From NCBI RefSeq assembly GCF_003576645.1, contig NC_044929.1, forward strand, positions 3,198,184 to 3,262,183: a stretch of DNA of 64,000 nucleotides, in the 5' to 3' direction. Positions 1-64,000 of the stretch are shown one piece after another (position 1 is the stretch's first letter; the number at the start of each line of letters is the position of its first letter). The notes beneath the pieces are model-generated. The model did no database searches. It was not told the DNA's origin and saw only the letters and a program-made list of their open reading frames with translations. Source of the stretch: Ipomoea triloba (Eukaryota; Streptophyta; Magnoliopsida; Solanales; Convolvulaceae). The translations under genes and the position numbers were made by a program.

Positions 1-185
1 CTATAAAGACGCAGTGACCCAAAAAGGTACAAAAGATGAGAGACTGAGAGAGGAGTTCGCCGGGGCAAGACCGTCAGTGGTCGGGCGACGAGGTGACCCG
101 TCGTAATGCCCGCTACGGGGCGGTGGCGGTGCGGGTCACGTCGGACTGGTGGCGCCCCAGGTGAAGGCAGTAAACACCACACCAT
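1..185 (-). other. GC-rich segment with an open frame running off the window edge
   Basis: The first 185 bases are far richer in G and C than anything for kilobases around. On the minus strand a frame opens with ATG at 185-183 and stays open for 61 codons to the window edge, with an Arg/Pro/Leu-rich product. No domain is recognisable. It could be the 5' part of a gene lying mostly outside the window, or a piece of a GC-rich repeat. Coding status is undecided. Confidence 0.25.
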
Positions 186-667
186 GGCTTGGTGCCTTTT
201 ATTATTATTATTTTAGATATAAACATTTAGATATAATTGTAATTGTTTGAATATTTGTCCTCCAATAAGTCTTAAAGATGATATTTAGATAAGATTTAAG
301 AAATGAGGACTAAACGTGATTTTTCAGTTGTTGCTTTTTTGAGGCGTTACGGCAACTAATATGAGACGCAATCAATTAAAGCTATGGCCTTTGAGATTTG
401 ACCCGTTTGTTTATTTTATATGACGACGCGGAACTCGGTCGGTCCACGCATCATTATTGACCATCAAATATTAGAAATTTAGAATGCGTCTACACGATTA
501 TGACTTCAAACTCACCATTTACAAGTCTTGTTCCTCCAATAATTAAAGGAGCTAGATTCATTCATTTATAATTAAAATATTATTATATTGAACATTGATC
601 ATGCAGAGTTAGTTGTATGATATTTGAATTGAAATTTAAATTTTTTAATAAAGCAAAATGATTCAAA
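186..667. other. AT-rich intergenic DNA, nothing recognised
   Basis: No frame of useful length, RNA gene or repeat structure is visible beyond general AT richness and a short ATT run near 200. Confidence 0.5.
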
Positions 668-1095
668 TTAGCCATCGAACTACATGCAAATTAAAAGATC
701 AAATAGTTAAGTCCTTCAATTGTCTAAAATTATGCAATTCGGCCGAATTTGACCGTTCGTTAGGTCATGGTTGACATTATGGTCATCCTATTAAAAATTA
801 TTTTTAAAATTTATTTTAATAATTTTAAATAAAATTAAATTAAATTAAAAAACCTCCCCATTTTCATCTTTGGCCAGAGGTGAAGAAACTCCTCGTCTCC
901 CGCAGGCGGAGACGAAGAAAGCTCTTATTTTATTTTATTTAAAATTATTAAAATAAATTAAAAATAATAATTTTTTAATAGGATAACCACTACGTCAATG
1001 ATGATCTGATAAACAAATCAAATTTGATCAAATTACATAATTTTAGACAATTTAAGGGCTTAATTATACTTTTTTGAGTTAGATTACATAAATAC
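668..1095. mobile_element. Foldback MITE-like element
   Basis: The two ends are imperfect inverted repeats. The left arm (about 700-760, containing aattgtctaaaattatgcaa) matches the reverse complement of about 1010-1070. A second inverted pair of AT-rich stretches lies inside (about 805-830 and 935-960). A GC-rich centre (850-920) separates them. No transposase frame is present, so this would be a non-autonomous element. A one-sided relative of the left arm occurs near 28300-28480. I could not fix the target duplication, so the superfamily is open. Confidence 0.6.
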
Positions 1096-2200
1096 ACTTT
1101 TGCCTATTGATTGGTAATTAATTTGAACATTTCCAATGATAAATAATCAAATCTTAATATAAATTTTAAGGATTTTGTAGCAGGAGAAATTGAGGCAATC
1201 TATTTAAATAATCCATTTTTTTCATCCCAATATGGCCCAAATTAAAGTTAATTTAGGCCGGTTAAAAGGAGTCCAAAGATAATGTTACTTTCAACTTGTT
1301 TTGACCCAATCAAAAAGTACTGTTGGTAATTTGAAATATTTATATGCTTAAGGTTTCATTTTGTAGTACTATTTAATTTAGATGTGTTAAATTTTAACTC
1401 GCTCTTAGAATAAGTCAAAAATAAGTTGGTAATACCTTAATAACACTATATGAAATTCAAATTTCATCGCTCCGTTAATATGTAGTTTTCTATTCAAAAT
1501 AACATGTGTTATTTACTTACTTATTTTATAATGTCCTAAAACTTTTTGTTTTCATTTATTTTTTAAGAATCAAGTTTTCATGTAAATTGTTAAAATTGTA
1601 GTTGGCCGAAATTCGATGTAAACTGAACGATTTCAACCCTTATAAAAAGTGAAGGATGTTTTTAGTCAATCATCAATGTTCATCAAGACTATATATAAAT
1701 ATATATATATGTATGTATGTATGTATGTATACACATCAAGACTTGAACATTTTTCGATCTATGGAAGGGAGATACTCAAAGACATGGGGCTTAGGAACTA
1801 TCTCTAACCCTTCGCAAACTAGTTACACCCAATTGGTCTGCAACAATGTTACATCCACCTCGGGCGGGGGTTCTGTGTTTTCACACCATGCACTCTGCTA
1901 TCTCCTAGTTATCGTTGTCAAATGATCAATTGCTCTGTTTTGGCCACAATAGATATTTTTAATGGAAATATTTTAGGGCTTGGCCATCCAATTTTTAATA
2001 TCCTCAATATGTGTTCACATCGGTCCCCTTAAAGGCGCTTGGTCCCTGACCCGAAAATAAAGTTGTACTCAATAAAATTTTACACATATCAAACTCATCT
2101 CTATCGCAATATAGACTGTACTATTTGTATGCCATGTATACACCCCATGACTACGCACAAAAAGGCTCCTAATTTTTTCGTTTGTAAGTTTTAAAGTGCT
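1096..2200. other. AT-rich intergenic DNA with a small GTAT/TA microsatellite
   Basis: A short TA/TATG microsatellite lies at about 1690-1732. The 89-codon frame across it (1656-1925) shows no domain and low-complexity sequence, so I do not call it a gene. Confidence 0.5.
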
Positions 2201-2480
2201 AGTCTGTCATGCACTAAGTACGGTGCTAGTATGTGGTGAACTAAGAGCTGGTTTGTGGTGCAATAAGGGATGATCTATGATGCACTAAGAATTGTTTTGT
2301 GGTGCACGATCAAGTGTATGCACGTACACTACATCCGCCACGTGCGCACGTTGTAGCCGTTGATCTGAACTCATCTAATGGCTCAAATCCGTCCGCGCGG
2401 TCGCACTTAGCTAGGAAGGTGGCGCAATAGAACCAATCTAGCTCTCCCTCTCTCTTTGTCTCTCTATATATATATATATG
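2200..2480. repeat. Dispersed repeat with reiterated TGGTGCA-like motifs
   Basis: The stretch carries several variants of tggtgca/gtgcacta (2225-2315) followed by a more GC-rich block (2330-2450) and a CT/TA microsatellite. Similar tggtgcat reiterations occur at 57260-57335, which suggests members of one dispersed family. Classification was not possible by eye. Confidence 0.4.
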
Positions 2481-4752
2481 TGACATAATGATGGATTGGT
2501 TTGTCAAACTTGATTTTTTGTATTAGGCACTTGTTATTGGACTTATGTGATGTTTGAATTTTGCAATATTCATTGTTTGTCAAACCCGAACCAAACCGAA
2601 AAATAAAAAACTAAATTGAAACTCAAAATATACCCTCCTAATTACAATTGTTAAAAGTTATAATTAATAATGAATATAATACACAATTTTATTTTTCTAT
2701 ATTTGTATAGTAGACAACAACACATTTCGATAGAAGGTAGGTATTCTCCTTTGATACTTCTACCAAACAATTTGGACTCAGTTCAAAATTGTTAAATTAA
2801 AATCTTCACCTAACAAAAGAACACAAATACAATGAATACATCAAAAGAGAGAAATTAAATTAACATAGCCAAGAAATGGGTTCATGTTCATGAATGAAAC
2901 AATATTCCAAACTAAGTTACGTAGTACAATAGAAGAACCTCACCGGCCAAGGGAATAAATGGATACGTCTTCAAAGTTCAAACATTATTTCTCCATTGTT
3001 CCCAAAAAAAAATTTAAAAAAAAAAAATATTTCTCCATGATTCTATTCGTACGTGCCCACATTTCCTGTACTATCATCACCCAAGGCCACATATATATAT
3101 TTCTACTTTTTTCTTTTCCTAAGAATTTGGATTCATCAAGGAAAGTACACCCATTTTAGACCATATTGTATGTATTCTTATTCTGTTTAATTTAGAACCT
3201 GATTCCAATTTGGACCATTATATTGTACCTGGGTAGCCAAACCAGGAAAGGTGGATATAAGAATTTTGAGAATGCTTGTACGTAAATAAGTCAAGTTATT
3301 CGAATATAACTCATCAAATGTTTATGTTCGTTTTGATTACTATTGAGTTATTGTACAACTGAAGTTTCACGAATCTCTAACTTGAAGGAAATTTAAGATT
3401 TATGGATAAGGAAAATAATAGGTTGAAAATTTTCATTCACCACAAAAACTCTATAGAAATTTATTTGTACATACCCTCTACGCGCAAAAGAAAAGAACAC
3501 TTTTCAAATGTTATTTACGAAAATTCAAATCAATTTTGACCCGAGCAAAATCAAAAGTGAACCAACTCAAAACGTGGTTTCAAGATGACAACTCACATGT
3601 CAAGTTTTGCTTCTTTTTTTTTTTTTTTTTTTTTTTTTTTGTTTAACAAACAGATGTTTTTAGGAATTATCTTTATATAGATTTTGATGATGTTCACTAA
3701 TTTACTATAAAGACTTAGCTAGGCTCTTCAAAATGTTCTCAGTTATCGTTCAATTATACAGTACCTTGTATAGACCAAAATAATGACAGTCTTAATTAGG
3801 CATGTAATTGGAAGATCTCAACGGGCAAACACTATAGCTAGAGCTATATAGTCACTAGATCATACTATCGGCAAACCTTGTCCAGTAGATCTTTCACTTA
3901 GCATTTTATTAGATCTTGCCCTCATGATTTGTAGATCCTAGCGGTAGACACCATCAGCAGACTTGATTGGCAAATCCTCACTGCGTTAGAAGTTTAAGTC
4001 AAATGGTAGACCAATTCATTCATGTGTTAAGGCCTCCCTATAGATGTCTTATCATCACTATGACTAGAATCAACAAAAGTATTGGAGTTAGGACACAACA
4101 AACCTCTTTATGCAATAGATCCAATATCTATCGATAGACGTACTTTCGACTGAGGTCAATACAAGGAATTACTTTCGTCCTTTCTCAGAAAGATCAGAGC
4201 TATTTGCACAACCATTTCCAATGGACACTTGACAACAAGTTATATTATGAAAAGTAACATACATGCATTTTCGGTTTACACCAATCAGAGACATTCCTTT
4301 CACCTAAAATGAAATGGTCTTTACCCAAAGCTCAAAGGCATGATTTGGAAAATGGAGGATATGGAAGCTTTTAGGCACCAACCATCTCAAAAAGCACCCA
4401 TGAAAATATTTCAAATGTTCAAATTCGTGCTCCTTTGCTCTATAAATATAGTCCTTCCTAAAGCGTAAATAAGGTTAACAGCACAACAAGAAATTAAATC
4501 AAGCTTTGAGTGCAAAACCTCATTCTCTAACTCTCAAACACTTAAAGAATTTTTTAAATTCTGTCCAATTTTAGTCTTCACAACTAATCATGCTTGTTCT
4601 AAGGATCAACTAATTTTCACTTGGGACCAAATGTGACAAAATTTTAAATTAAATATCGTGGAATTAGATGTTGAAAAAGTAATAGCCGGAGACCAAATGT
4701 GCAAATTATCCAATAATGGGATCAAAATTGGAAAAAGCTAATTTATAAAAGA
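2481..4752. other. Intergenic DNA, no gene recognised
   Basis: AT-rich sequence with poly-A/T runs (3007-3028; about 28 T at 3614-3641). No open frame with a recognisable domain and no clear repeat structure on either strand. Confidence 0.5.
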
Positions 4753-4976
4753 GTTAATACCTATTTTGGTCCCTCGACTATAGCGTAATACTTGATTTTG
4801 TCCCATAGAATTAAAAATACCCAATTTAGTCCTCTAACTTGTAAAATTATGCTCAATTCGGTCCTCCGTTACAATTTCCATCCACCAGCCGTTATATAGA
4901 GGGGCAAAATCGCCATTTCAATAGTCGAGAGACCAAAATGGGTACTTAATAGCCGAGGGACAAAATGGGTACTTAT
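4753..4976. mobile_element. Foldback MITE-like element
   Basis: The left end (4754-4783, with attttggtccctcgacta) is inverted at the right end (4921-4975), where the complementary motif occurs twice in tandem (accaaaatgggtact, then acaaaatgggtact). No coding capacity. The right end abuts an ATT microsatellite, so the target duplication is not clear. Confidence 0.6.
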
Positions 4977-6005
4977 TATTATTATTATTATTATATTTAA
5001 TATTGGGACAATATCTCTTAGTTGCAATATGATGTGAAATGTGAAAAATTAGATATCAAATATTTAATAAGAAATTGTATCATATATGATTAAAAGAATG
5101 AATGAATTAAATTTTCTTTTACAAATGGCATGTATTAAATGAAAAGACAAAACTTTATAAACAGAGGTAATATCATTTTCCATCAGTCAACATTATTATA
5201 ATCTAACTTTTAATCACTAAATTATTAAATACCTAACAATAGACATTACATTAATCTATTGAGATTCAATTAAGAAGTACATTTTTCTTCTTCCAAAAGG
5301 TAAAATTCTCAATTCAAAGGGCCCCCTACGCCCGACCTAACAGAGCATTTGAGAATATGTTAATCAGTGTAACTCATAAGTGGCTAAACAAGTATCCATT
5401 TCACACATTTGGTTCTCAATTATTAATTTTGTCACATATAATGTACAAGTATGATTTTATTGTCTCATTTAGTCTTGCTGAAAAAATGAGAGAATATATT
5501 TTTCAACGAGTAGGTGCAGAGAGTTGGTTGACAAGACCAAATGTACCAATAAAAGCATATTAGAACACCAAATATGGCAAAAGTAATATATTTTAGGACC
5601 AAATGTGAAAAGTGAATAATAAATAAGACAAAATATCCACAATAGTAAATTAAAAAAAAAATACAATGTTTTCAAAAAAAAAAAAAAAAAAAACTACTCT
5701 CTCTTATTGTGTAGGGGTAAATGTCTTTGTGTGAAAAAATGCTGACAAGTATATTTGCGCATTTGGGTGGTTGAATTTTATACAGCAACGAGGTGAAATT
5801 GTGATTCCATTTTTACTTCTTTTTTTTTTTTCATTTTATTTTAAAATTGTAGGTCATATAATCATTCACCAATGTGGTGGAAAGAATAAGAGCTGGAAAA
5901 AGGCATAAAAATTGGCTTTTGGGGAAGATGACTGGCAATAAAATTGGGAATAATGTTAATCTTTCATCAAATTCCAGTTGTAGTCATCATTAAATTCTTT
6001 AAACA
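4977..6005. other. Intergenic DNA, no gene recognised
   Basis: Contains an ATT run (about 4975-4996) and two poly-A runs (5651-5660, 5675-5694). The second follows GTTTTC, as in the tiny retro-insertions described elsewhere, but no flanking duplication is seen here. Confidence 0.45.
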
Positions 6006-6007
6006 AA

Positions 6008-6063
<56 letters not shown>

Positions 6064-6080
6064 CATCATCATTATTATTA
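6006..6080. repeat. ATT trinucleotide microsatellite
   Basis: About 24 uninterrupted ATT units with a short ATC interruption near the right end (about 6061-6070). Confidence 0.9.
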
Positions 6081-6179
6081 GACCATGCTTGGTAACATAG
6101 TTAGTTTATCAGTCAATTTTGGCTTATTTGACCACTATAAGTTGTTTGACTTGGTTAAACCTTCAATATAAGTGTTTGA

Positions 6180-6224
6180 TTAATTAGTTTTTTGTCTTTT
6201 CAAAAAAATTAATTAGTTTTTTGT
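6180..6224 (+). mobile_element. 13-nt oligo-A insertion between 16-bp direct repeats
   Basis: ttaattagttttttgt occurs perfectly at 6180-6195 and 6209-6224. Between them is cttttcaaaaaaa. The structure is that of a target-primed retroposition in which almost the whole element was lost: a TTTTC stub plus A tail inside a target-site duplication. Confidence 0.6.
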
Positions 6225-6990
6225 AACAGATTATTGCTCCAAAATTCTAAAAGTTACCCAAAACAACTTTTTTGATCTGCTTTTTGAGAAAGTCATTTTT
6301 GCATGTAATCATATATCAGCTAGCAATTAATTTACCAAACGTCTTTCTACAATCAACTAATGCTATTAACTAGTCAAACTCACTAACTCAATCAGCTAAC
6401 AAGTATTTACCAAATACCCCTCCTAGTATACATAATGATGTCGATCGTGTGCATATTTTGTACGAGTATTTAATAAAGATGTGTTTTTTTTTTTACACAA
6501 TTAACATGCATGTAATAAAATTTTACTAAAATTATAATAATATAAAGTATGGCATCTTAAAAGTTTTTAAATATAAAATATATTTACACCGTCATTACAT
6601 ATACCTGCCTAATCTTCTTTCCCCCTTAGTTTCCTAATGGGGGCATGTCATTTTCATTAATGTACACCTTTACACAACTTGTATCCCTTTCCGGCCAACT
6701 TTTTTTGGTTATATATGCTTTGCGTGTTTTGAATGAGTGCAGTATTTAAAAAAAAAAATTATAATAGTTGTACCATATACGCAGTCTCAACTAAAAAGTT
6801 AAGTTGATAGTTGAATTATATATTTATGTTTATATATTATATATCACCAACACGCCCTCTCATGTGTACAAGTTAATTATTTTTTATGAGTTTCAAGCAA
6901 TACGTGAATCGCAATCTCTTTTTATCAAGTAATTAAATTGAAACATGTTAATGGATATATTATAAATAGACTTGGTACGAATCAACCCAA
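6225..6990. other. Intergenic DNA, no gene recognised
   Basis: AT-rich. The segment 6783-6853 recurs as an imperfect direct repeat at 7449-7519, on the other side of the LTR-like segment. Confidence 0.45.
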
Positions 6991-7450
6991 AGGAAACCAG
7001 ACCAACTAGCTGCAGGGCTCCGAAGCCAAGCCTAGCCGATTCAAGTGTGATCGAGCCCAGCCTCGCCTAAGCTAGGTGCTCGCTACCTAGGTTGAGCCCA
7101 ACGCTCACCACCTAGACCGAGTTTGGCGCTCGGCCAGGTGCTTAGTCTTCGGCCGGTGCAGTGCGTGTTGCGCGGGGTGCAGTGCATTACAGTTGTAACG
7201 TCCCGCGCCTTTCTCGCAGGCCAGTTAGGAGTTGATTAGTATAAATTCTTGTTCAATTATCTTTTTAAGACATCATTTTATTCTCTTGTAATAGCTTGAC
7301 ACATCTCATTAATATAAACTTTGTCTCCGACAAACAATTCATTGTCTTTTCCATTCCATTATCTTTGTCTTTATCTTTTATTATTTATCATTTAATTATT
7401 GGATTATTTGAGTCGGACCACTCAGATCAATATAATCCATCACGTGTTTC
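6990..7450 (+). mobile_element. LTR-like retrotransposon fragment (possible solo LTR)
   Basis: A GC-rich block (7010-7220) is followed by a TATA-like stretch and a long AT-rich tail with late-transcript features (7240-7400), the usual layout of a plant LTR. No gag or pol frame is attached. It is bracketed by an approximately 70-bp imperfect direct repeat (6783-6853 and 7449-7519), too long for a target duplication. Exact LTR borders were not determined. Confidence 0.4.
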
Positions 7451-7519
7451 ATCTCAATTAGAATACTAAATTGATAGTTAAATTGCACATTTATGTTTAT
7501 ATATTATATATGCTCAACA

Positions 7520-8810
7520 ATAATAACAATCATTACTAGGAACATGACACTTGTTCCTATCTAATTTTGCATCGATTGTCGGTAAATATCTTGGTCGGCG
7601 AAGTAAACTTTTTAGTAAATAATTAATTTTTTATATAAATAACAACTTTAATGAAAGCAGGATTTTTTATTAGGTTGTTAACATTAGAATGTATTAATGA
7701 CATTTTTACAACGTAGTTAAAAAAAATATAGGTAATTTAATTAAAAATTTTATGATAAATAAAAATATAAATAATTTCGTTTTTTAAGAAAAATATATAT
7801 AATAAAAGCAGTTGAATAAGAAAGTAAACGATAATTAAAAGTTTGAACTGTAAAAGCAATTCAATCAAATTAAATTTTCAAAATACAATAGCACACACTT
7901 CATTATCATTATTGGTTACGAAATTAAATCTTCAGACTAGCTGTTACACGGTTACACCTTTAGAAATGCCTATAATTCAAGAAGGAGAATAATAATCACT
8001 GTGTTGAATTGTGGAAATTTTTATTTTTTTGATGGAGCATAGGAAAATGATAATTTCAAATTAATAAATAAAAGTGCAGTGAAAAGTGAGTAACGACCTT
8101 GAACCTTGTTTTCACAAAGATTTTGTTGGATTGTAATAATTTGGTGAGAGGACATTTAAGGTGGCTTTTCGTTTTCTCCTATGCACTCCATCCCAATTTT
8201 ATACCATTTTGTGGTTACCATCTTCAACTAACTCAAAGTACACACACCGTTTTCTCCTTTTGCCTACTATATATATTATCCCCCCAAGTCCCATCCACTT
8301 TTATTACAATGTATACTTTGCACTTTGCATATATATAATTAAAAGTTAAGGTGAGAAGTGTGCTGAATAAGTCCAGTTACATTCTACAAATAATGGACTT
8401 CATGTAAAATAGAAATAAGTCCAGAATATACATGTCTAAATAATTAACATTCAATTAATCTGTACATGTTCAAATAATTAGCCTCATGCACACAAATAAT
8501 GAACCATCAAGTGTTTTCATAATATTTTGTACACATTCAAATAACGAACATTACGTATAAAAATAATGTACCCTATACATAGAAAATAATGTACCTTATG
8601 CATAAAAATCATGTACCCTATGCATGGTTCACACAAATGTGTGAGCCATAATAACCACCTAGCGAATAAGCATTGAGGTGTGATTTAATTTGGCTAAAAA
8701 TGAGCATTGCGACGAAACGTGGACATTCCCCAAAGCAGTTGTTATACAGTTGACCATGATTCATATAGCGCTGTGTGAACCATAATCGTCAAATAAAAAT
8801 GTAGAAGAAT
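7520..8810. other. Intergenic DNA, no gene recognised
   Basis: AT-rich. Short reiterations around 8540-8620 (taatgtacc/tatgcata variants) are the only structure. The overlapping frames at 8099-8349 carry no domain. Confidence 0.5.
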
Positions 8811-8811
8811 T

Positions 8812-9185
8812 AAAATGATACTTTAGTATTGCTATAATGAAATTAGTGTGTGTGAAAAAAGAGATTAAAAAACAGAACTCATTCAACGTATATTATCAAG
8901 TGAAATTGTAGTAATTAAAATGATACTTTAGTATTGCTATAATGAAATTAGTGTGTGCATGAAAAATAAAACTAAAATCCAGAACCATAAAATAACATAT
9001 ATTATCAAATGAACCTGAAGTGTAATTAAAATAATATTTCAGCATTACTATAAATAAACTAGTGTGTGTAAAAAATGAAACTAAAAAATAGAGCTCATAC
9101 AATTATGTATGTTGTCTAATAAAACTATAGTTGAATTAAAATAATACTTTGATATTACTATAATGAAACTAGTGTCTAAAAAGAC
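8812..9185. repeat. Four-copy diverged tandem repeat, about 107 bp
   Basis: Units starting at about 8812, 8917, 9026 and 9137 each begin with variants of aaaatgatactttagtattg, followed by a shared tgaaa(c/t)tagtgtgtg motif. The units have diverged by substitutions and small indels, so the array is old. Confidence 0.75.
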
Positions 9186-9340
9186 GAATAATGTCAAAAG
9201 AAACTAAAATATAATTAAAATTATACCTATTTCATGGTCCATAGTAAAATTTTCATTTGGTAGGCTAGGGCCATAGGCCCATCCACCATATTATTAATTG
9301 TTTTTAAAAAAAAAAAAAATCCTCTGACTTAGGTGACTAA

Positions 9341-9389
9341 GTGAGTGAAATGATGTTTTCAAAAAAAAAAAAAAAGTAAGTGAAATGAT
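9341..9389 (+). mobile_element. 21-nt oligo-A insertion between 14-bp direct repeats
   Basis: gtgagtgaaatgat (9341-9354) and gtaagtgaaatgat (9376-9389) differ at one base and flank GTTTTC plus 15 A. The structure matches the insertion at 6180-6224. Confidence 0.55.
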
Positions 9390-10145
9390 TAAGTGGCTAA
9401 TTTAGTAACCTAATTTTGAAAAATTACTATTTTGTTTTTATTTATTATTTTTATCTCCTGTGGTATCTTGAGATAGATACACATTTTAATATTTCCTTGA
9501 GACCCGAGCAGATTTTAAGTAGAACATTTTATATTATTGTTTGTGCAACTATATAGACTATTTTATTATTTTATTATTAGTTTTTAGAATTAATATTTTA
9601 TTAAATTTATTTTTTTGTAAATTGCGGCAGATTAGGGCAAGTTTGTATTTCCTAGCTAGGCATGCTATGTCCAGTCAAATGAGATAATTATACCATGAAC
9701 CATGGCTTATCTTGCATTTTGAATCTTGATAAAAAAAAAAAACTCGAAGTATGTACTTGTAAATAAAGTAGAAGTATATAATATGTTAATTGTAATAAAT
9801 ACATAATTTATAAATTAAAAATATATAATATGTTAAGTTCAAGTACAGAATACGTTAATTTAATATGTACATAATTTATTAACTGTAAGTACGTAATACA
9901 TTAATTGTAATAAGTATATAATTTATTAATTGAAAGTATATAATATATTATTAGAATTACATAATTTGAATATTTTTTGGACCAGAGTTAGTTATATCGT
10001 AACGCATAGAAACATGAGTTATGATATGTATAAGAATTTTTTTCCTTTATTATATGTCAATTTAAGGATATCACCGTGTTTCAATATCGTAACTCATATT
10101 CTTAACGGTAAAATAATGAAATTTGTAACGAAAGATTAATGGTGG
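9390..10145. other. AT-rich intergenic DNA
   Basis: Only short loose reiterations of taatatgttaat-like words (9775-9960) are visible. The 69-codon frame at 9930-10139 has no domain and is AT-rich like its surroundings. Confidence 0.45.
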
Positions 10146-10149
10146 CAAT

Positions 10150-10430
10150 CAAATGAAGACCATGGAAGTAATATGACAAAATTAAAAGAATAGAACTAAA
10201 TGTGACAATGTCATAATAGTCGATGACTAAAAGTGGAAGTTGTTGAAAGTCATGGATGTAGTATGGCAAAATTAAAAGAATAGGACTAAATGTGGTAATG
10301 TCACAATAGTCGAGGATTAAAAGTGGAAGTAGTTCAAAGTTAAGGATATAATATAGTAAAATTAAAAGAATAGGACTAAATATGGCAATGCCACAATATT
10401 CGATGATTAAAAGTGGAATTTGATTGTGTT
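10150..10430. repeat. Three-copy tandem repeat, 90 bp
   Basis: The motif attaaaagaataggactaaa occurs at 10181, 10271 and 10361, exactly 90 bp apart. Between occurrences lie shared gtggcaatgtcacaatagtcg-like words. The units are moderately diverged. Confidence 0.8.
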
Positions 10431-10497
10431 TTGGAGGTTAAAAAAAGGAATTTTTTTCAAGGGCAAATTGGAGAAAAATGAGCAAAATATGATAGAA

Positions 10498-11340
10498 GTC
10501 AAAACGACGTCGTCACGCAGGAGGTGTCACACGCATAATGTAGCTAACTAGGAACAACTTCATAAAGTCACTCTCTGCTATCACGAGACTTCATCACTGA
10601 GTAACAGGGGTTCGTGAGGAAAATATTTATGAGTCACATTTTGTTATCACGACACTATATCATGACGCGACAAAGAGGCGTGAAGCAATCTTTTGCAAGG
10701 GGTGCTCTATTGTCTTGATTAACCATCACGACATGAGAGGGATCGTGACATGAATGTTTATGCGAGGTGATTGAGGCCATCATGAGGCATCATCAAGCCT
10801 CGTGACTCAACATTTTCTGAAAAATATAAACAGGAGAAATTTGATTCAATTTGAGGACTTCTGGACTTTTAACTTTTTCATTTAAACTTAGTTATTTTCT
10901 CTTTGAGAATTCACCTATCAATTTTTTAGAACCTTAGAATTTACTTTCCAATTTCAATTGCAACCACAATTTCAATTCAAGTTCTATTTATATTGTAATT
11001 CATTTACCTTTTTGGAGCAAGGATTGAAGATGTGAATTTGGATTTTCATCATCAAATAGATAAGTCAATTTCATTTCATTGCAATTTTTTATTTTTTTTT
11101 TTTGCTTTTAGTACTTTGATCTTATACTTTGTGTTTGTTATGGAATTCCTCTTTGATTTTGAATCCATTGCTATTTTCATTATAATCTTGTGTGAGTAAT
11201 AAGAATGTAGATTAGGTTCTTGAAGATGTGACATTGAATTGGTTGGGTAAGGTTGATGAGACTTGGCTATGTTAATTAACATGATTGAGTTTCGATTAGA
11301 AGTGATTACCTAACCTAGACTTAAGGGGTTAATTAACCTT
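10498..11340 (+). mobile_element. Ty3/gypsy LTR and leader remnant
   Basis: A GC-richer block with reiterated cacgac/cgtgac words (10500-10810) leads into a long transcript-leader-like segment (10830-11340) containing the tgtgagtaataagaatgtag motif typical of plant gypsy (Athila/Tat-like) LTR downstream regions. It lies just upstream, in the same orientation, of gag-pol protein remnants at 11800-12265. That adjacency supports one degraded element. No second LTR is seen. Confidence 0.5.
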
Positions 11341-11799
11341 ACTTTACCTTTGAAAAAATGGAGATATGAGTATGTGTGACCACAGTTCGGTTCTAGTTCC
11401 GAATCGATGGTTCATGATTTTGGAAAATGACGAACCAGACTCGATGATTTCGGTTTGAACCATCGGTTCTAACTTAATTTTTTGGGTAAATTCTATTTTT
11501 AATTTTTAAAATAGTCCAAATTGAGCAATCATTTATTTTTGAAAATTTTCATTCTGAAATTTTTAAACAAAGTTATATCAAATATTTAAACTTTAATGTT
11601 AAACTAAAAGAAACAAAAACAATTTTGAGCTTGCACTTAGTTTTACAATACTAAGTTGCCTATGTATCCTAAAATTTCAATACGACTAAAAGTCCTCGTA
11701 GTTCTCTTACTTCTTTTTTTTTTTTTTGCAATATTTTTTAAGAGTCATTGGCTTCCCCTTTGGTAGGATTGTTCCTTAAAAAAGAAAAAAAATTGCAAG
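11341..11799 (+). other. Spacer inside the degraded gypsy element
   Basis: Contains a partly palindromic block (11385-11475) with repeated cggttc/gaaccg words, as found in dispersed plant repeats, and a poly-T run (11711-11726). No coding frame is kept. Part of this may be a nested insertion. Confidence 0.35.
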
Positions 11800-12265
11800 C
11801 AACAATTATGTTCAACCGGTTATGTATGAGGTGACACCTTCATCAACCAAGGAGCATCCTAAGGAAAAAGGGAAGGAAATCTATAAAATTCCTATTTATG
11901 CTTCTAATATTCTTTTTAGATTGAAAAAATCATGATCAGAGATGAATGGTAATATGCCAAATTTTTGAAAATGAACTTCATGTTAACGTTCCTTTTGTAG
12001 ATGTTCTCACCCAAATGCCCAAGTATGCTAAATATCTCAAAGATTTGATTACAAACAAAATGAAATTGGAAAAGGTTTCCATGGTAGTTTTGAATGATCA
12101 ATGCTCTGTCATGATACACAAAGACTAGTCAAAGAAGTTTAATAATTCGGAAAGTTTTACTATTTCTTGTTTTATTAGTGACTTGGATTTTGATAGGGCT
12201 TTAACCGATCTAGAAACTTCCATTAACTTGATCCCTATGCATGTGTTTGAGCAATTGAATTTTTT
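11800..12265 (+). pseudogene. Ty3/gypsy gag-pol remnant (late gag to retropepsin), broken
   Basis: Translation in one frame, interrupted by stops (for example TAG at 12126), gives phrases characteristic of plant gypsy polyproteins: a proline-rich lead, then VPFVDVLTQMPKYAKYLKDL, then a lysine-rich helix and a cysteine/serine block. Further on it gives SDLDFDRALTDLETSINLIP, which corresponds to the retropepsin region where an active enzyme has an Asp-Leu-Gly-Ala-Ser-type core. Here the Gly and the following Ala are replaced (LETS), so the catalytic motif is lost. Reverse transcriptase, RNase H and integrase are absent downstream. This is an old truncated relic whose 5' end probably includes the LTR-like segment at 10.5-11.3 kb. 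Confidence 0.75.
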
Positions 12266-12269
12266 CTTC

Positions 12270-13682
12270 TTATCCAGACGTCTATCTTCTTTTGATGTTT
12301 AAACTATTTTGATGTTTTTATTAGCAAATCTTCTATTTTTCTAAATCTTCTTAATAGGTAGCTCTTTTGTCAAATGATGATTTCTTTGTTTGCCAAATTC
12401 TTCTAATATATGTGAAGTCTTCCACCAAGACAAGTCTTCTAAAAAATCAATCTTCACATATGATTTTAATTAAACTTAAATTTACTTATTTGAAAAACCT
12501 AATTTTGTAATATATTAATTACTTGGCATACAAATTTAACCCATGATGTGGTCACAAAGTTTGACTCTTAATGAAAAATCTAGTGATCCAAAACACTTTA
12601 ACATTACATATCATTTACAATAGTCAAATTAAACCTCCGACTTTACAAATGCAATAGTAGTCTGCTTCCTGGTTGCCTTGAGCTATGGGTAATAAATAAA
12701 TATATAAATTTTATATATTATTGTTAAATTAAACATTAAAAAATAAAGAAAAAAATGTCAAATAGATCAATAAACTTATCTATTTTGTGCACTTGAGTTA
12801 CTAAACTTAAAAAGCGTGCAATCAAATCATCAATCAAACAAAAAAATGTACAATTTATATATATTTTCTAATTTTTCTCGGTTGAATTTGATCATATTGC
12901 TTAAATATATGGTATGTACTAAAAATCACATCTTTTCCTCTAACCTACTAGTTGGAATGAAAGATTGAATTGTTTTCAACTCAAATTGCATTGAAAGAAA
13001 TCTAAGAAATACTTTAATTACACATATTTTATTTGTGTTATGGTTCTATTGCACACTTTTTAATTTCACCAACTTAATTATGCAAAAGAGATAAATTTAA
13101 TGACTTATTTGAGACTGAAAATTTTAATAATTTAAATTAAACTTGTTTGAGGAGGACGAGAAGGAAAGGACAAATAATTTTTGTTTTCCTTTTAATTGTT
13201 TGGTATTTTATTAGGCGCCGTATTTTGGGTTAGAAAACAAATAGTAAACAGATTGTACGCCTTTCTCACCGTCCAATAATGCTTCACATGGGCACACGGC
13301 TTTGCACGAGAGGTGGACACGTGGGAGGACATAATTGGAGAACAATTGGCCTCGATCCTCAAAGGGACGTGAATCGCGATTATTATTATAAGAAGAGGAT
13401 AGTGCACGCCAGAATCTCTTTTATATTAGTGGATTGCTGTTTCTTGCCTTTCAAGCTTGTTTCATAATGGTATTAGCGGATAGCTGAAAGCTGATTAGAT
13501 TATTGAATTTAATTAATGAATAGTATTAGTGAATTATAGAAAAATTAGTTGTTAGCTGATAGTTGATTACATACAAAATTACTTTCTTAAAAAACTATTT
13601 TGAACAAATTTTGAAATTTTAATTTTTTGGAACAATAAACTGTTACAAAAAGTTAATTAGTCAAACAATTATATTGGTTGTT
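12270..13682. other. Intergenic DNA, no gene recognised
   Basis: AT-rich except for a short GC-richer patch at 13255-13390 that carries two overlapping antiparallel frames of 60-70 codons without any domain. No repeat structure was seen. Confidence 0.5.
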
Positions 13683-13685
13683 TAA

Positions 13686-14013
13686 GAGCATCCGTAATAA
13701 TAGAGTTTTTTTTGATTATTTTTGTAAGCGTGATTAGAAAAGATATGAAAAATAGAAAATGACAAAAAAAAAACATAAAACTGAAATATGTCAAAAAATA
13801 AAGAAAAAAGGAACAGTAAGCGCGCCACTACACGACTCCGAGTGGGCGTCTGCTATGCGCATAACGCGCACAACGGTGATCCTTTTTTTCCAATTTAGCA
13901 GATTTGCACTGTTCTAAAAACCATGTTTTGCAGGAGTCATTCACATTCTCTCTCCCTTTCACCTCACCTTACACTATTCCAAAAATCCTAAAAAACCATT
14001 GGTAGGCATGCTC
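13686..14013. mobile_element. MITE with TAA target duplication (PIF/Harbinger-like)
   Basis: The element begins gagcatccgtaat and ends attggtaggcatgctc, so the ends are inverted (gagcat/atgctc) and each is flanked by TAA (13683-13685 and 14014-14016). Three-base TWA duplications and GAGCAT-like ends fit Tourist-type, Harbinger-related MITEs. There is no transposase. A half-element with similar start words (taagagcaatccc) recurs in the 22.8-27 kb and 39-45 kb repeats. Confidence 0.6.
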
Positions 14014-14016
14014 TAA

Positions 14017-15431
14017 ACAAGTCAAACAACTAAAATGGTCAAACGAGACAAAATTGAATAATAAGCTAACCATAACTAATTTAACTATAGTAACACTAAA
14101 GTATCATTTTAATTATACTACAATTTTATTCAACAACTATGATCTACATTATGTTGTATGGATCATGGTGCACTGTATAAACATCTAGCTCATGTTCCAC
14201 CCAAAAAGTTTTTATAAAAGTGGCAATAAATTTTTCGTGTTCAACTACCTTCCAAAATGATTTAATTTTTGGCACCTAATAGTTTAAATCAAATATTTTA
14301 GGTCACTCATTTTCAATTCTAAAATGATCCATGCATTTTGGGTTCTAGAAAATCTTGATATTTTTATTAGTTTTCGTTTATAAAAGTGTCATTGAAGTAG
14401 ATAGGCCGATCTAATATACCTTCTCATGAATCCGGAGTGAGTTCATGGTTCGCTCAAAGTATAATCCAGTGATACAAAAAATTTCGAGCGAAATTACATA
14501 TTTGTGTAACACTCTATGTACATTAGTTTGGTTTAGATATTAATGTAATATGTACGGGGTATGCACAATGTAAACCTTATATATTTTTGATAGTCCACAA
14601 ATTATATAAAAAATAAATTGTATTTAAAAAACTATATACGATAAAGTCAATAAAAAATTATTTTGCAATAAGAATTAAACTTGAAATTATCCATAATTTA
14701 ATTTACTTTGTTTAGATTTAATTAAATCAGGTGTTTTAGGGTTGTGAAAACAAACGTGCTATCTACTTGAAAAGCTGTGAACTTTGTCTCCATAAGAAAC
14801 AAATTAGATTAATAAATTAGACATTACTTGTCCTGAGCATATTAAGAAATGCTAGCTAGTGACCTAGTGTGTACCTTGATTCTTTTTCCAACTTGGTTTT
14901 AATATCAAACATTCTTATAAGTATATTTATTTATTTATTTCCATTTTATGTGTAAGATTCAATTAATAAGGTTTAACTATTAAAATTATTTATGAATTAA
15001 GTTTTTAATATTAAGTTTAGTATTAGTATATAAAATTTATATGTATATATAGAAATTGCATTAAACATACTAAAAATAATCAAATTTAAAATCTATAAAA
15101 AAAAATCCTAAATAAAAATAATAGTTAATTTGACATTTTGATCCATGAAAATAGCAAACAGAACAAGTAAAAATGTGATAGCAGAAATATATGATATTTA
15201 CTTATCTAAACAACTCTTTTCTTTTCTCTTTTTTTATCCACTTAATTATTTTGACTTTCAAGTTGGATTTAATCAAATCAATGAAATCGTGGTTTTAAAA
15301 TGTCAAATAGTCCTATTTAAAATATTGTCCACCTCGATGGATCGGAACATATAAATCTATATTAGTATTTTTAATATATTAAGTGATATATTATCAATTT
15401 GAGCAAATTCACTTTTGGCCTCCTGACTAAT
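14017..15431. other. Intergenic DNA, no gene recognised
   Basis: AT-rich. No supported coding frame, RNA gene or array. The 69-codon frame at 15145-15354 has no domain. Confidence 0.5.
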
Positions 15432-15830
15432 ATACATGATTCACATTTGATTCTTTGACTATTAAAATTTTCTAATTAGATACATAACTATATAATTTGT
15501 ATTACATTTAATCTTGCCACCTAAATTTCCGGCCAACTATTATCGAAGATGCATAACTATGTAATTTGCATCACATGTGATCCTGCCGCCTAAATTTCCA
15601 GCCAACTATTATCGGAAGTGCTCCTTCCAGAAGGAGCACTGCATTTATTTTTTCCGAAAGGAGCACTTTTGAAAGAGCATTGCATTTGCTTCTTTCAAAA
15701 GAAGCACTTTCGGCAATAGTAGTACAGTTGATCGAGAAATTGGACGGCAGAACCAAATGTGATACAAATTACATAGTCATGCACCTAATTAGAAAATTTT
15801 AATAGTCAAGGGTCAAATGTGATTCATGTA
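15432..15830. mobile_element. Long-armed foldback MITE
   Basis: The left end (15432-15545, including attaaaattttctaattag) is inverted at the right end (15715-15830) with few mismatches. Inside, a second nested palindrome of gaaagtgctcctt/aaggagcac words (15610-15715) makes almost the whole 400 bp able to fold. A partial direct repeat of the left arm's inner part occurs at 15545-15610. No transposase is present. The target duplication was not resolved. Confidence 0.75.
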
Positions 15831-15899
15831 CAATGTTGAAAAAGACACTAGGCGCCGATTTATTTATTTATTTTTATTTTGTTTTATGTAATAAGGAGA

Positions 15900-16335
15900 A
15901 GCTACGGCGGTGACATATCTCATAGATCTCTGAAATCTCAAAGATCTTATTTGAAACCTCACAACAACACAACTCACTGATCTCATAGCTCACAGATCTC
16001 GCTACGCCATCCATCGTTGGCAACCTCCAACCTCGCCATCTACCGCCAGCCTCCGACCTCCAACTTCGCCATCTTAAATCTCAATTTTCTAACGTCAACG
16101 GTGACGGGCAGTGGCAGCGGCTTCGCAGCAGTTTAGTTGGTGGCGGTGGTGGTTGAGACGAGGCTTCACACCAACTTTCTTCTTTCCAACGAAAAAAGGA
16201 GGGCTGAGACGGGGCAATCGGCTGGTGGTCTAGGCGGCCGACCGCAGAGGAGGCTAATTTCATCCTTCCTCGACGTGGTCGAACACTGCCTAACGCCTAG
16301 GCATGATGTTTACAACATTGTTCATGTAAAGTAAT
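15900..16335. other. GC-rich insert-like segment, unclassified
   Basis: This block is much more GC-rich than its flanks. It carries a 65-codon plus frame (16137-16334) and a 60-codon minus frame (16081-16263), neither with a domain, and repeated cctccaacctcgcc words. It may be the leader of a LINE or a gene fragment carried by a transposon. I cannot assign it. Confidence 0.3.
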
Positions 16336-16419
16336 TAGGGAGCAAACGTGAAATTTATTCTTTCAATTTTGCACATAAATGTATTGTATATATCTCAATA
16401 TGATGAAAAATATTTTTTA

Positions 16420-16620
16420 GGGGTTGAGGAAGTAGCTGGAGTAAGTGGTTTTGATACCAAAATCTCTTCTAAGATTCTAAGTTCGATTCTTTCTTCTTTT
16501 TTTTTTTTTTATATTTATTAAAACTAAATCGTGTAATAACTGTTACAGGATTAAATAATTTCCCTCCTAATGGATCGTTGAGTTACTGTGATTTATGACT
16601 TTTCCGGTAAGGAATTTCAT
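16420..16620 (+). mobile_element. Probable tRNA-derived SINE
   Basis: A polymerase III-like box A (tagctggagtaagtgg, about 16432-16447) and box B (agttcgattct, about 16480-16490) are spaced as in a tRNA. Downstream, the words taatggatcgttgagttac and gtgatttatgac recur as taatgggatcgctgagtcac and gtgatttactc at 61243-61285, so both share a 3' body. Confidence 0.5.
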
Positions 16621-16713
16621 TTTTTTTTTGGGCAAAGACTAATTAAGTGACTTGATAAACTATTTATTTTGCTGAAAATGGTTGTGTTCTGACGACTGAC
16701 TTCCAATGTCATT

Positions 16714-17449
16714 TTTTTTATAAAGAAAACGTAGCTATTCCATTAATTCATAACATAAAGCGTTTACATCAACGATCAATGAAATGGTAAATCATTCCTT
16801 ACAGTCAGACATAGAAACAACTTTTCTAACTATGCTATAGAAAACTTGAATCGCAGACTGTTTCATAACTAGGAAGCTATGTTCCTTCAAGGAGCTTAAA
16901 GCTTCATCAAAGATCTGGGTCTTCGTCATCATTCTTTTTTGCTCGCCCAGGATAAGATCAACACTTGCCGAAACCAAACTAAACGATTTATGCTAATGAA
17001 AATGAAAATCCCGTGAAAGGAACGAGATGAAAAATGCTCGTGAAAGTAACGAGAGGAAAACACAATAATAGAGAAAATAAAAAGTGGGTAAAGTCAAAGT
17101 AGGGTTGGGAGTTCAAGACTACCAACACAAACCCAATACTTACCTACTATTATTTTATTCAAAGGGAAAGAAAACGGAAGAATAAGATCTGTGGCGGTGG
17201 TCGGAGGCGGACTGAACTGCGACGATGGTCGGAGCGAAAGCAAACGTAGAAGGTGACCAAAACCGCCGGCTCAAAGCTCCATTAGAGCTCCGGCCGGAGG
17301 CCGGCGGTGGAAGCCGAAGTTGAGCAGCAGAGGAAGGCGTTTGGTTTTAGAGAGAAAAGGGAGGCTAGGGTTTTTTAGGTGATAAGAGCATTTTAGTGTT
17401 GAAGATGGAGGGTTCTACATTTTATTTTATTTTTTATTTTCTATTTCGG
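16714..17449 (-). mobile_element. Retroposed insert with 17-bp target duplication
   Basis: The 17-mer tgacttccaatgtcatt stands at 16697-16713 and again at 17450-17466. Read on the minus strand, the 736-bp insert begins just after the right copy and ends in an A-rich tail (complement of 16714-16730), the signature of L1-type retroposition. Inside is a UTR-like leader with CT-rich and GC-rich sequence (17180-17390), a GTAAGT donor-like site near 17145 and a TTTTCATTAG acceptor-like site near 16995. Then comes a 61-codon frame (16977-16792) with no recognised domain that lacks an ATG at its start. It may be a retrocopy of an unspliced or alternative transcript of a host gene, or a SINE-like element. 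Confidence 0.75.
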
Positions 17450-17466
17450 TGACTTCCAATGTCATT

Positions 17467-17880
17467 ATGTCAATGCTTTAATGATCTATAAATTCTAGTG
17501 AATAATACATAATGTCAATTCTTTTTCAAAATATACGGCGACTAAATTAAGGAAATGTTTTTTTGTGATGTACTAAGTTTTTAGCAGACAACAAAATATA
17601 GTAACAAGGCGGCGTGCTGAATAAATGCCACTTGGTACATGGTACTTTGATAGTGCTAATGCACATAACACGTTGAGCTACAAGTATAATTACGTATTTC
17701 ATTAGCATACAACCAAAAGATTAATTAATTAATAATCACATTATTATTAAATCAAAATGGAAGTAAAAGCCGGAACAAGCGGGCATCCTCAAACATATAA
17801 TATAAATATATATAGTTCTACTTCCACACGTTATTTATTAGTTAAAGATTCCTTTTATATAAACCAGGTTTCTCCACTTT
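17467..17880. other. Intergenic DNA, no gene recognised
   Basis: AT-rich. No frame, array or inverted repeat of note. Confidence 0.5.
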
Positions 17881-17894
17881 GCCAAATTATATCT

Positions 17895-18164
17895 TTTTCT
17901 TTGAAAAAAAAAAACCATCAACTATTATAAAGCCAAAGCGTCATTACAAAGAGTATGAAAAATAGATGAAGGGCCGGTGTCATACCAATACCGCGTACCC
18001 AACACAATACTAGTGTCTCTAGCTAAAAGATGAGCAACATAATTAGCAGAGCGCTTAACATAGTGAAAAATAACATGCGAAAAATTTGATAAAAGAGCAC
18101 TAATATCTTGCAGAAGCAAGCCATAAGGAGTCCAGTTCGCATTCACATTCGAAAGTGTGGCGAT
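17895..18164 (-). mobile_element. 5'-truncated LINE carrying the C-terminal RNase H-like domain
   Basis: The minus-strand frame 18146-17925 (73 codons) reads like the end of plant L1-type ORF2, in the RNase H-like (RVT_3) domain: a LLSNF-H segment, a YVKRSANYVAHLLAR segment with the conserved Arg-x-x-Asn-x-x-Ala-His-x-Leu-Ala pattern, and a short tail. The insert is bounded by gccaaattatatct (17881-17894) and gccgaattatatct (18165-18178), a 14-bp duplication with one mismatch. The 3' terminus on the minus strand is a T run, then C, then AAAGAAAA. Everything upstream of RNase H is missing, as usual for dead-on-arrival LINE copies. Confidence 0.85.
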
Positions 18165-18178
18165 GCCGAATTATATCT

Positions 18179-18688
18179 AAGATTCTATCTAAGACGCATA
18201 TTACTTCCTGCAAGACAGACGCTAATGAACTGTTTTGTGTTTGAGCAACTCAACACCAAACTGTACACTTTTACATAAAGATAATTCATCCCAAACGTAA
18301 ACGCCCAATGTTCGTGACAAGGTACTTAATGCTAATCATTTTTTTTTTAAATTCGTGGTGAGATAGACCAATTTCACATTTAAATCGCAGTGAAAATAAG
18401 AAAATTTTCACTTTTTAACACCGTCACGTTAAAAAGTGAATATTATGTATTAATTTTAGTTTTTTCTAATGCATTTTTATAAAACAAAAATCATGTCAAA
18501 TCATGCTAGGATTTCCTTTATCTTAATTTCCTATTAGACGTACCAAAACTTGAATGGGTTCCCTTTGACTCTACCCATATTCCAACAGTCAGTGTATTAA
18601 CTAATTTTTGTTTGAATTATATATCGATAGGCTACCAAAACAACACGGAGGCGGCTCTCGTTAACTAATTAATCAATTAATTAATTAG
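18179..18688. other. Intergenic DNA, no gene recognised
   Basis: AT-rich with a few palindromic words near 18415-18435. Nothing codes. Confidence 0.5.
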
Positions 18689-18697
18689 TTTATTAAA

Positions 18698-18965
18698 GAA
18701 AAAATTGTAATTTATACCCCTCCATAATATGTCAATTATCAATGTCACTCCTGAATTTTAGTGGTGTAAATATTGCCCCTCAATTTTCAAAAACGGTACA
18801 TATATTGCCCCTCCCGTGGTGTAAATATTGCCCATCCTGTTGGTACGGGAGGGGCAATATATGTACCGTTTTTGAAAATTGAGGGGCAACATTTACATCA
18901 CTAATAATTCAATGGTGACATTGATAATTGGCATATTATGGAGGGGCAAAAATTACAATTTTCCA
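18698..18965. mobile_element. MULE-type MITE with 9-bp target duplication
   Basis: tttattaaa stands at 18689-18697 and 18966-18974. The 268 bp between them are almost wholly an inverted repeat: the left arm (18698 to about 18815, with attgcccctcaattttc) is matched by the reverse complement of about 18850-18965. Nine-base duplications and long terminal inverted repeats starting with G fit non-autonomous Mutator-like elements. No transposase is present. The high arm identity suggests a fairly young insertion. Confidence 0.85.
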
Positions 18966-19233
18966 TTTATTAAAACTGGAACTAGTACTTTAATATATTA
19001 ATTAAATATGCAGCTGTTGTAAATTGAAATATTTCATTGCGCTAATTATTATATCGTTTTTATTCCAAGTATAATTGATAATATCATATAAAAAATAATT
19101 TTGCTGTTCTTTCAAAATTCATGTCATTAAAAGAACTTTGGTATTATATATTTTGTTATTAATATACTCATTTTTCATTTGTGCAACACAAACGTATTCA
19201 TTATCCTCACATAAGACAATGAAATTAATACAT

Positions 19234-19585
19234 TCATTTCTATGTCACATGATCAGTTATGGATATTCCATATAAACGATTTCCTCAAGCATACACATTC
19301 TCATGATTTCTATGTTGCATAATCAGTTATGGATATGCCATATAAACGATTTTCTCAACCATACACATTCTCATGATTTCTATGTCACATGATCAGTTAT
19401 GAATATGTCATATAAACGATTTCCTCAACCATACACACTCTCATAATTTCTATGTCACATGATCAGTTATGGATATGCCATATAAACGATTTCCTCAACC
19501 ATACACATTCTCATGATTTCATGTCACATGATCAGTTATGAATATGTCATATAAACGATGTCCTCAACCATACACATTCTCGTGA
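19234..19585. repeat. Five-copy 70-bp tandem repeat
   Basis: The word gatcagttatg(g/a)atatg recurs at 19251, 19321, 19391, 19461 and 19530, a strict 70-bp period with one 1-bp loss. Units share catataaacgatttcctcaa and catacacattctcatgattt. Few substitutions separate the copies. Confidence 0.9.
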
Positions 19586-19739
19586 GATCTCATACAACGC
19601 AATAATCGCTAAGTGGTTGATAAAAGTAATAACTAGTTGATAAAACTAATAAATATAGTTTGTCAATTAGACTTCTGTGATATAATAGTACCACATACCA
19701 CATGTAGAAAGATATAGTCAATCGGCCTCTATCCCATTA

Positions 19740-19935
19740 TATATATATATATAAACCCTATAGACGAGGATGAAGGCTTCAAGATTCAAACCCTCGCCTT
19801 TTACTAAGTGAAAACACGCAACAACCAATTAAACCAACTAATTAATTACTTACTTATATCTAAAAATGTACTATATTACATGCATGCATGCATGCATACA
19901 TACATATACATATACATATATATATATATATATAA
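19740..19935. repeat. TA and TGCA/CATA microsatellites
   Basis: TA runs at about 19739-19753 and 19918-19933, with a CATG/CATA tract at 19880-19917. The frame 19808-20071 passes through these tracts and is not a gene. Confidence 0.8.
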
Positions 19936-20071
19936 CTTTTTAAAAATTATATTCGATTTAAGTGTTTCATTTTTTAAACTAGCTACCTCCGCTCCACTGG
20001 AAATTTTTTCTGACTCCCCACTGAATCAAGGACCTGACATTACGAGGATCAAACAAATAACTAGTATTTGA

Positions 20072-20555
20072 GTAGCCCACCAATGCTATATCTTGATTTC
20101 ATACGTAAAATAAATTAAGATCTTTTGTACCTTAAAGCTAAGATAACAGAGAATATGTTTAATGTTGTTCCAATATCTCCTTGTGTAAGAAGCACTAAAT
20201 ATGTCTAGCAAGTTCACCGCAAATGAAATATCAAGCATACTATTACTAAAGAATTTGTAGCCCTAAAATAATGCCCCAATAAGCTCAACTAACGAACTTT
20301 TGGTTCTAAAATATCTTTATCTTTATCATTCTCATTGAGTCAAGATGAGTCTTTATTTACTTCAAAAGATCAAAGATTTATACATATAAAACCTCGCTGA
20401 GATCTTTAGATAAATTGGCTATTGTACAAAGACTCATTTAGGGAAATACTTAGTCTATAAGATGAGACAATTCTTTTTTTTTTTTTTTTTGAATGACAAT
20501 TCTTAGTTTTAATTGTCTTTTAATGCAAAATGTTTGATTTTGTACACACTAATTG
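20072..20555. other. Intergenic DNA containing a small oligo-T insertion
   Basis: gacaattctt occurs at 20466-20475 and 20495-20504. Between them stand 15 T plus GAAT, the complement-strand version of the tiny oligo-A insertions seen elsewhere. Otherwise nothing was recognised. Confidence 0.5.
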
Positions 20556-20559
20556 TAAA

Positions 20560-21755
20560 TAGACCGTAGTAATCATGTTAATAAAATTTTGTAAATTCAA
20601 ATATACCTTTTACATGAATTATTATATTGTATCGTTCTTATTAAAATGAATATTATTACATTAAATACATGAATTATTATATCATTCTTAATCAATGTAT
20701 AGTACTATCACGTTAATAAAATTTTGTAAATCCAAATATACTTTTTACATGAATTTAATAAAATTTTGTAAATCCAAATATACTTTTTACATGAATTATT
20801 GTATCGTTTGTAAATCCAAATATACTTTTTACATGAATTATTGTATCGTTAGTTCTTATTAAAAAGAAATATTATCACATTAAATACATGAATTATTATA
20901 TCATTCTTAATCAATGTACTATCACGTTAATAAAATTTTGTAAATCGAAATATACTTTTTACATGAATTATTGTATTGTTCTTATTAAAAAGAAATATTA
21001 TCACATTAAATACATGAATTATTATATCATTCTTAATCAATGTATAGTACTATCACGTTAATAAAATTTTGTAAATCCAAATATACTTTTTACATGAATT
21101 TAATAAAATTTTGTAAATCCAAATATACTTTTTACATGAATTATTGTATCGTTTGTAAATCCAAATATACTTTTTACATGAATTATTGTATCGTTCTTAT
21201 TAAAAAGAATATTATCACATTAAGTACATGAATTATTATATCAATCTTAATCAATGTACTATCACGTTAATAAAATTTTGTAAATCCAAATATACTTTTT
21301 ACATGAATTATTGTATCGTTCTTATTAAAAGGAATATTATCACATTAAATAAATGAATTATTATATCATTCTTAATCAATGTACTATCACGTTAATAAAA
21401 TTTTGTAAATCCAATTATACTTTTTACAGGAATTATTGTATCGTTCTTATTTCACATTAAATACATGAATTATTATATCATTCTTAATCAATGTACTATC
21501 ACTTTAATAAAATTTTGTAAATCTAAATATATTTTTTACATGAATTATTGTATCGTTCTTATTAAACAAATATTATCACATTAAATACTTGAATTATTAT
21601 ATCATTCTTAATCAATGTACTATCGCATTAATAAAATTTTGTAAATCTAAATATACTTTTTACATGAATTATTGTATTATTTTTACTATAAAGAAATTAT
21701 CACATTAAATACATGAATTATTATATCATTCTTAATCAATGTAGTATCACATGAA
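20560..21755. repeat. AT-rich tandem array, about 8-9 units with internal shifts
   Basis: Units contain, in order, ataaaattttgtaaat, catatactttttacatgaat variants, ttattgtatcgttcttatt, tattatcacattaaatacat and atcattcttaatcaatgta, then start again. The full unit is about 120-155 bp, and some units hold an extra copy of the aatccaaatatactttttac segment, so the array grew by unequal exchange at two scales. The frame at 21040-21231 is a by-product. Confidence 0.85.
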
Positions 21756-22810
21756 ATGCGATTTGACCCTTTGTAGTAGTCTTTATCTATTGAATTCTGA
21801 CATTCAATGGATGTAATAGAAAATTTTATTTTGTTTTGAAAACATTAAAATTTATTAACATATATATAATACAATTATATATTCATTGTTTCCAAAAAAA
21901 AATAAAAAATACAACCCTCATAACATCTTGGTTTAGATGTGAATTCTTTTACATGTATTTGAAATAAATATTTTTTTAAAATACTTATTTAAGCATAACT
22001 TTATGTATCACTTTGTCAAAAAAATTCAATAATAATAATAATAACAGTAGGAAGGGTGCTCGAATGAGTGAAGCATGATTATCATATATAAATTGTTAAT
22101 TTTTAATTATTGATTATATTTTCTAGATCAAAATCGTCGCACATACTGCTTCCATATATCAAAAAAGAAGTAAGAAATTAGGAGAATAGGGTTTCTATCT
22201 TTTCAAATTTGGTCATTGGTAGAATTGAAGATCATATTATTGAAGTTGGATACTGGTCACTTTCGCAATCAAGAATACGACCCAAACCCGACTTATATAA
22301 TATGATATCCTAATATGATTATTAATCCCACGTATGAATACTTATCACACTCGAATTGTCACCTCGATGTAGCCTTTTTCAAAATGACACAACCATCCAT
22401 GATGCCACAAGTCCAAGATTAGGCCAATGGGATTAGGGTTGAAGGGCAAATTGGACTTTGACCAATGCTTTAAATTTGATGCCTTTTTTGATCATGGAGG
22501 CGCCTAATAATACAAAGAATATTATCACATCAAAGGGTCAAAATCATAGCTAGCTATCAGCCTATCATACATGAACAAAGCTCTCATCTTGGGATTGGAT
22601 ACTTATATTAACTAATAATCTGCACCCCATTTTTTAAGGCCAACTAATTAATAGTCTACTACAACTAACAATGGCCGTCCAGTCGGTCCAGATGGTATGT
22701 GATTATGCCCCGTTAACCGATTTATGGTCATTGGTTGAATCACAATTGGGAATTCAAATAATCTCATTTAAAATGTTTTTATCACTATTCTCTAAAAAAT
22801 AAAAATACAT
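21756..22810. other. Intergenic DNA, no gene recognised
   Basis: AT-rich, with a short AAT run (about 22027-22044). No supported frame or repeat. Confidence 0.5.
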
Positions 22811-22814
22811 GTTT

Positions 22815-24085
22815 ATTTCTACTTCTTAGAATTACCTAACCTGAAATGCTTGAGATACGGGTAGCATACTTGAAAAGGTTAGCATAATAAAATTTTTAAC
22901 TCAATGAAAAATCAATTTAAAACTAATAAGCTCGATAATTTAATGTGACTGGTCTGAAATCGAGTAGACTGGTCTCATTGAAATGCCTAGGGGTAGGGCT
23001 CTGATGCAATGACCACCTCTAAGAGCAATCCCATTTGTAGATTTTAGGGAGTTTTTGTCAAATGTAAAAACTTAGGGATGATTTTTTAACAAATAGAGAG
23101 TGTGAGTTTTAGATAATTTTTTCTCCTGCAAGAAATGAATTTTTGTGGGGCCTGTTTGTGAGAAAAAAATAGGCGAAAGCAATGCTGTGCACTCAAAACG
23201 AAGCTTTCCTTTTTTTATTATTTTTTTAAATTTTTTTTTCTCCTTTTCTCTAGTTCCCTTTCGGTTTTACTAAAAAGTAACAATAACTTTATCTGTAATA
23301 AATATCAATCTCTTTTTTTTTCCTCCTTTCCCCTAGTTCCCTCCCGATTTTACTAAAAAATATTGATTTTTTTCTCCTTTTCCCTTGTTCCCTCCCGGTT
23401 TTACTAAAAAGTAACAACTAATAAATATCGATCTCTCTTTTTTCTTTTTTTCTTTTCTCCTTTCCCCTAGTTCCCTCCCGATTTTACTAAAAAAATATTG
23501 ATTTTTTCTCCTTTTCCCTAGTTTCCTCCCGGTTTTACTAAAAAGTAACAATCACTTTATCTCTAATAAATATCAATCTCACAAGAAATTCACCTCATTT
23601 GGGTTCAAACCTGAGACCTCTCATTTGAGAAGTCACATCTACGCCGCTCGACCACAAGACCTTTGGCATAATTTAGCAATACTAACTTACTAACTTAAAT
23701 TATTTCAAAAAAAAAATACTAACTAAAATATTGCTTAAAATAGCTTGTTGTTTTTAAATTTATATATACAAAAAACTTTAATTTGTAATTTAGCAATATT
23801 AGTTTACAAATTGCCAAGCACATTGTTCTTAGTTGGCACATCTATAGCTCTCTTTTAGAGGACACCATATCGAACCTTATGGTGGGGCATTGATTCTTTG
23901 GATTACAATAGATAGAAAAAATATATTTTGAACAGATACCTTATAATCGAGTTGATAGCACTAAAAAAAATTATTAACTAAAATATTGCTTAAAGTAGCT
24001 TCTTGTTTTTAATTTTATACTAGTTAGGTGATGATGCATTGATTGATTCACATCAATTTAATTAACTCGATTGATGTGAATTTGA
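22815..24085. repeat. Large composite repeat, unit 1
   Basis: Order: a 200-bp lead (22815-23020) shared with 39215-39420 and, inverted, about 45030-45230; a half-MITE starting ctctaagagcaatccc (23020-23200); an array of ccctagttccctcccg/ttttactaaaaag units (23215-23560); a SINE-like head on the minus strand (23590-23668); then an AT-rich tail (23670-24080) with two copies of actaaaatattgctta. The block is repeated at 24.09-26.07 kb and in part at 26.07-27.07 kb. Confidence 0.75.
23590..23668 (-). mobile_element. tRNA-like SINE head
   Basis: On the minus strand, tgtggtcgagcggcg (complement of about 23644-23658) resembles a pol III box A and aggtttgaaccc (complement of about 23599-23610) a box B, with tRNA-like spacing. 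It is followed by a body ending in ctagggaaaaggagaaaaaa, that is, an A-rich SINE tail. This body and tail are exactly the monomers that make up the neighbouring arrays. Further heads lie at about 24961-25010 (damaged) and 26600-26672. Confidence 0.55.
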
Positions 24086-26070
24086 TGCAATGACCACCTC
24101 TAAGAGCAATCCCATTTGTAGATTTTAGGGAGTTTTTGTCAAATGTAAAAACTTAGGGATGATTTTTTAACAAATGGAGAGTGGGGTTTTACATAGTTTT
24201 TTCTCCGAGATGAATTTTTGTGGGGCCTATTTGTGAGAAAAATAGGCGCAAGCAATGCTGTGCGCTCAAAACGAAGCTTTCCCTTTTTTTTTTTTTGAAT
24301 TTTTTCTCCTTTTCCCTAGTTCCCTCCCGATTTTACTAAAAAATATTGATGATTTTACTAAAACAATATTGATTTTTTTCTCCTTTTCCCTAGTTCCCTC
24401 CTAGTTTTACTAAAAAGTAACAATCACTTTATTTCTAATAAATATCGATCTCACAAGAAAGATTTTTTTACTCCTTTTCCCTAGTTCCCTCCCGATTTTA
24501 CTAAAAAATATTGATTTTTTTTCTTCTACTTTTCCCTAGTTCCCTCCCGGTTTTACTAAAAAGTAACAATCACTTTATCTCTAATAAATAGAGATCTCAC
24601 AATTTCCTCCCGGTTTCACTAAAAAGTAACAATCACTTTATATATCTCTAATAAATAGAAATCTCACAAGAAATTCACCTCACTGGGGATCTCTAATAAA
24701 TAGAGATCTCACAATTCCCTCCCGGTTTTACTAAAAAGTAACAATCACTTTATCTCTAATAAATAGAGATCTCACAATTCCCTCCCGATTTTACTAAAAA
24801 GTAACAATCACTTTATCTTTAATAAATAGAGATCTCACAAGAATTTCAGCTCACTAGGGATCTCTAATAAATAGAAATCTCACAATTCCCTCCCAGTTTT
24901 ACTAAAAAGTAACAATCACTTTTTCTCTAATAAATAGAGATCTCACAAGAAATTCACCTCACTGGGGTTCAAACCTGATATCACATCTATGCCACTCAAC
25001 CACAAGACCTTTGGCATAATTTAGCAATACTAATTTACTAACTTAAATTATTTAAAAAAAAATACTAACTAAAATATTGCTTAAAATAGCTTGTTGTTTT
25101 AAAATTTATATATACAAAAAACTTTAATTTGTAATTTAGCAATATCAATTTACAAAATGCTAAGCACATTGTTCTTAGTTGGCACGTCTATAGCTCCCTT
25201 TTAGAGAAGGACACCATATCGAACCCTATGGTGGGGCATTGATTCTTTAGATTACAATAGATAGAAAAAATATATTTTGAACAGATACCTTATAATAAAT
25301 AGATAGAAAAAATATATTTTGAACAGATACCTTATAATAAATCGAGTTGATAGATATATTTTGAACAGATACCTTATAATAAATCGAGTTGATAGAGAAG
25401 GACACCATATCGAACCCTATGGTGGGGCATTGATTCTTTAGATTACAATAGATAGAAAAAATATATTTTGAACAGATACCTTATAATAAATAGATAGAAA
25501 AAATATATTTTGAACAGATACCTTATAATAAATCGAGTTGATAGATATATTTTGAACAGATACCTTATAATAAATCGAGTTGATAGAGAAGGACACCATA
25601 TCGAACCCTATGGTGGGGCATTGATTCTTTAGATTACAATAGATAGAAAAAATATATTTTGAACAGATACCTTATAATAAATAGATAGAAAAAATATATT
25701 TTGAACAGATACCTTATAATAAATCGAGTTGATAGATATATTTTGAACAGATACCTTATAATAAATCGAGTTGATAGAGAAGGACACCATATCGAACCCT
25801 ATGGTGGGGCATTGATTCTTTAGATTACAATAGATAGAAAAAATATATTTTGAACAGATACCTTATAATAAATAGATAGAAAAAATATATTTTGAACAGA
25901 TACCTTATAATAAATCGAGTTGATAGATATATTTTGAACAGATACCTTATAATAAATCGAGTTGATAGCACTAAAAAAAAATTATTAACTAAAATATTGC
26001 TTAAAATAGCTTCTTGTTTTTAATTTTACACTAGTTAGGTGATGATGCATTGATTCATTCACATCAATTT
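24086..26070. repeat. Large composite repeat, unit 2
   Basis: Half-MITE (24086-24280), an expanded array of ccctagttccctcccg/ttactaaaaagtaacaatcac/tctctaataaatagagatct monomers (24290-24960), a damaged minus-strand SINE head (24961-25010), an AT-rich tail (25015-25200) and the 191-bp array described separately, then the shared ctaaaatattgctta end. It is nearly twice as long as unit 1 only because of the two arrays. Confidence 0.75.
25204..25967. repeat. Four near-identical 191-bp tandem units
   Basis: gagaaggacaccatatcg begins at 25204, 25395, 25586 and 25777, exactly 191 bp apart, and the units look identical by eye. Each unit contains three copies of atattttgaacagatacctt, so a roughly 40-50 bp repeat was amplified first and the 191-bp unit afterwards. 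Corresponding unexpanded sequence occurs once at about 23865-23965 and about 26865-26970. The near-zero divergence implies a recent expansion. Confidence 0.95.
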
Positions 26071-27070
26071 TCTCATTTTCCCTAGTTCCCTCCCGGTTTT
26101 ACTAAAAAGTAGCAATCACTTTATCTCTAATAAATATCGATCTCTTTGTTTTTTTTTTTGTTTTTTTTTTTTTGTTCTCCTCTCCCCTAGTTCCCCCCGG
26201 ATTTTACTAAAAAATATTGATGATTTTACTAAAAAATATTAATTTTTTCTCCTTTTCCCTAGTTCCCTCTCAGTTTTACTAAAAAGTAACAATCACTTTA
26301 TTATCTCTAATAAATATCGATGTTTTACTAAAAAGTTCTCCGCCGTTTCCCTAGTTCCCTCCCGATTTTACTAAAAAATAACAATAACTTTATCTCTAAT
26401 AAATATCGATGTTTTACTAAAAAGTTCTCCGTTTTCCTAGTTCCCTCTCGATTTTACTAAAAAGTCAATCACTTTATCCCTAATAAATATCGATGTTTTA
26501 CTAAAAAGTTCTCCGTTTCCCTAGTTCCCTCCCGGTTTTACTAAAAAGTAACAATCACTTTATCTCTAATAAAGTTAGATCTCATAACAAATTCACCTTA
26601 ATGTGGTTCAAGCTTGAGACCTCTCATTTGAGAAGTTACATCTATGCCGCTCGACCACAGAACCTTTGGCATAATTTGGCAATACTAATTTACTAACTTG
26701 AATTATTTCAAAATAAAAATACTAACTAAAATATTGCTTAAAATAGCTTGTTGTTTTTAAATTTATATATACAAAAACTTTAATTTGTAATTTAGCAATA
26801 TCAATTTACAAATTGCCAAGCACATTGTTCTTAGTTGGCACATTTATAACTCCCTTTTAGATCAGAGACACCATATCGAACCCTATGGTGGGGCATTGAT
26901 TCTTTGGATTACAATAGATAGAAACAATATATTTTGAACAGATACCTTATAATAAATCGAGTTGATAGCACTAAAAAAATTATTAACTAAAATATTGCTT
27001 AAAATAGCTTCTTGTTTTTAGTTTTATACTAGTTAGGTGATGATGCATTGATTCATTCACATCAATTTAA
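26071..27070. repeat. Large composite repeat, unit 3 (lacks the half-MITE)
   Basis: Starts directly with the ccctagttccctcccg array (26080-26580), which here also contains repeated gatgttttactaaaaagttc words, then the minus-strand SINE head (26600-26672) and the AT-rich tail to gatgatgcattgattcattc (about 27055). Confidence 0.75.
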
Positions 27071-27224
27071 TTAAATGAACTACATCAATGAATATAAAAT
27101 TGAGCCTACTAAACGCTATTCAATATCACTTCACCATTAAAGTGATGAGGTGGTGTTTGACTTTTGTTTGGATTACAACTATGAAATATAGCAAAAATAT
27201 TCCTCTTAATTAATTATAGGATCG

Positions 27225-29385
27225 GAAAACGAGAAGACTAGTAATTGAAACTAACCATATATTTTTGGTGAAAAAAAATTTATTGGTGAAGAAAACTTTT
27301 AAACTTTTACATATTGTGACAATTCTATTAAACATTTGAAAGTTTGTAATCTAATTACAAGTCAATGAAGACATGTATTTAATTAGTAACAGATCAATAA
27401 AAAGAAGCGTTATCTTTTAAAGAAAATTTATAAAAAGCACTTAATTGGCAATTGATTGACAAAATTAAGCACTAAATTATGAATATCATAATAAATCCTT
27501 ATTGTTATTTGAGTAGGTTATAAAAAGACAAATATTTATTGTGTGGGGGATAAGAGATTAATTACGATTTTTTAACTTTTTTAATGTCTCTATATATCTC
27601 TCTCTTACCGTATTTGTCAATTTAGTCCAAAATCACCACTCATTTAAAATAAGATTTATTCTTAATATGAGATCGTGTCTTCCTAATATTACAAGAATTA
27701 ATATAACATTTTCCTTATTGAGATTGAGATAGAGATATTTCTTCATTTATATAATCTAGGCTCATTATGGCAAGATAGAGGGTGCAATTACATACCTTTC
27801 ATATTTTTCTGTTCAAATTTGTATGTAAAAGTTTTTATTGCATTACTTTATTCTATTATGTTAATTCACTTAATTGTATAATCTTCTAAAAATTTATTTA
27901 CAACTTATTTTGAGGACTTTTCAAGTATTACAATAATATTATGTTGTCAAAACAATCCAAACATGGTAACGCATGCTTTCAATGTATATATCAAATATAT
28001 AAACAATTTTTGAAAATAAATATTATATAAATATACTCAAGTATATATTTGTTCTGTGATGTAACATCATTTTATTATGAACAATCTTTGGCGTGTTTGA
28101 ACTAAATGTTGTGCAAATATGGCAAGGTGGCTATATTATTTCAGGTCAAAAGAAGTTATGAACCTAGTCGATAATCATCTTTAAAACTTAATTTGTATCA
28201 TTTTTTATTTATTAATTATTTATAAATTGATTAAGAATAAATCAGATTATTACGACAAAAATTTTATAATCTAGTATGATAAATTCAAAATTTTAAATAA
28301 GAAAAAAATTTAAATTAGTCACCGAACTTTACACAAAAGTGTAACTGGGTCTTTCAAATAAAAAAATACAATTATGTCCCTCAACTGTCTAAAATTTTGC
28401 AATTAGGCAAAATTTGACATGTTTCTCAATCAGGTCAGCAGTGACGTGAAGTCATCTTATTAAAAAAATATTATTTTTTAAATTTATTAATATTTTCGCC
28501 CATACATTGCACGGAATTAATTTGTTATAATATTGAAGATGTCAACTAAACTGCTTTTAAACTTACTAATGGATACTTCGAATTTGTTAAGCGATTTGCA
28601 AATGGCACCGTCAATACATTAAATAAAGAAGCCGTTTCTTAAAACGTATATCCGTTACTTAAAACATATGTACGTTATTGAAAACGTATGGCCGTTTCTG
28701 TAATGATATTCTTTTATTTAATAAAAAGTTTTGAAATATTGAAGACGAGTGATTGGAACTAACTATATATTTTTGGTGAAAAAAAGAAACTTATTGGTGA
28801 ATTTTTTTTTAATATATTGTGACAATTTTATTTAAACATTTGAACGTTGTAATTTAATGCTAAACGTATCTATCGTTTGACAATTATATCTAAGTACTTC
28901 AAATAGTGTTTGATATATATGGAAATATAAAGGGAAGAAGTGTTATAAAGATTAAAATGCTCTTGCCTCTATATTTTGATTTGGAGAATGATATATACAA
29001 GTTAATGAATACATGTAATTAATTAGCAATAGATCAATAAAGAAGAAGCGATATATTTAAAGAAAATTTATTAAAAAGCACTTAATTGACAATTGATTGA
29101 CAAAATTAAGCACTAAATTATGAATATCATAACAAATCCTTATTGTTATTTGACTAGGTTATAAAAAGACAAAATAAACGGAGGACCAAATTGGTTAAAA
29201 TTTTAAAAGTCGAGCGATTTAATTGGGTACGAAAAATTATCGATGACCAAATTGGTAATTTTGTAATAGTCGAGGAACCATTTCGATAATAAACTCAAAA
29301 AATATTATTTTTTAAAAATTTATTAGTATTTTCGTACATACGTTGCACGGAATAAATTTGTTATAAATTTTTGAAATATTAAAAA
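27225..29385. repeat. Diverged direct duplications upstream of the F-box gene
   Basis: Two separate direct repeats are visible. The stretch 27235-27530 matches 28745-29170 (shared: atatatttttggtgaaaaaa, agcacttaatt, caattgattgacaaaatt, aatccttattgttatttga). The second copy has an insertion in its middle. The stretch 28455-28545 matches 29297-29385 (shared: aatattattttttaaa, ttgcacgg, tttgttataa). No coding sequence is recognised. An MITE-like half lies at 28300-28480. Confidence 0.65.
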
Positions 29386-29866
29386 AAAAAATGTAGTGGG
29401 ACCCACGGCTTCTCTCATCACGCTTATCCCCTCTCTCTCTCTTTCTCTCTCTACGCACAACGAGTCAATGACATTCTTTTATTTGTAGGCAGATTACAGT
29501 TGTATTTGTAACGCCCGTATTTTTCTTTTTTTCTTTTTCTTTTTTTTTTTCATGCGTTTTCATATTTTGTTTTCTTTTTCGAGATTGAAATACTGAGAAT
29601 ACGAGAGGAGAAAACCAGTTAGCGAAATTGAGAGAGATAAAGAAGGGGGTCCTCTATAGATTATGCCTCACTCGGAGGCCATAGCCTATTCTATTCCTAT
29701 TCCGATTTGCAGAGCGAATCCGAGAGATTGATAAACCCCCGAAGAAGCTCCAATCCTATATAATAGTTTATACTATGCATAGATAAACAGAATATACATC
29801 TGCACTGTTTCTTTGCACCGCCGAATTCCAATCAACTGTTCGTCTTCTCTTCTTCCAATTCATTTC
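29386..29866 (+). promoter_or_regulatory. Promoter and untranslated first exon of the F-box/kelch gene
   Basis: A CT-rich tract (29425-29452) and a TATA-like ctatataata (29756-29765) precede a probable start near 29790. The leader then runs to a GTAAGT donor at 29867. The arrangement (TATA, short leader exon, long leader intron) is inferred, since no transcript is available. Confidence 0.55.
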
Positions 29867-30740
29867 GTAAGTTTTTATGTTTTTTTTTTTTTTTGGTGTT
29901 CTTTACTGCTGTGAATTTGATTTTTTGTTTTTAATTTCAATTTGGTATCATTTTTCGTGATTGTGCTTGCTTTTTGCGTTGTGAAACGGTGATGGATTTG
30001 TTTATGGAGATCTAGGTTTCGCTAGTCGTATTTGGTGTTGGTGTTCTTTACTGTTGTGAATTTGATTTTTTTTTTTTAAATTTCAATTTGGTATCGTTTT
30101 TTCGTGATTCTGCCTGCTTTGTGCGTTGCGAAACGGTGATGGATTTGTTTATGGAGATCTAGGTTTCGCTAGTCGTATTTGGGTGTGGTGAAAGATTGAA
30201 GCTTTTTTTGGTTTGGTTCTAGATTTATTGAAATTGAGGCGTTGGGTATTGTCTGATCTGAAATTTGGGAGATCTGGGTTGGGATATAATCCCTTTTTAT
30301 GAATTCTTGCCATACACATCTGATTAGAATTGTTCTTTTTGTTTTGTGGTTTTAGGTGCGTCTGAATCTGGACAGGTTTCATTCTTTGATTTGGATTTTT
30401 TTTTTTTGAGTTCTTAATTTGTGATATCCATTGAATTGAATGATTGATGTTCTTTATTTGTTGCCGAGGTGATCTGGGTTGTCATTTTTATCTATTGGGA
30501 TCAATGATAAATGAATGAAATTGTGAGGCTAGGGATTTTCCCCCTTTGTTTTTCTTTCCAGTTCTATGCATTTTGTTGCCAGAATTGCTTTTTGAATTCA
30601 TATCTATATATATACATTGCTGTCAATAGGATATTGAATATTTGATGAAAAGTGGGTGTTTAAGTTTTGATTTCTATATATAGAGGCACACTAGATTTGT
30701 GATGGGTAAAGTTTTTGTGCTTTGGCTTATCTATTTGCAG
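29867..30740 (+). other. Leader intron with an internal 145-bp tandem duplication
   Basis: The donor cattTC|GTAAGT at 29867 and the acceptor ctatttgCAG ending at 30740 define an 874-bp intron in the 5' leader, the usual place for an intron in plant SKIP11-type genes. Within it 29895-30039 and 30040-30184 are a tandem duplication (ggtgttctttactg, aaacggtgatggatttgttt and ctaggtttcgctagtcgtat occur twice) with few differences. Leader introns often promote expression, and whether the duplication matters is unknown. Confidence 0.7.
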
Positions 30741-30824
30741 GTTGTCTGACTGGTAAGAGAGGCTGTAGAGTGTGTTACCATAAGGCGAAAAGCTGCGGCT
30801 TCCTTGTGGTTGAACCCTGACGAT

Positions 30825-32267
30825 ATGCTGGAAGACCGTTCTTGTTTTGTGTCAAGGGACTACCACAGAGAGCGTAGCTGGGCTTGCATGAGTTTCCGGC
30901 TTGATGCGAATGGCAAAAGGCCAGCGGAAGATGATCAAGAGGATGGACGTGTTAGGAAATTCCCGAAACAGTCTGACACTCGTGGCAGAGTGGATACATC
31001 TCTAACCCTAGGGGGCAATTCTTCGGCATCTGAAGCTGACCAGGCTGGTTGTGATTATGAGGCTGATGATGGAATGCAAATGACCGTGGCACAAGGCGGT
31101 GGTGATCAGCATTCTGACGGGGTAAATTCTGAGACTGGGGCACAAGGTGGTGATATGGTGGCTGATCAAGCTGGTGATCAGCATTGCGATGGGGTAAATT
31201 CTGACACTAGCTGCCTAATTCCTGGGATTGGTCGAGACAACTCCATTAGCTGTCTCATCCGTTGCTCAAGGTCCGCTTATGGCATGGCAGCTTCCGTGAA
31301 CAGGAGCTTTCGTTCGCTAATTAGGAGCGGTGAGCTCTATAAATTAAGACGCATGAATGGTATAATTGAGCACTGGGTTTATTTTTCCTGCAACATGTTG
31401 GAATGGGAAGCGTTTGACCCCAATCTCCGCCGTTGGATGCGTCTCCCAACAATGAATTCTAATGAATGTTTTGTATTTTCTGACAAGGAATCTTTGGCAG
31501 TGGGCACAGAGCTCCTTGTGTTTGGAAAGGAGTACATGGCACAAGTCATCTATCGGTACAGTCTTTTGACCAATTCATGGTCGACAGGAATGCAGATGAA
31601 CGAGCCACGGTGTTTGTTTGGTTCTGCCTGCCAAGGGGAGATTGCTATTATGGCTGGTGGTTGTGACTTGCAAGGTAAGATCCTTAGCTCAGCTGAGCTA
31701 TACAATTCGGAGACGGGAGAGTGGAAGCTATTGCCAAGCATGAACAAGGCCCGGAAAATGTGTTCTGCAGTATTCATGGACGGGAAGTTTTATGTAATTG
31801 GAGGTATCGGAGGGCCTGAAACAAAGCTTTTGACATCTGGAGAGGAGTACAATCTCGAGACTGAAACTTGGACTGAAATTCCTAACATGTGTCCCCCCCG
31901 CACAGGTGAAACTAGGGGAAACGCCTTGCCTACTACATCTGAAGCACCTCCATTGATTGCAGTTGTAAATGACCAATTGTATGCTGCTGATTATGCTGAA
32001 ATGGTAGTGAGGAAGTATGACAAGGATAACAGAGTTTGGTTTACAATTGGGAGATTGCCCGAACGTGCAAATTCCATGAATGGTTGGGGCTTGGCTTTTA
32101 GGGCATGTGGTGATAAGCTTATCGTGATCGGGGGACCTAGGGCTTCAGGTCCAGGGTTTATCGAAGTGAACTCGTGGGTGCCTAGTGAAGGACCACCCGA
32201 GTGGCATTTACTAGGCCGAAAGCAATCGGGTAGCTTTGTCTATAATTGCGCTGTGATGGGTTGCTAA
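30825..32267 (+). CDS. F-box/kelch-repeat protein, SKIP11-like (parental copy)
   Basis: The predicted 480-residue protein would be the substrate-binding subunit of an SCF (Skp1-Cullin-F-box) ubiquitin ligase. The start is the ATG at 30825 (MLEDRSC, the conserved beginning of this plant family); the frame is open 21 bases further but without ATG. Residues 40-128 are acidic and low-complexity, with a near-duplicated DQHxDGVNSxT motif (94-104 and 118-128). The F-box is about 131-176 (LIPGIGRDNSISCLIRCSRS onward). Kelch blades follow, with Gly-Gly pairs at 278-279, 326-327 and 436-437 and paired Trp at 300, 349 and 451. The C-terminus FVYNCAVMGC is typical. The coding region is a single exon, as I recall for Arabidopsis relatives. 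Its substrate is unknown. Two 5'-truncated relatives and many fragments of codons 94-131 lie downstream. The family assignment is firm; the exact orthologue is not. Confidence 0.95.
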   Translation: MLEDRSCFVSRDYHRERSWACMSFRLDANGKRPAEDDQEDGRVRKFPKQSDTRGRVDTSLTLGGNSSASEADQAGCDYEADDGMQMTVAQGGGDQHSDGVNSETGAQGGDMVADQAGDQHCDGVNSDTSCLIPGIGRDNSISCLIRCSRSAYGMAASVNRSFRSLIRSGELYKLRRMNGIIEHWVYFSCNMLEWEAFDPNLRRWMRLPTMNSNECFVFSDKESLAVGTELLVFGKEYMAQVIYRYSLLTNSWSTGMQMNEPRCLFGSACQGEIAIMAGGCDLQGKILSSAELYNSETGEWKLLPSMNKARKMCSAVFMDGKFYVIGGIGGPETKLLTSGEEYNLETETWTEIPNMCPPRTGETRGNALPTTSEAPPLIAVVNDQLYAADYAEMVVRKYDKDNRVWFTIGRLPERANSMNGWGLAFRACGDKLIVIGGPRASGPGFIEVNSWVPSEGPPEWHLLGRKQSGSFVYNCAVMGC

Positions 32268-33224
32268 AAATGTGGTTCTTTGGGTGCTGCCGTGGAGGAG
32301 TGTCTTTCTAATGGGTAATCTGTCCCAAACCTTTATTTTCTTTTTTATTCAGTGCATTATTTTTTCTTTTCTCTGTGGGAGAATAGGGAGGATTATCAAC
32401 CTACTCAAGATTTGACCGCATATTTCTTCTAAAGGAGTTGTTGAGTATCAAATTTTTTCTGCTTCGACATTTTCATTCAATTGAATGACCTTCTCCCATT
32501 TGGTTAACATGAATCTTCAAAGGAGGCCAGCAAAAAATAGCAAAGGGATAGGAAAATAACTTGAGGGTGGGAGCCATACAATAGTAGAATCTTGATTAGA
32601 TTTTGTTGAAGCTTCTCCAAGAAATTGTAGAGCTTAGTTCCATTAAGTCCGCTCTTTTCTCTTCCCCACCCCGCTTTATTTTTCTTGGCATAGTCAAGAA
32701 AACCCATAAAAAAAACAAGAAAAAATAATTAAGGTTCTACAATCTTCTTCATCAGGAGCATGTCAATGTACTTGAACACCTTTGATATTGCAATGAATGA
32801 GCTACATACTGAAGCTTTGTCTTGAAATTCATTAATGGAAGCTTGTTGCACCTTTTTTCTGAAATGTCGTGTGTATTTTCCTTATATGGTAATATATGTC
32901 GGTATCTTATATCATTCATATGCTGATATAATTGCTGTAAATTCGATGATGCATTTTGCTTCTGTGTATTAGTGGCATATTGGCATGATCTATATTCGTA
33001 AATCATAAATGGGCATATAGTTTGAAAAGGAAAAGTATCATTTAGTTTGTGATGTAGTGAATGCTACCCTGTATCTTTCCTTTTCCAAGTATTCCATTCT
33101 GTTATGCTTTATTTGCCAAGTCCATGAATCAGAAAACAATTCTACAGTGCAAATTATGTTGGCTTAGGGTTTTGCTAGATGGTATTGATTCTATATTTGG
33201 TGAATGCATAAATATGATTGTATC
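32268..33224 (+). other. 3' flank of the F-box/kelch gene
   Basis: The 3' UTR follows. Parts of this flank (32268-32360 and about 32968-33350) are also found, contiguous with each other, downstream of the minus-strand copy (42302-42741 reversed). The approximately 610 bp at 32361-32967 are missing there, with a GTG microhomology at the junction. Minus-strand frames here (32504-33006) have no domain. Confidence 0.6.
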
Positions 33225-33470
33225 ACTGACTGTTGTAAAAATCGGTCTAGGCGGCCACCTAGGTGCCCCTAGGCCGAGGGGATTTTAGCCTTAGGTGGAC
33301 ATTAGTTGGCTGAACTTGGGCCTGAGTCGGCCAACTCGACTCTTGAGTGGGCCAGACTTAGTGCCCAACTAGGCGCCCAAGTCGGTCAATGTTTTTGGGT
33401 GTGCAATGTGTGCAATCTGTATACTGCCTAACTAGCGCCAATGCCTTCTTATAACATTGGTATCACTTCA
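33225..33470. mobile_element. GC-rich MITE-like repeat, ctaggcg family
   Basis: Begins gttgtaaaaatcggtctagg and ends cttcttataacattgg; the ends are weakly inverted (gttgtaaaaa/ttataac). The inside is rich in ctaggcg/cgcccaa words. A truncated copy sits at the same relative place after the minus-strand gene copy (about 42302-42395), so this insertion predates the gene duplication. A related block occurs at 62050-62235. A hAT-like origin is possible. Confidence 0.5.
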
Positions 33471-33818
33471 TTCACTCCTTTATTGCCATTTCACTTGTGC
33501 TTGTTCGTCTACATTCTTATTGCCCTTTGATGGTTATATCTCGAAAATGTGTCTTATTATGTGAATAAAAGAGTTGCCCTATACATGACCATAAATGTGT
33601 GTGAAATGATCTAACTTTAAATAGTTCACAAATACTACCTTATCTTATCTTACCTTACAATACCTTCTATTCACACATTGTCCCTAGTTTCTATTCCCTT
33701 GTGGGGCTGTTTGGTAAAATGGTGAATTTGTCAAATTTTGACAGATTTTTCCCACTGTTAAGCTCTGCAGATTGGAGTCAAAATTCTAAAAATAGTAGGC
33801 TTTTGGGTTTTTATGTAA

Positions 33819-34279
<461 letters not shown>

Positions 34280-34714
34280 GATAAAGTAATTTTTGAACTA
34301 TATAAATGTAATCTAGTGACCTAAAATGTTATTGTTTCATTTTACCTATCTTATTTACTATTTATTGGTCAAATTATTTTTTGTGTGTTTTCATTATTAT
34401 TTTTTAATTTTAAATTTTTAAAAATATTTAATAGTATTTTTTTACGTAGTTTCTACATATAAATTTTACATACTATTTCTAACTTTAATATTATAAAAAA
34501 CTAAATTGTAAATAACTTTTGCCAGATTCAACTTTGACACATAAAATGAGATGACACGAGTACTATTTTTATAAATTTTAATTTTAATGATGGGGCGGAG
34601 GGAGTACTATTTTATCAACTTTAATGATGCTAAAATACAATGAGAGGTCACAAATTCGACCAGTGAGGACATTGACTCTTTGTACTTCATTAGGTTGAGA
34701 AAGTATTTATGGAT

Positions 34715-35167
34715 GGCAAAAACTTGAGTGAGACCGTCTCACCATGAGACGGGTCGGGTCGAGTTAAATCAAGATGCAAATGTGACACTTATATGTACAA
34801 ATGTTATACTTATATGCTCAAATGTAATACTAATCAGGAATAAAATTTTTGTTACTTATAAGGATAAATGTAATACTTTTAAGGGAAAAAACAATACTTT
34901 TACATTTCGATTTAAAAGTATTATATTTTTCCTCAAAAGTATCATATTTGCCCTTATAAGTAAGGGGCACTTGTCAACATTACTTATTATGAAAAATGTG
35001 TTACTTTTTCTCTTATAAGTAACAAAAATTGTATTTTTTTTATTAGTGTTACATATGAGCATATAAGTATGACATTTGCACATATAAGTATGATATTTGC
35101 ATGGTGCTTTGACCCGACCCGTCTCACGAACAAGGATCCGTGAGACGGTCTCACACAAGTGTGACCC
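34715..35167. mobile_element. MULE-type MITE with 9-bp target duplication
   Basis: tttatggat stands at 34706-34714 and 35168-35176. The 453-bp element has long terminal inverted repeats: ggcaaaaacttgagtgagac at the left against gggtcacacttgtgtgagac on the reversed right end, with gtgagacggtctcac and gacgggtcgggtc words in both arms. The middle also folds (acttataag/cttataagt words at 34850 and 35010-35030). No transposase is encoded; the antiparallel frames at 34728-35352 arise from the inverted repeat. Confidence 0.85.
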
Positions 35168-35284
35168 TTTATGGATAAATATTGCATTATAACAGAGTCA
35201 ATAGCACTGAAAAATCGTGATGGGATGATAATATTAGGGAATAACAGTCTAATATAAGTTATATAAGTCAAGTTAATAGTGTAA

Positions 35285-35400
35285 TTAAGTCCCGCCGGAA
35301 AATAAATGGTCATTTTCTCGCCGGGAAATAAATCCGGCGGTTTTTCCGGCAATTTTTCACCGGAAAAAAAAAAAAAACTATTTTTCGTCAGAAAAAAATT
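35285..35400. other. Small ccgg-rich reiteration
   Basis: Repeats of gccggaaaat/ccggcggtttttccggc words between the MITE and the first gene-fragment array. Origin unknown. Confidence 0.3.
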
Positions 35401-35469
35401 TCATTTTCAAGTAGGATTGAAATGGGAATTTACATTGTTGAAAACAATTCCCCTTTCAAGCAAGAAAAC

Positions 35470-38400
35470 ATCGATTGTCATATTTACCCTAGTTCCCTGG
35501 GGGTTTTACTAAAAAGTAACAATCACTTGATCCGCAATCTGAGGGTGGAAATTTTGAGATTGGGGCACAAGGTGGCGATATGGTGGCTGATCAGCATTGC
35601 GATGGGGTAAATTCTGACACTAGCTGTCTAATAAATATCGATCTCACAAGAAAGATTGACACTAGCTGTCTAATAAATATCGATCTCACAAGAAAGATTT
35701 TTTTTAGCTGTCTAATAAATATCGATCTCACAAGAAAGATTTTTTTTCTCCTTTTCCCTAGTTCCCTGCCGATTTTACTAAAAAATATTAATTTTTTCTC
35801 CTTTTCCCTAGTTCACTCCGGGTTTTACTAAAAAGTTTTCTCCTTTTCCCTAGTTCACTCCGGGTTTTACTAAAAAGTAACAATCACTTTATCTCTAATA
35901 AATACTAATCTCACAAGAAAGATTTTTTTCTCCTTTTCCCTAGTTCCCTGCCGATTTCACTAAAAAATATTGATTTTTTTCTCATTTTCCCTAGTTCCCT
36001 CCCGATTTTACTAGAAAGTAATAATCACTTTATCTCTAATAAATATCGATCACTAGAAAGTAATAATCACTTTATCTCTAATAAATATCGATCGCAGAAT
36101 AAATATTTTTATCTCCTTTTCCCTAGTTCCCTGCAGATTTTACTACAAAATATTGATTTTTTCTCATTTTCCTTAGTTCCCACGGGGTTTTACTAAAAAG
36201 TAACAATCACTTGATCAGCAATCTGAGGGTGGAAATTCAGAGCGAGACTGGGGCACAAGGTGGCGATATGGTGGCTGATCAGCATTGCGATGGGGTAAAT
36301 TCTGACACTAGCTGTCTAATAAATATCGATCTCACAAGAAAGATTTTTTTTCTCCTTTTCCCTAGTTCCCTGCCGATTTTACTAAAAAATATTAATTTTT
36401 TCTCCTTTTCCCTAGTTCACTCCGGGTTTTACTAAAAAGTAACAATCACTTTATCTCTAATAAATACTAATCTCACAAGAAAGATTTTTTTTCCTTTTCC
36501 CTAGTTCCCTGCCGATTTCACTAAAAAATATTGATTTTTTTCTCATTTTCCCTAGTTCCCTCCCGATTTTACTAGAAAGTAATAATCACTTTATCTCTAA
36601 TAAATATCGATCGCAGAATAAATATTTTTATCTCCTTTTCCCTAGTTCCCTGCAGATTTTACTACAAAATATTGATTTTTTCTCATTTTCCTTAGTTCCC
36701 ACGGGGTTTTACTAAAAAGTAACAATCACTTGATCAGCAATCTGAGGGTGGAAATTCAGAGCGAGACTGGGGCACAAGGTGGCGATATGGTGGCTGATCA
36801 GCATTGCGATGGGGTAAATTCTGACACTAGCTGTCTAATAAATATCGATCTCACAAGAAAGATTTTTTTTTCTCCTTTTCCCTAGTTCCCTGCCGATTTT
36901 ACTAAAAAATATTAATTTTTTCTCCTTTTCCCTAGTTCACTCCGGGTTTTACTAAAAAGTAACAATCACTTTATCTCTAATAAATACTAATCTCACAAGA
37001 AAGATTTTTTTCTCCTTTTCCCTAGTTCCCTGCCGATTTCACTAAAAAATATTGATTTTTTTCTCATTTTCCCTAGTTCCCTCCCGATTTTACTAGAAAG
37101 TAATAATCACTTTATCTCTAATAAATATCGATCTCAGAAGAAATATTTTTATCTCCTTTTCCCTAGTTCCCTGCAGATTTTACTAAAAAATATTGATTTT
37201 TTCTCATTTTCCTTAGTTCCCACGGGGTTTTACTAAAAAGTAACAATCACTTGATCAGCAATCTAAGGGTGAAAATTCAGAGCGAGACTGGGGCACAAGG
37301 TGGCGATATGGTGGCTGATCAGCATTGCGAAGGGGTAAATTCTGACACTAGCTGTCTAATAAATATCGATCTCACAAGAAAGATTTTTTTCTCCTTTTCC
37401 CTAGTTCCCTGCCGATTTTACTAAAAAATATTGATTTTTTTCTCCTTTTCCCTAGTTTCCTCCGGGTTTTACTAAAAACTAACAATCACTTTATCTCTAA
37501 GAAATATTGATCTCACAAGAAAGATTTTTTTCTCCTTTTCCCTAGTTCCTTGCCGATTTCACTAAAAAATATTGATTTTTTTCTCCTTTTCCCTAGTTTC
37601 CTCCCGGTTTTTTAATAAAAAGTAATAATCACTTTATCTCTAATAAATATTGATCTCACAAGAAAGATTTTTTTCTCCTTTTCCCTAATTCCCTCCCGAT
37701 TTTACTAAAAAATATTGATTTTTTTCTCCTTTTCCCTAGTTCCCTGCCGATTTCACTAAAAAATATTGATTTTTTTCTACTTTTCCCTAGTTCCCTCCCG
37801 GTTTTACTAAAAAGTAATAATCACTTTATCTCTAATAAATATTGATCTCACAAGAAAGATTTTTTTCTCCTTTTCCCTAGTTCACTCCCGATTTTACTAA
37901 AAGATATTGTTTTTTTCTCCTTTTCCCTAGTTCCCTGCCGATTTCACTAAAAAATATTGAATTTTTTCTCCTTTTCCCTAGTTCCCTCCCGGTTTTACTA
38001 AAAAGTAATAATCACTTTATCTCTAATAAATATCTATCTCACAAGAAAGATTTTTTTCTCCTTTCCCTAGTTACCTCCCGATTTTACTAAAAAATATTGA
38101 TTTTTTCTCCTTTTCGCTCGTTCCCTCCGGGTTTTACTAAAAAGTAACAATCACTTTATCTCTAATAAATATCGATCTCACAAGAAAGATTTTTTTTTTC
38201 TCCTTTTCCCTAGTTCCCTGCCGATTTTACTAAAAAATATTGATTTTTTCTCCTTTTCCCTAATTCCCTGCCGATTTTACTAAAAAATATTGATTTTTTC
38301 TCCTTTTCCCTAATTCCCTGCCGATTTTACTAAAAAGTATTGATTTTTTTCTCCTTTTCCCTAGTTCCTTCTCAGTTTTACTAAAAAGTAACAATCACTT

Positions 38401-38500
38401 TATATATCCCTAATAAATATCGATCTCACAAGAACAATTTTTTTCTCCTTTTCCCTAGTTCTCTCCGGGTTTTACTAAAAAGTAACAATCACTTTATGTT
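35470..38500 (+). repeat. SINE-tail array with embedded F-box gene fragments (left array)
   Basis: The monomers are a long form (ccctagttccctcccg, ttttactaaaaagtaacaat, cactttatctctaataaata, tcgatctcacaagaaagat; about 92 bp) and a short form (about 50 bp, with taaaaaatattgattttttc), largely alternating. Four plus-strand pieces of the F-box/kelch coding region are embedded (about 35527-35632, 36212-36320, 36731-36839, 37252-37360). The last three lie in units of about 520 bp. From 37380 on, the array has no gene pieces. The same monomers without gene pieces occur upstream of the parental gene at 23-26.6 kb. Confidence 0.85.
36212..36320 (+). pseudogene. Embedded F-box gene fragment (representative of five plus-strand copies)
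   Basis: About 105 bp corresponding to parental 31103-31219 (codons about 94-131: DQ-S-GVNSETGAQGGDMVADQ-HCDGVNSDTSCL). The left joint is aacaatcactTGATCAGC, the right joint TGTCTAATaaatatcg, where TCTAAT is common to gene and monomer. Like the two truncated gene copies, the fragment lacks the parent's 12 bases aagctggtgatc and has T for C before CTAAT. The other plus-strand copies are at 35527-35632, 36731-36839, 37252-37360 and 39885-39994. The short frames starting here are not genes. Confidence 0.85.
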
Positions 38501-40175
38501 AATGTACATAATAGAATTCCTCTAATGATAATATCCAAAAAAAATTCCAAAAATCAAATTAGTATATGATGTATATTATAGTATTCCAAAAAAATATCAC
38601 TATATTATGTTAATTTATGTAATTAAATTCCTATCATGATAATATTCAAAAAAAATTCCAAAAATCAAATTAGTATATGATGTATATTATAGTATTCCAA
38701 AAAAATATTACTATATTATGTTAATGTATGTAATTAAATTCCTCTCATGATAATATTCAAAAAAAATTCCAACAATCAATTTACTATATGATCTATATTA
38801 TAGTATTAAAAAAATTACTATATTATGTTAATGTGCGTAATTAAATGCTATTCAATTATACGGTTTTGCGTTTGTTTGTTATATATGTATTTATATATTT
38901 ATTAATTTATTTGTTTAAAATTTGAAATCAGTCAACATAATATTACAATATTTAACAAAATTAAATCAGAATACCTTCAATATTTTATTTCCATTTAAAC
39001 AAAATGAAATTATATTTCGGAATTCCCTTGAAATTTGCATATCAATTGAATTCAGTAATTGAGGATTCTTTTTGAATCATCTGATAAAAGTAAACAGGTT
39101 TTAGACAATATTCGATCTTATAACAATATGCATGTATTCTTTCACATCGCTGGGTTGTAAGATTGATTATAGCCAAAACAAAGGTACTTCCCCGCCAATA
39201 TTTAAATTTTTACTTCTTAGAATTATTTCTACTTCTTAGAATTACCAAACTTGAAATGCTTGAGATAGGGGTAGCCTACCTGGAAAAGCTTCCCTAATAA
39301 AATTTTTAACTCAATACAAAAATTGATTTAAAACTAATAAACTCGACAACCCAATGCAACTGGTCTGAAATTGAGTAGACTGGTCTAATTGAAATGCCTA
39401 GGGGTAGGGCTCTGATGCAACGACCACCTCTAAGAGCAATTCCATTTGTAGATTTTAGTGAGTTTTTGTAAAATGTAAAAACTTAGGGATGATTTTTTAC
39501 CAAATGGAGAGTGGGGGTTTTAGATAGTTTTTTTCTCCAGCAATAGATGAATTTTTGTGGGCCTATTTGTGAGAAAAATAGGTGCAAGCAATGCTGTGCG
39601 CTCAAAACGAAGCTTTCCCTTTTGTTTTTTTTTTTGATTTTTTTCTCCTTTTCCCTAGTTCCCTGCCGATTTCACTAAAAAATATTGAATTTTTTTTCTC
39701 CTTTTCCCTAGTTCCCTCCCGGTTTTACCAAAAAGTAACAATCACTTTATCTCTAATAAATATCGATCTAGAAGAAAGATTTTTTTCTCCTTTTCCCTAG
39801 TTCCCTACAGATTTTACTAAAAAATATTGATTTTTTCTCCTTTTCCTTAGTTCCCTCGGGGTTTTACTGAAAAGTAACAATCACTTGATCAGCAATCTGA
39901 GGGTGGAAATTCAGAGCTAGACTGGGGCATAAGGTGGCGATATGGTGGCTGATCAGCATTGCGATGGGGTAAATTCTGACACCAGCTGTCTAATAAATAT
40001 CGATCTCACAATAAAGATTTTTTTCTCCTTTTCCCTAGTTCCCTCCCGATATTATTAAAAAATATTGATTTTTTCTCCATATCCGTAGTTCCCTCAGGAT
40101 TTTACTAAAAAGTAACAATCACTTGATCAGCAATCTGACGGTGGAAATTCTGATACTGGGGCACAAGGTGACGAT

Positions 40176-40914
40176 ATGGTGGCTGATCAGCATTGCGATG
40201 GGGTAAATTCTGACACTAGCTGTCTAATTCCTGGGATTGGTCGAGACAACTCCATTAGCTGTCTCATCCGTTGCTCAAGGTCCGCTTATGGCATGGCAGC
40301 TTCCGTGAACAGGAGCTTTCGTTCGTTAATTAGGAGCGGCGAGCTCTATAAATTAAGACGCATGAATGGTATAATTGAGCACTGGGTTTATTTTTCCTGC
40401 AACATGTTGGAATGGGAAGCGTTCGACCCCAATCTCCGCCGTTGGATGCGTCTCCCAACAATGAATTCTAATGAATGTTTTGTATTCTCTGACAACGAGT
40501 CTTTGGCTGTGGGCACAGAGCTCCTTGTGTTTGGAAAGGAGTACATGGCACAAGTCATCTATCGGTACAGTCTTTTGACCAATTCATGGTCGACCGGAAT
40601 GCAGATGAATGAGCCACGGTGTTTGTTTGGCTCTGCCTGCCAAGGGGAGATTGCTATTGTGGCCGGTGGTTGTGATTTGCAAGGAAAGATCCTTAGCTCA
40701 GCTGAGCTTTACAATTCGGAGACGGGAGAGTGGAAGCTTTTGCCAAGCTTGAACAAGGCCCGGAAAATGTGTTCTGGAGTATTCATGGATGGAAAGTTTT
40801 ATGTAATTGGAGGTATCGGAGGGCCTGAAACAAAGCTTTTGACATCTGGAGAGGAATACAATCTCGAGACGGAGACTTGGACTGAAATACCCAACATGTG
40901 TCTCCCCCGCACAG
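40176..40914 (+). pseudogene. F-box/kelch copy 2, exon 1 (5'-truncated, frame open)
   Basis: Homologous to the parental gene from codon about 94 on. Upstream of that the sequence is repeat array, so residues 1-93 and the promoter are gone. The first usable ATG is 40176 (Met111 of the parent). The F-box, at parental residues 131-176, is complete. Joined to 41304-41665 after removing a GT-AG intron, it gives an uninterrupted 366-residue frame, the length expected from Met111 minus the four residues missing through a 12-bp difference. Substitutions against the parent include Lys to Asn in DKESL, Met to Val before AGG and Ser to Gly at CSAVF. It may be a pseudogene, or a gene if transcribed. Confidence 0.85.
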
Positions 40915-41303
40915 GTGATGTAACGTTTTCCTTTTATTATTATTATTGGGATTATTATCAATAATAATAAATTAAGTATTTTATGTGGTACAAATTACTA
41001 TTTAGGCTGACTAAGTACTAGTCTTTGGTCATAATCGGTTACCTATATTGATGGGATGTAGGACTATAGATAGACCCTTAGTCCTCTCACTTCTCAGTTC
41101 ACGCAATACACCATCTAAATTACTGAGCAAGTGAGAGAAACAAGTGGGAGAAACAATTCTGGTGACTCCACAAGCAGCCCTGGGAGCCTCTTCTAAACGT
41201 GCGGTCACAACAACCAAAGTATTATAAATTATGACGAGAGGTTAGTAGATCTGTTTTTTAATTACCACATATTAACTGTTCAATGTGGTCTACATGCTTA
41301 CAG
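40915..41303 (+). other. Intron-like insert in copy 2 between 8-bp direct repeats
   Basis: The parental sequence ccccgcACAGGTGAaactagg is here interrupted: ACAGGTGA stands at 40911-40918 and 41300-41307, with 381 bp between. Using the AG|GT inside each repeat, the donor is GTGATG (40915) and the acceptor CTTACAG (ends 41303), giving a 389-bp phase-1 intron whose removal restores the parental codon. Without splicing the frame shifts. A homologous 370-bp insert lies at the same codon in copy 3. I see no terminal inverted repeats. Confidence 0.8.
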
Positions 41304-41665
41304 GTGAAACTAGGGAAAACGCCTTGCCTACTACATCTGAAGCACCTCCGTTGATTGCAGTTGTAAATGACCAATTTTATGCTGCCGATTATGCTGAAAT
41401 GGTGGTAAGGAAGTATGACAAGGATAACAGAGTCTGGTTTACAATTGGGAGATTGCCCGAACGTGCAAATTCTATGAATGGCTGGGGCTTGGCTTTTAGG
41501 GCATGTGGTGATAAGCTCATCGTGATCGGGGGACCTAGGGCTTCAGGTCCAGGGTTTATCGAAGTGAACTCGCGGGTGTCTAGTGAAGGGCCACCCGAGT
41601 GGCATTTACTAGGCCGAAAGCAATCGGGTAGCTTTGTCTATAATTGCGCCGTGATGGGTTGCTAA
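41304..41665 (+). pseudogene. F-box/kelch copy 2, exon 2
   Basis: Encodes the last kelch blades and the C-terminus (to FVYNCAVMGC and TAA), in frame with exon 1 after splicing. Differences from the parent include Gly to Glu in TRGNALP, Leu to Phe in DQLYAAD and Trp to Arg in VNSWVPS (the tryptophan is normally conserved). Homology with the parental 3' flank stops at 41681, where the copia fragment begins. Confidence 0.85.
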
Positions 41666-41681
41666 AAATGTGGTTCTTTGG

Positions 41682-42302
41682 GAACTAGGTTTTCTGAAGA
41701 TAAATCAGAAAAAAGTTTTTGGTTGTATAGCCAATGCTTTGGTAAAATCATCTCGTCATAAACTTGAAGATAAATCAGAAAAATGTATTTTTCTTGGTTA
41801 TAGTTTGCAATCCAAAGCTTATAGGTTGTATAATCCAATAAGTGGCAAGATCATTATAAGTCGAGATGTGTTGTTTAATGAGTCTGCTAGTTGGTCTTGG
41901 AGTTCTGACAAAACAGGGAAAATGGTTCCTTTTATTGATGTTAGAGAAGTCTCTACTGTAATTCCAGGTGGAACAACCCCCTTGCCACATGAAGATAGTA
42001 GCAACTCACCAGACAACAAATCTACTCCGCCAACAAGCCCACAACCCAGCACCACCACCACTTTTTCACCAGAAAGTACACCAGAATCCCGACAGAGGTT
42101 CCGTTCACTAAGAGATATTTATGAAACAACAAATTTTGCTCTCTCAGTGTCGGATCCTATTTTCTATGATGATGCTGCTCGAGAACAAATATGGCGGGAT
42201 GCAATGATAGAAGAAATGAATTGCATACAGAAGAAGTACACATGGAAGTTAGTTGATCTTCCGGAAGGAAAAAAAGCAATTGGGTTGAAATGGGTGTTCC
42301 GT
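41682..42302 (+). mobile_element. Ty1/copia pol fragment (late integrase to start of reverse transcriptase)
   Basis: One frame without stops for about 200 codons. It holds the end of the integrase region (VFGCIANALV, then KCIFLGYSLQSKAYRLYNP and KIIISRDVLFNE), a Pro/Ser/Thr-rich linker, then the start of reverse transcriptase (a W-DAM-EEMN-I segment, a TWKLVDLP-GKKAIG segment and LKWVFR). It lacks LTRs, gag, protease, the integrase catalytic core and most of RT. The left end joins copy 2's 3' flank and the right end (ttccgtaac) joins copy 3's. Near the left end gaagataaatcagaaaaa occurs twice (about 41696 and 41768). It sits exactly at the palindrome centre. Confidence 0.85.
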
Positions 42303-42741
42303 AACTCAGGCCCAAGTTTAGCCAACTAATGTCCACCTAAGACTAAAATCCCCTCGGCTTAGGGACGCCTAGACAGATTCTTATAACAGTGAGTGATACA
42401 ATCATAGTTATGCATTCACCAAATATAGAATCAATACCATCTAGCAAAAACCTAAGCCAACGTAAGTTGCACTGTAGAATTGATTTCTGATTCATGGACT
42501 TGGCTAATAAAGCATAACGAAATAGAATACCTGGAAAAGGAAAGATACAGGATAGCATTCACTACATCACAAACTAAATGATACTTTCCTTTTTCAAACT
42601 ATACGCCCAATTATGATTTACAAATATAGATCATGCCAATATGCCACTAATTCACTGAATAAAAAAGAAAATAAAGGTTTGGGATATAGATTACCCATTA
42701 GAAAGACACTCCTCCATGGCAGCACCCAAAGAACCACGTTT
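42303..42741 (-). other. 3' flank of copy 3
   Basis: Reverse complement of parental 32268-32360 joined to about 32968-33330, including the start of the ctaggcg-family repeat. It shows that copy 3 was copied as genomic DNA, not from mRNA. Confidence 0.8.
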
Positions 42742-43103
42742 TTAGCAACCCATCACAGCGCAATTACAGACAAAGCTTCCCGATTGCCTTCGGCCTAGTA
42801 AATGCCACTCGGGTGGCCCTTCACTTGGCACCCACGAGTTCACTTCGATAAACCCTGGACCTGAAGCCCTAGGTCCCCCGATCACGATGAGCTTATCACC
42901 ACATGCCCTAAAAGCCAAGCCCCAACCGTTCATGGAATTTGCACGTTCGGGCAATCTTCCAATCGTAAACCAAACTCTGTTATCCTTGTCATACTTCTTT
43001 ACCACCATTTCAGCATAATCAACAGCATACAATTGGTCATTTACAACTGCAATCAATGGAGGTGCTTCAGATGTAGTAGGCAAGGCATTACCCCTAGTTT
43101 CAC
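42742..43103 (-). pseudogene. F-box/kelch copy 3, exon 2
   Basis: Reads on the minus strand from 43103 to the stop at 42742. C-terminal kelch part ending VCNCAVMGC. Changes against the parent include Ala to Val in YAADYA, Arg to Lys in VVRKY, Lys to Arg in GRKQS and Tyr to Cys near the end. It keeps the Trp that copy 2 lost. Confidence 0.85.
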
Positions 43104-43473
43104 CTGTAAGCATGCAGACCACATTGAACAGTGAATATGTGGTAATTAAAAAACAGATCTACTAATCTCCCGCCATAATTTATAATACTTTGGTTGTTGT
43201 GGCCGATAGAAGAGGCTCCCAGAGTTGCTTGTGGAGTCACCAGAATTTTTTCTCTCACTTGCGTCAGTAATTTAGATGGTGTATTGCCTGAACTGAGTTG
43301 AGAGGACTAGGGGGTCTATCTATAGTCCTACATCTAATAGGTAACAGACTACCTATTACTGACCAAAAACTAGTACTTAGTCAGCCTAAATAGTTTGCAC
43401 CACATAAAATACTTAATTTATTATTATTGATAATAATCTCAATAATAATAACAAAAGGAAAACGTTACAACAC
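43104..43473 (-). other. Intron-like insert in copy 3
   Basis: The same insertion as in copy 2, inverted, 370 bp. Read on the minus strand the donor is ACAG|GTGTTG (one base of the 8-bp repeat changed) and the acceptor CTTACAG. It lies at the identical codon and phase, so it was present before the inverted duplication. Confidence 0.8.
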
Positions 43474-44212
43474 CTGTGCGGGGGGGACACATGTTGGGTA
43501 TTTCAGTCAAAGTCTCCGTCTTGAGATTGTACTCCTCTCCAGATGTCAAAAGCTTTGTTTCAGGCCCTCCGATACCTCCAATTACATAAAACTTACCGTC
43601 CATGAATACTCCAGAACACATTTTCCGGGCCTTGTTTAAGCTTGGCAAAAGCTTCCACTCTCCCGTCTCCGAATTGTATAGCTCAGCTGAGCTAAGGATC
43701 TTTCCTTGCAAGTCACAACCACCGGCCACAATAGCAATCTCCCCTTGGCAGGCAGAGCCAAACAAACACCGTGGCTCGTTCATCTGCATTCCGGTCGACC
43801 ATGAATTGGTCAAAAGGCTGTACCGATAGATGAGTTGAGCCATGTAATCCTTTCCAAACACAAGGAGCTCTGTGCCCACTGCCAAAGACTCCTTGTCAGA
43901 AAATACAAAGCATTCATTAGAATTCATTGTTGGGAGACGCATCCAACGGCGGAGATTGGGGTCGAACGCTTCCCATTCCAACATGTTGCAGGATAAATAA
44001 ACCCAGTGCTCAATTATACCATTCATGCGTCTTAATTTATAGAGCTCGCCGCTCCTAATTAACGAACGAAAGCTCCTGTTCACGGAAGCTGCCATGCCAT
44101 AAGCGGACCTTGAGCAACGGATGAGACAGCTAATGGAGTTGTCTCGACTAATCCCGGGAATTAGACAGCTAGTGTCAGAATTTACCCCATCGCAATGCTG
44201 ATCAGCCACCAT
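43474..44212 (-). pseudogene. F-box/kelch copy 3, exon 1 (5'-truncated, frame open)
   Basis: Starts at the ATG complementary to 44212-44210 (Met111 of the parent) and, joined to 43103-42742, gives 366 codons without a stop. The F-box is present. It differs from copy 2 by several residues (GISRDNS, VYLSC, KDYMAQL, LKTETLTE), so the two have diverged independently. Upstream on the minus strand is monomer array; no promoter of the parent remains. Copies 2 and 3 face each other with their 3' ends about 1.1 kb apart, so read-through from either would pair with the other. Confidence 0.85.
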
Positions 44213-44548
44213 ATGGCCACCTTGTGCCCCAGTATCAGAATTTCCACCGTTAGATTGCTGATCAAGTGATTGTTACTTTTTAGTAAAACTCCGAGGGAAC
44301 TAGGGAAATGTAGAAAAAATCAATATTTTTTAGTAAAATCGGGATGGAACTAGGGAAAAGGAGAAAAAAAATCTTTCTTGTGAGATCGATATTTATTAGA
44401 GATAAAGTGATTGTTATTTTTTAGTAAAACAGGGAGGGAACTAGGGAAAATGGAGAAAAAAATCAATATTTTTTAGTAAAATCCCCAGGGAACTAGGGAA
44501 AAGGAGAAAAAAATCAATACTTTTTTACCCCTTGTGAGATCGATATTT

Positions 44549-44655
44549 ATTAGACAGCTAGTGTCAGAATTTACCCCTTCGCAATGCTGATCAGCCACCA
44601 TATCGCCACCTTGTGCCCAAGTCTCAGAATTTACACCTTCAGATTGCTGATCAAG
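44549..44655 (-). pseudogene. Embedded F-box gene fragment
   Basis: Minus-strand counterpart of the plus-strand fragments, between monomers upstream of copy 3; mirror of the one at 39885-39994. It has the same joints (TCTAAT microhomology and cacttgatcagc). Confidence 0.8.
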
Positions 44656-45770
44656 TGATTGTTACTTTTCAGTAAAACCCCGAGGGAGCTAGGGAAAAGG
44701 AGAAAAAATCAATATTTTTTAGTAAAGTCCGCAGGGAACTAGGGAAAAGGAGAAAAAAATCAATATTTTTTTAGTAAAATTCACAGGGAACTAGGGAAAA
44801 GGAGAAAAAAATCAAAAAAAAAAAAGGAAAGCTTCGTTTTGAGCGCACAACATTGCTTGCCCCTATTTTTCTCACAAATAGGCCCCACAAAAATTCATCT
44901 CTTGCAGGAGAAAAAAACTATCTAAAACCCCACTCTCCATTTGTTAAAAAATCATCCCTAAGTTTTTACATTTTACAAAAACTCCCTAAAATCTACAAAT
45001 GGAATTGCTCTTAGAGGTGGCCGTTGCATCAGAGCCCTACCCCTAGGCATTTCAGTTAGACCAGTCTACTCAATTTCAGACCAGTTGCATTGGGTTGTCG
45101 AGCTTATTAGTTTTAAATCAATTCTTTTTATTGAGCTAAAAATTTTATTAGGGTAACTTTTTTAGGTAGGCTACCCCTATCTCAAACATTTGAGGTTAGG
45201 TAATTCTAAGTAGAAGTAATTCTAAGAAGTAAAAATTTAAATATTGGTGGGGAAGTGCCTTTGTTTTGGCTATAATCAATCACGCAACCCATCGATGTGA
45301 AAGAAAACATGTATATTGTTGTAAGATCGAATATTGTCTAAAAACTGTTAACTTTTATCAGTGATTCAAAAAGAATCCTCAATTACTGAATTCAATTGAT
45401 ATGCAAATTTCAAGGGAATTCCGAAATATAAATTCATTTTGTTTAAATGGAAATAAAATATTGAAGGTAATACGATTTAATTTTGTTAAATATTGTAATA
45501 TTATGTTGATTGATTACAAATTTTTGATACATATTGTAATATTTTTTTGGAATACTATAATATACATCTTATACTAATTTCATTTTTGGAATTTTTTTTG
45601 AATATTATCATGAGAGGAATTTAATTACATACATTAACATAATATAGTAATTTTTTTGGAATACTATAATATACATCATATACAAATTTGATTTTTGAAA
45701 TTTTTTTGGATATTATCATGAGAGGAATTCTATTACGTACATTAACATAAAGTGATTGTTACTTTTTAGT

Positions 45771-46399
45771 AAAACCCGGAGGGAACTAGGGTAAAGGAGA
45801 AAAAAAATCTTTCTTGTGACATCGATATTTATTAGGGATATATAAAGTGATTTTTACTTTTTAGTAAAACCGGGAGGGAACTAGGAAAAAGGAGAAAAAA
45901 ATCAATATTTTTAGTAAAATCGGCATGGAACAAGGGAAAAGGAGAAAAAAATCTTTCTTGTGAGATTGATATTTATTAGAGATAAATTGATTGTTACTTT
46001 TTAGTAAAACCTGGAGGGAACTAGGGAAAAGGAGAAAAAATTAATATTTTTTAGTAAAATCGGGAGGGAACTAAGGAAAAGGAGAAAAAAATATTTCTTG
46101 TGAGATCGATATTTATTAGAGATAAAGTGATTATTACTTTTTAGTAAAACGGGGATGGAACAAGGGAAAAGGACGAAAAAATTAATTTTTTTAGTGAAAT
46201 CGGCAGGGAACAAGGGAAAAGGAGAAAAAAATCTTTCTTGTGAGACCAATATTTATTAGAGATAAAGTGATTTGTTACTTTTTAATAAAACCCGAAGGGA
46301 ACTAGAGAAAAGGAGAAAAAAAATCAATACTTTTTTAGTAAAATCGGCAGGAACTATGGAAAAGGAGAAAAAAAAATCTTTCTTGTGAGATCGATATTT
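45771..46399 (-). repeat. SINE-tail monomer array without gene pieces
   Basis: Monomers as in the left array, read on the minus strand (ttactttttagtaaaacc, ggagggaactagggaaaagg, tgagatcgatatttattaga on the plus strand). Mirror of 37.4-38.5 kb. Confidence 0.8.
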
Positions 46400-47365
46400 A
46401 TTAGACAGCTAGTGTCAGAATTTACCTCATCGCAGTGCTGATCAGCCATCAAATCGCCACCTTGTGCCCCAGTCCCTGAATTTCCACCCTCAGATTGCTG
46501 ATCAAGTGATTGTAACTTTTTAGTAAAACCCCGAGGGAACTAGGGAAAAGGAGAAAAAATCAATATGGGTTTAATCATTCTTTGAATATTTTGTTAATAT
46601 TTGAACATAAATAAGGAATGATAAGGAAGGACATTATTTACAACTTGCCGTATTCCTCAATTACTGAATTCAATTGATATGCAAATTTCAAGGGAATTCC
46701 GAAATAAAAATTCATTTTGTTTAAATGGAAATAAAATATTGAAGATACTACGATTTAATTTTGTTAAATATTGTAACATTATGTTGACTGATTTCAAATT
46801 TTTAAACAAATAAATTATTAAATATATAAATACATATATAACAAACAAACGCACAACCGTATAATTGAATAGCACATATATAACAAACAAACGCACAACC
46901 GTATAATTGAATAGCATTTAATTAACAAACAAACGCACAACCGTATAATTGAATAGCATTTAATTACGCGCATTAACGTAATATAGTAATTTATTTAATA
47001 CTATAATATACATCATATAGTAATTTGATTGTTGGAATTTTTATTGAATATTATCATGAGAGGAATTTAATTACATACATTAACAAAATATAGTAATATT
47101 TTTTTGGAATACTATAATATACATCATATACTAATTTGATTTTTTGAATTTTTTTTGAATATTATCATGAGAGAAATTTAATTACATACATTAAAATAAT
47201 ATAGTAATTTTTTTTTGGAATACTATAATATACATCATATACTAATTTGATTTTTGAAATTTTTTTCGATATTATCACGAGAGGAATTCTATTACGTACA
47301 TTAACATATAGTGATTGTTACTTTTTAATAAAACCCGGAGGGAACTAGAGAAAAGGAGAAAAAAA

Positions 47366-47366
47366 N
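47366..47366. other. Ambiguous base N in the satellite
   Basis: The only N in the window. The same approximately 40-bp stretch (ttaataaaacccggaggg and following) lies on both sides of it. This may mark an assembly join or a collapsed repeat. Confidence 0.9.
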
Positions 47367-48441
47367 TTAATAAAACCCGGAGGGAACTAGAGAAAAGGAG
47401 AAAAAAATAAATATTTTTTTAGTAAAATCGGCATGGAACTAGGGAAAAGGAGAAAAAAATCTTTCTTGTGAGATCGATATTTAATAGACAGCTAGTGTCA
47501 GAATTTACCTCTTCGCAGTGCTAATCAACCATCATATCGCCACCTTGTGCGCCAGTCTCTGAATTTCCACCCTCAGATTGCTGATCAAGTGATTGTTACT
47601 CTTTAGTAAAACCCCGAGGGAACTAGGGAAAGGAGAAAAAATCAATATGGGTTTAATCATTCTTTGAATATTTTGTTAATATTTGAACATAAATAAGGAA
47701 TGATAAAGAAGGGCATTATTTACAACTTTCCGTATTCCTCAATTACTGAATTCAATTGATATGCAAATTTCAAGGGAATTCCGAAATATAATATCATTTT
47801 GTTTAAATGGAAAAAAAATATTGAAGGTACTACGATTTAATTTTGTTAAATATTATAATATTATGTTAACTGATTTCAAATTTTTAAACAAATAAATTAT
47901 TAAATATATAAATACATATATAACAAACAAACGCTCAACCGTATAATTGAATAGCATTTAATTACTCACATTAACATAATATAGTAATTTATTTAATACT
48001 ATAATATACATCATATAGTAATTTGATTGTTGGAATTTATTTTGAATATTATCATGAGTGGAATTTAATTACATACATTAACATAATATAGTAATATTTT
48101 TTTGGAATACTATAATATACATCATATACTAATTTGAATTTTGGAATTTTTTTTGAATATTATCATGAGAGGAATTTAATTACATACATTAACATAATAT
48201 AGTAATATTTTTTTGAAATACTATAATATACATCATATACTAATTTGATTTTTGGAATTTTTTTGGATATTATCACGAGAGGATTTCTATTACGTACATT
48301 AACATATAGTGATTGTTACTTTTTAATAAAACCCGGAGGGAACTACAGAAAAGGAGAAAAAAATCCATATTTTTTTAGTAAAATTGGCAGGGAACTAGGG
48401 AAAAGGAGAAAAAAAAATCATTCTTGTGATACCGATATTTA

Positions 48442-48547
48442 TTAGACAGCTAGTGTCAGAGTTTACCCCATCGCAGTGCTGATCAGCCATCATATCGCCA
48501 CCTTGTGCCCCAGTCTCTGAATTTCCGCCCTCAGATTGCTGATCAAG
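48442..48547 (-). pseudogene. F-box gene fragment inside satellite (representative of ten)
   Basis: The same codon 94-131 segment as the plus-strand pieces, inverted. Other copies: about 46400-46506, 47483-47590, 49401-49505, 50358-50464, 51400-51505, 52528-52634, 53488-53594, 54448-54550 and 55528-55634. Copies differ by point changes (for example in tcagccatcatatcgccac) and small indels. Adjacent units often share changes, as expected of unequal exchange. Confidence 0.85.
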
Positions 48548-51500
48548 TGATTGTTACTTTTTAGTAAAACCCCGAGGGAACTAGGGAAAAGGAGAAAAAA
48601 TCAATATGGGTTTAATCATTCTTTGAATATTTTGTTAATATTTGAACATAAATAAGGAATGATAAGGAAGGACATTATTTACAACTTGCCGTATTCCTCA
48701 ATTACTGAATTCAATTGATATGCAAATTTCAAGGGAATTCCGAAATATAATTTCATTTTGTTTAAATGGAAATAAAATATTGAAAGTACTACGATTTAAT
48801 TTTGTTAAATATTACAATATTATGTTGACTGATTTCAAATTTTTAAACAAATATATTATTAAATATATAAATACATATATAACAAACAAATGCACAACCG
48901 TATAAATTAATAGCATTTAATTACGCACATTAACATAATATAGTAATTTATTTAATATTATAATATACATCATATAATAATTTGATTGTTGAAATTTTTT
49001 TTGAACATTATCATGAGTGGAATTTAATTACATACATTAACATAATATAATAATATTTTTTTGGAATACTATAATATACATCATATACTAATTTGAATTT
49101 TGGATTTTTTTTTGAATATTGTCATGAGAGAAATTTAATTACATACATTAACACAATATAGTAAATTATTTTTGAAATACTATAATATACATCATATACT
49201 AATTTGATTTTTGGAATTTTTTTTGATATTATCATGAGAGGAATTCTATTACGTACAATAACATATAGTGATTGTTACTTTTTAATAAAACCTGGAGGGA
49301 ACTAGAGAAAAGCAGAAAAAAATCAATATTTTTTTAGTAAAACCGGTAGGGAACTAGGGAAAAGGAGAAAAAAAAATCTTTCTTGTGAGATCGATATTTA
49401 TTATACAGCCAGTGTCAGAATTTACCCATCGCAGTGCTGATCAACCATCATATCGCCACCTTGTGCCCCAGTCTCTGAATTTCCACCCTCAGATTGCTGA
49501 TCAAGTGATTGTTACTTTTTAGTAAAATCCCGAGGTAACTAGGGAAAAGGAGAAAAAATCAATATGGGTTTAATCATTCTTTGAATATTTTGTTAATATT
49601 TGAACATAAATAAGGAATGATAAGGAAGGACATTATTTACAACTTGCCGTATTCCTCAATTACTGAATTCAATTGATATGCAAATTTCAATGGAATTCCG
49701 AAATATAATTTCATTTTGTTTAAATGGAAATAAAATGTTGAAAGTACTACGATTTAATTTTGTAAAATATTATAATATTATGTTGACTGATTTCAAATTT
49801 TTAAACAAATATATTATTAAATATATAAATACATATATAACAAACAAACGCACAACCGTATAATTGAATAGCATTTAATTACGCACATTAACATAATATA
49901 GTAATTTATTTAATACTATAATATACATCATATAGTAATTTGATTGTTGGAATTTTTTTTGAATATTATCATGAGTGGAATTTAATTATATACATTAACA
50001 TAATACAGTAATATTTTTTTGGAATACTATAATATACATCATATACTAATTTGAATTTTGGAATTTTTTTTGAATATTATCATGAGAGGAATTTAATTAA
50101 ATACATTAACATAATATAGTAATATTTTTTTGAAATACTATAATATACATCATATACTAATTTGATTTTTGGAATTTTTTTGGATATTATCACGAGAGGA
50201 ATTCTGTTACGTACATTAACATATAGTGATTGTTACTGTTTAATAAAACCCGGAGGGAACTAGACAAAAAGAGAAAAAAAATCCATATTTTTTTAGTAAA
50301 ATCGGCAGGGAACTAAGGAAAAGGAGAAAAAAATCATTCTTGTGATATCGATATTTATTAGACAGCTAGTGTCAGAATTTACCCCATCGCAGTGCTGATC
50401 AACCATCGTATCGCCACCTTGTGCCCCAATCTCTGAATTTCCACCCTCAGATTGCTGATCAAGTGATTGTTACTTTTTAGTAAAACCCTGAGGGAACTAG
50501 GGAAAGGAGAAAAAATCAATATGGGTTTAATCATTCTTTGAATATTTTGTTAATATTTGAACATAAATAAGGAATGATAAGGATGAACATTATTTACAGC
50601 TTGCCGTAATCCTCAATTACTGAATTCAATTGATATGCAAATTTCAAGGGAATTCCGAAATATAATTTCATTTTGTTTAAATGGAAATAAAATATTGAAG
50701 GTACTACGATTTAATTTTGTTAAATATTATAATATTATGTTGACTGATTTCAAATTTTTAAACAAATAAATTATTAAATATATAAAAACATATATAACAA
50801 ACAAACGCACAACCGTATAATTGAATAGCATTTAATTATGCACATTAACATAATATAGTAATTTATTTAATACTATAATATACATCATATAGTTATTTGA
50901 TTGTTGGAATTTTTTTTGAATATTATCATAAGTAGAATTTAATTACATACATTAACATAATACAGTAATATTTTTTTGGAATACTATAATATACATCATA
51001 TACTAATTTGAATTTTGGAATTTTTTTGAATATTATCATGAGAGAAATTTAATTACATACATTAACATAATATAGTAATATATTTTTGAAATACTATAAT
51101 ATACATCATATACTAATTTGATTTTTGGAATTTTTTTTGATATTATCACGAGAGGAATTCTATTACGTACATTAACATATAGTGATTGTTACTTTTTAAT
51201 AAAACCCGGAGGGAACTAGAGAAAAGGAGAAAAAATTTTAATAAAACCCGGAGGGAACTAGAGAAAAGGAGAAAAAAATTTAATAAAACCCGGAGGGAAC
51301 TAGAGAAAAGGAGAAAAAAAATCCATATTTTTTTTAGTAAAATCGGCAGGGAACTAGGGAAAAGGAGAAAAAAAATCATTCTTGTGATATCGATATTTAT
51401 TAGACAGCTAGTGTCAGAATTTACCTCTTCGCAGTGCTGATCAACCGTCATATCGCCACCTTGTGCGCCAGTCTCTGAATTTCCACCCTCAGATTGCTGA

Positions 51501-54500
51501 TCAAGTGATTGTTACTTTTTAGTAAAACCCCGAGGGAACTAGGGAAATGGAGAAAAAATCAATATGGGTTTAATCATTCTTTGAATATTTTGTTAATATT
51601 TGAACATAAATAAGGAATGATAAGAAAGGACATTATTTACAGCTTGCCGTATTCCTCAATTACTGAATTCAATTGATATGCAAATTTCAAGGGAATTCCG
51701 AAATATAATTTCATTTTGTTTAAATGGAAATAAAATATTTAAGGTACTACGATTTAATTTTGTTAAGTATTGTAATATTATGTTGACTGATTTCAAATTT
51801 TTAAACAAATAAATTATTAAATATATAAATACATATATAACAAACAAACGCACAACCGTATAATTGAATAGCATTTAATTATGCACATTAACATAATATA
51901 GTAATTTATTTAATACTATAATATATACATCAAATAGTAATTTGATATTTGGAATTTTTTTTGAATATTATCATGAGTGCAATTTAATTACATACATTAA
52001 CATAATACAGTAATATTTTTTTGGAATACTATAATATACATCATATACTAATTTGAATTTTGGAATTTTTTGTGAATATTATCATGAGAGAAATTTAATT
52101 ACATACATTAACATAATATAGTAATATTTTTTTGAAATACTATAATATACATCATATACTAATTTGATTTTTGGAATTTTTTTGGATAATACATCATATA
52201 CTAATTTGATTTTTGGAATTTTTTTGGATATTATCACGAGAACTAATTTGATTTTTGGAATTTTTTTGGATATTATCACGAGAGGAAATTTGATTTTTGG
52301 AATTTTTTTGGATATTATCACGAGAGGAATTCTGATTTTTGGAATTTTTTTGGATATTATCACGAGAGGAATTCTATTACGTACATTAACATATAGTGAT
52401 TGTTACTTTTTAATAAAACCCGGAGGGAACTAGAGAAAAGGAGAAAAAAATCCATATTTTTTTAGAAAAATCGGCAGGGAACTAGGGAAAAGGAGAAAAA
52501 AAATCATTCTTGTGATATCGATATTTATTAGACAGCTAATGTCAGAATTTACCTCTTCGCAGTGCTGATCAACCGTCATATCGCCACCTTGTGCGCCAGT
52601 CTCTGAATTTCCACCCTCAGATTGCTGATCAAGTGATTGTTACTTTTTAGTAAAACCCCGAGGGAACTAGGGAAATGGAGAAAAAATCAATATGGGTTTA
52701 ATCATTCTTTGAATATTTTGTTAATATTTGAACATAAATAAGGAATGATAAGAAAGGACATTATTTACAGCTTGCCGTATTCCTCAATTACTGAATTCAA
52801 TTGATATGCAAATTTCAAGGGAATTCCGAAATATAATTTCATTTTGTTTAAATGGAAATAAAATATTGAAGGTACTACGATTTAATTTTGTTAAATATTA
52901 TAATATTATGTTGACTGATTTCAAATTTTTAAACAAATAAATTATTAAATATATAAATACATATATAACAAACAAACGCACAACCGTATAATTGAATAGC
53001 ATTTAATTATGCACATTAACATAATATAGTAATTTATTTAATACTATAATATACATCATATAGTAATTTGATTGTTGGAATTTTTTTTGAATATTATCAT
53101 GAGTGGAATTTAATTACATACATTAACATAATACAGTAATATTTTTTTGGAATACTATAATATACATCATATACTAATTTGAATTTTGGAATTTTTTTTG
53201 AATATTATCATGAGAGAAATTTAATTACATACATTAACATAATATAGTAATATTTTTTTGAAATACTATAATATACATCATATACTAATTTGATTTTTGG
53301 AATTTTTTTGGATATTATCACGAGAGGAATTCTATTACGTACATTAACATATAGTGATTGTTACTTTTTAATAAAACCCGGAGGGAACTAGAGAAAAGGA
53401 GAAAAAAATCCATATTTTTTTAGAAAAATCGGCAGGGAACTAGGGAAAAGGAGAAAAAAAATCATTCTTGTGATATCGATATTTATTAGACAGCTAATGT
53501 CAGAATTTACCTCTTCGCAGTGCTGATCAACCGTCATATCGCCACCTTGTGCGCCAGTCTCTGAATTTCCACCCTCAGATTGCTGATCAAGTGATTGTTA
53601 CTTTTTAGTAAAACCCCGAGGAACTAGGGAAATGGAGAAAAAATCAATATGGGTTTAATCATTCTTTGAATATTTTGTTAATATTTGAACATAAATTAGG
53701 AATGATAAGAAAGGACATTATTTACAGCTTGCCGTATTCCTCAATTACTGAATTCAATTGATATGCAAATTTCAAGGGAATTCTGAAATATAATTTCATT
53801 TTGTGTCAATGGAAATAAAATATTGAAAGTACTACAAGTTAATTTTGTTAAATATTATAATATTATGTTGACTGATTTCAAATTTTTAAACAAATAAATT
53901 ATTAAATATATAAATACATATACAACAAACAAATGCACAACCGTATAATTGAATAGCATTTAATTACGCACATTAACATAATATAGTAATTTATTTAATA
54001 CTATAATATACATCATATAGTAATTTGATTGTTGAATTTTTTTTTGAACATTATCATGAGTGGAATTTAATTACATACATTAACATAATATAGTAATATT
54101 TTTTTTGAATACTATAATATACATCATATACTAATTTAAATTTTGGAATTTTTTTTGAATATTATCATGAAAGGAATTTAATTACATACATTAACATAAT
54201 ATAGTAATATTTTTTTAAAATACTATAATATACATCATATACTAATTTGATTTTTGGAATTTTTTTTGATATTATCATGAAAGGAATTCTATTACGTACA
54301 TTAAATTAAAGTGATTGTTACTTTTTAATAAAACCTGGAGGGAACTAGAGAAAAGGAGAAAAAAAATCAATATTTTTTTAGTAAAACCGGTAGGGAACTA
54401 GGGAAAAGGAGAAAAAAAAACTTTCTTGTGAGATCGATATTTATTATACAGCCAGTGTCAGAATTTAACCCATGTCAGTGCTGATCAGCCATCATATCGC

Positions 54501-56188
54501 CACCTTGTGCCCCAGTCTCAGAATTTCCACCCTCAGATTGCTGATCAAGTGATTGTTACTTTTTAGTAAAACCCCGAGGGAACTAGGGAAAGGAGAAAAA
54601 ATCAATATGGGTTTAATCATTCTTTGAATATTTTGTTAATATTTGAACATAAATAAGGAATGATAAGGAAGGGCATTATTTACAACTTGCCGTATTCCTC
54701 AATTACTGAATTCAATTGATATGCAAATTTCAAGGGAATTCCGAAATATAATTTCATTTTGTTTAAATGGAAAAAAAATATTGAAGGTACTACGATTTAA
54801 TTTTGTTAAATATTATAATATTATGTTGACTGATTTCAAATTTTTAAACAAATAAATTATTAAATATATAACTGATTTCAAATTTTTAAACAAATAAATT
54901 ATTAAATATATAAATGATTTCAAATTTTTAAACAAATAAATTATTAAATATATAAATACATATATAACAAACAAACGCACAATTATTAAATATATAAATA
55001 CATATATAACAAACAAACGCACAACCGTATAATGGAATAGCATTTAATTATGCACATTAACATAATATAGTAATTTATTTAATACTATAATATACATCAT
55101 ATAGTAATTTGATTGTTGGAATTTTTTTTTGAATATTATCATGAGTAGAATTTAATTACATACATTAACATAATACAGTAATATTTTTTTGGAATACTAT
55201 AATATACATCATATACTAATTTGAATTTTGGAATTTTTTTTGAATATTATCATGAGAGAAATTTAATTACATACATTAACATAATATAGTAATATTATTT
55301 TGAAATACTATAATATACATCATATACTAATTTGATTTTTGGAATTTTTTTGGATATTATCACGAGAGGAATTCTGTTACGTACATTAACATATAGTGAT
55401 TGTTACTTTTTAATAAAACCCGGAGGGAACTACAGAAAAGGAGAAAAAAATTCATATTTTTTTAGTAAAATCGGCAGGGAACTAGGGAAAAGGAGAAAAA
55501 AAATCATTCTTGTGATATCGATATTTATTAGACAGCTAGTGTCAGAATTTACCACTTCGTAGTGCTTATCAACCATCATATCGCCACCTTGTGCGCCAGT
55601 CTCTGAATTTCCACCCTCAAATTGCTGATCAAGTGATTGTTACTTTTTAGTAAAACCCCGAGGGAACTAGGGAAATGGAGAAAAAATCAATATGGGTTTA
55701 ATCATTCTTTGAATATTTTGTTAATATTTGAACATAAATAAGGAATGATAAGAAAGGACATTATTTACAGCTTGCCGTATTCCTCAATTACTGAATTCAA
55801 TTGATATGCAAATTTCAAGGGAATTCTGAAATATAAGTTCATTTTGTTTAAATGGAAATAAAATATTGAAGGTACTACGATTTAATTTTGTTAAATATTA
55901 TAATATTATGTTGACTGATTTCAAATTTTTAAACAAATAAATTATTAAATATATAAATACATATATAACAAACAAACGCACAATCGTATAATTGAATAGC
56001 ATTTAAATACGCACATTAACATAATATAGTAATTTATTTAATACTATAATATACATCATATAGTAATTTGATTGTTGGAATTTTTTTTGAATATTATCAT
56101 GAGTGGAATTTAATTACATACATTAACATAATATAGTAATATTTTTTTGGAATACAATAATATACATCATATACTAGAGCAATTATAT

Positions 56189-56474
56189 GTTGATAAAGAA
56201 AATTTTACCTATAAAGTTATATTGAACTATGGAAAATTTTGCAATTATTTGAGATCAATGTTTTCTGTAAAGTTATACCTTTTGCTTTGCAAGTTGTACT
56301 CTTCTCTCTATGTACTGCTTATATAGAATATAAGGTATAACTTTACAAAGCATATTCATTATAACTTAGCATTGTATTATCAGTAATTATATTATCACTA
56401 ATTTATGTTTATTGAATATAATAATTTAAAAAATGCTATTAGTTTATATTTGTATTAAATATATTACCATATAC

Positions 56475-56485
<11 letters not shown>
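56189..56485 (+). repeat. Right copy of the 300-bp direct repeat
   Basis: Counterpart of 33819-34132 (parental gene 3' flank), same orientation, joined on its left to the truncated last satellite unit and on its right to a CATA/TA microsatellite. Confidence 0.8.
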
Positions 56486-56509
<24 letters not shown>

Positions 56510-56515
56510 GCCCGT

Positions 56516-57150
56516 AAGGGCAGCCTGAGTGGCATGACCAAGACGCTCGCGGCCGTGAGGTCCTGAGTTCGAAACCGTCTGTCACCCGGGTTTGAGCCGG
56601 TCAGCTATGGGCAACCTAGGCTGGTTAACCTCCTTGTGGTCCTTTGCCGGCTAGGATCGCAGGGCGAGGGTTTACTCACATACTCAGAAGAGGAATGGGC
56701 AACCTAGGCTGGTTAACCTCCTTGTGGTCCTTTGCCGGCTAGGATCACAGGGCGAGGGTTTACTCACATACTCAGAAGAGGAATGGGCAACCTAGGCTGG
56801 TTAACCTCCTTGTGGTCCTTTGCCGGCTAGGATCACAGGGCGAGGGTTTACTCACATACTCAGAAGAGGAATGGGCAACCTAGGCTGGTTAACCTCCTTG
56901 TGGTCCTTTGCCGGCTAGGATCACAGGGCGAGGGTTTACTCACATACTCAGAAGAGGAATGGGCAACCTAGGCTGGTTAACCTCCTTGTGGTCCTTTGCC
57001 GGCTAGGATCGCAGGGCGAGGGTTTACTCACATACTCAGAAGAGGAATGGGCAACCTAGGCTGGTTAACCTCCTTGTGGTCCTTTGCCGGCTAGGATCGC
57101 AGGGCGAGGGTTTACTCACATACTCAGAAGAGGAGTGGGGTTTGCCTCGA
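56516..57150 (+). mobile_element. tRNA-derived SINE with an internal 6 x 88 bp array
   Basis: Pol III-like box A (agcctgagtggcatga, about 56523-56538) and box B (gagttcgaaacc, about 56566-56577) at tRNA-like spacing are followed by a GC-rich body. The body segment beginning gggcaacctaggctgg is tandemly repeated at 56609, 56697, 56785, 56873, 56961 and 57049. The six 88-bp copies are identical by eye except gatcgcagg (copies 1, 5, 6) against gatcacagg (2-4). The 3' end gggtttgcctcgataaaccc can form a hairpin, as in Au-type plant SINEs. TA microsatellites lie on both sides. Confidence 0.8.
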
Positions 57151-57155
57151 TAAAC

Positions 57156-57156
<1 letters not shown>

Positions 57157-57192
<36 letters not shown>
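57157..57192. repeat. TA microsatellite
   Basis: About 17 TA units directly after the SINE. The opposing frames 57084-57358 cross it and are not genes. Confidence 0.95.
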
Positions 57193-57194
<2 letters not shown>

Positions 57195-59089
57195 ACAAAC
57201 TCACACACCCCTTGGGACGTGGGGTCATGCACCAGGGTTAAATGCAGAAATGCACTACACTTTGGTGCATTTCTTAACACGTTGTGGTGCATTCTTTCAT
57301 ACCTAATGGTGCATTCTGGCATACCTAATGGTGCATGAATATATAATCTAGTATGCAAAATCCCTATAAATTTGTAGTGTTGTTATGATATTGTTTTCGT
57401 ATATTTTTATGGATTCATTATTATATGTATTATATTTAGAATTTAAAATTTTAGCTTAAAAAAAGTATGATTAATCGGTAACTGACCGATTAATCGAATT
57501 TCTTTTTTTGGGTCGGTTAATTCGGTAATACAAAATTCGGTTCAGTTAACTGTTGAAGTTTTTTAAGTTAAGTTAATAGTACAATTATGTCCATTAAATG
57601 AAAAATGCTTCATTGAGACCTCTTAAATTAGGGGGAAAAAAGCGAATCTGAATTTAAATCTTATGTATTCAACAAATTACTATTAATGTGATAAGGGGGT
57701 TCTAAGATTACTATACAATATATAAATTTTATACTTAAATTTGATTGTTAGGAATTTCATTTTCATTGGAGGTATAGTGTAATGCATATGCACATTGAGT
57801 TCAAGTTTATAAAGAGCTTAAATTATGTATCTAATAGACTAATACACAATAATAGTTGAGTAAACGAATGAGGACTAATGTTTATGTACCTTGTATTATG
57901 AGATTAAGTACCTAGAGAGCATAAATTGTGTACGTAATATAGAATGATAGTTGAATAGATAATTTGTATGAAAATGAAGACTAATGTTTATGTATGTACC
58001 TTGAGCTCCGAGTTTATATATCTAGAGAGCATAAATTATGCATCTAATACAAAATGATATATGGGTAAATGGATAGTATGGAAATGAGGACTAATTTTTA
58101 AGTACCTCACATTTAATGTTTATCTGATTATATATCATTAGTCTATATATTTTGAATGCCTTGTTTCTTTGTAGAGGACAATTAGATTTATTCATCATAT
58201 ACTCCTAACTCCTCTACCAAAAAATTTGATCTTCATTGGAGATTTGGAGGTGTTATGTAATTTATATATATATATATATATTTTGAGTTCTTCCTCTGTC
58301 TACTTCCCCAAGTAGAGATTGATTTTTGAACACCAAAGGTTTGTTTTTCTCTAATTTGGTTGGCTCGGAAAGAGGTTGATCTTCAGATTGTTGGAGTCGT
58401 GTATTCTTGATTTTGGCTTGAAAGCCTTTGTGCCCGTTTATTAATTAGAGAATTTGAGAATAGAAAACAGAAAACATGTTTATTAATACAATATTTCATT
58501 TTGAAAATTGGAAACATTTAGAAAATTGGAGAACCTTTAAAGATTGTTTTCTAAATGGAAATAGAATCTCTATAATCTATTTGGCTATATATCACTATAA
58601 TCACATTTTTACCCTGATCTACTTACGTATTTATTAATGACGTTACATTCATTAGCATTTTCTTTTACTTAACATCTTCTATCTTTTCAACTCATTTACT
58701 TATATGAACATAATTTATTTACTTACATTCAGAGTTAGATATTATGCAAGTGATCAAACTAGCACGTATACTTATTTTAACTAAAAATTTGAACTCAATA
58801 AACATGAGATGTGTCTAATAAGTAGGGTAAATGAACTAGTATAAGACTAAAAAATGTGCCTACAGAAACTATAGCAAAACTTAGTTGTTTGCAATAATAA
58901 ATACATTTTTTGCTACGATTTTTTTTATAGATATATGTGGAAATAAAAAGATAAAATCTAAAATATATGAGTATTTATGAAAGTTTTGAAACATATCATG
59001 AAATTTGATAAGAATAGATAGAAAAGTTTGTTTGGTTTAAACAGAGACAAAAAAAAGTTATTAAAGAAAGTTGAAAAGTTAGGGGTTTG
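57193..59089. other. Intergenic DNA, no gene recognised
   Basis: Starts with reiterated tggtgcat words (57260-57335) like those at 2.2 kb. Loose repeats of ataaattatg/aatgaggactaatgttta occur at 57800-58100. A short TA run lies at 58262-58281. No supported frame. Confidence 0.5.
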
Positions 59090-59370
59090 AGAGCCGGATT
59101 TTAACTATTTATATTTGTGAAGGAAAAGTCTACAAAAATCTTATTATGATAGAGTCTATAATAGTTAATAAATTTTTGAATACCAATAGACTTTTAAAGA
59201 CTATAAAAAGTCTAAATTGAATATCGGTATATTTTTAAAAACTCTTTAAAAGTATGAATCAAATACCGATAGACTTTTAAAAAGTCTTTAAAAGTGATTG
59301 AATACGATCCAACTTTTAAAATTGTTAAAATTCTATAAAAGTTTATAAAAATCTTGATTGGACACACCCT
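59090..59370. mobile_element. Possible MITE with reiterated aaaagtct words
   Basis: Contains many inverted and direct aaaagtc/gactttt words and ends in ttgattggacacaccc, an end known from dispersed plant MITEs. The left end was not fixed and the target duplication not found. Confidence 0.35.
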
Positions 59371-59530
59371 AAAAACACACATTTGAAATTTGAAAACTCA
59401 AAGTAAAGAGTAACCAAGATTTTCATTGGGGAGTAATAGATTGTAGTGGGGGGATTTTGTGTGTATCTGGTCAGCTTATTATTTTTTTTTTCTGGCCCAT
59501 AATTGCACACTTCTTGGACCCATAAGGTTT

Positions 59531-60020
59531 AAATGGAACAGCCTATTTTAAAGGAAAATTTCGGATATTCTGGCCCAATTATCTAATATTTTAATTAATT
59601 ACTATCTCAATTTATCAGTTTTATTTTACTATTCATTACGCAAATGAAATTTTTATTCTTCATTTATTTTCAGTAATAGTTTCTTATAATTTTTAAATTT
59701 AACATTTTTGTATTTAATAGCACTTCTAATATAATCTATAAATATATAAATTTTATATATTAAATGGTACAGCCTATTTTAAAGTAAAATTTCGCATATT
59801 CTGGACCAATTATCTAATATTTTAATTAATTACTATCTCAATTTATCAGTTTTATTTTACTATTCATTACGCAAATGATTTTTTTTTTTTTGAAAAGCAA
59901 ATGAAATTTTTATTATTCATTTATTTTCAGTAATAGTTTCTTATATTTTTTAAATTTAACATTTTTGTATTTAATAGCACTTCTAATATAATCTATAAAT
60001 ATATAAATTTTATATATTAA
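59531..60020. repeat. Tandem duplication of about 231 bp; second copy carries an oligo-T insertion
   Basis: The segments starting atggaacagcctattttaaa (about 59531) and atggtacagcctattttaaa (about 59763) are near-identical to their ends at about 59761 and 60020. In the second copy gcaaatga is doubled (59871-59878 and 59897-59904) around 13 T plus GAAAA. The first copy reads cgcaaatgaaatttttatt without interruption and so shows the empty site. Confidence 0.9.
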
Positions 60021-60165
60021 TACTAAAAAAATATTATCAAAAATTTTAACCAGAGAACAAAATGCCATCAAAAGAGTACAAACAATAATTAAATTTAAAA
60101 AAAAAAAAAGTAATACTGATATACATATCAAAACGAAACAATTCGGATGCAATTTGAAAAAGGAG

Positions 60166-60167
<2 letters not shown>

Positions 60168-60250
<83 letters not shown>
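60168..60250. repeat. Palindromic AAT/ATT microsatellite
   Basis: About 14 AAT units run directly into about 13 ATT units, forming an approximately 80-bp near-perfect hairpin. Confidence 0.95.
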
Positions 60251-60251
<1 letters not shown>

Positions 60252-61176
60252 ATTTAGCTTTAAGTTTATTTACCTACAGTTCACATATTATAAATTTAAA
60301 ATAAAATTAGAATTACTACATTTATAATTAAGTAATTATGTACATATAATTAACAAATTATGTACCTACAATTAACAGATTATATGGCTACTAAAAAGGC
60401 GACCAAACGAAAGGAAAACAAAGAAAGAAAAACCTATACACTAATTTAGACAAAACAACATCGCGTTAGATCATAATCTACAATGCAAAATAAATTCTGG
60501 TCCATGATATAATTTGTGCAATTGAGAGCTAAGTAGGAAATGGAACCATCATTATTGTATGGACTATACTATCAAATATATACATTCAGTATAAAAATAA
60601 TTTACTTTTAGTATATTAAAAATGTACATTGTATTCAAGAGATATACATTATTTGTGTACTGTACATTCAATACACAAATAATGTACATTTAATATATTA
60701 AAAATGTATTTTTTTGCTATGATCCACGCAATAATTTGGTAAAATGGAATGCTCAACCCACGAAGTTGACGCAATCAATCAAACTAGCCATTAAAATAAA
60801 CCAAATATAACTAAAAAGATAGTATTCCTCCAATATCCCATTTGAATAATCATTATGTTACAATGAATTAATGGACCAATACAATGCCATAAAGAAACTA
60901 CTACTTCTTCCACTAAAAGTTAAAATAAAATAAACTCTAACAACAAAGGGGCATGGAGACCTAGGACAACAAACTCCACATCATCTACTAAAAAAAAAGA
61001 TACGATAATCCTTAGATCCTTTCGTTTGCCACTTAACCATATATTGTAACGTGCTCTTAGTGCCCGACATAATTACTATTCAAACCATTGAGACTTTCTC
61101 CATTCAGAATAATTGTTATATTTACTTTTATGGATAGTAGGAAAAAATAACTTTTCTAAAACTTTTTTATTCTTGC

Positions 61177-61218
<42 letters not shown>

Positions 61219-62045
61219 TTGCCTCTAAAAATTAGTACTGGTTCTCCCACTTAATGGGATCGCTGAGTCACCGTGATTTACTCATCCACAATCCTGCCTA
61301 ACAAGAGTATGAAGGCTCATCCTCTTCATTTAAGGAACACCCAAAACATCATCAAAATCATATAAAGTAGTCTGCAACTTGATTATGTTCCCTAAATGTG
61401 GTATTATATTAGTCTTAAATAGGAGATAATAGTCATTAATGCACTTTATCATTAGATGTTGATATGAGAGTAGATAAGATTATCCTTTAAGGTGGATCCA
61501 AGTATCCAACATACAATTTGCAGATTTTTGAACACTTTTTTGTCATACTAAAAAATAAATAAAAAATAAATAAAAATTCCGGCAGAGTATGCAGTCCATA
61601 CAAGTGAACAATTATTAATTTTTTAAACTGCAATTTGGATTCTTATGAATAATGATGAAGATTTGCTATATCTACTTTGATCCTCAAGAAATATATGACT
61701 GTTTTTTTCACTAACCATGTGGTTAAGTGGCTAACCCTAAAGTGAACTGACAGCCTTCTTGGTGGTGAGTAGTGGAAACACAGCTTTTGTTTGGTTTCTT
61801 TGTATAATGTATTACACCCCCTTTCAAGCCCCATGTTTTGCACGTTTTTCTATGACATCTTCTCCATAATCATTAATAATTTTACTACACCACACAAGTA
61901 ATTTTATTTTAGTTCGTACTTTATAGGCTATGACCAACCAGGGGCGCTACTTTGCTAGCAAGAATACGTACTCCTATTTTATTTTATTTCTTAAGGTGGA
62001 AACTTACCATGGTTGTTTTAATGTTAGAGATTGCGTGAGAACCAC
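60251..62045. other. Intergenic DNA, no gene recognised
   Basis: AT-rich. Holds a TA microsatellite (61181-61214) and, at 61243-61285, the 3' words of the SINE family seen at 16.4-16.6 kb (taatgggatcgctgagtcac, gtgatttactc). The minus frame at 61643-61843 has no domain. Confidence 0.5.
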
Positions 62046-62049
62046 TTAG

Positions 62050-62235
62050 GAACAGTGTTGTAAAAGTCTCGTTTAGGCACTGATTAATCGCCGCCTAGGC
62101 GCTAGGCGCCGATTGACTGCCTAGCGTATCACCTTAAATGGTGGTCTAGGCGACCGCCTAGGCCGCCTAACCACCGCCTAGGCCGCTTAGGCGTCGACTA
62201 GACCTCCTAGGCATCGACAAGGTAGCCTAGTTGGC
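62050..62235. repeat. GC-rich dispersed repeat, ctaggcg family
   Basis: Begins gtgttgtaaaagtctcg and is packed with gcctaggc/cgcctagg palindromic words; related to 33225-33470. No coding frame. Confidence 0.6.
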
Positions 62236-63660
62236 CAGTTAACTATTGTTCTTTTTTAATGGGTTATTTCACTTAAAATAACATCGTTTTGAGCGAAATA
62301 ACCCTAAATTGTATAAAATCTAGATATTTTTGAGGTGAATATTTAATATTTTAGTATTAACTATTAAAGTATTATATAATTTATCTTTTGATTATTGATT
62401 TTGAATCATTAGTACTCTCATCGTGATAATATTTTTTTTAAATAACATGAATTTTAAAGTGCAACGAATTATTTGTAGTTTTGTACAAATGTCACAAATT
62501 TTCTTAACGGATGTAGTTTCTAACTTTGCTGAACTGCACTTTATAGTGTTGAAAGCTGCACTTTATATGTGTATAAAGTTTAGCTTTCAAAATAACCCTA
62601 TTTGCAACTAATAGGCTGCTTAGAGCATGGAAGATTGCCACTATAAAACCCCCTTTCTTGCTGTTGTATCCGGAAACAAGCCTAACCAACAGTAGGCAAG
62701 GGGTTTTAACATTATGATTTGTGACTTGGTGCTAGCTAGTATATACACATCATTTAGTCCTCTTAAAAATATAGAAAGTTGATCATTCTATAAATATGTA
62801 TAGAACTTTTCATAGCCGCCTCCACAACAACAAGCCATACCACCTACACTTCGCTAATTATTTGGTGAATGGACCACAAGTGAGCTGGAATTGAGTTGAG
62901 TTGGAAGTGACTCTAATGGAGAGTGGCGAGTTTGAACAATTTGAATATGACAATAATGAAATTGAAATAGTAAGAGTTTTCTAATTATATTTTTTAACCA
63001 CATAATTTTTTTTATATATATAGTATTGGTATATACAAAACTTTTAATTCAAATCTTGTGATTTTTAAAAACAAATGTAATATTTTTTTCGTTTATTTCT
63101 TTGAGATTCAACAAAATGAAGTATTTTTTTTTTATTTAACTACATATAATTATATATTTGATAGTGTAAATTGTTTAATGTTGAATATGATTGATGAGGA
63201 TTTTAATTTCTTAATATATTATACAAATATTTTGTTAGAATAAAATATGATACATAGATATAAAAGTGAACAGCTTAATTATTTTGAACCGCTTCAGAAC
63301 TCTTGTTGTTTATATATGTATATCTCTTGTTGTTTATATATGTATATGATTTCTTGAACGTAATCGAAATAATGATCCACCCATTACTTTAGACTTTTTC
63401 TTTTTTAATGAGAATTTAAACGAGATTGATTAGAGTTGTGGAATTAAAAGAAGTCATTACCAATCCAGCCACTCCAATTAATCTAAAAAACATAGATAAT
63501 TTATGTGAGCTTTCCATCAACAAATCCATAGTAAAAAAAGGCAGGGGAGTAAAAAATAAAGACAATAAAGAGAATGGATAGAGGTTGTGAAGAAGAAAAT
63601 ATGAAAACTATATATATTTATATTTCAAAATGAGCGGGTATAAATTTGACTGTCGACTTG
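62236..63660. other. Intergenic DNA, no gene recognised
   Basis: AT-rich. A short tandem of cttgttgtttatatatgtat occurs at about 63302-63347. Short frames at 62423-62689 and 63058-63243 show no domain. Confidence 0.5.
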
Positions 63661-64000
63661 AAAGTTTAGTTGAAGGGATTTGGAATGTGGCTTGTTCTTC
63701 AATGAAGGGCTTTGTTGGAGGGCCTCCGGTAGTCTTGAATTGGCTTGATCTTCGGTCCACTTTAGCTTAGCTTGAACACTTGAATATTTGATCTCTAATC
63801 CACTCTAGCATGCTTGATCGTCAATCCACTTTAGCTTGATTTCTTAGATATTTGATCTTCAATAAATTTTAACTTGCTTGATTTCTTGGACTTTAGCTTG
63901 ATTTCTTGGATATTTGATCTTCAATTCAGAGCTTCTGTGATCTTTGGAATGAATGAAGGGCTTTATTTATAGCGGACATCCAGAGCTTCTGTGATCTTTG
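63661..64000 (-). mobile_element. Possible LTR edge running off the window
   Basis: Reiterated cttgatcttcaatccacttt-like words (63735-63910) precede a doubled 20-mer, cagagcttctgtgatctttg, at 63926-63945 and 63981-64000. Between them the minus strand reads cgctataaataaagccc, a TATA-like promoter word. This fits the U3 end of a minus-strand LTR, but no element body is inside the window. Confidence 0.3.

Follow-up and report, generated by a model that had tools for sequence, protein, structure and literature searches.

A protein-coding piece of an F-box/kelch gene forms part of a tandem repeat in the window (the whole 64,000-nucleotide stretch of Ipomoea triloba DNA that was analysed), as an earlier note had claimed. 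The chimera is genuine and tidy but local. It derives from the truncated gene copies at 40.1 and 44.3 kb rather than from the intact copy at 30.8 kb, and its copies probably go back to one chimeric repeat that formed by a short tandem duplication at the edge of a truncated gene and was then copied repeatedly.

Gene copies and the palindrome

The gene copies and the elements associated with them are as follows.

30825..32267, + strand: gene 1, an intact F-box/kelch-repeat (SKIP11 / At1g26930-like) coding sequence, from its ORF, homolog names and Pfam
31103..31219, + strand: stretch of gene 1 matching the repeated fragment, codons ~93-132, with CCTAAT at the right joint
40018..44370, no strand: palindrome core, two arm pairs (96% and 94%)
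40122..41682, + strand: copy 2, 5'-truncated, beginning at the left joint CACTT/GATCAGC and interrupted by a 384-bp LTR
40919..41302, + strand: likely solo LTR in the copy 2 exon, 384 bp, TGTAA...TTACA, flanked by GGTGA direct repeats
41683..42303, + strand: piece of a copia-type polyprotein at the palindrome axis, SH3_retrovirus above the cut-off and RVT_2 below it
42725..44266, − strand: copy 3, inverted and truncated, with the left joint and LTR insertion of copy 2
43105..43469, − strand: counterpart in copy 3 of the copy 2 LTR, 86% identical across the insert, one flank GGTGT

The gene 1 ORF begins at 30804 in the ORF list; the start given here is its first ATG, from which a product of 480 amino acids is read without a coding intron. 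Its homologs bear the names F-box/kelch-repeat SKIP11 and At1g26930-like, and Pfam reported Kelch families, with no F-box domain in the output for this gene. The homology of copy 3 to the 3' flank of gene 1 extends, with a gap, to 42304. Since copy 3 thus includes about 370 bp of this flank, retrotransposition is not favoured as the origin of copies 2 and 3.

The insert in copies 2 and 3 fits a solo LTR: it has TG...CA ends, a 5-bp target duplication (GGTGA) flanks it in copy 2, and full elements probably occur elsewhere. The LTR ends were read at seven of ten loci, the other three having been dropped by a strand filter; four of the six loci besides copy 2 show TTTGGTATCAG beyond the identical 3' end, a putative primer-binding site. 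The LTR edges in copy 3 were placed by hand from the alignment, and those of the copia piece are the points at which gene homology stops.

The palindrome arms are 96% identical over 40018-40997/43391-44370 and 94% identical over 41202-41682/42725-43205, with similarity extending outward from the core to about 38.5 and 45.75 kb. Outside the exons the arms differ by K 0.080-0.107. Between gene 1 and the two truncated copies, and between these two, the exons diverge by only 0.041-0.046, whereas copies 2 and 3 differ more in their LTR and flanks; gene conversion among the three could have blurred the ordering of events.

Chimeric fragments and their joints

The fragments in the window besides the three gene copies are as follows.

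35526..35632, + strand: chimeric fragment
36210..36320, + strand: chimeric fragment, 4-bp insertion GAGC
36729..36839, + strand: chimeric fragment, 4-bp insertion GAGC
37250..37360, + strand: chimeric fragment, 4-bp insertion GAGC
39884..39994, + strand: chimeric fragment adjoining copy 2, 4-bp insertion GAGC
44549..44655, − strand: chimeric fragment adjoining copy 3
46400..46506, − strand: chimeric fragment at which the 960-bp array starts
47485..47589, − strand: chimeric fragment
48441..48547, − strand: chimeric fragment
49400..49505, − strand: chimeric fragment
50357..50463, − strand: chimeric fragment
51399..51505, − strand: chimeric fragment
52527..52633, − strand: chimeric fragment
53485..53591, − strand: chimeric fragment
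54443..54549, − strand: chimeric fragment
55527..55633, − strand: chimeric fragment

A BLAST search of the copy 2 edge against the window recovered all 16 fragments where the earlier note had placed them, five on the plus and 11 on the minus strand, all far beyond chance (worst E = 2e-34). A whole-genome DNA search returned this same locus only. It added two copies about 21 kb beyond the array (C14:3275069-3275175 and 3275395-3275501) and found no fragment on any other contig (21 of 21 candidates scored), the 21 matches all lying inside 46 kb of one contig. The 18 fragments in all are 103-108 bp long and span one 42-kb stretch.

The left joint CACTT/GATCAGC is common, within a base, to all 18 fragments. 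Its monomer side reads TAACAATCACTT in 17 of them, with one base changed in the remaining one, and its gene side GATCAGCAATCT in 16, with one base changed in the rest. The right joint reads AGCTGTCTAATAAATAT in 13 of the 18 and is one or two bases off in four; in fragment 76992, at the window equivalent of 76.9 kb, an A-run follows TCTAATAAA.

A 12-bp deletion typical of the truncated lineage is present in 18/18 fragments and in both truncated copies and is absent from gene 1. At alignment columns 54, 97 and 160 every fragment likewise matches both truncated copies and not gene 1, and the truncated-copy state is found in 17/18 fragments at column 63 and in 16/18 at column 65, where fragment 44655 agrees with gene 1. 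The proposal that TCTAAT is shared by gene and monomer at the right joint holds for copies 2 and 3; gene 1 reads CCTAAT there. The 12-bp deletion and this difference rule out the intact gene as origin; the fragments come from the truncated lineage. Independent insertions are ruled out by the joints and markers common to the copies, in agreement with the earlier suggestion, and, as the left joint is also that of the truncated copies, the 18 fragments are likely to be copies of one chimeric repeat. Column 79 (T in both truncated copies; G in gene 1 and all fragments) and column 60 (G in 17/18 fragments; C in all three genes) make it likely that the fragments split from the truncated copy before copies 2 and 3 separated.

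Other changes are specific to an arm: GAGC is inserted in four of five plus fragments and none of 13 minus fragments, and C at column 130 occurs in 11 of 13 minus and none of five plus fragments. Each arm has a fragment immediately upstream of its gene copy and on the same strand as that copy (39884 ahead of 40122; 44655 ahead of 44266). In a tree of the 104-bp fragments none of 16 branches is well supported, and the genes are placed within the chimeras, not outside them.

By inspection, the gene frame over the fragment is open in only 11 of 18 copies, is shifted by GAGC in four and by a 1-bp deletion in one, and contains a stop in two. A coding role of the chimeras is therefore not supported, and the fragment is most likely carried along passively, presumably without function. 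A different reading sees a living gene here: the LTR, lying at AG/GT, would be spliced as a new intron, copies 2 and 3 would keep an open frame under constraint, the left-arm chimeras would be intronic sequence of a hybrid gene, and hairpin RNA from the palindrome would feed back on that gene. A public protein (P0001) does have its N-terminus as in gene 1 and its C-terminus as in copy 2, and an inverted repeat is present, which in a hairpin small-RNA locus would be transcribed and give siRNAs; this reading is nevertheless considered improbable.

Repeat units and the assembly

The arrays are as follows.

35711..38387, + strand: left-arm monomer array, ~51-bp subunits and 140-bp repeats
45763..46405, − strand: right-arm monomer array
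46507..55633, − strand: nine 960-bp units with one fragment each, 957-960 bp without 42-bp duplications

The proposed unit size of about 960 bp holds after a correction. Five of the nine complete units measure 958 bp and the others 1042, 1083, 1084 and 1128 bp; the extra length coincides with 42-bp tandem duplications, and subtracting 42 bp for each internal duplication listed (our own arithmetic) brings all nine to 957-960 bp. There are 30 such near-exact duplications, most of them in unrelated sequence and one of them with an N in the duplicated stretch, whereas no other period between 20 and 129 bp has more than three. They likely mark assembly errors and explain the odd unit lengths, and call for caution in measuring repeat units in this assembly. 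PMC6214957 describes the assembly of this species pair as built from Illumina scaffolds whose gaps were filled with thin PacBio coverage, and this, with the dense 42-bp duplications, makes both the number and the order of the array copies uncertain. The same two observations would also fit a pattern that is largely an artefact, in which short reads from a small number of repeats were wrongly strung together as arrays. However, private and arm-specific changes among the fragments mean that several distinct copies exist, and the left joint is common to far longer truncated copies, so that an artefact on this scale is quite improbable.

Divergence is 0.008-0.067 (mean 0.041) among the 960-bp units and 0.006-0.014 among the three 520-bp units. 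An order of 520 bp first and 960 bp later is thus contradicted, the 960-bp units being more diverged, unless conversion homogenised the 520-bp units; since the two arrays lie in opposite palindrome arms, they are likely to be independent. The nine similar units do form a head-to-tail array, as in a satellite. The term nevertheless overstates the scale: satellites are long, of high copy number and often at several loci, and only 18 fragments were found, in one stretch at one locus, which may be under-assembled.

Positions 113-795 of the 960-bp unit correspond to a dispersed element that has copies on numerous contigs (39 of 441 candidates scored). Transposable elements commonly capture gene fragments in plants, and a MULE, Helitron or CACTA element could in principle have brought the fragment into the array, as the dispersed part of the unit might suggest. 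The genome search, however, found the fragment at this locus only, which rules out capture by this dispersed element; the fragment sits in monomer sequence outside the element, neither joint shows a target-site duplication, and element copies elsewhere are as a rule without trace of the fragment. Capture by a transposon is accordingly very improbable.

The description of the monomer as a SINE tail is weakly founded. Three heads judged by eye to be tRNA-like adjoin the monomer (~23.6, 25.0 and 26.6 kb); ARAGORN found no tRNA gene in the window. All five dispersed heads fetched, of at least 23 off the locus, run into another body (40 of 221 candidates scored), and the monomer query, in a genome search that ignores very common words, matches only C14:3221417-3275788 (50 matches; 17 of 17 candidates scored). 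Judged by these heads and matches, the monomer is not a tail that dispersed SINEs share.

Proposed origin

The positions, joints, shared markers and divergences on which the following scheme draws are direct observations. In step 1 a segment of the gene that starts near codon 94 and includes the 3' flank would have been duplicated and joined to the local monomer array with a 1-bp overlap. In step 2 CCTAAT would have become TCTAAT in that truncated copy, with the 12-bp deletion and other marker changes, the direction of all these changes being a presumed one. In step 3 recombination via the 6-bp TCTAAT match, presumably tandem duplication or unequal exchange, would have placed a gene stub of 105 bp within the array, at a distance of one or two monomers upstream from the truncated gene. 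In step 4 a solo LTR would have entered the exon of the gene copy, the relative order of steps 1, 2 and 4 being a presumed one. Step 5 would be inverted copying of the block around the copia fragment, and in step 6 the arms would have amplified separately, into ~958-bp units on the right, which also took in the dispersed repeat element, and more recent ~520-bp units on the left.

Among 200,000 gene/monomer breakpoint pairs drawn at random, 0.16% show a match of at least 6 bp. What had been called insertion at one point stands as to the common joints and reads better as a probable tandem-duplication junction. The joint-bearing monomers are a distinct variant, with no 8-mer common to 19 joint-bearing and 18 plain monomers (the former pattern-matched at 17 fragments and two gene copies; fragment 47589 was missed). 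The sequence to the left of the chimera is 90.2% similar to that separating chimera and gene. Because an arbitrary monomer stretch is nearly as alike (88.1%), a tandem duplication leaves no extra trace.

Alternatively, a second truncated copy could have stood upstream of copy 2 and been reduced to its first 105 bp by a deletion from TCTAAT to TCTAAT. Both joints and the 6-bp match would come out identical, and the order and strand of the gene would be retained, but this route requires an extra gene copy with monomers past it, and BLAST of gene 1 and its flanks over a 124-kb region matches only the 105-bp stretch at each chimera. Such a deletion is unlikely, though of the alternatives it deserves the most weight.

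If tandem duplication at the edge of the truncated gene is right, a coding piece can join a tandem repeat when the edge of an array recombines in an ordinary way, without a mobile element as carrier. The likely intermediates of repeat birth survive next to one another (intact gene, truncated copy, single chimera, inverted block and two arm-specific arrays), and the order of events is therefore testable in sweetpotato relatives.

Comparison with known systems

Stellate and Su(Ste) are tandem arrays that bear genes, with units of gene length. They resemble the present locus in holding gene-derived sequence inside a tandem array; here, by contrast, about 105 bp of linker coding sequence lies in a mostly non-genic unit. 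Titles and abstract openings among the matches listed, from which subscription journals are mostly absent, contain no gene- or exon-derived satellite, and those on repeats of this species contain none either.

Transposons (SINE, LINE, Helitron, MITE and LTR) are described as sources of satellite and minisatellite DNA (PMC6947457). As in those cases, non-satellite sequence has entered a tandem unit and been amplified locally, and the 960-bp unit contains a dispersed element; the component here is instead a piece of protein-coding exon, a source that the available parts of that paper do not name. PMC12758807 deals with gene pieces retrotransposed onto fish B chromosomes. In the 'high-speed rail' model (PMC8831618), SRS*N + unit + SRS*N structures, whose units have short repeats in varying number between them, amplify in tandem by unequal sister-chromatid exchange. 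Monomers similarly lie on both sides of each gene fragment here, but the units are composite and include a gene stub. The ~96% identical inverted pieces beside their parent gene recall the inverted gene duplications reported as sources of small-RNA loci (PMC3237417), and could, judging from their arrangement, give rise to hairpin RNA; in comparison with those loci, the arms here are 2.4 kb apart.

Distribution of the fragment

The coding fragment of the F-box/kelch gene is a real part of a tandem repeat, and the case is tidy and lies at one locus. The window corresponds to C14:3198184-3262183. A search of the genome (461,989,178 bases, 17 contigs) with one fragment gave 21 matches, with 21 of 21 candidates scored: the intact gene (gene 1), its truncated copies 2 and 3, the 16 fragments (five plus, 11 minus), which were found where the earlier note had placed them, and two extra fragments outside the window. 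Within the reach of this search the fragment belongs to a single locus, with 18 fragments inside ∼42 kb, or ∼46 kb when gene 1 is included. It likely entered the repeat by recombination at the truncated gene's edge. The case is modest in scale and there is no sign of a function for the fragment.

30825-32267, gene 1, intact F-box/kelch-repeat gene, SKIP11 / At1g26930-like, 480 aa
40122-41682, copy 2, truncated
44266-42725, copy 3, truncated, inverted
40018-40997/43391-44370, palindrome arms, 96%
41202-41682/42725-43205, palindrome arms, 94%
C14:3275069-3275175 (window-equivalent 76886-76992), extra fragment outside the window, from the genome search
C14:3275395-3275501 (window-equivalent 77212-77318), extra fragment outside the window, from the genome search

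Just beyond the window, a stray array piece (C14:3275065-3275904, locus L020) carries two chimeras of fragment and monomer, one of which terminates in TCTAATAAA followed by a run of A's; a 490-bp tandem array (window-equivalent 78.3-86.7 kb) adjoins this piece.

Gene copies and palindrome

Pfam reports Kelch families, and no F-box, in the gene 1 protein. Copies 2 and 3 are without the first ∼93 codons and begin exactly at the array edge, where ...AATCACTT passes directly into GATCAGCAATCT...; the exons of both share 94-96% identity with gene 1, and homology to the 3'-flank of gene 1 is additionally present in copy 3. The two copies form a palindrome whose centre is a copia-type fragment, with SH3_retrovirus above and RVT_2 below the cut-off, and the similarity of the arms outside the genes reaches ∼38.5 kb and ∼45.75 kb. 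The left arm holds arrays of the monomer (the local tandem repeat) with four fragments spaced 684, 519 and 521 bp and one more adjoining copy 2; the right arm holds a single fragment adjoining copy 3 and then the 960-bp array. A direct repeat (33816-34164 and 56186-56509, 80% identical), each copy of which enters an AT run, flanks the entire fragment locus, and an 88-bp repeat present six times (56607-57139, 99% matches) lies immediately beside the array.

Origin of the chimera

In an alignment of the 18 fragments, the three gene copies and one monomer, a 12-bp deletion that marks the truncated copies and is absent from gene 1 is present in 18 of 18 fragments, as are the truncated-copy states (versus gene 1) at columns 54, 97 and 160; column 63 shows the truncated-copy state in 17 of 18 fragments and column 65 in 16 of 18. 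The occurrence of these markers in the fragments indicates that the chimera derives from the truncated gene lineage. Column 160 is the CCTAAT/TCTAAT difference, TCTAAT being common to the monomer at the right joint. Both truncated copies, but 0/18 fragments, have T at column 79, and G at column 60 occurs in 17/18 fragments and no gene copy, suggesting that the chimera likely arose before the two truncated copies separated. The presence of a fragment beside the gene copy in both arms agrees with this order. A tree built from the 104 bp supports none of its branches and places the gene rows among the chimeras.

Compared with the plain monomer (CACTTTATCTCTAATAAATA), the chimera has a few bases swapped out between CACTT and TCTAAT, and no target duplication is present. 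Since the truncated gene's edge already provided the left joint, one tandem duplication, from the TCTAAT of the monomer to that of the gene, would suffice to produce both joints. The observed 6-bp match exceeds expectation, matches of at least 6 bp occurring in 0.16% of 200,000 random breakpoint pairs. The main rival to this tandem duplication is that a second gene copy underwent an internal deletion. The two segments flanking the chimera are 90.2% alike, against 88.1% for an arbitrary monomer stretch, so their likeness does not tell for or against the duplication. The monomer immediately left of the joint is a separate variant: the joint-bearing monomers (n = 19, from two gene copies and 17 fragments, fragment 47589 being missed by the pattern used) have no 8-mer in common with 18 plain monomers.

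About 23596-23669, minus strand, tRNA-like head, ∼75 bp, dispersed over many contigs

A 441-bp monomer query, in a search that skips very common words, gave 50 matches, all within C14:3221417-3275788 (17/17 candidates scored). Among the best 40 of 221 candidates for a query containing the tRNA-like head, the head was found at at least 23 off-locus places and the monomer part at this locus only, and each of the five off-locus heads fetched continues into a different body. On these grounds the earlier term SINE tail describes a local junction; as far as seen, the monomer does not form the tail of that dispersed head family.

Amplification and assembly quality

Between copies 2 and 3 with their surroundings, the divergence K is 0.041 in the exons, 0.080 in the monomer flank, 0.090 in the LTR and 0.107 in the distal part. 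Pairwise K is 0.008-0.067 (mean 0.041) among nine 960-bp units and 0.006-0.014 among three 520-bp units. Because its units diverge less, the 520-bp array is the younger one unless conversion has homogenised it, which is opposite to the earlier proposal that the 520-bp units came first. A GAGC insertion occurs in 4/5 plus and 0/13 minus fragments and C at column 130 in 11/13 minus and 0/5 plus fragments, pointing to largely separate histories. Positions 113-795 of the 960-bp unit belong to a dispersed element, which contains 111-bp repeats and is present on many contigs (best 39 of 441 candidates scored).

The 124-kb region formed by the window and neighbouring sequence contains 30 tandem duplications of period 42 bp, each 83-87 bp long (at least 41 consecutive matching bases); among the remaining periods between 20 and 129 bp, simple repeats dropped, none reaches more than three. 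The 30 are partly non-independent, as eight lie in four identical 191-bp copies (25.2-26.0 kb) and some are neighbours within one run; the duplicated sequences are mostly unrelated to one another.

20713, 25256, 35615, 35794, 36010, 46832, 47325, 51194, 52147, 54829, examples of 42-bp duplications

With 42 bp removed per duplication, the nine units, assembled at 958, 1042, 1083, 1084 or 1128 bp, all measure 957-960 bp, and the first unit of the left arm shrinks from 684 to 516 bp. For I. triloba, the published method (PMC6214957) consisted of Illumina scaffolding by SOAPdenovo2 and GapCloser, then gap filling with 5x PacBio data, and BioNano maps. Given this method and the evening of the units, the variation in unit length is likely an artefact, the 42-bp duplications probably reflecting faulty gap closing that distorts the lengths of the repeat units, and the array copy number is uncertain. 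The duplications do not account for the joints, which recur carrying distinct private mutations. The four 191-bp copies (25202-25968, 100% matches), each with 42-bp duplications, are possibly a further assembly error.

Insert and coding state of the truncated copies

40919-41302, insert (likely solo LTR) in the copy 2 exon, 384 bp, TGTAA...TTACA ends, GGTGA on both sides
43105-43469, same insert in the copy 3 exon, shorter, one flank GGTGT

Relatives of the insert occur on many contigs (best 40 of 73 candidates scored). Its ends were read at seven of ten insert loci, and four of the six besides copy 2 show TTTGGTATCAG, which we take to be a primer-binding-like sequence, after the same end; the insert in copies 2 and 3 is likely a solo LTR. 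Because the target duplication sits on AG/GT, GT...CAG splicing would excise the insert exactly. It thus looks like a newborn intron, with the GT from the target duplication and the acceptor from the CA of the LTR plus G. The alignment of gene 1 runs through the insert site uninterrupted, and so do those of the best paralogs (C7, 74%; C2, 69%).

Copy-unique synonymous/nonsynonymous codon changes number 18/2 in gene 1, 12/4 in copy 2 and 9/9 in copy 3 (∼239 synonymous and ∼850 nonsynonymous sites), and pairwise dN/dS among the gene copies is 0.07-0.17. As amino-acid changes are few, the truncated copies are possibly constrained or converted by gene 1; the counts suggest that this is weaker in copy 3.

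The public protein P0001, a cluster of 15 sequences whose listed contig and representative sequence could stem from different members, looks like a gene model in which the N-terminus of gene 1 is fused to the C-terminus of copy 2 over the left-arm array (30825-41682); it could reflect an erroneous gene model, an effect of clustering or a genuine hybrid transcript. Its sequence is that of gene 1 as far as about residue 117; marker residues 221, 276, 306, 315 and 357 have the copy 2 state, as does, by inspection, its last part.
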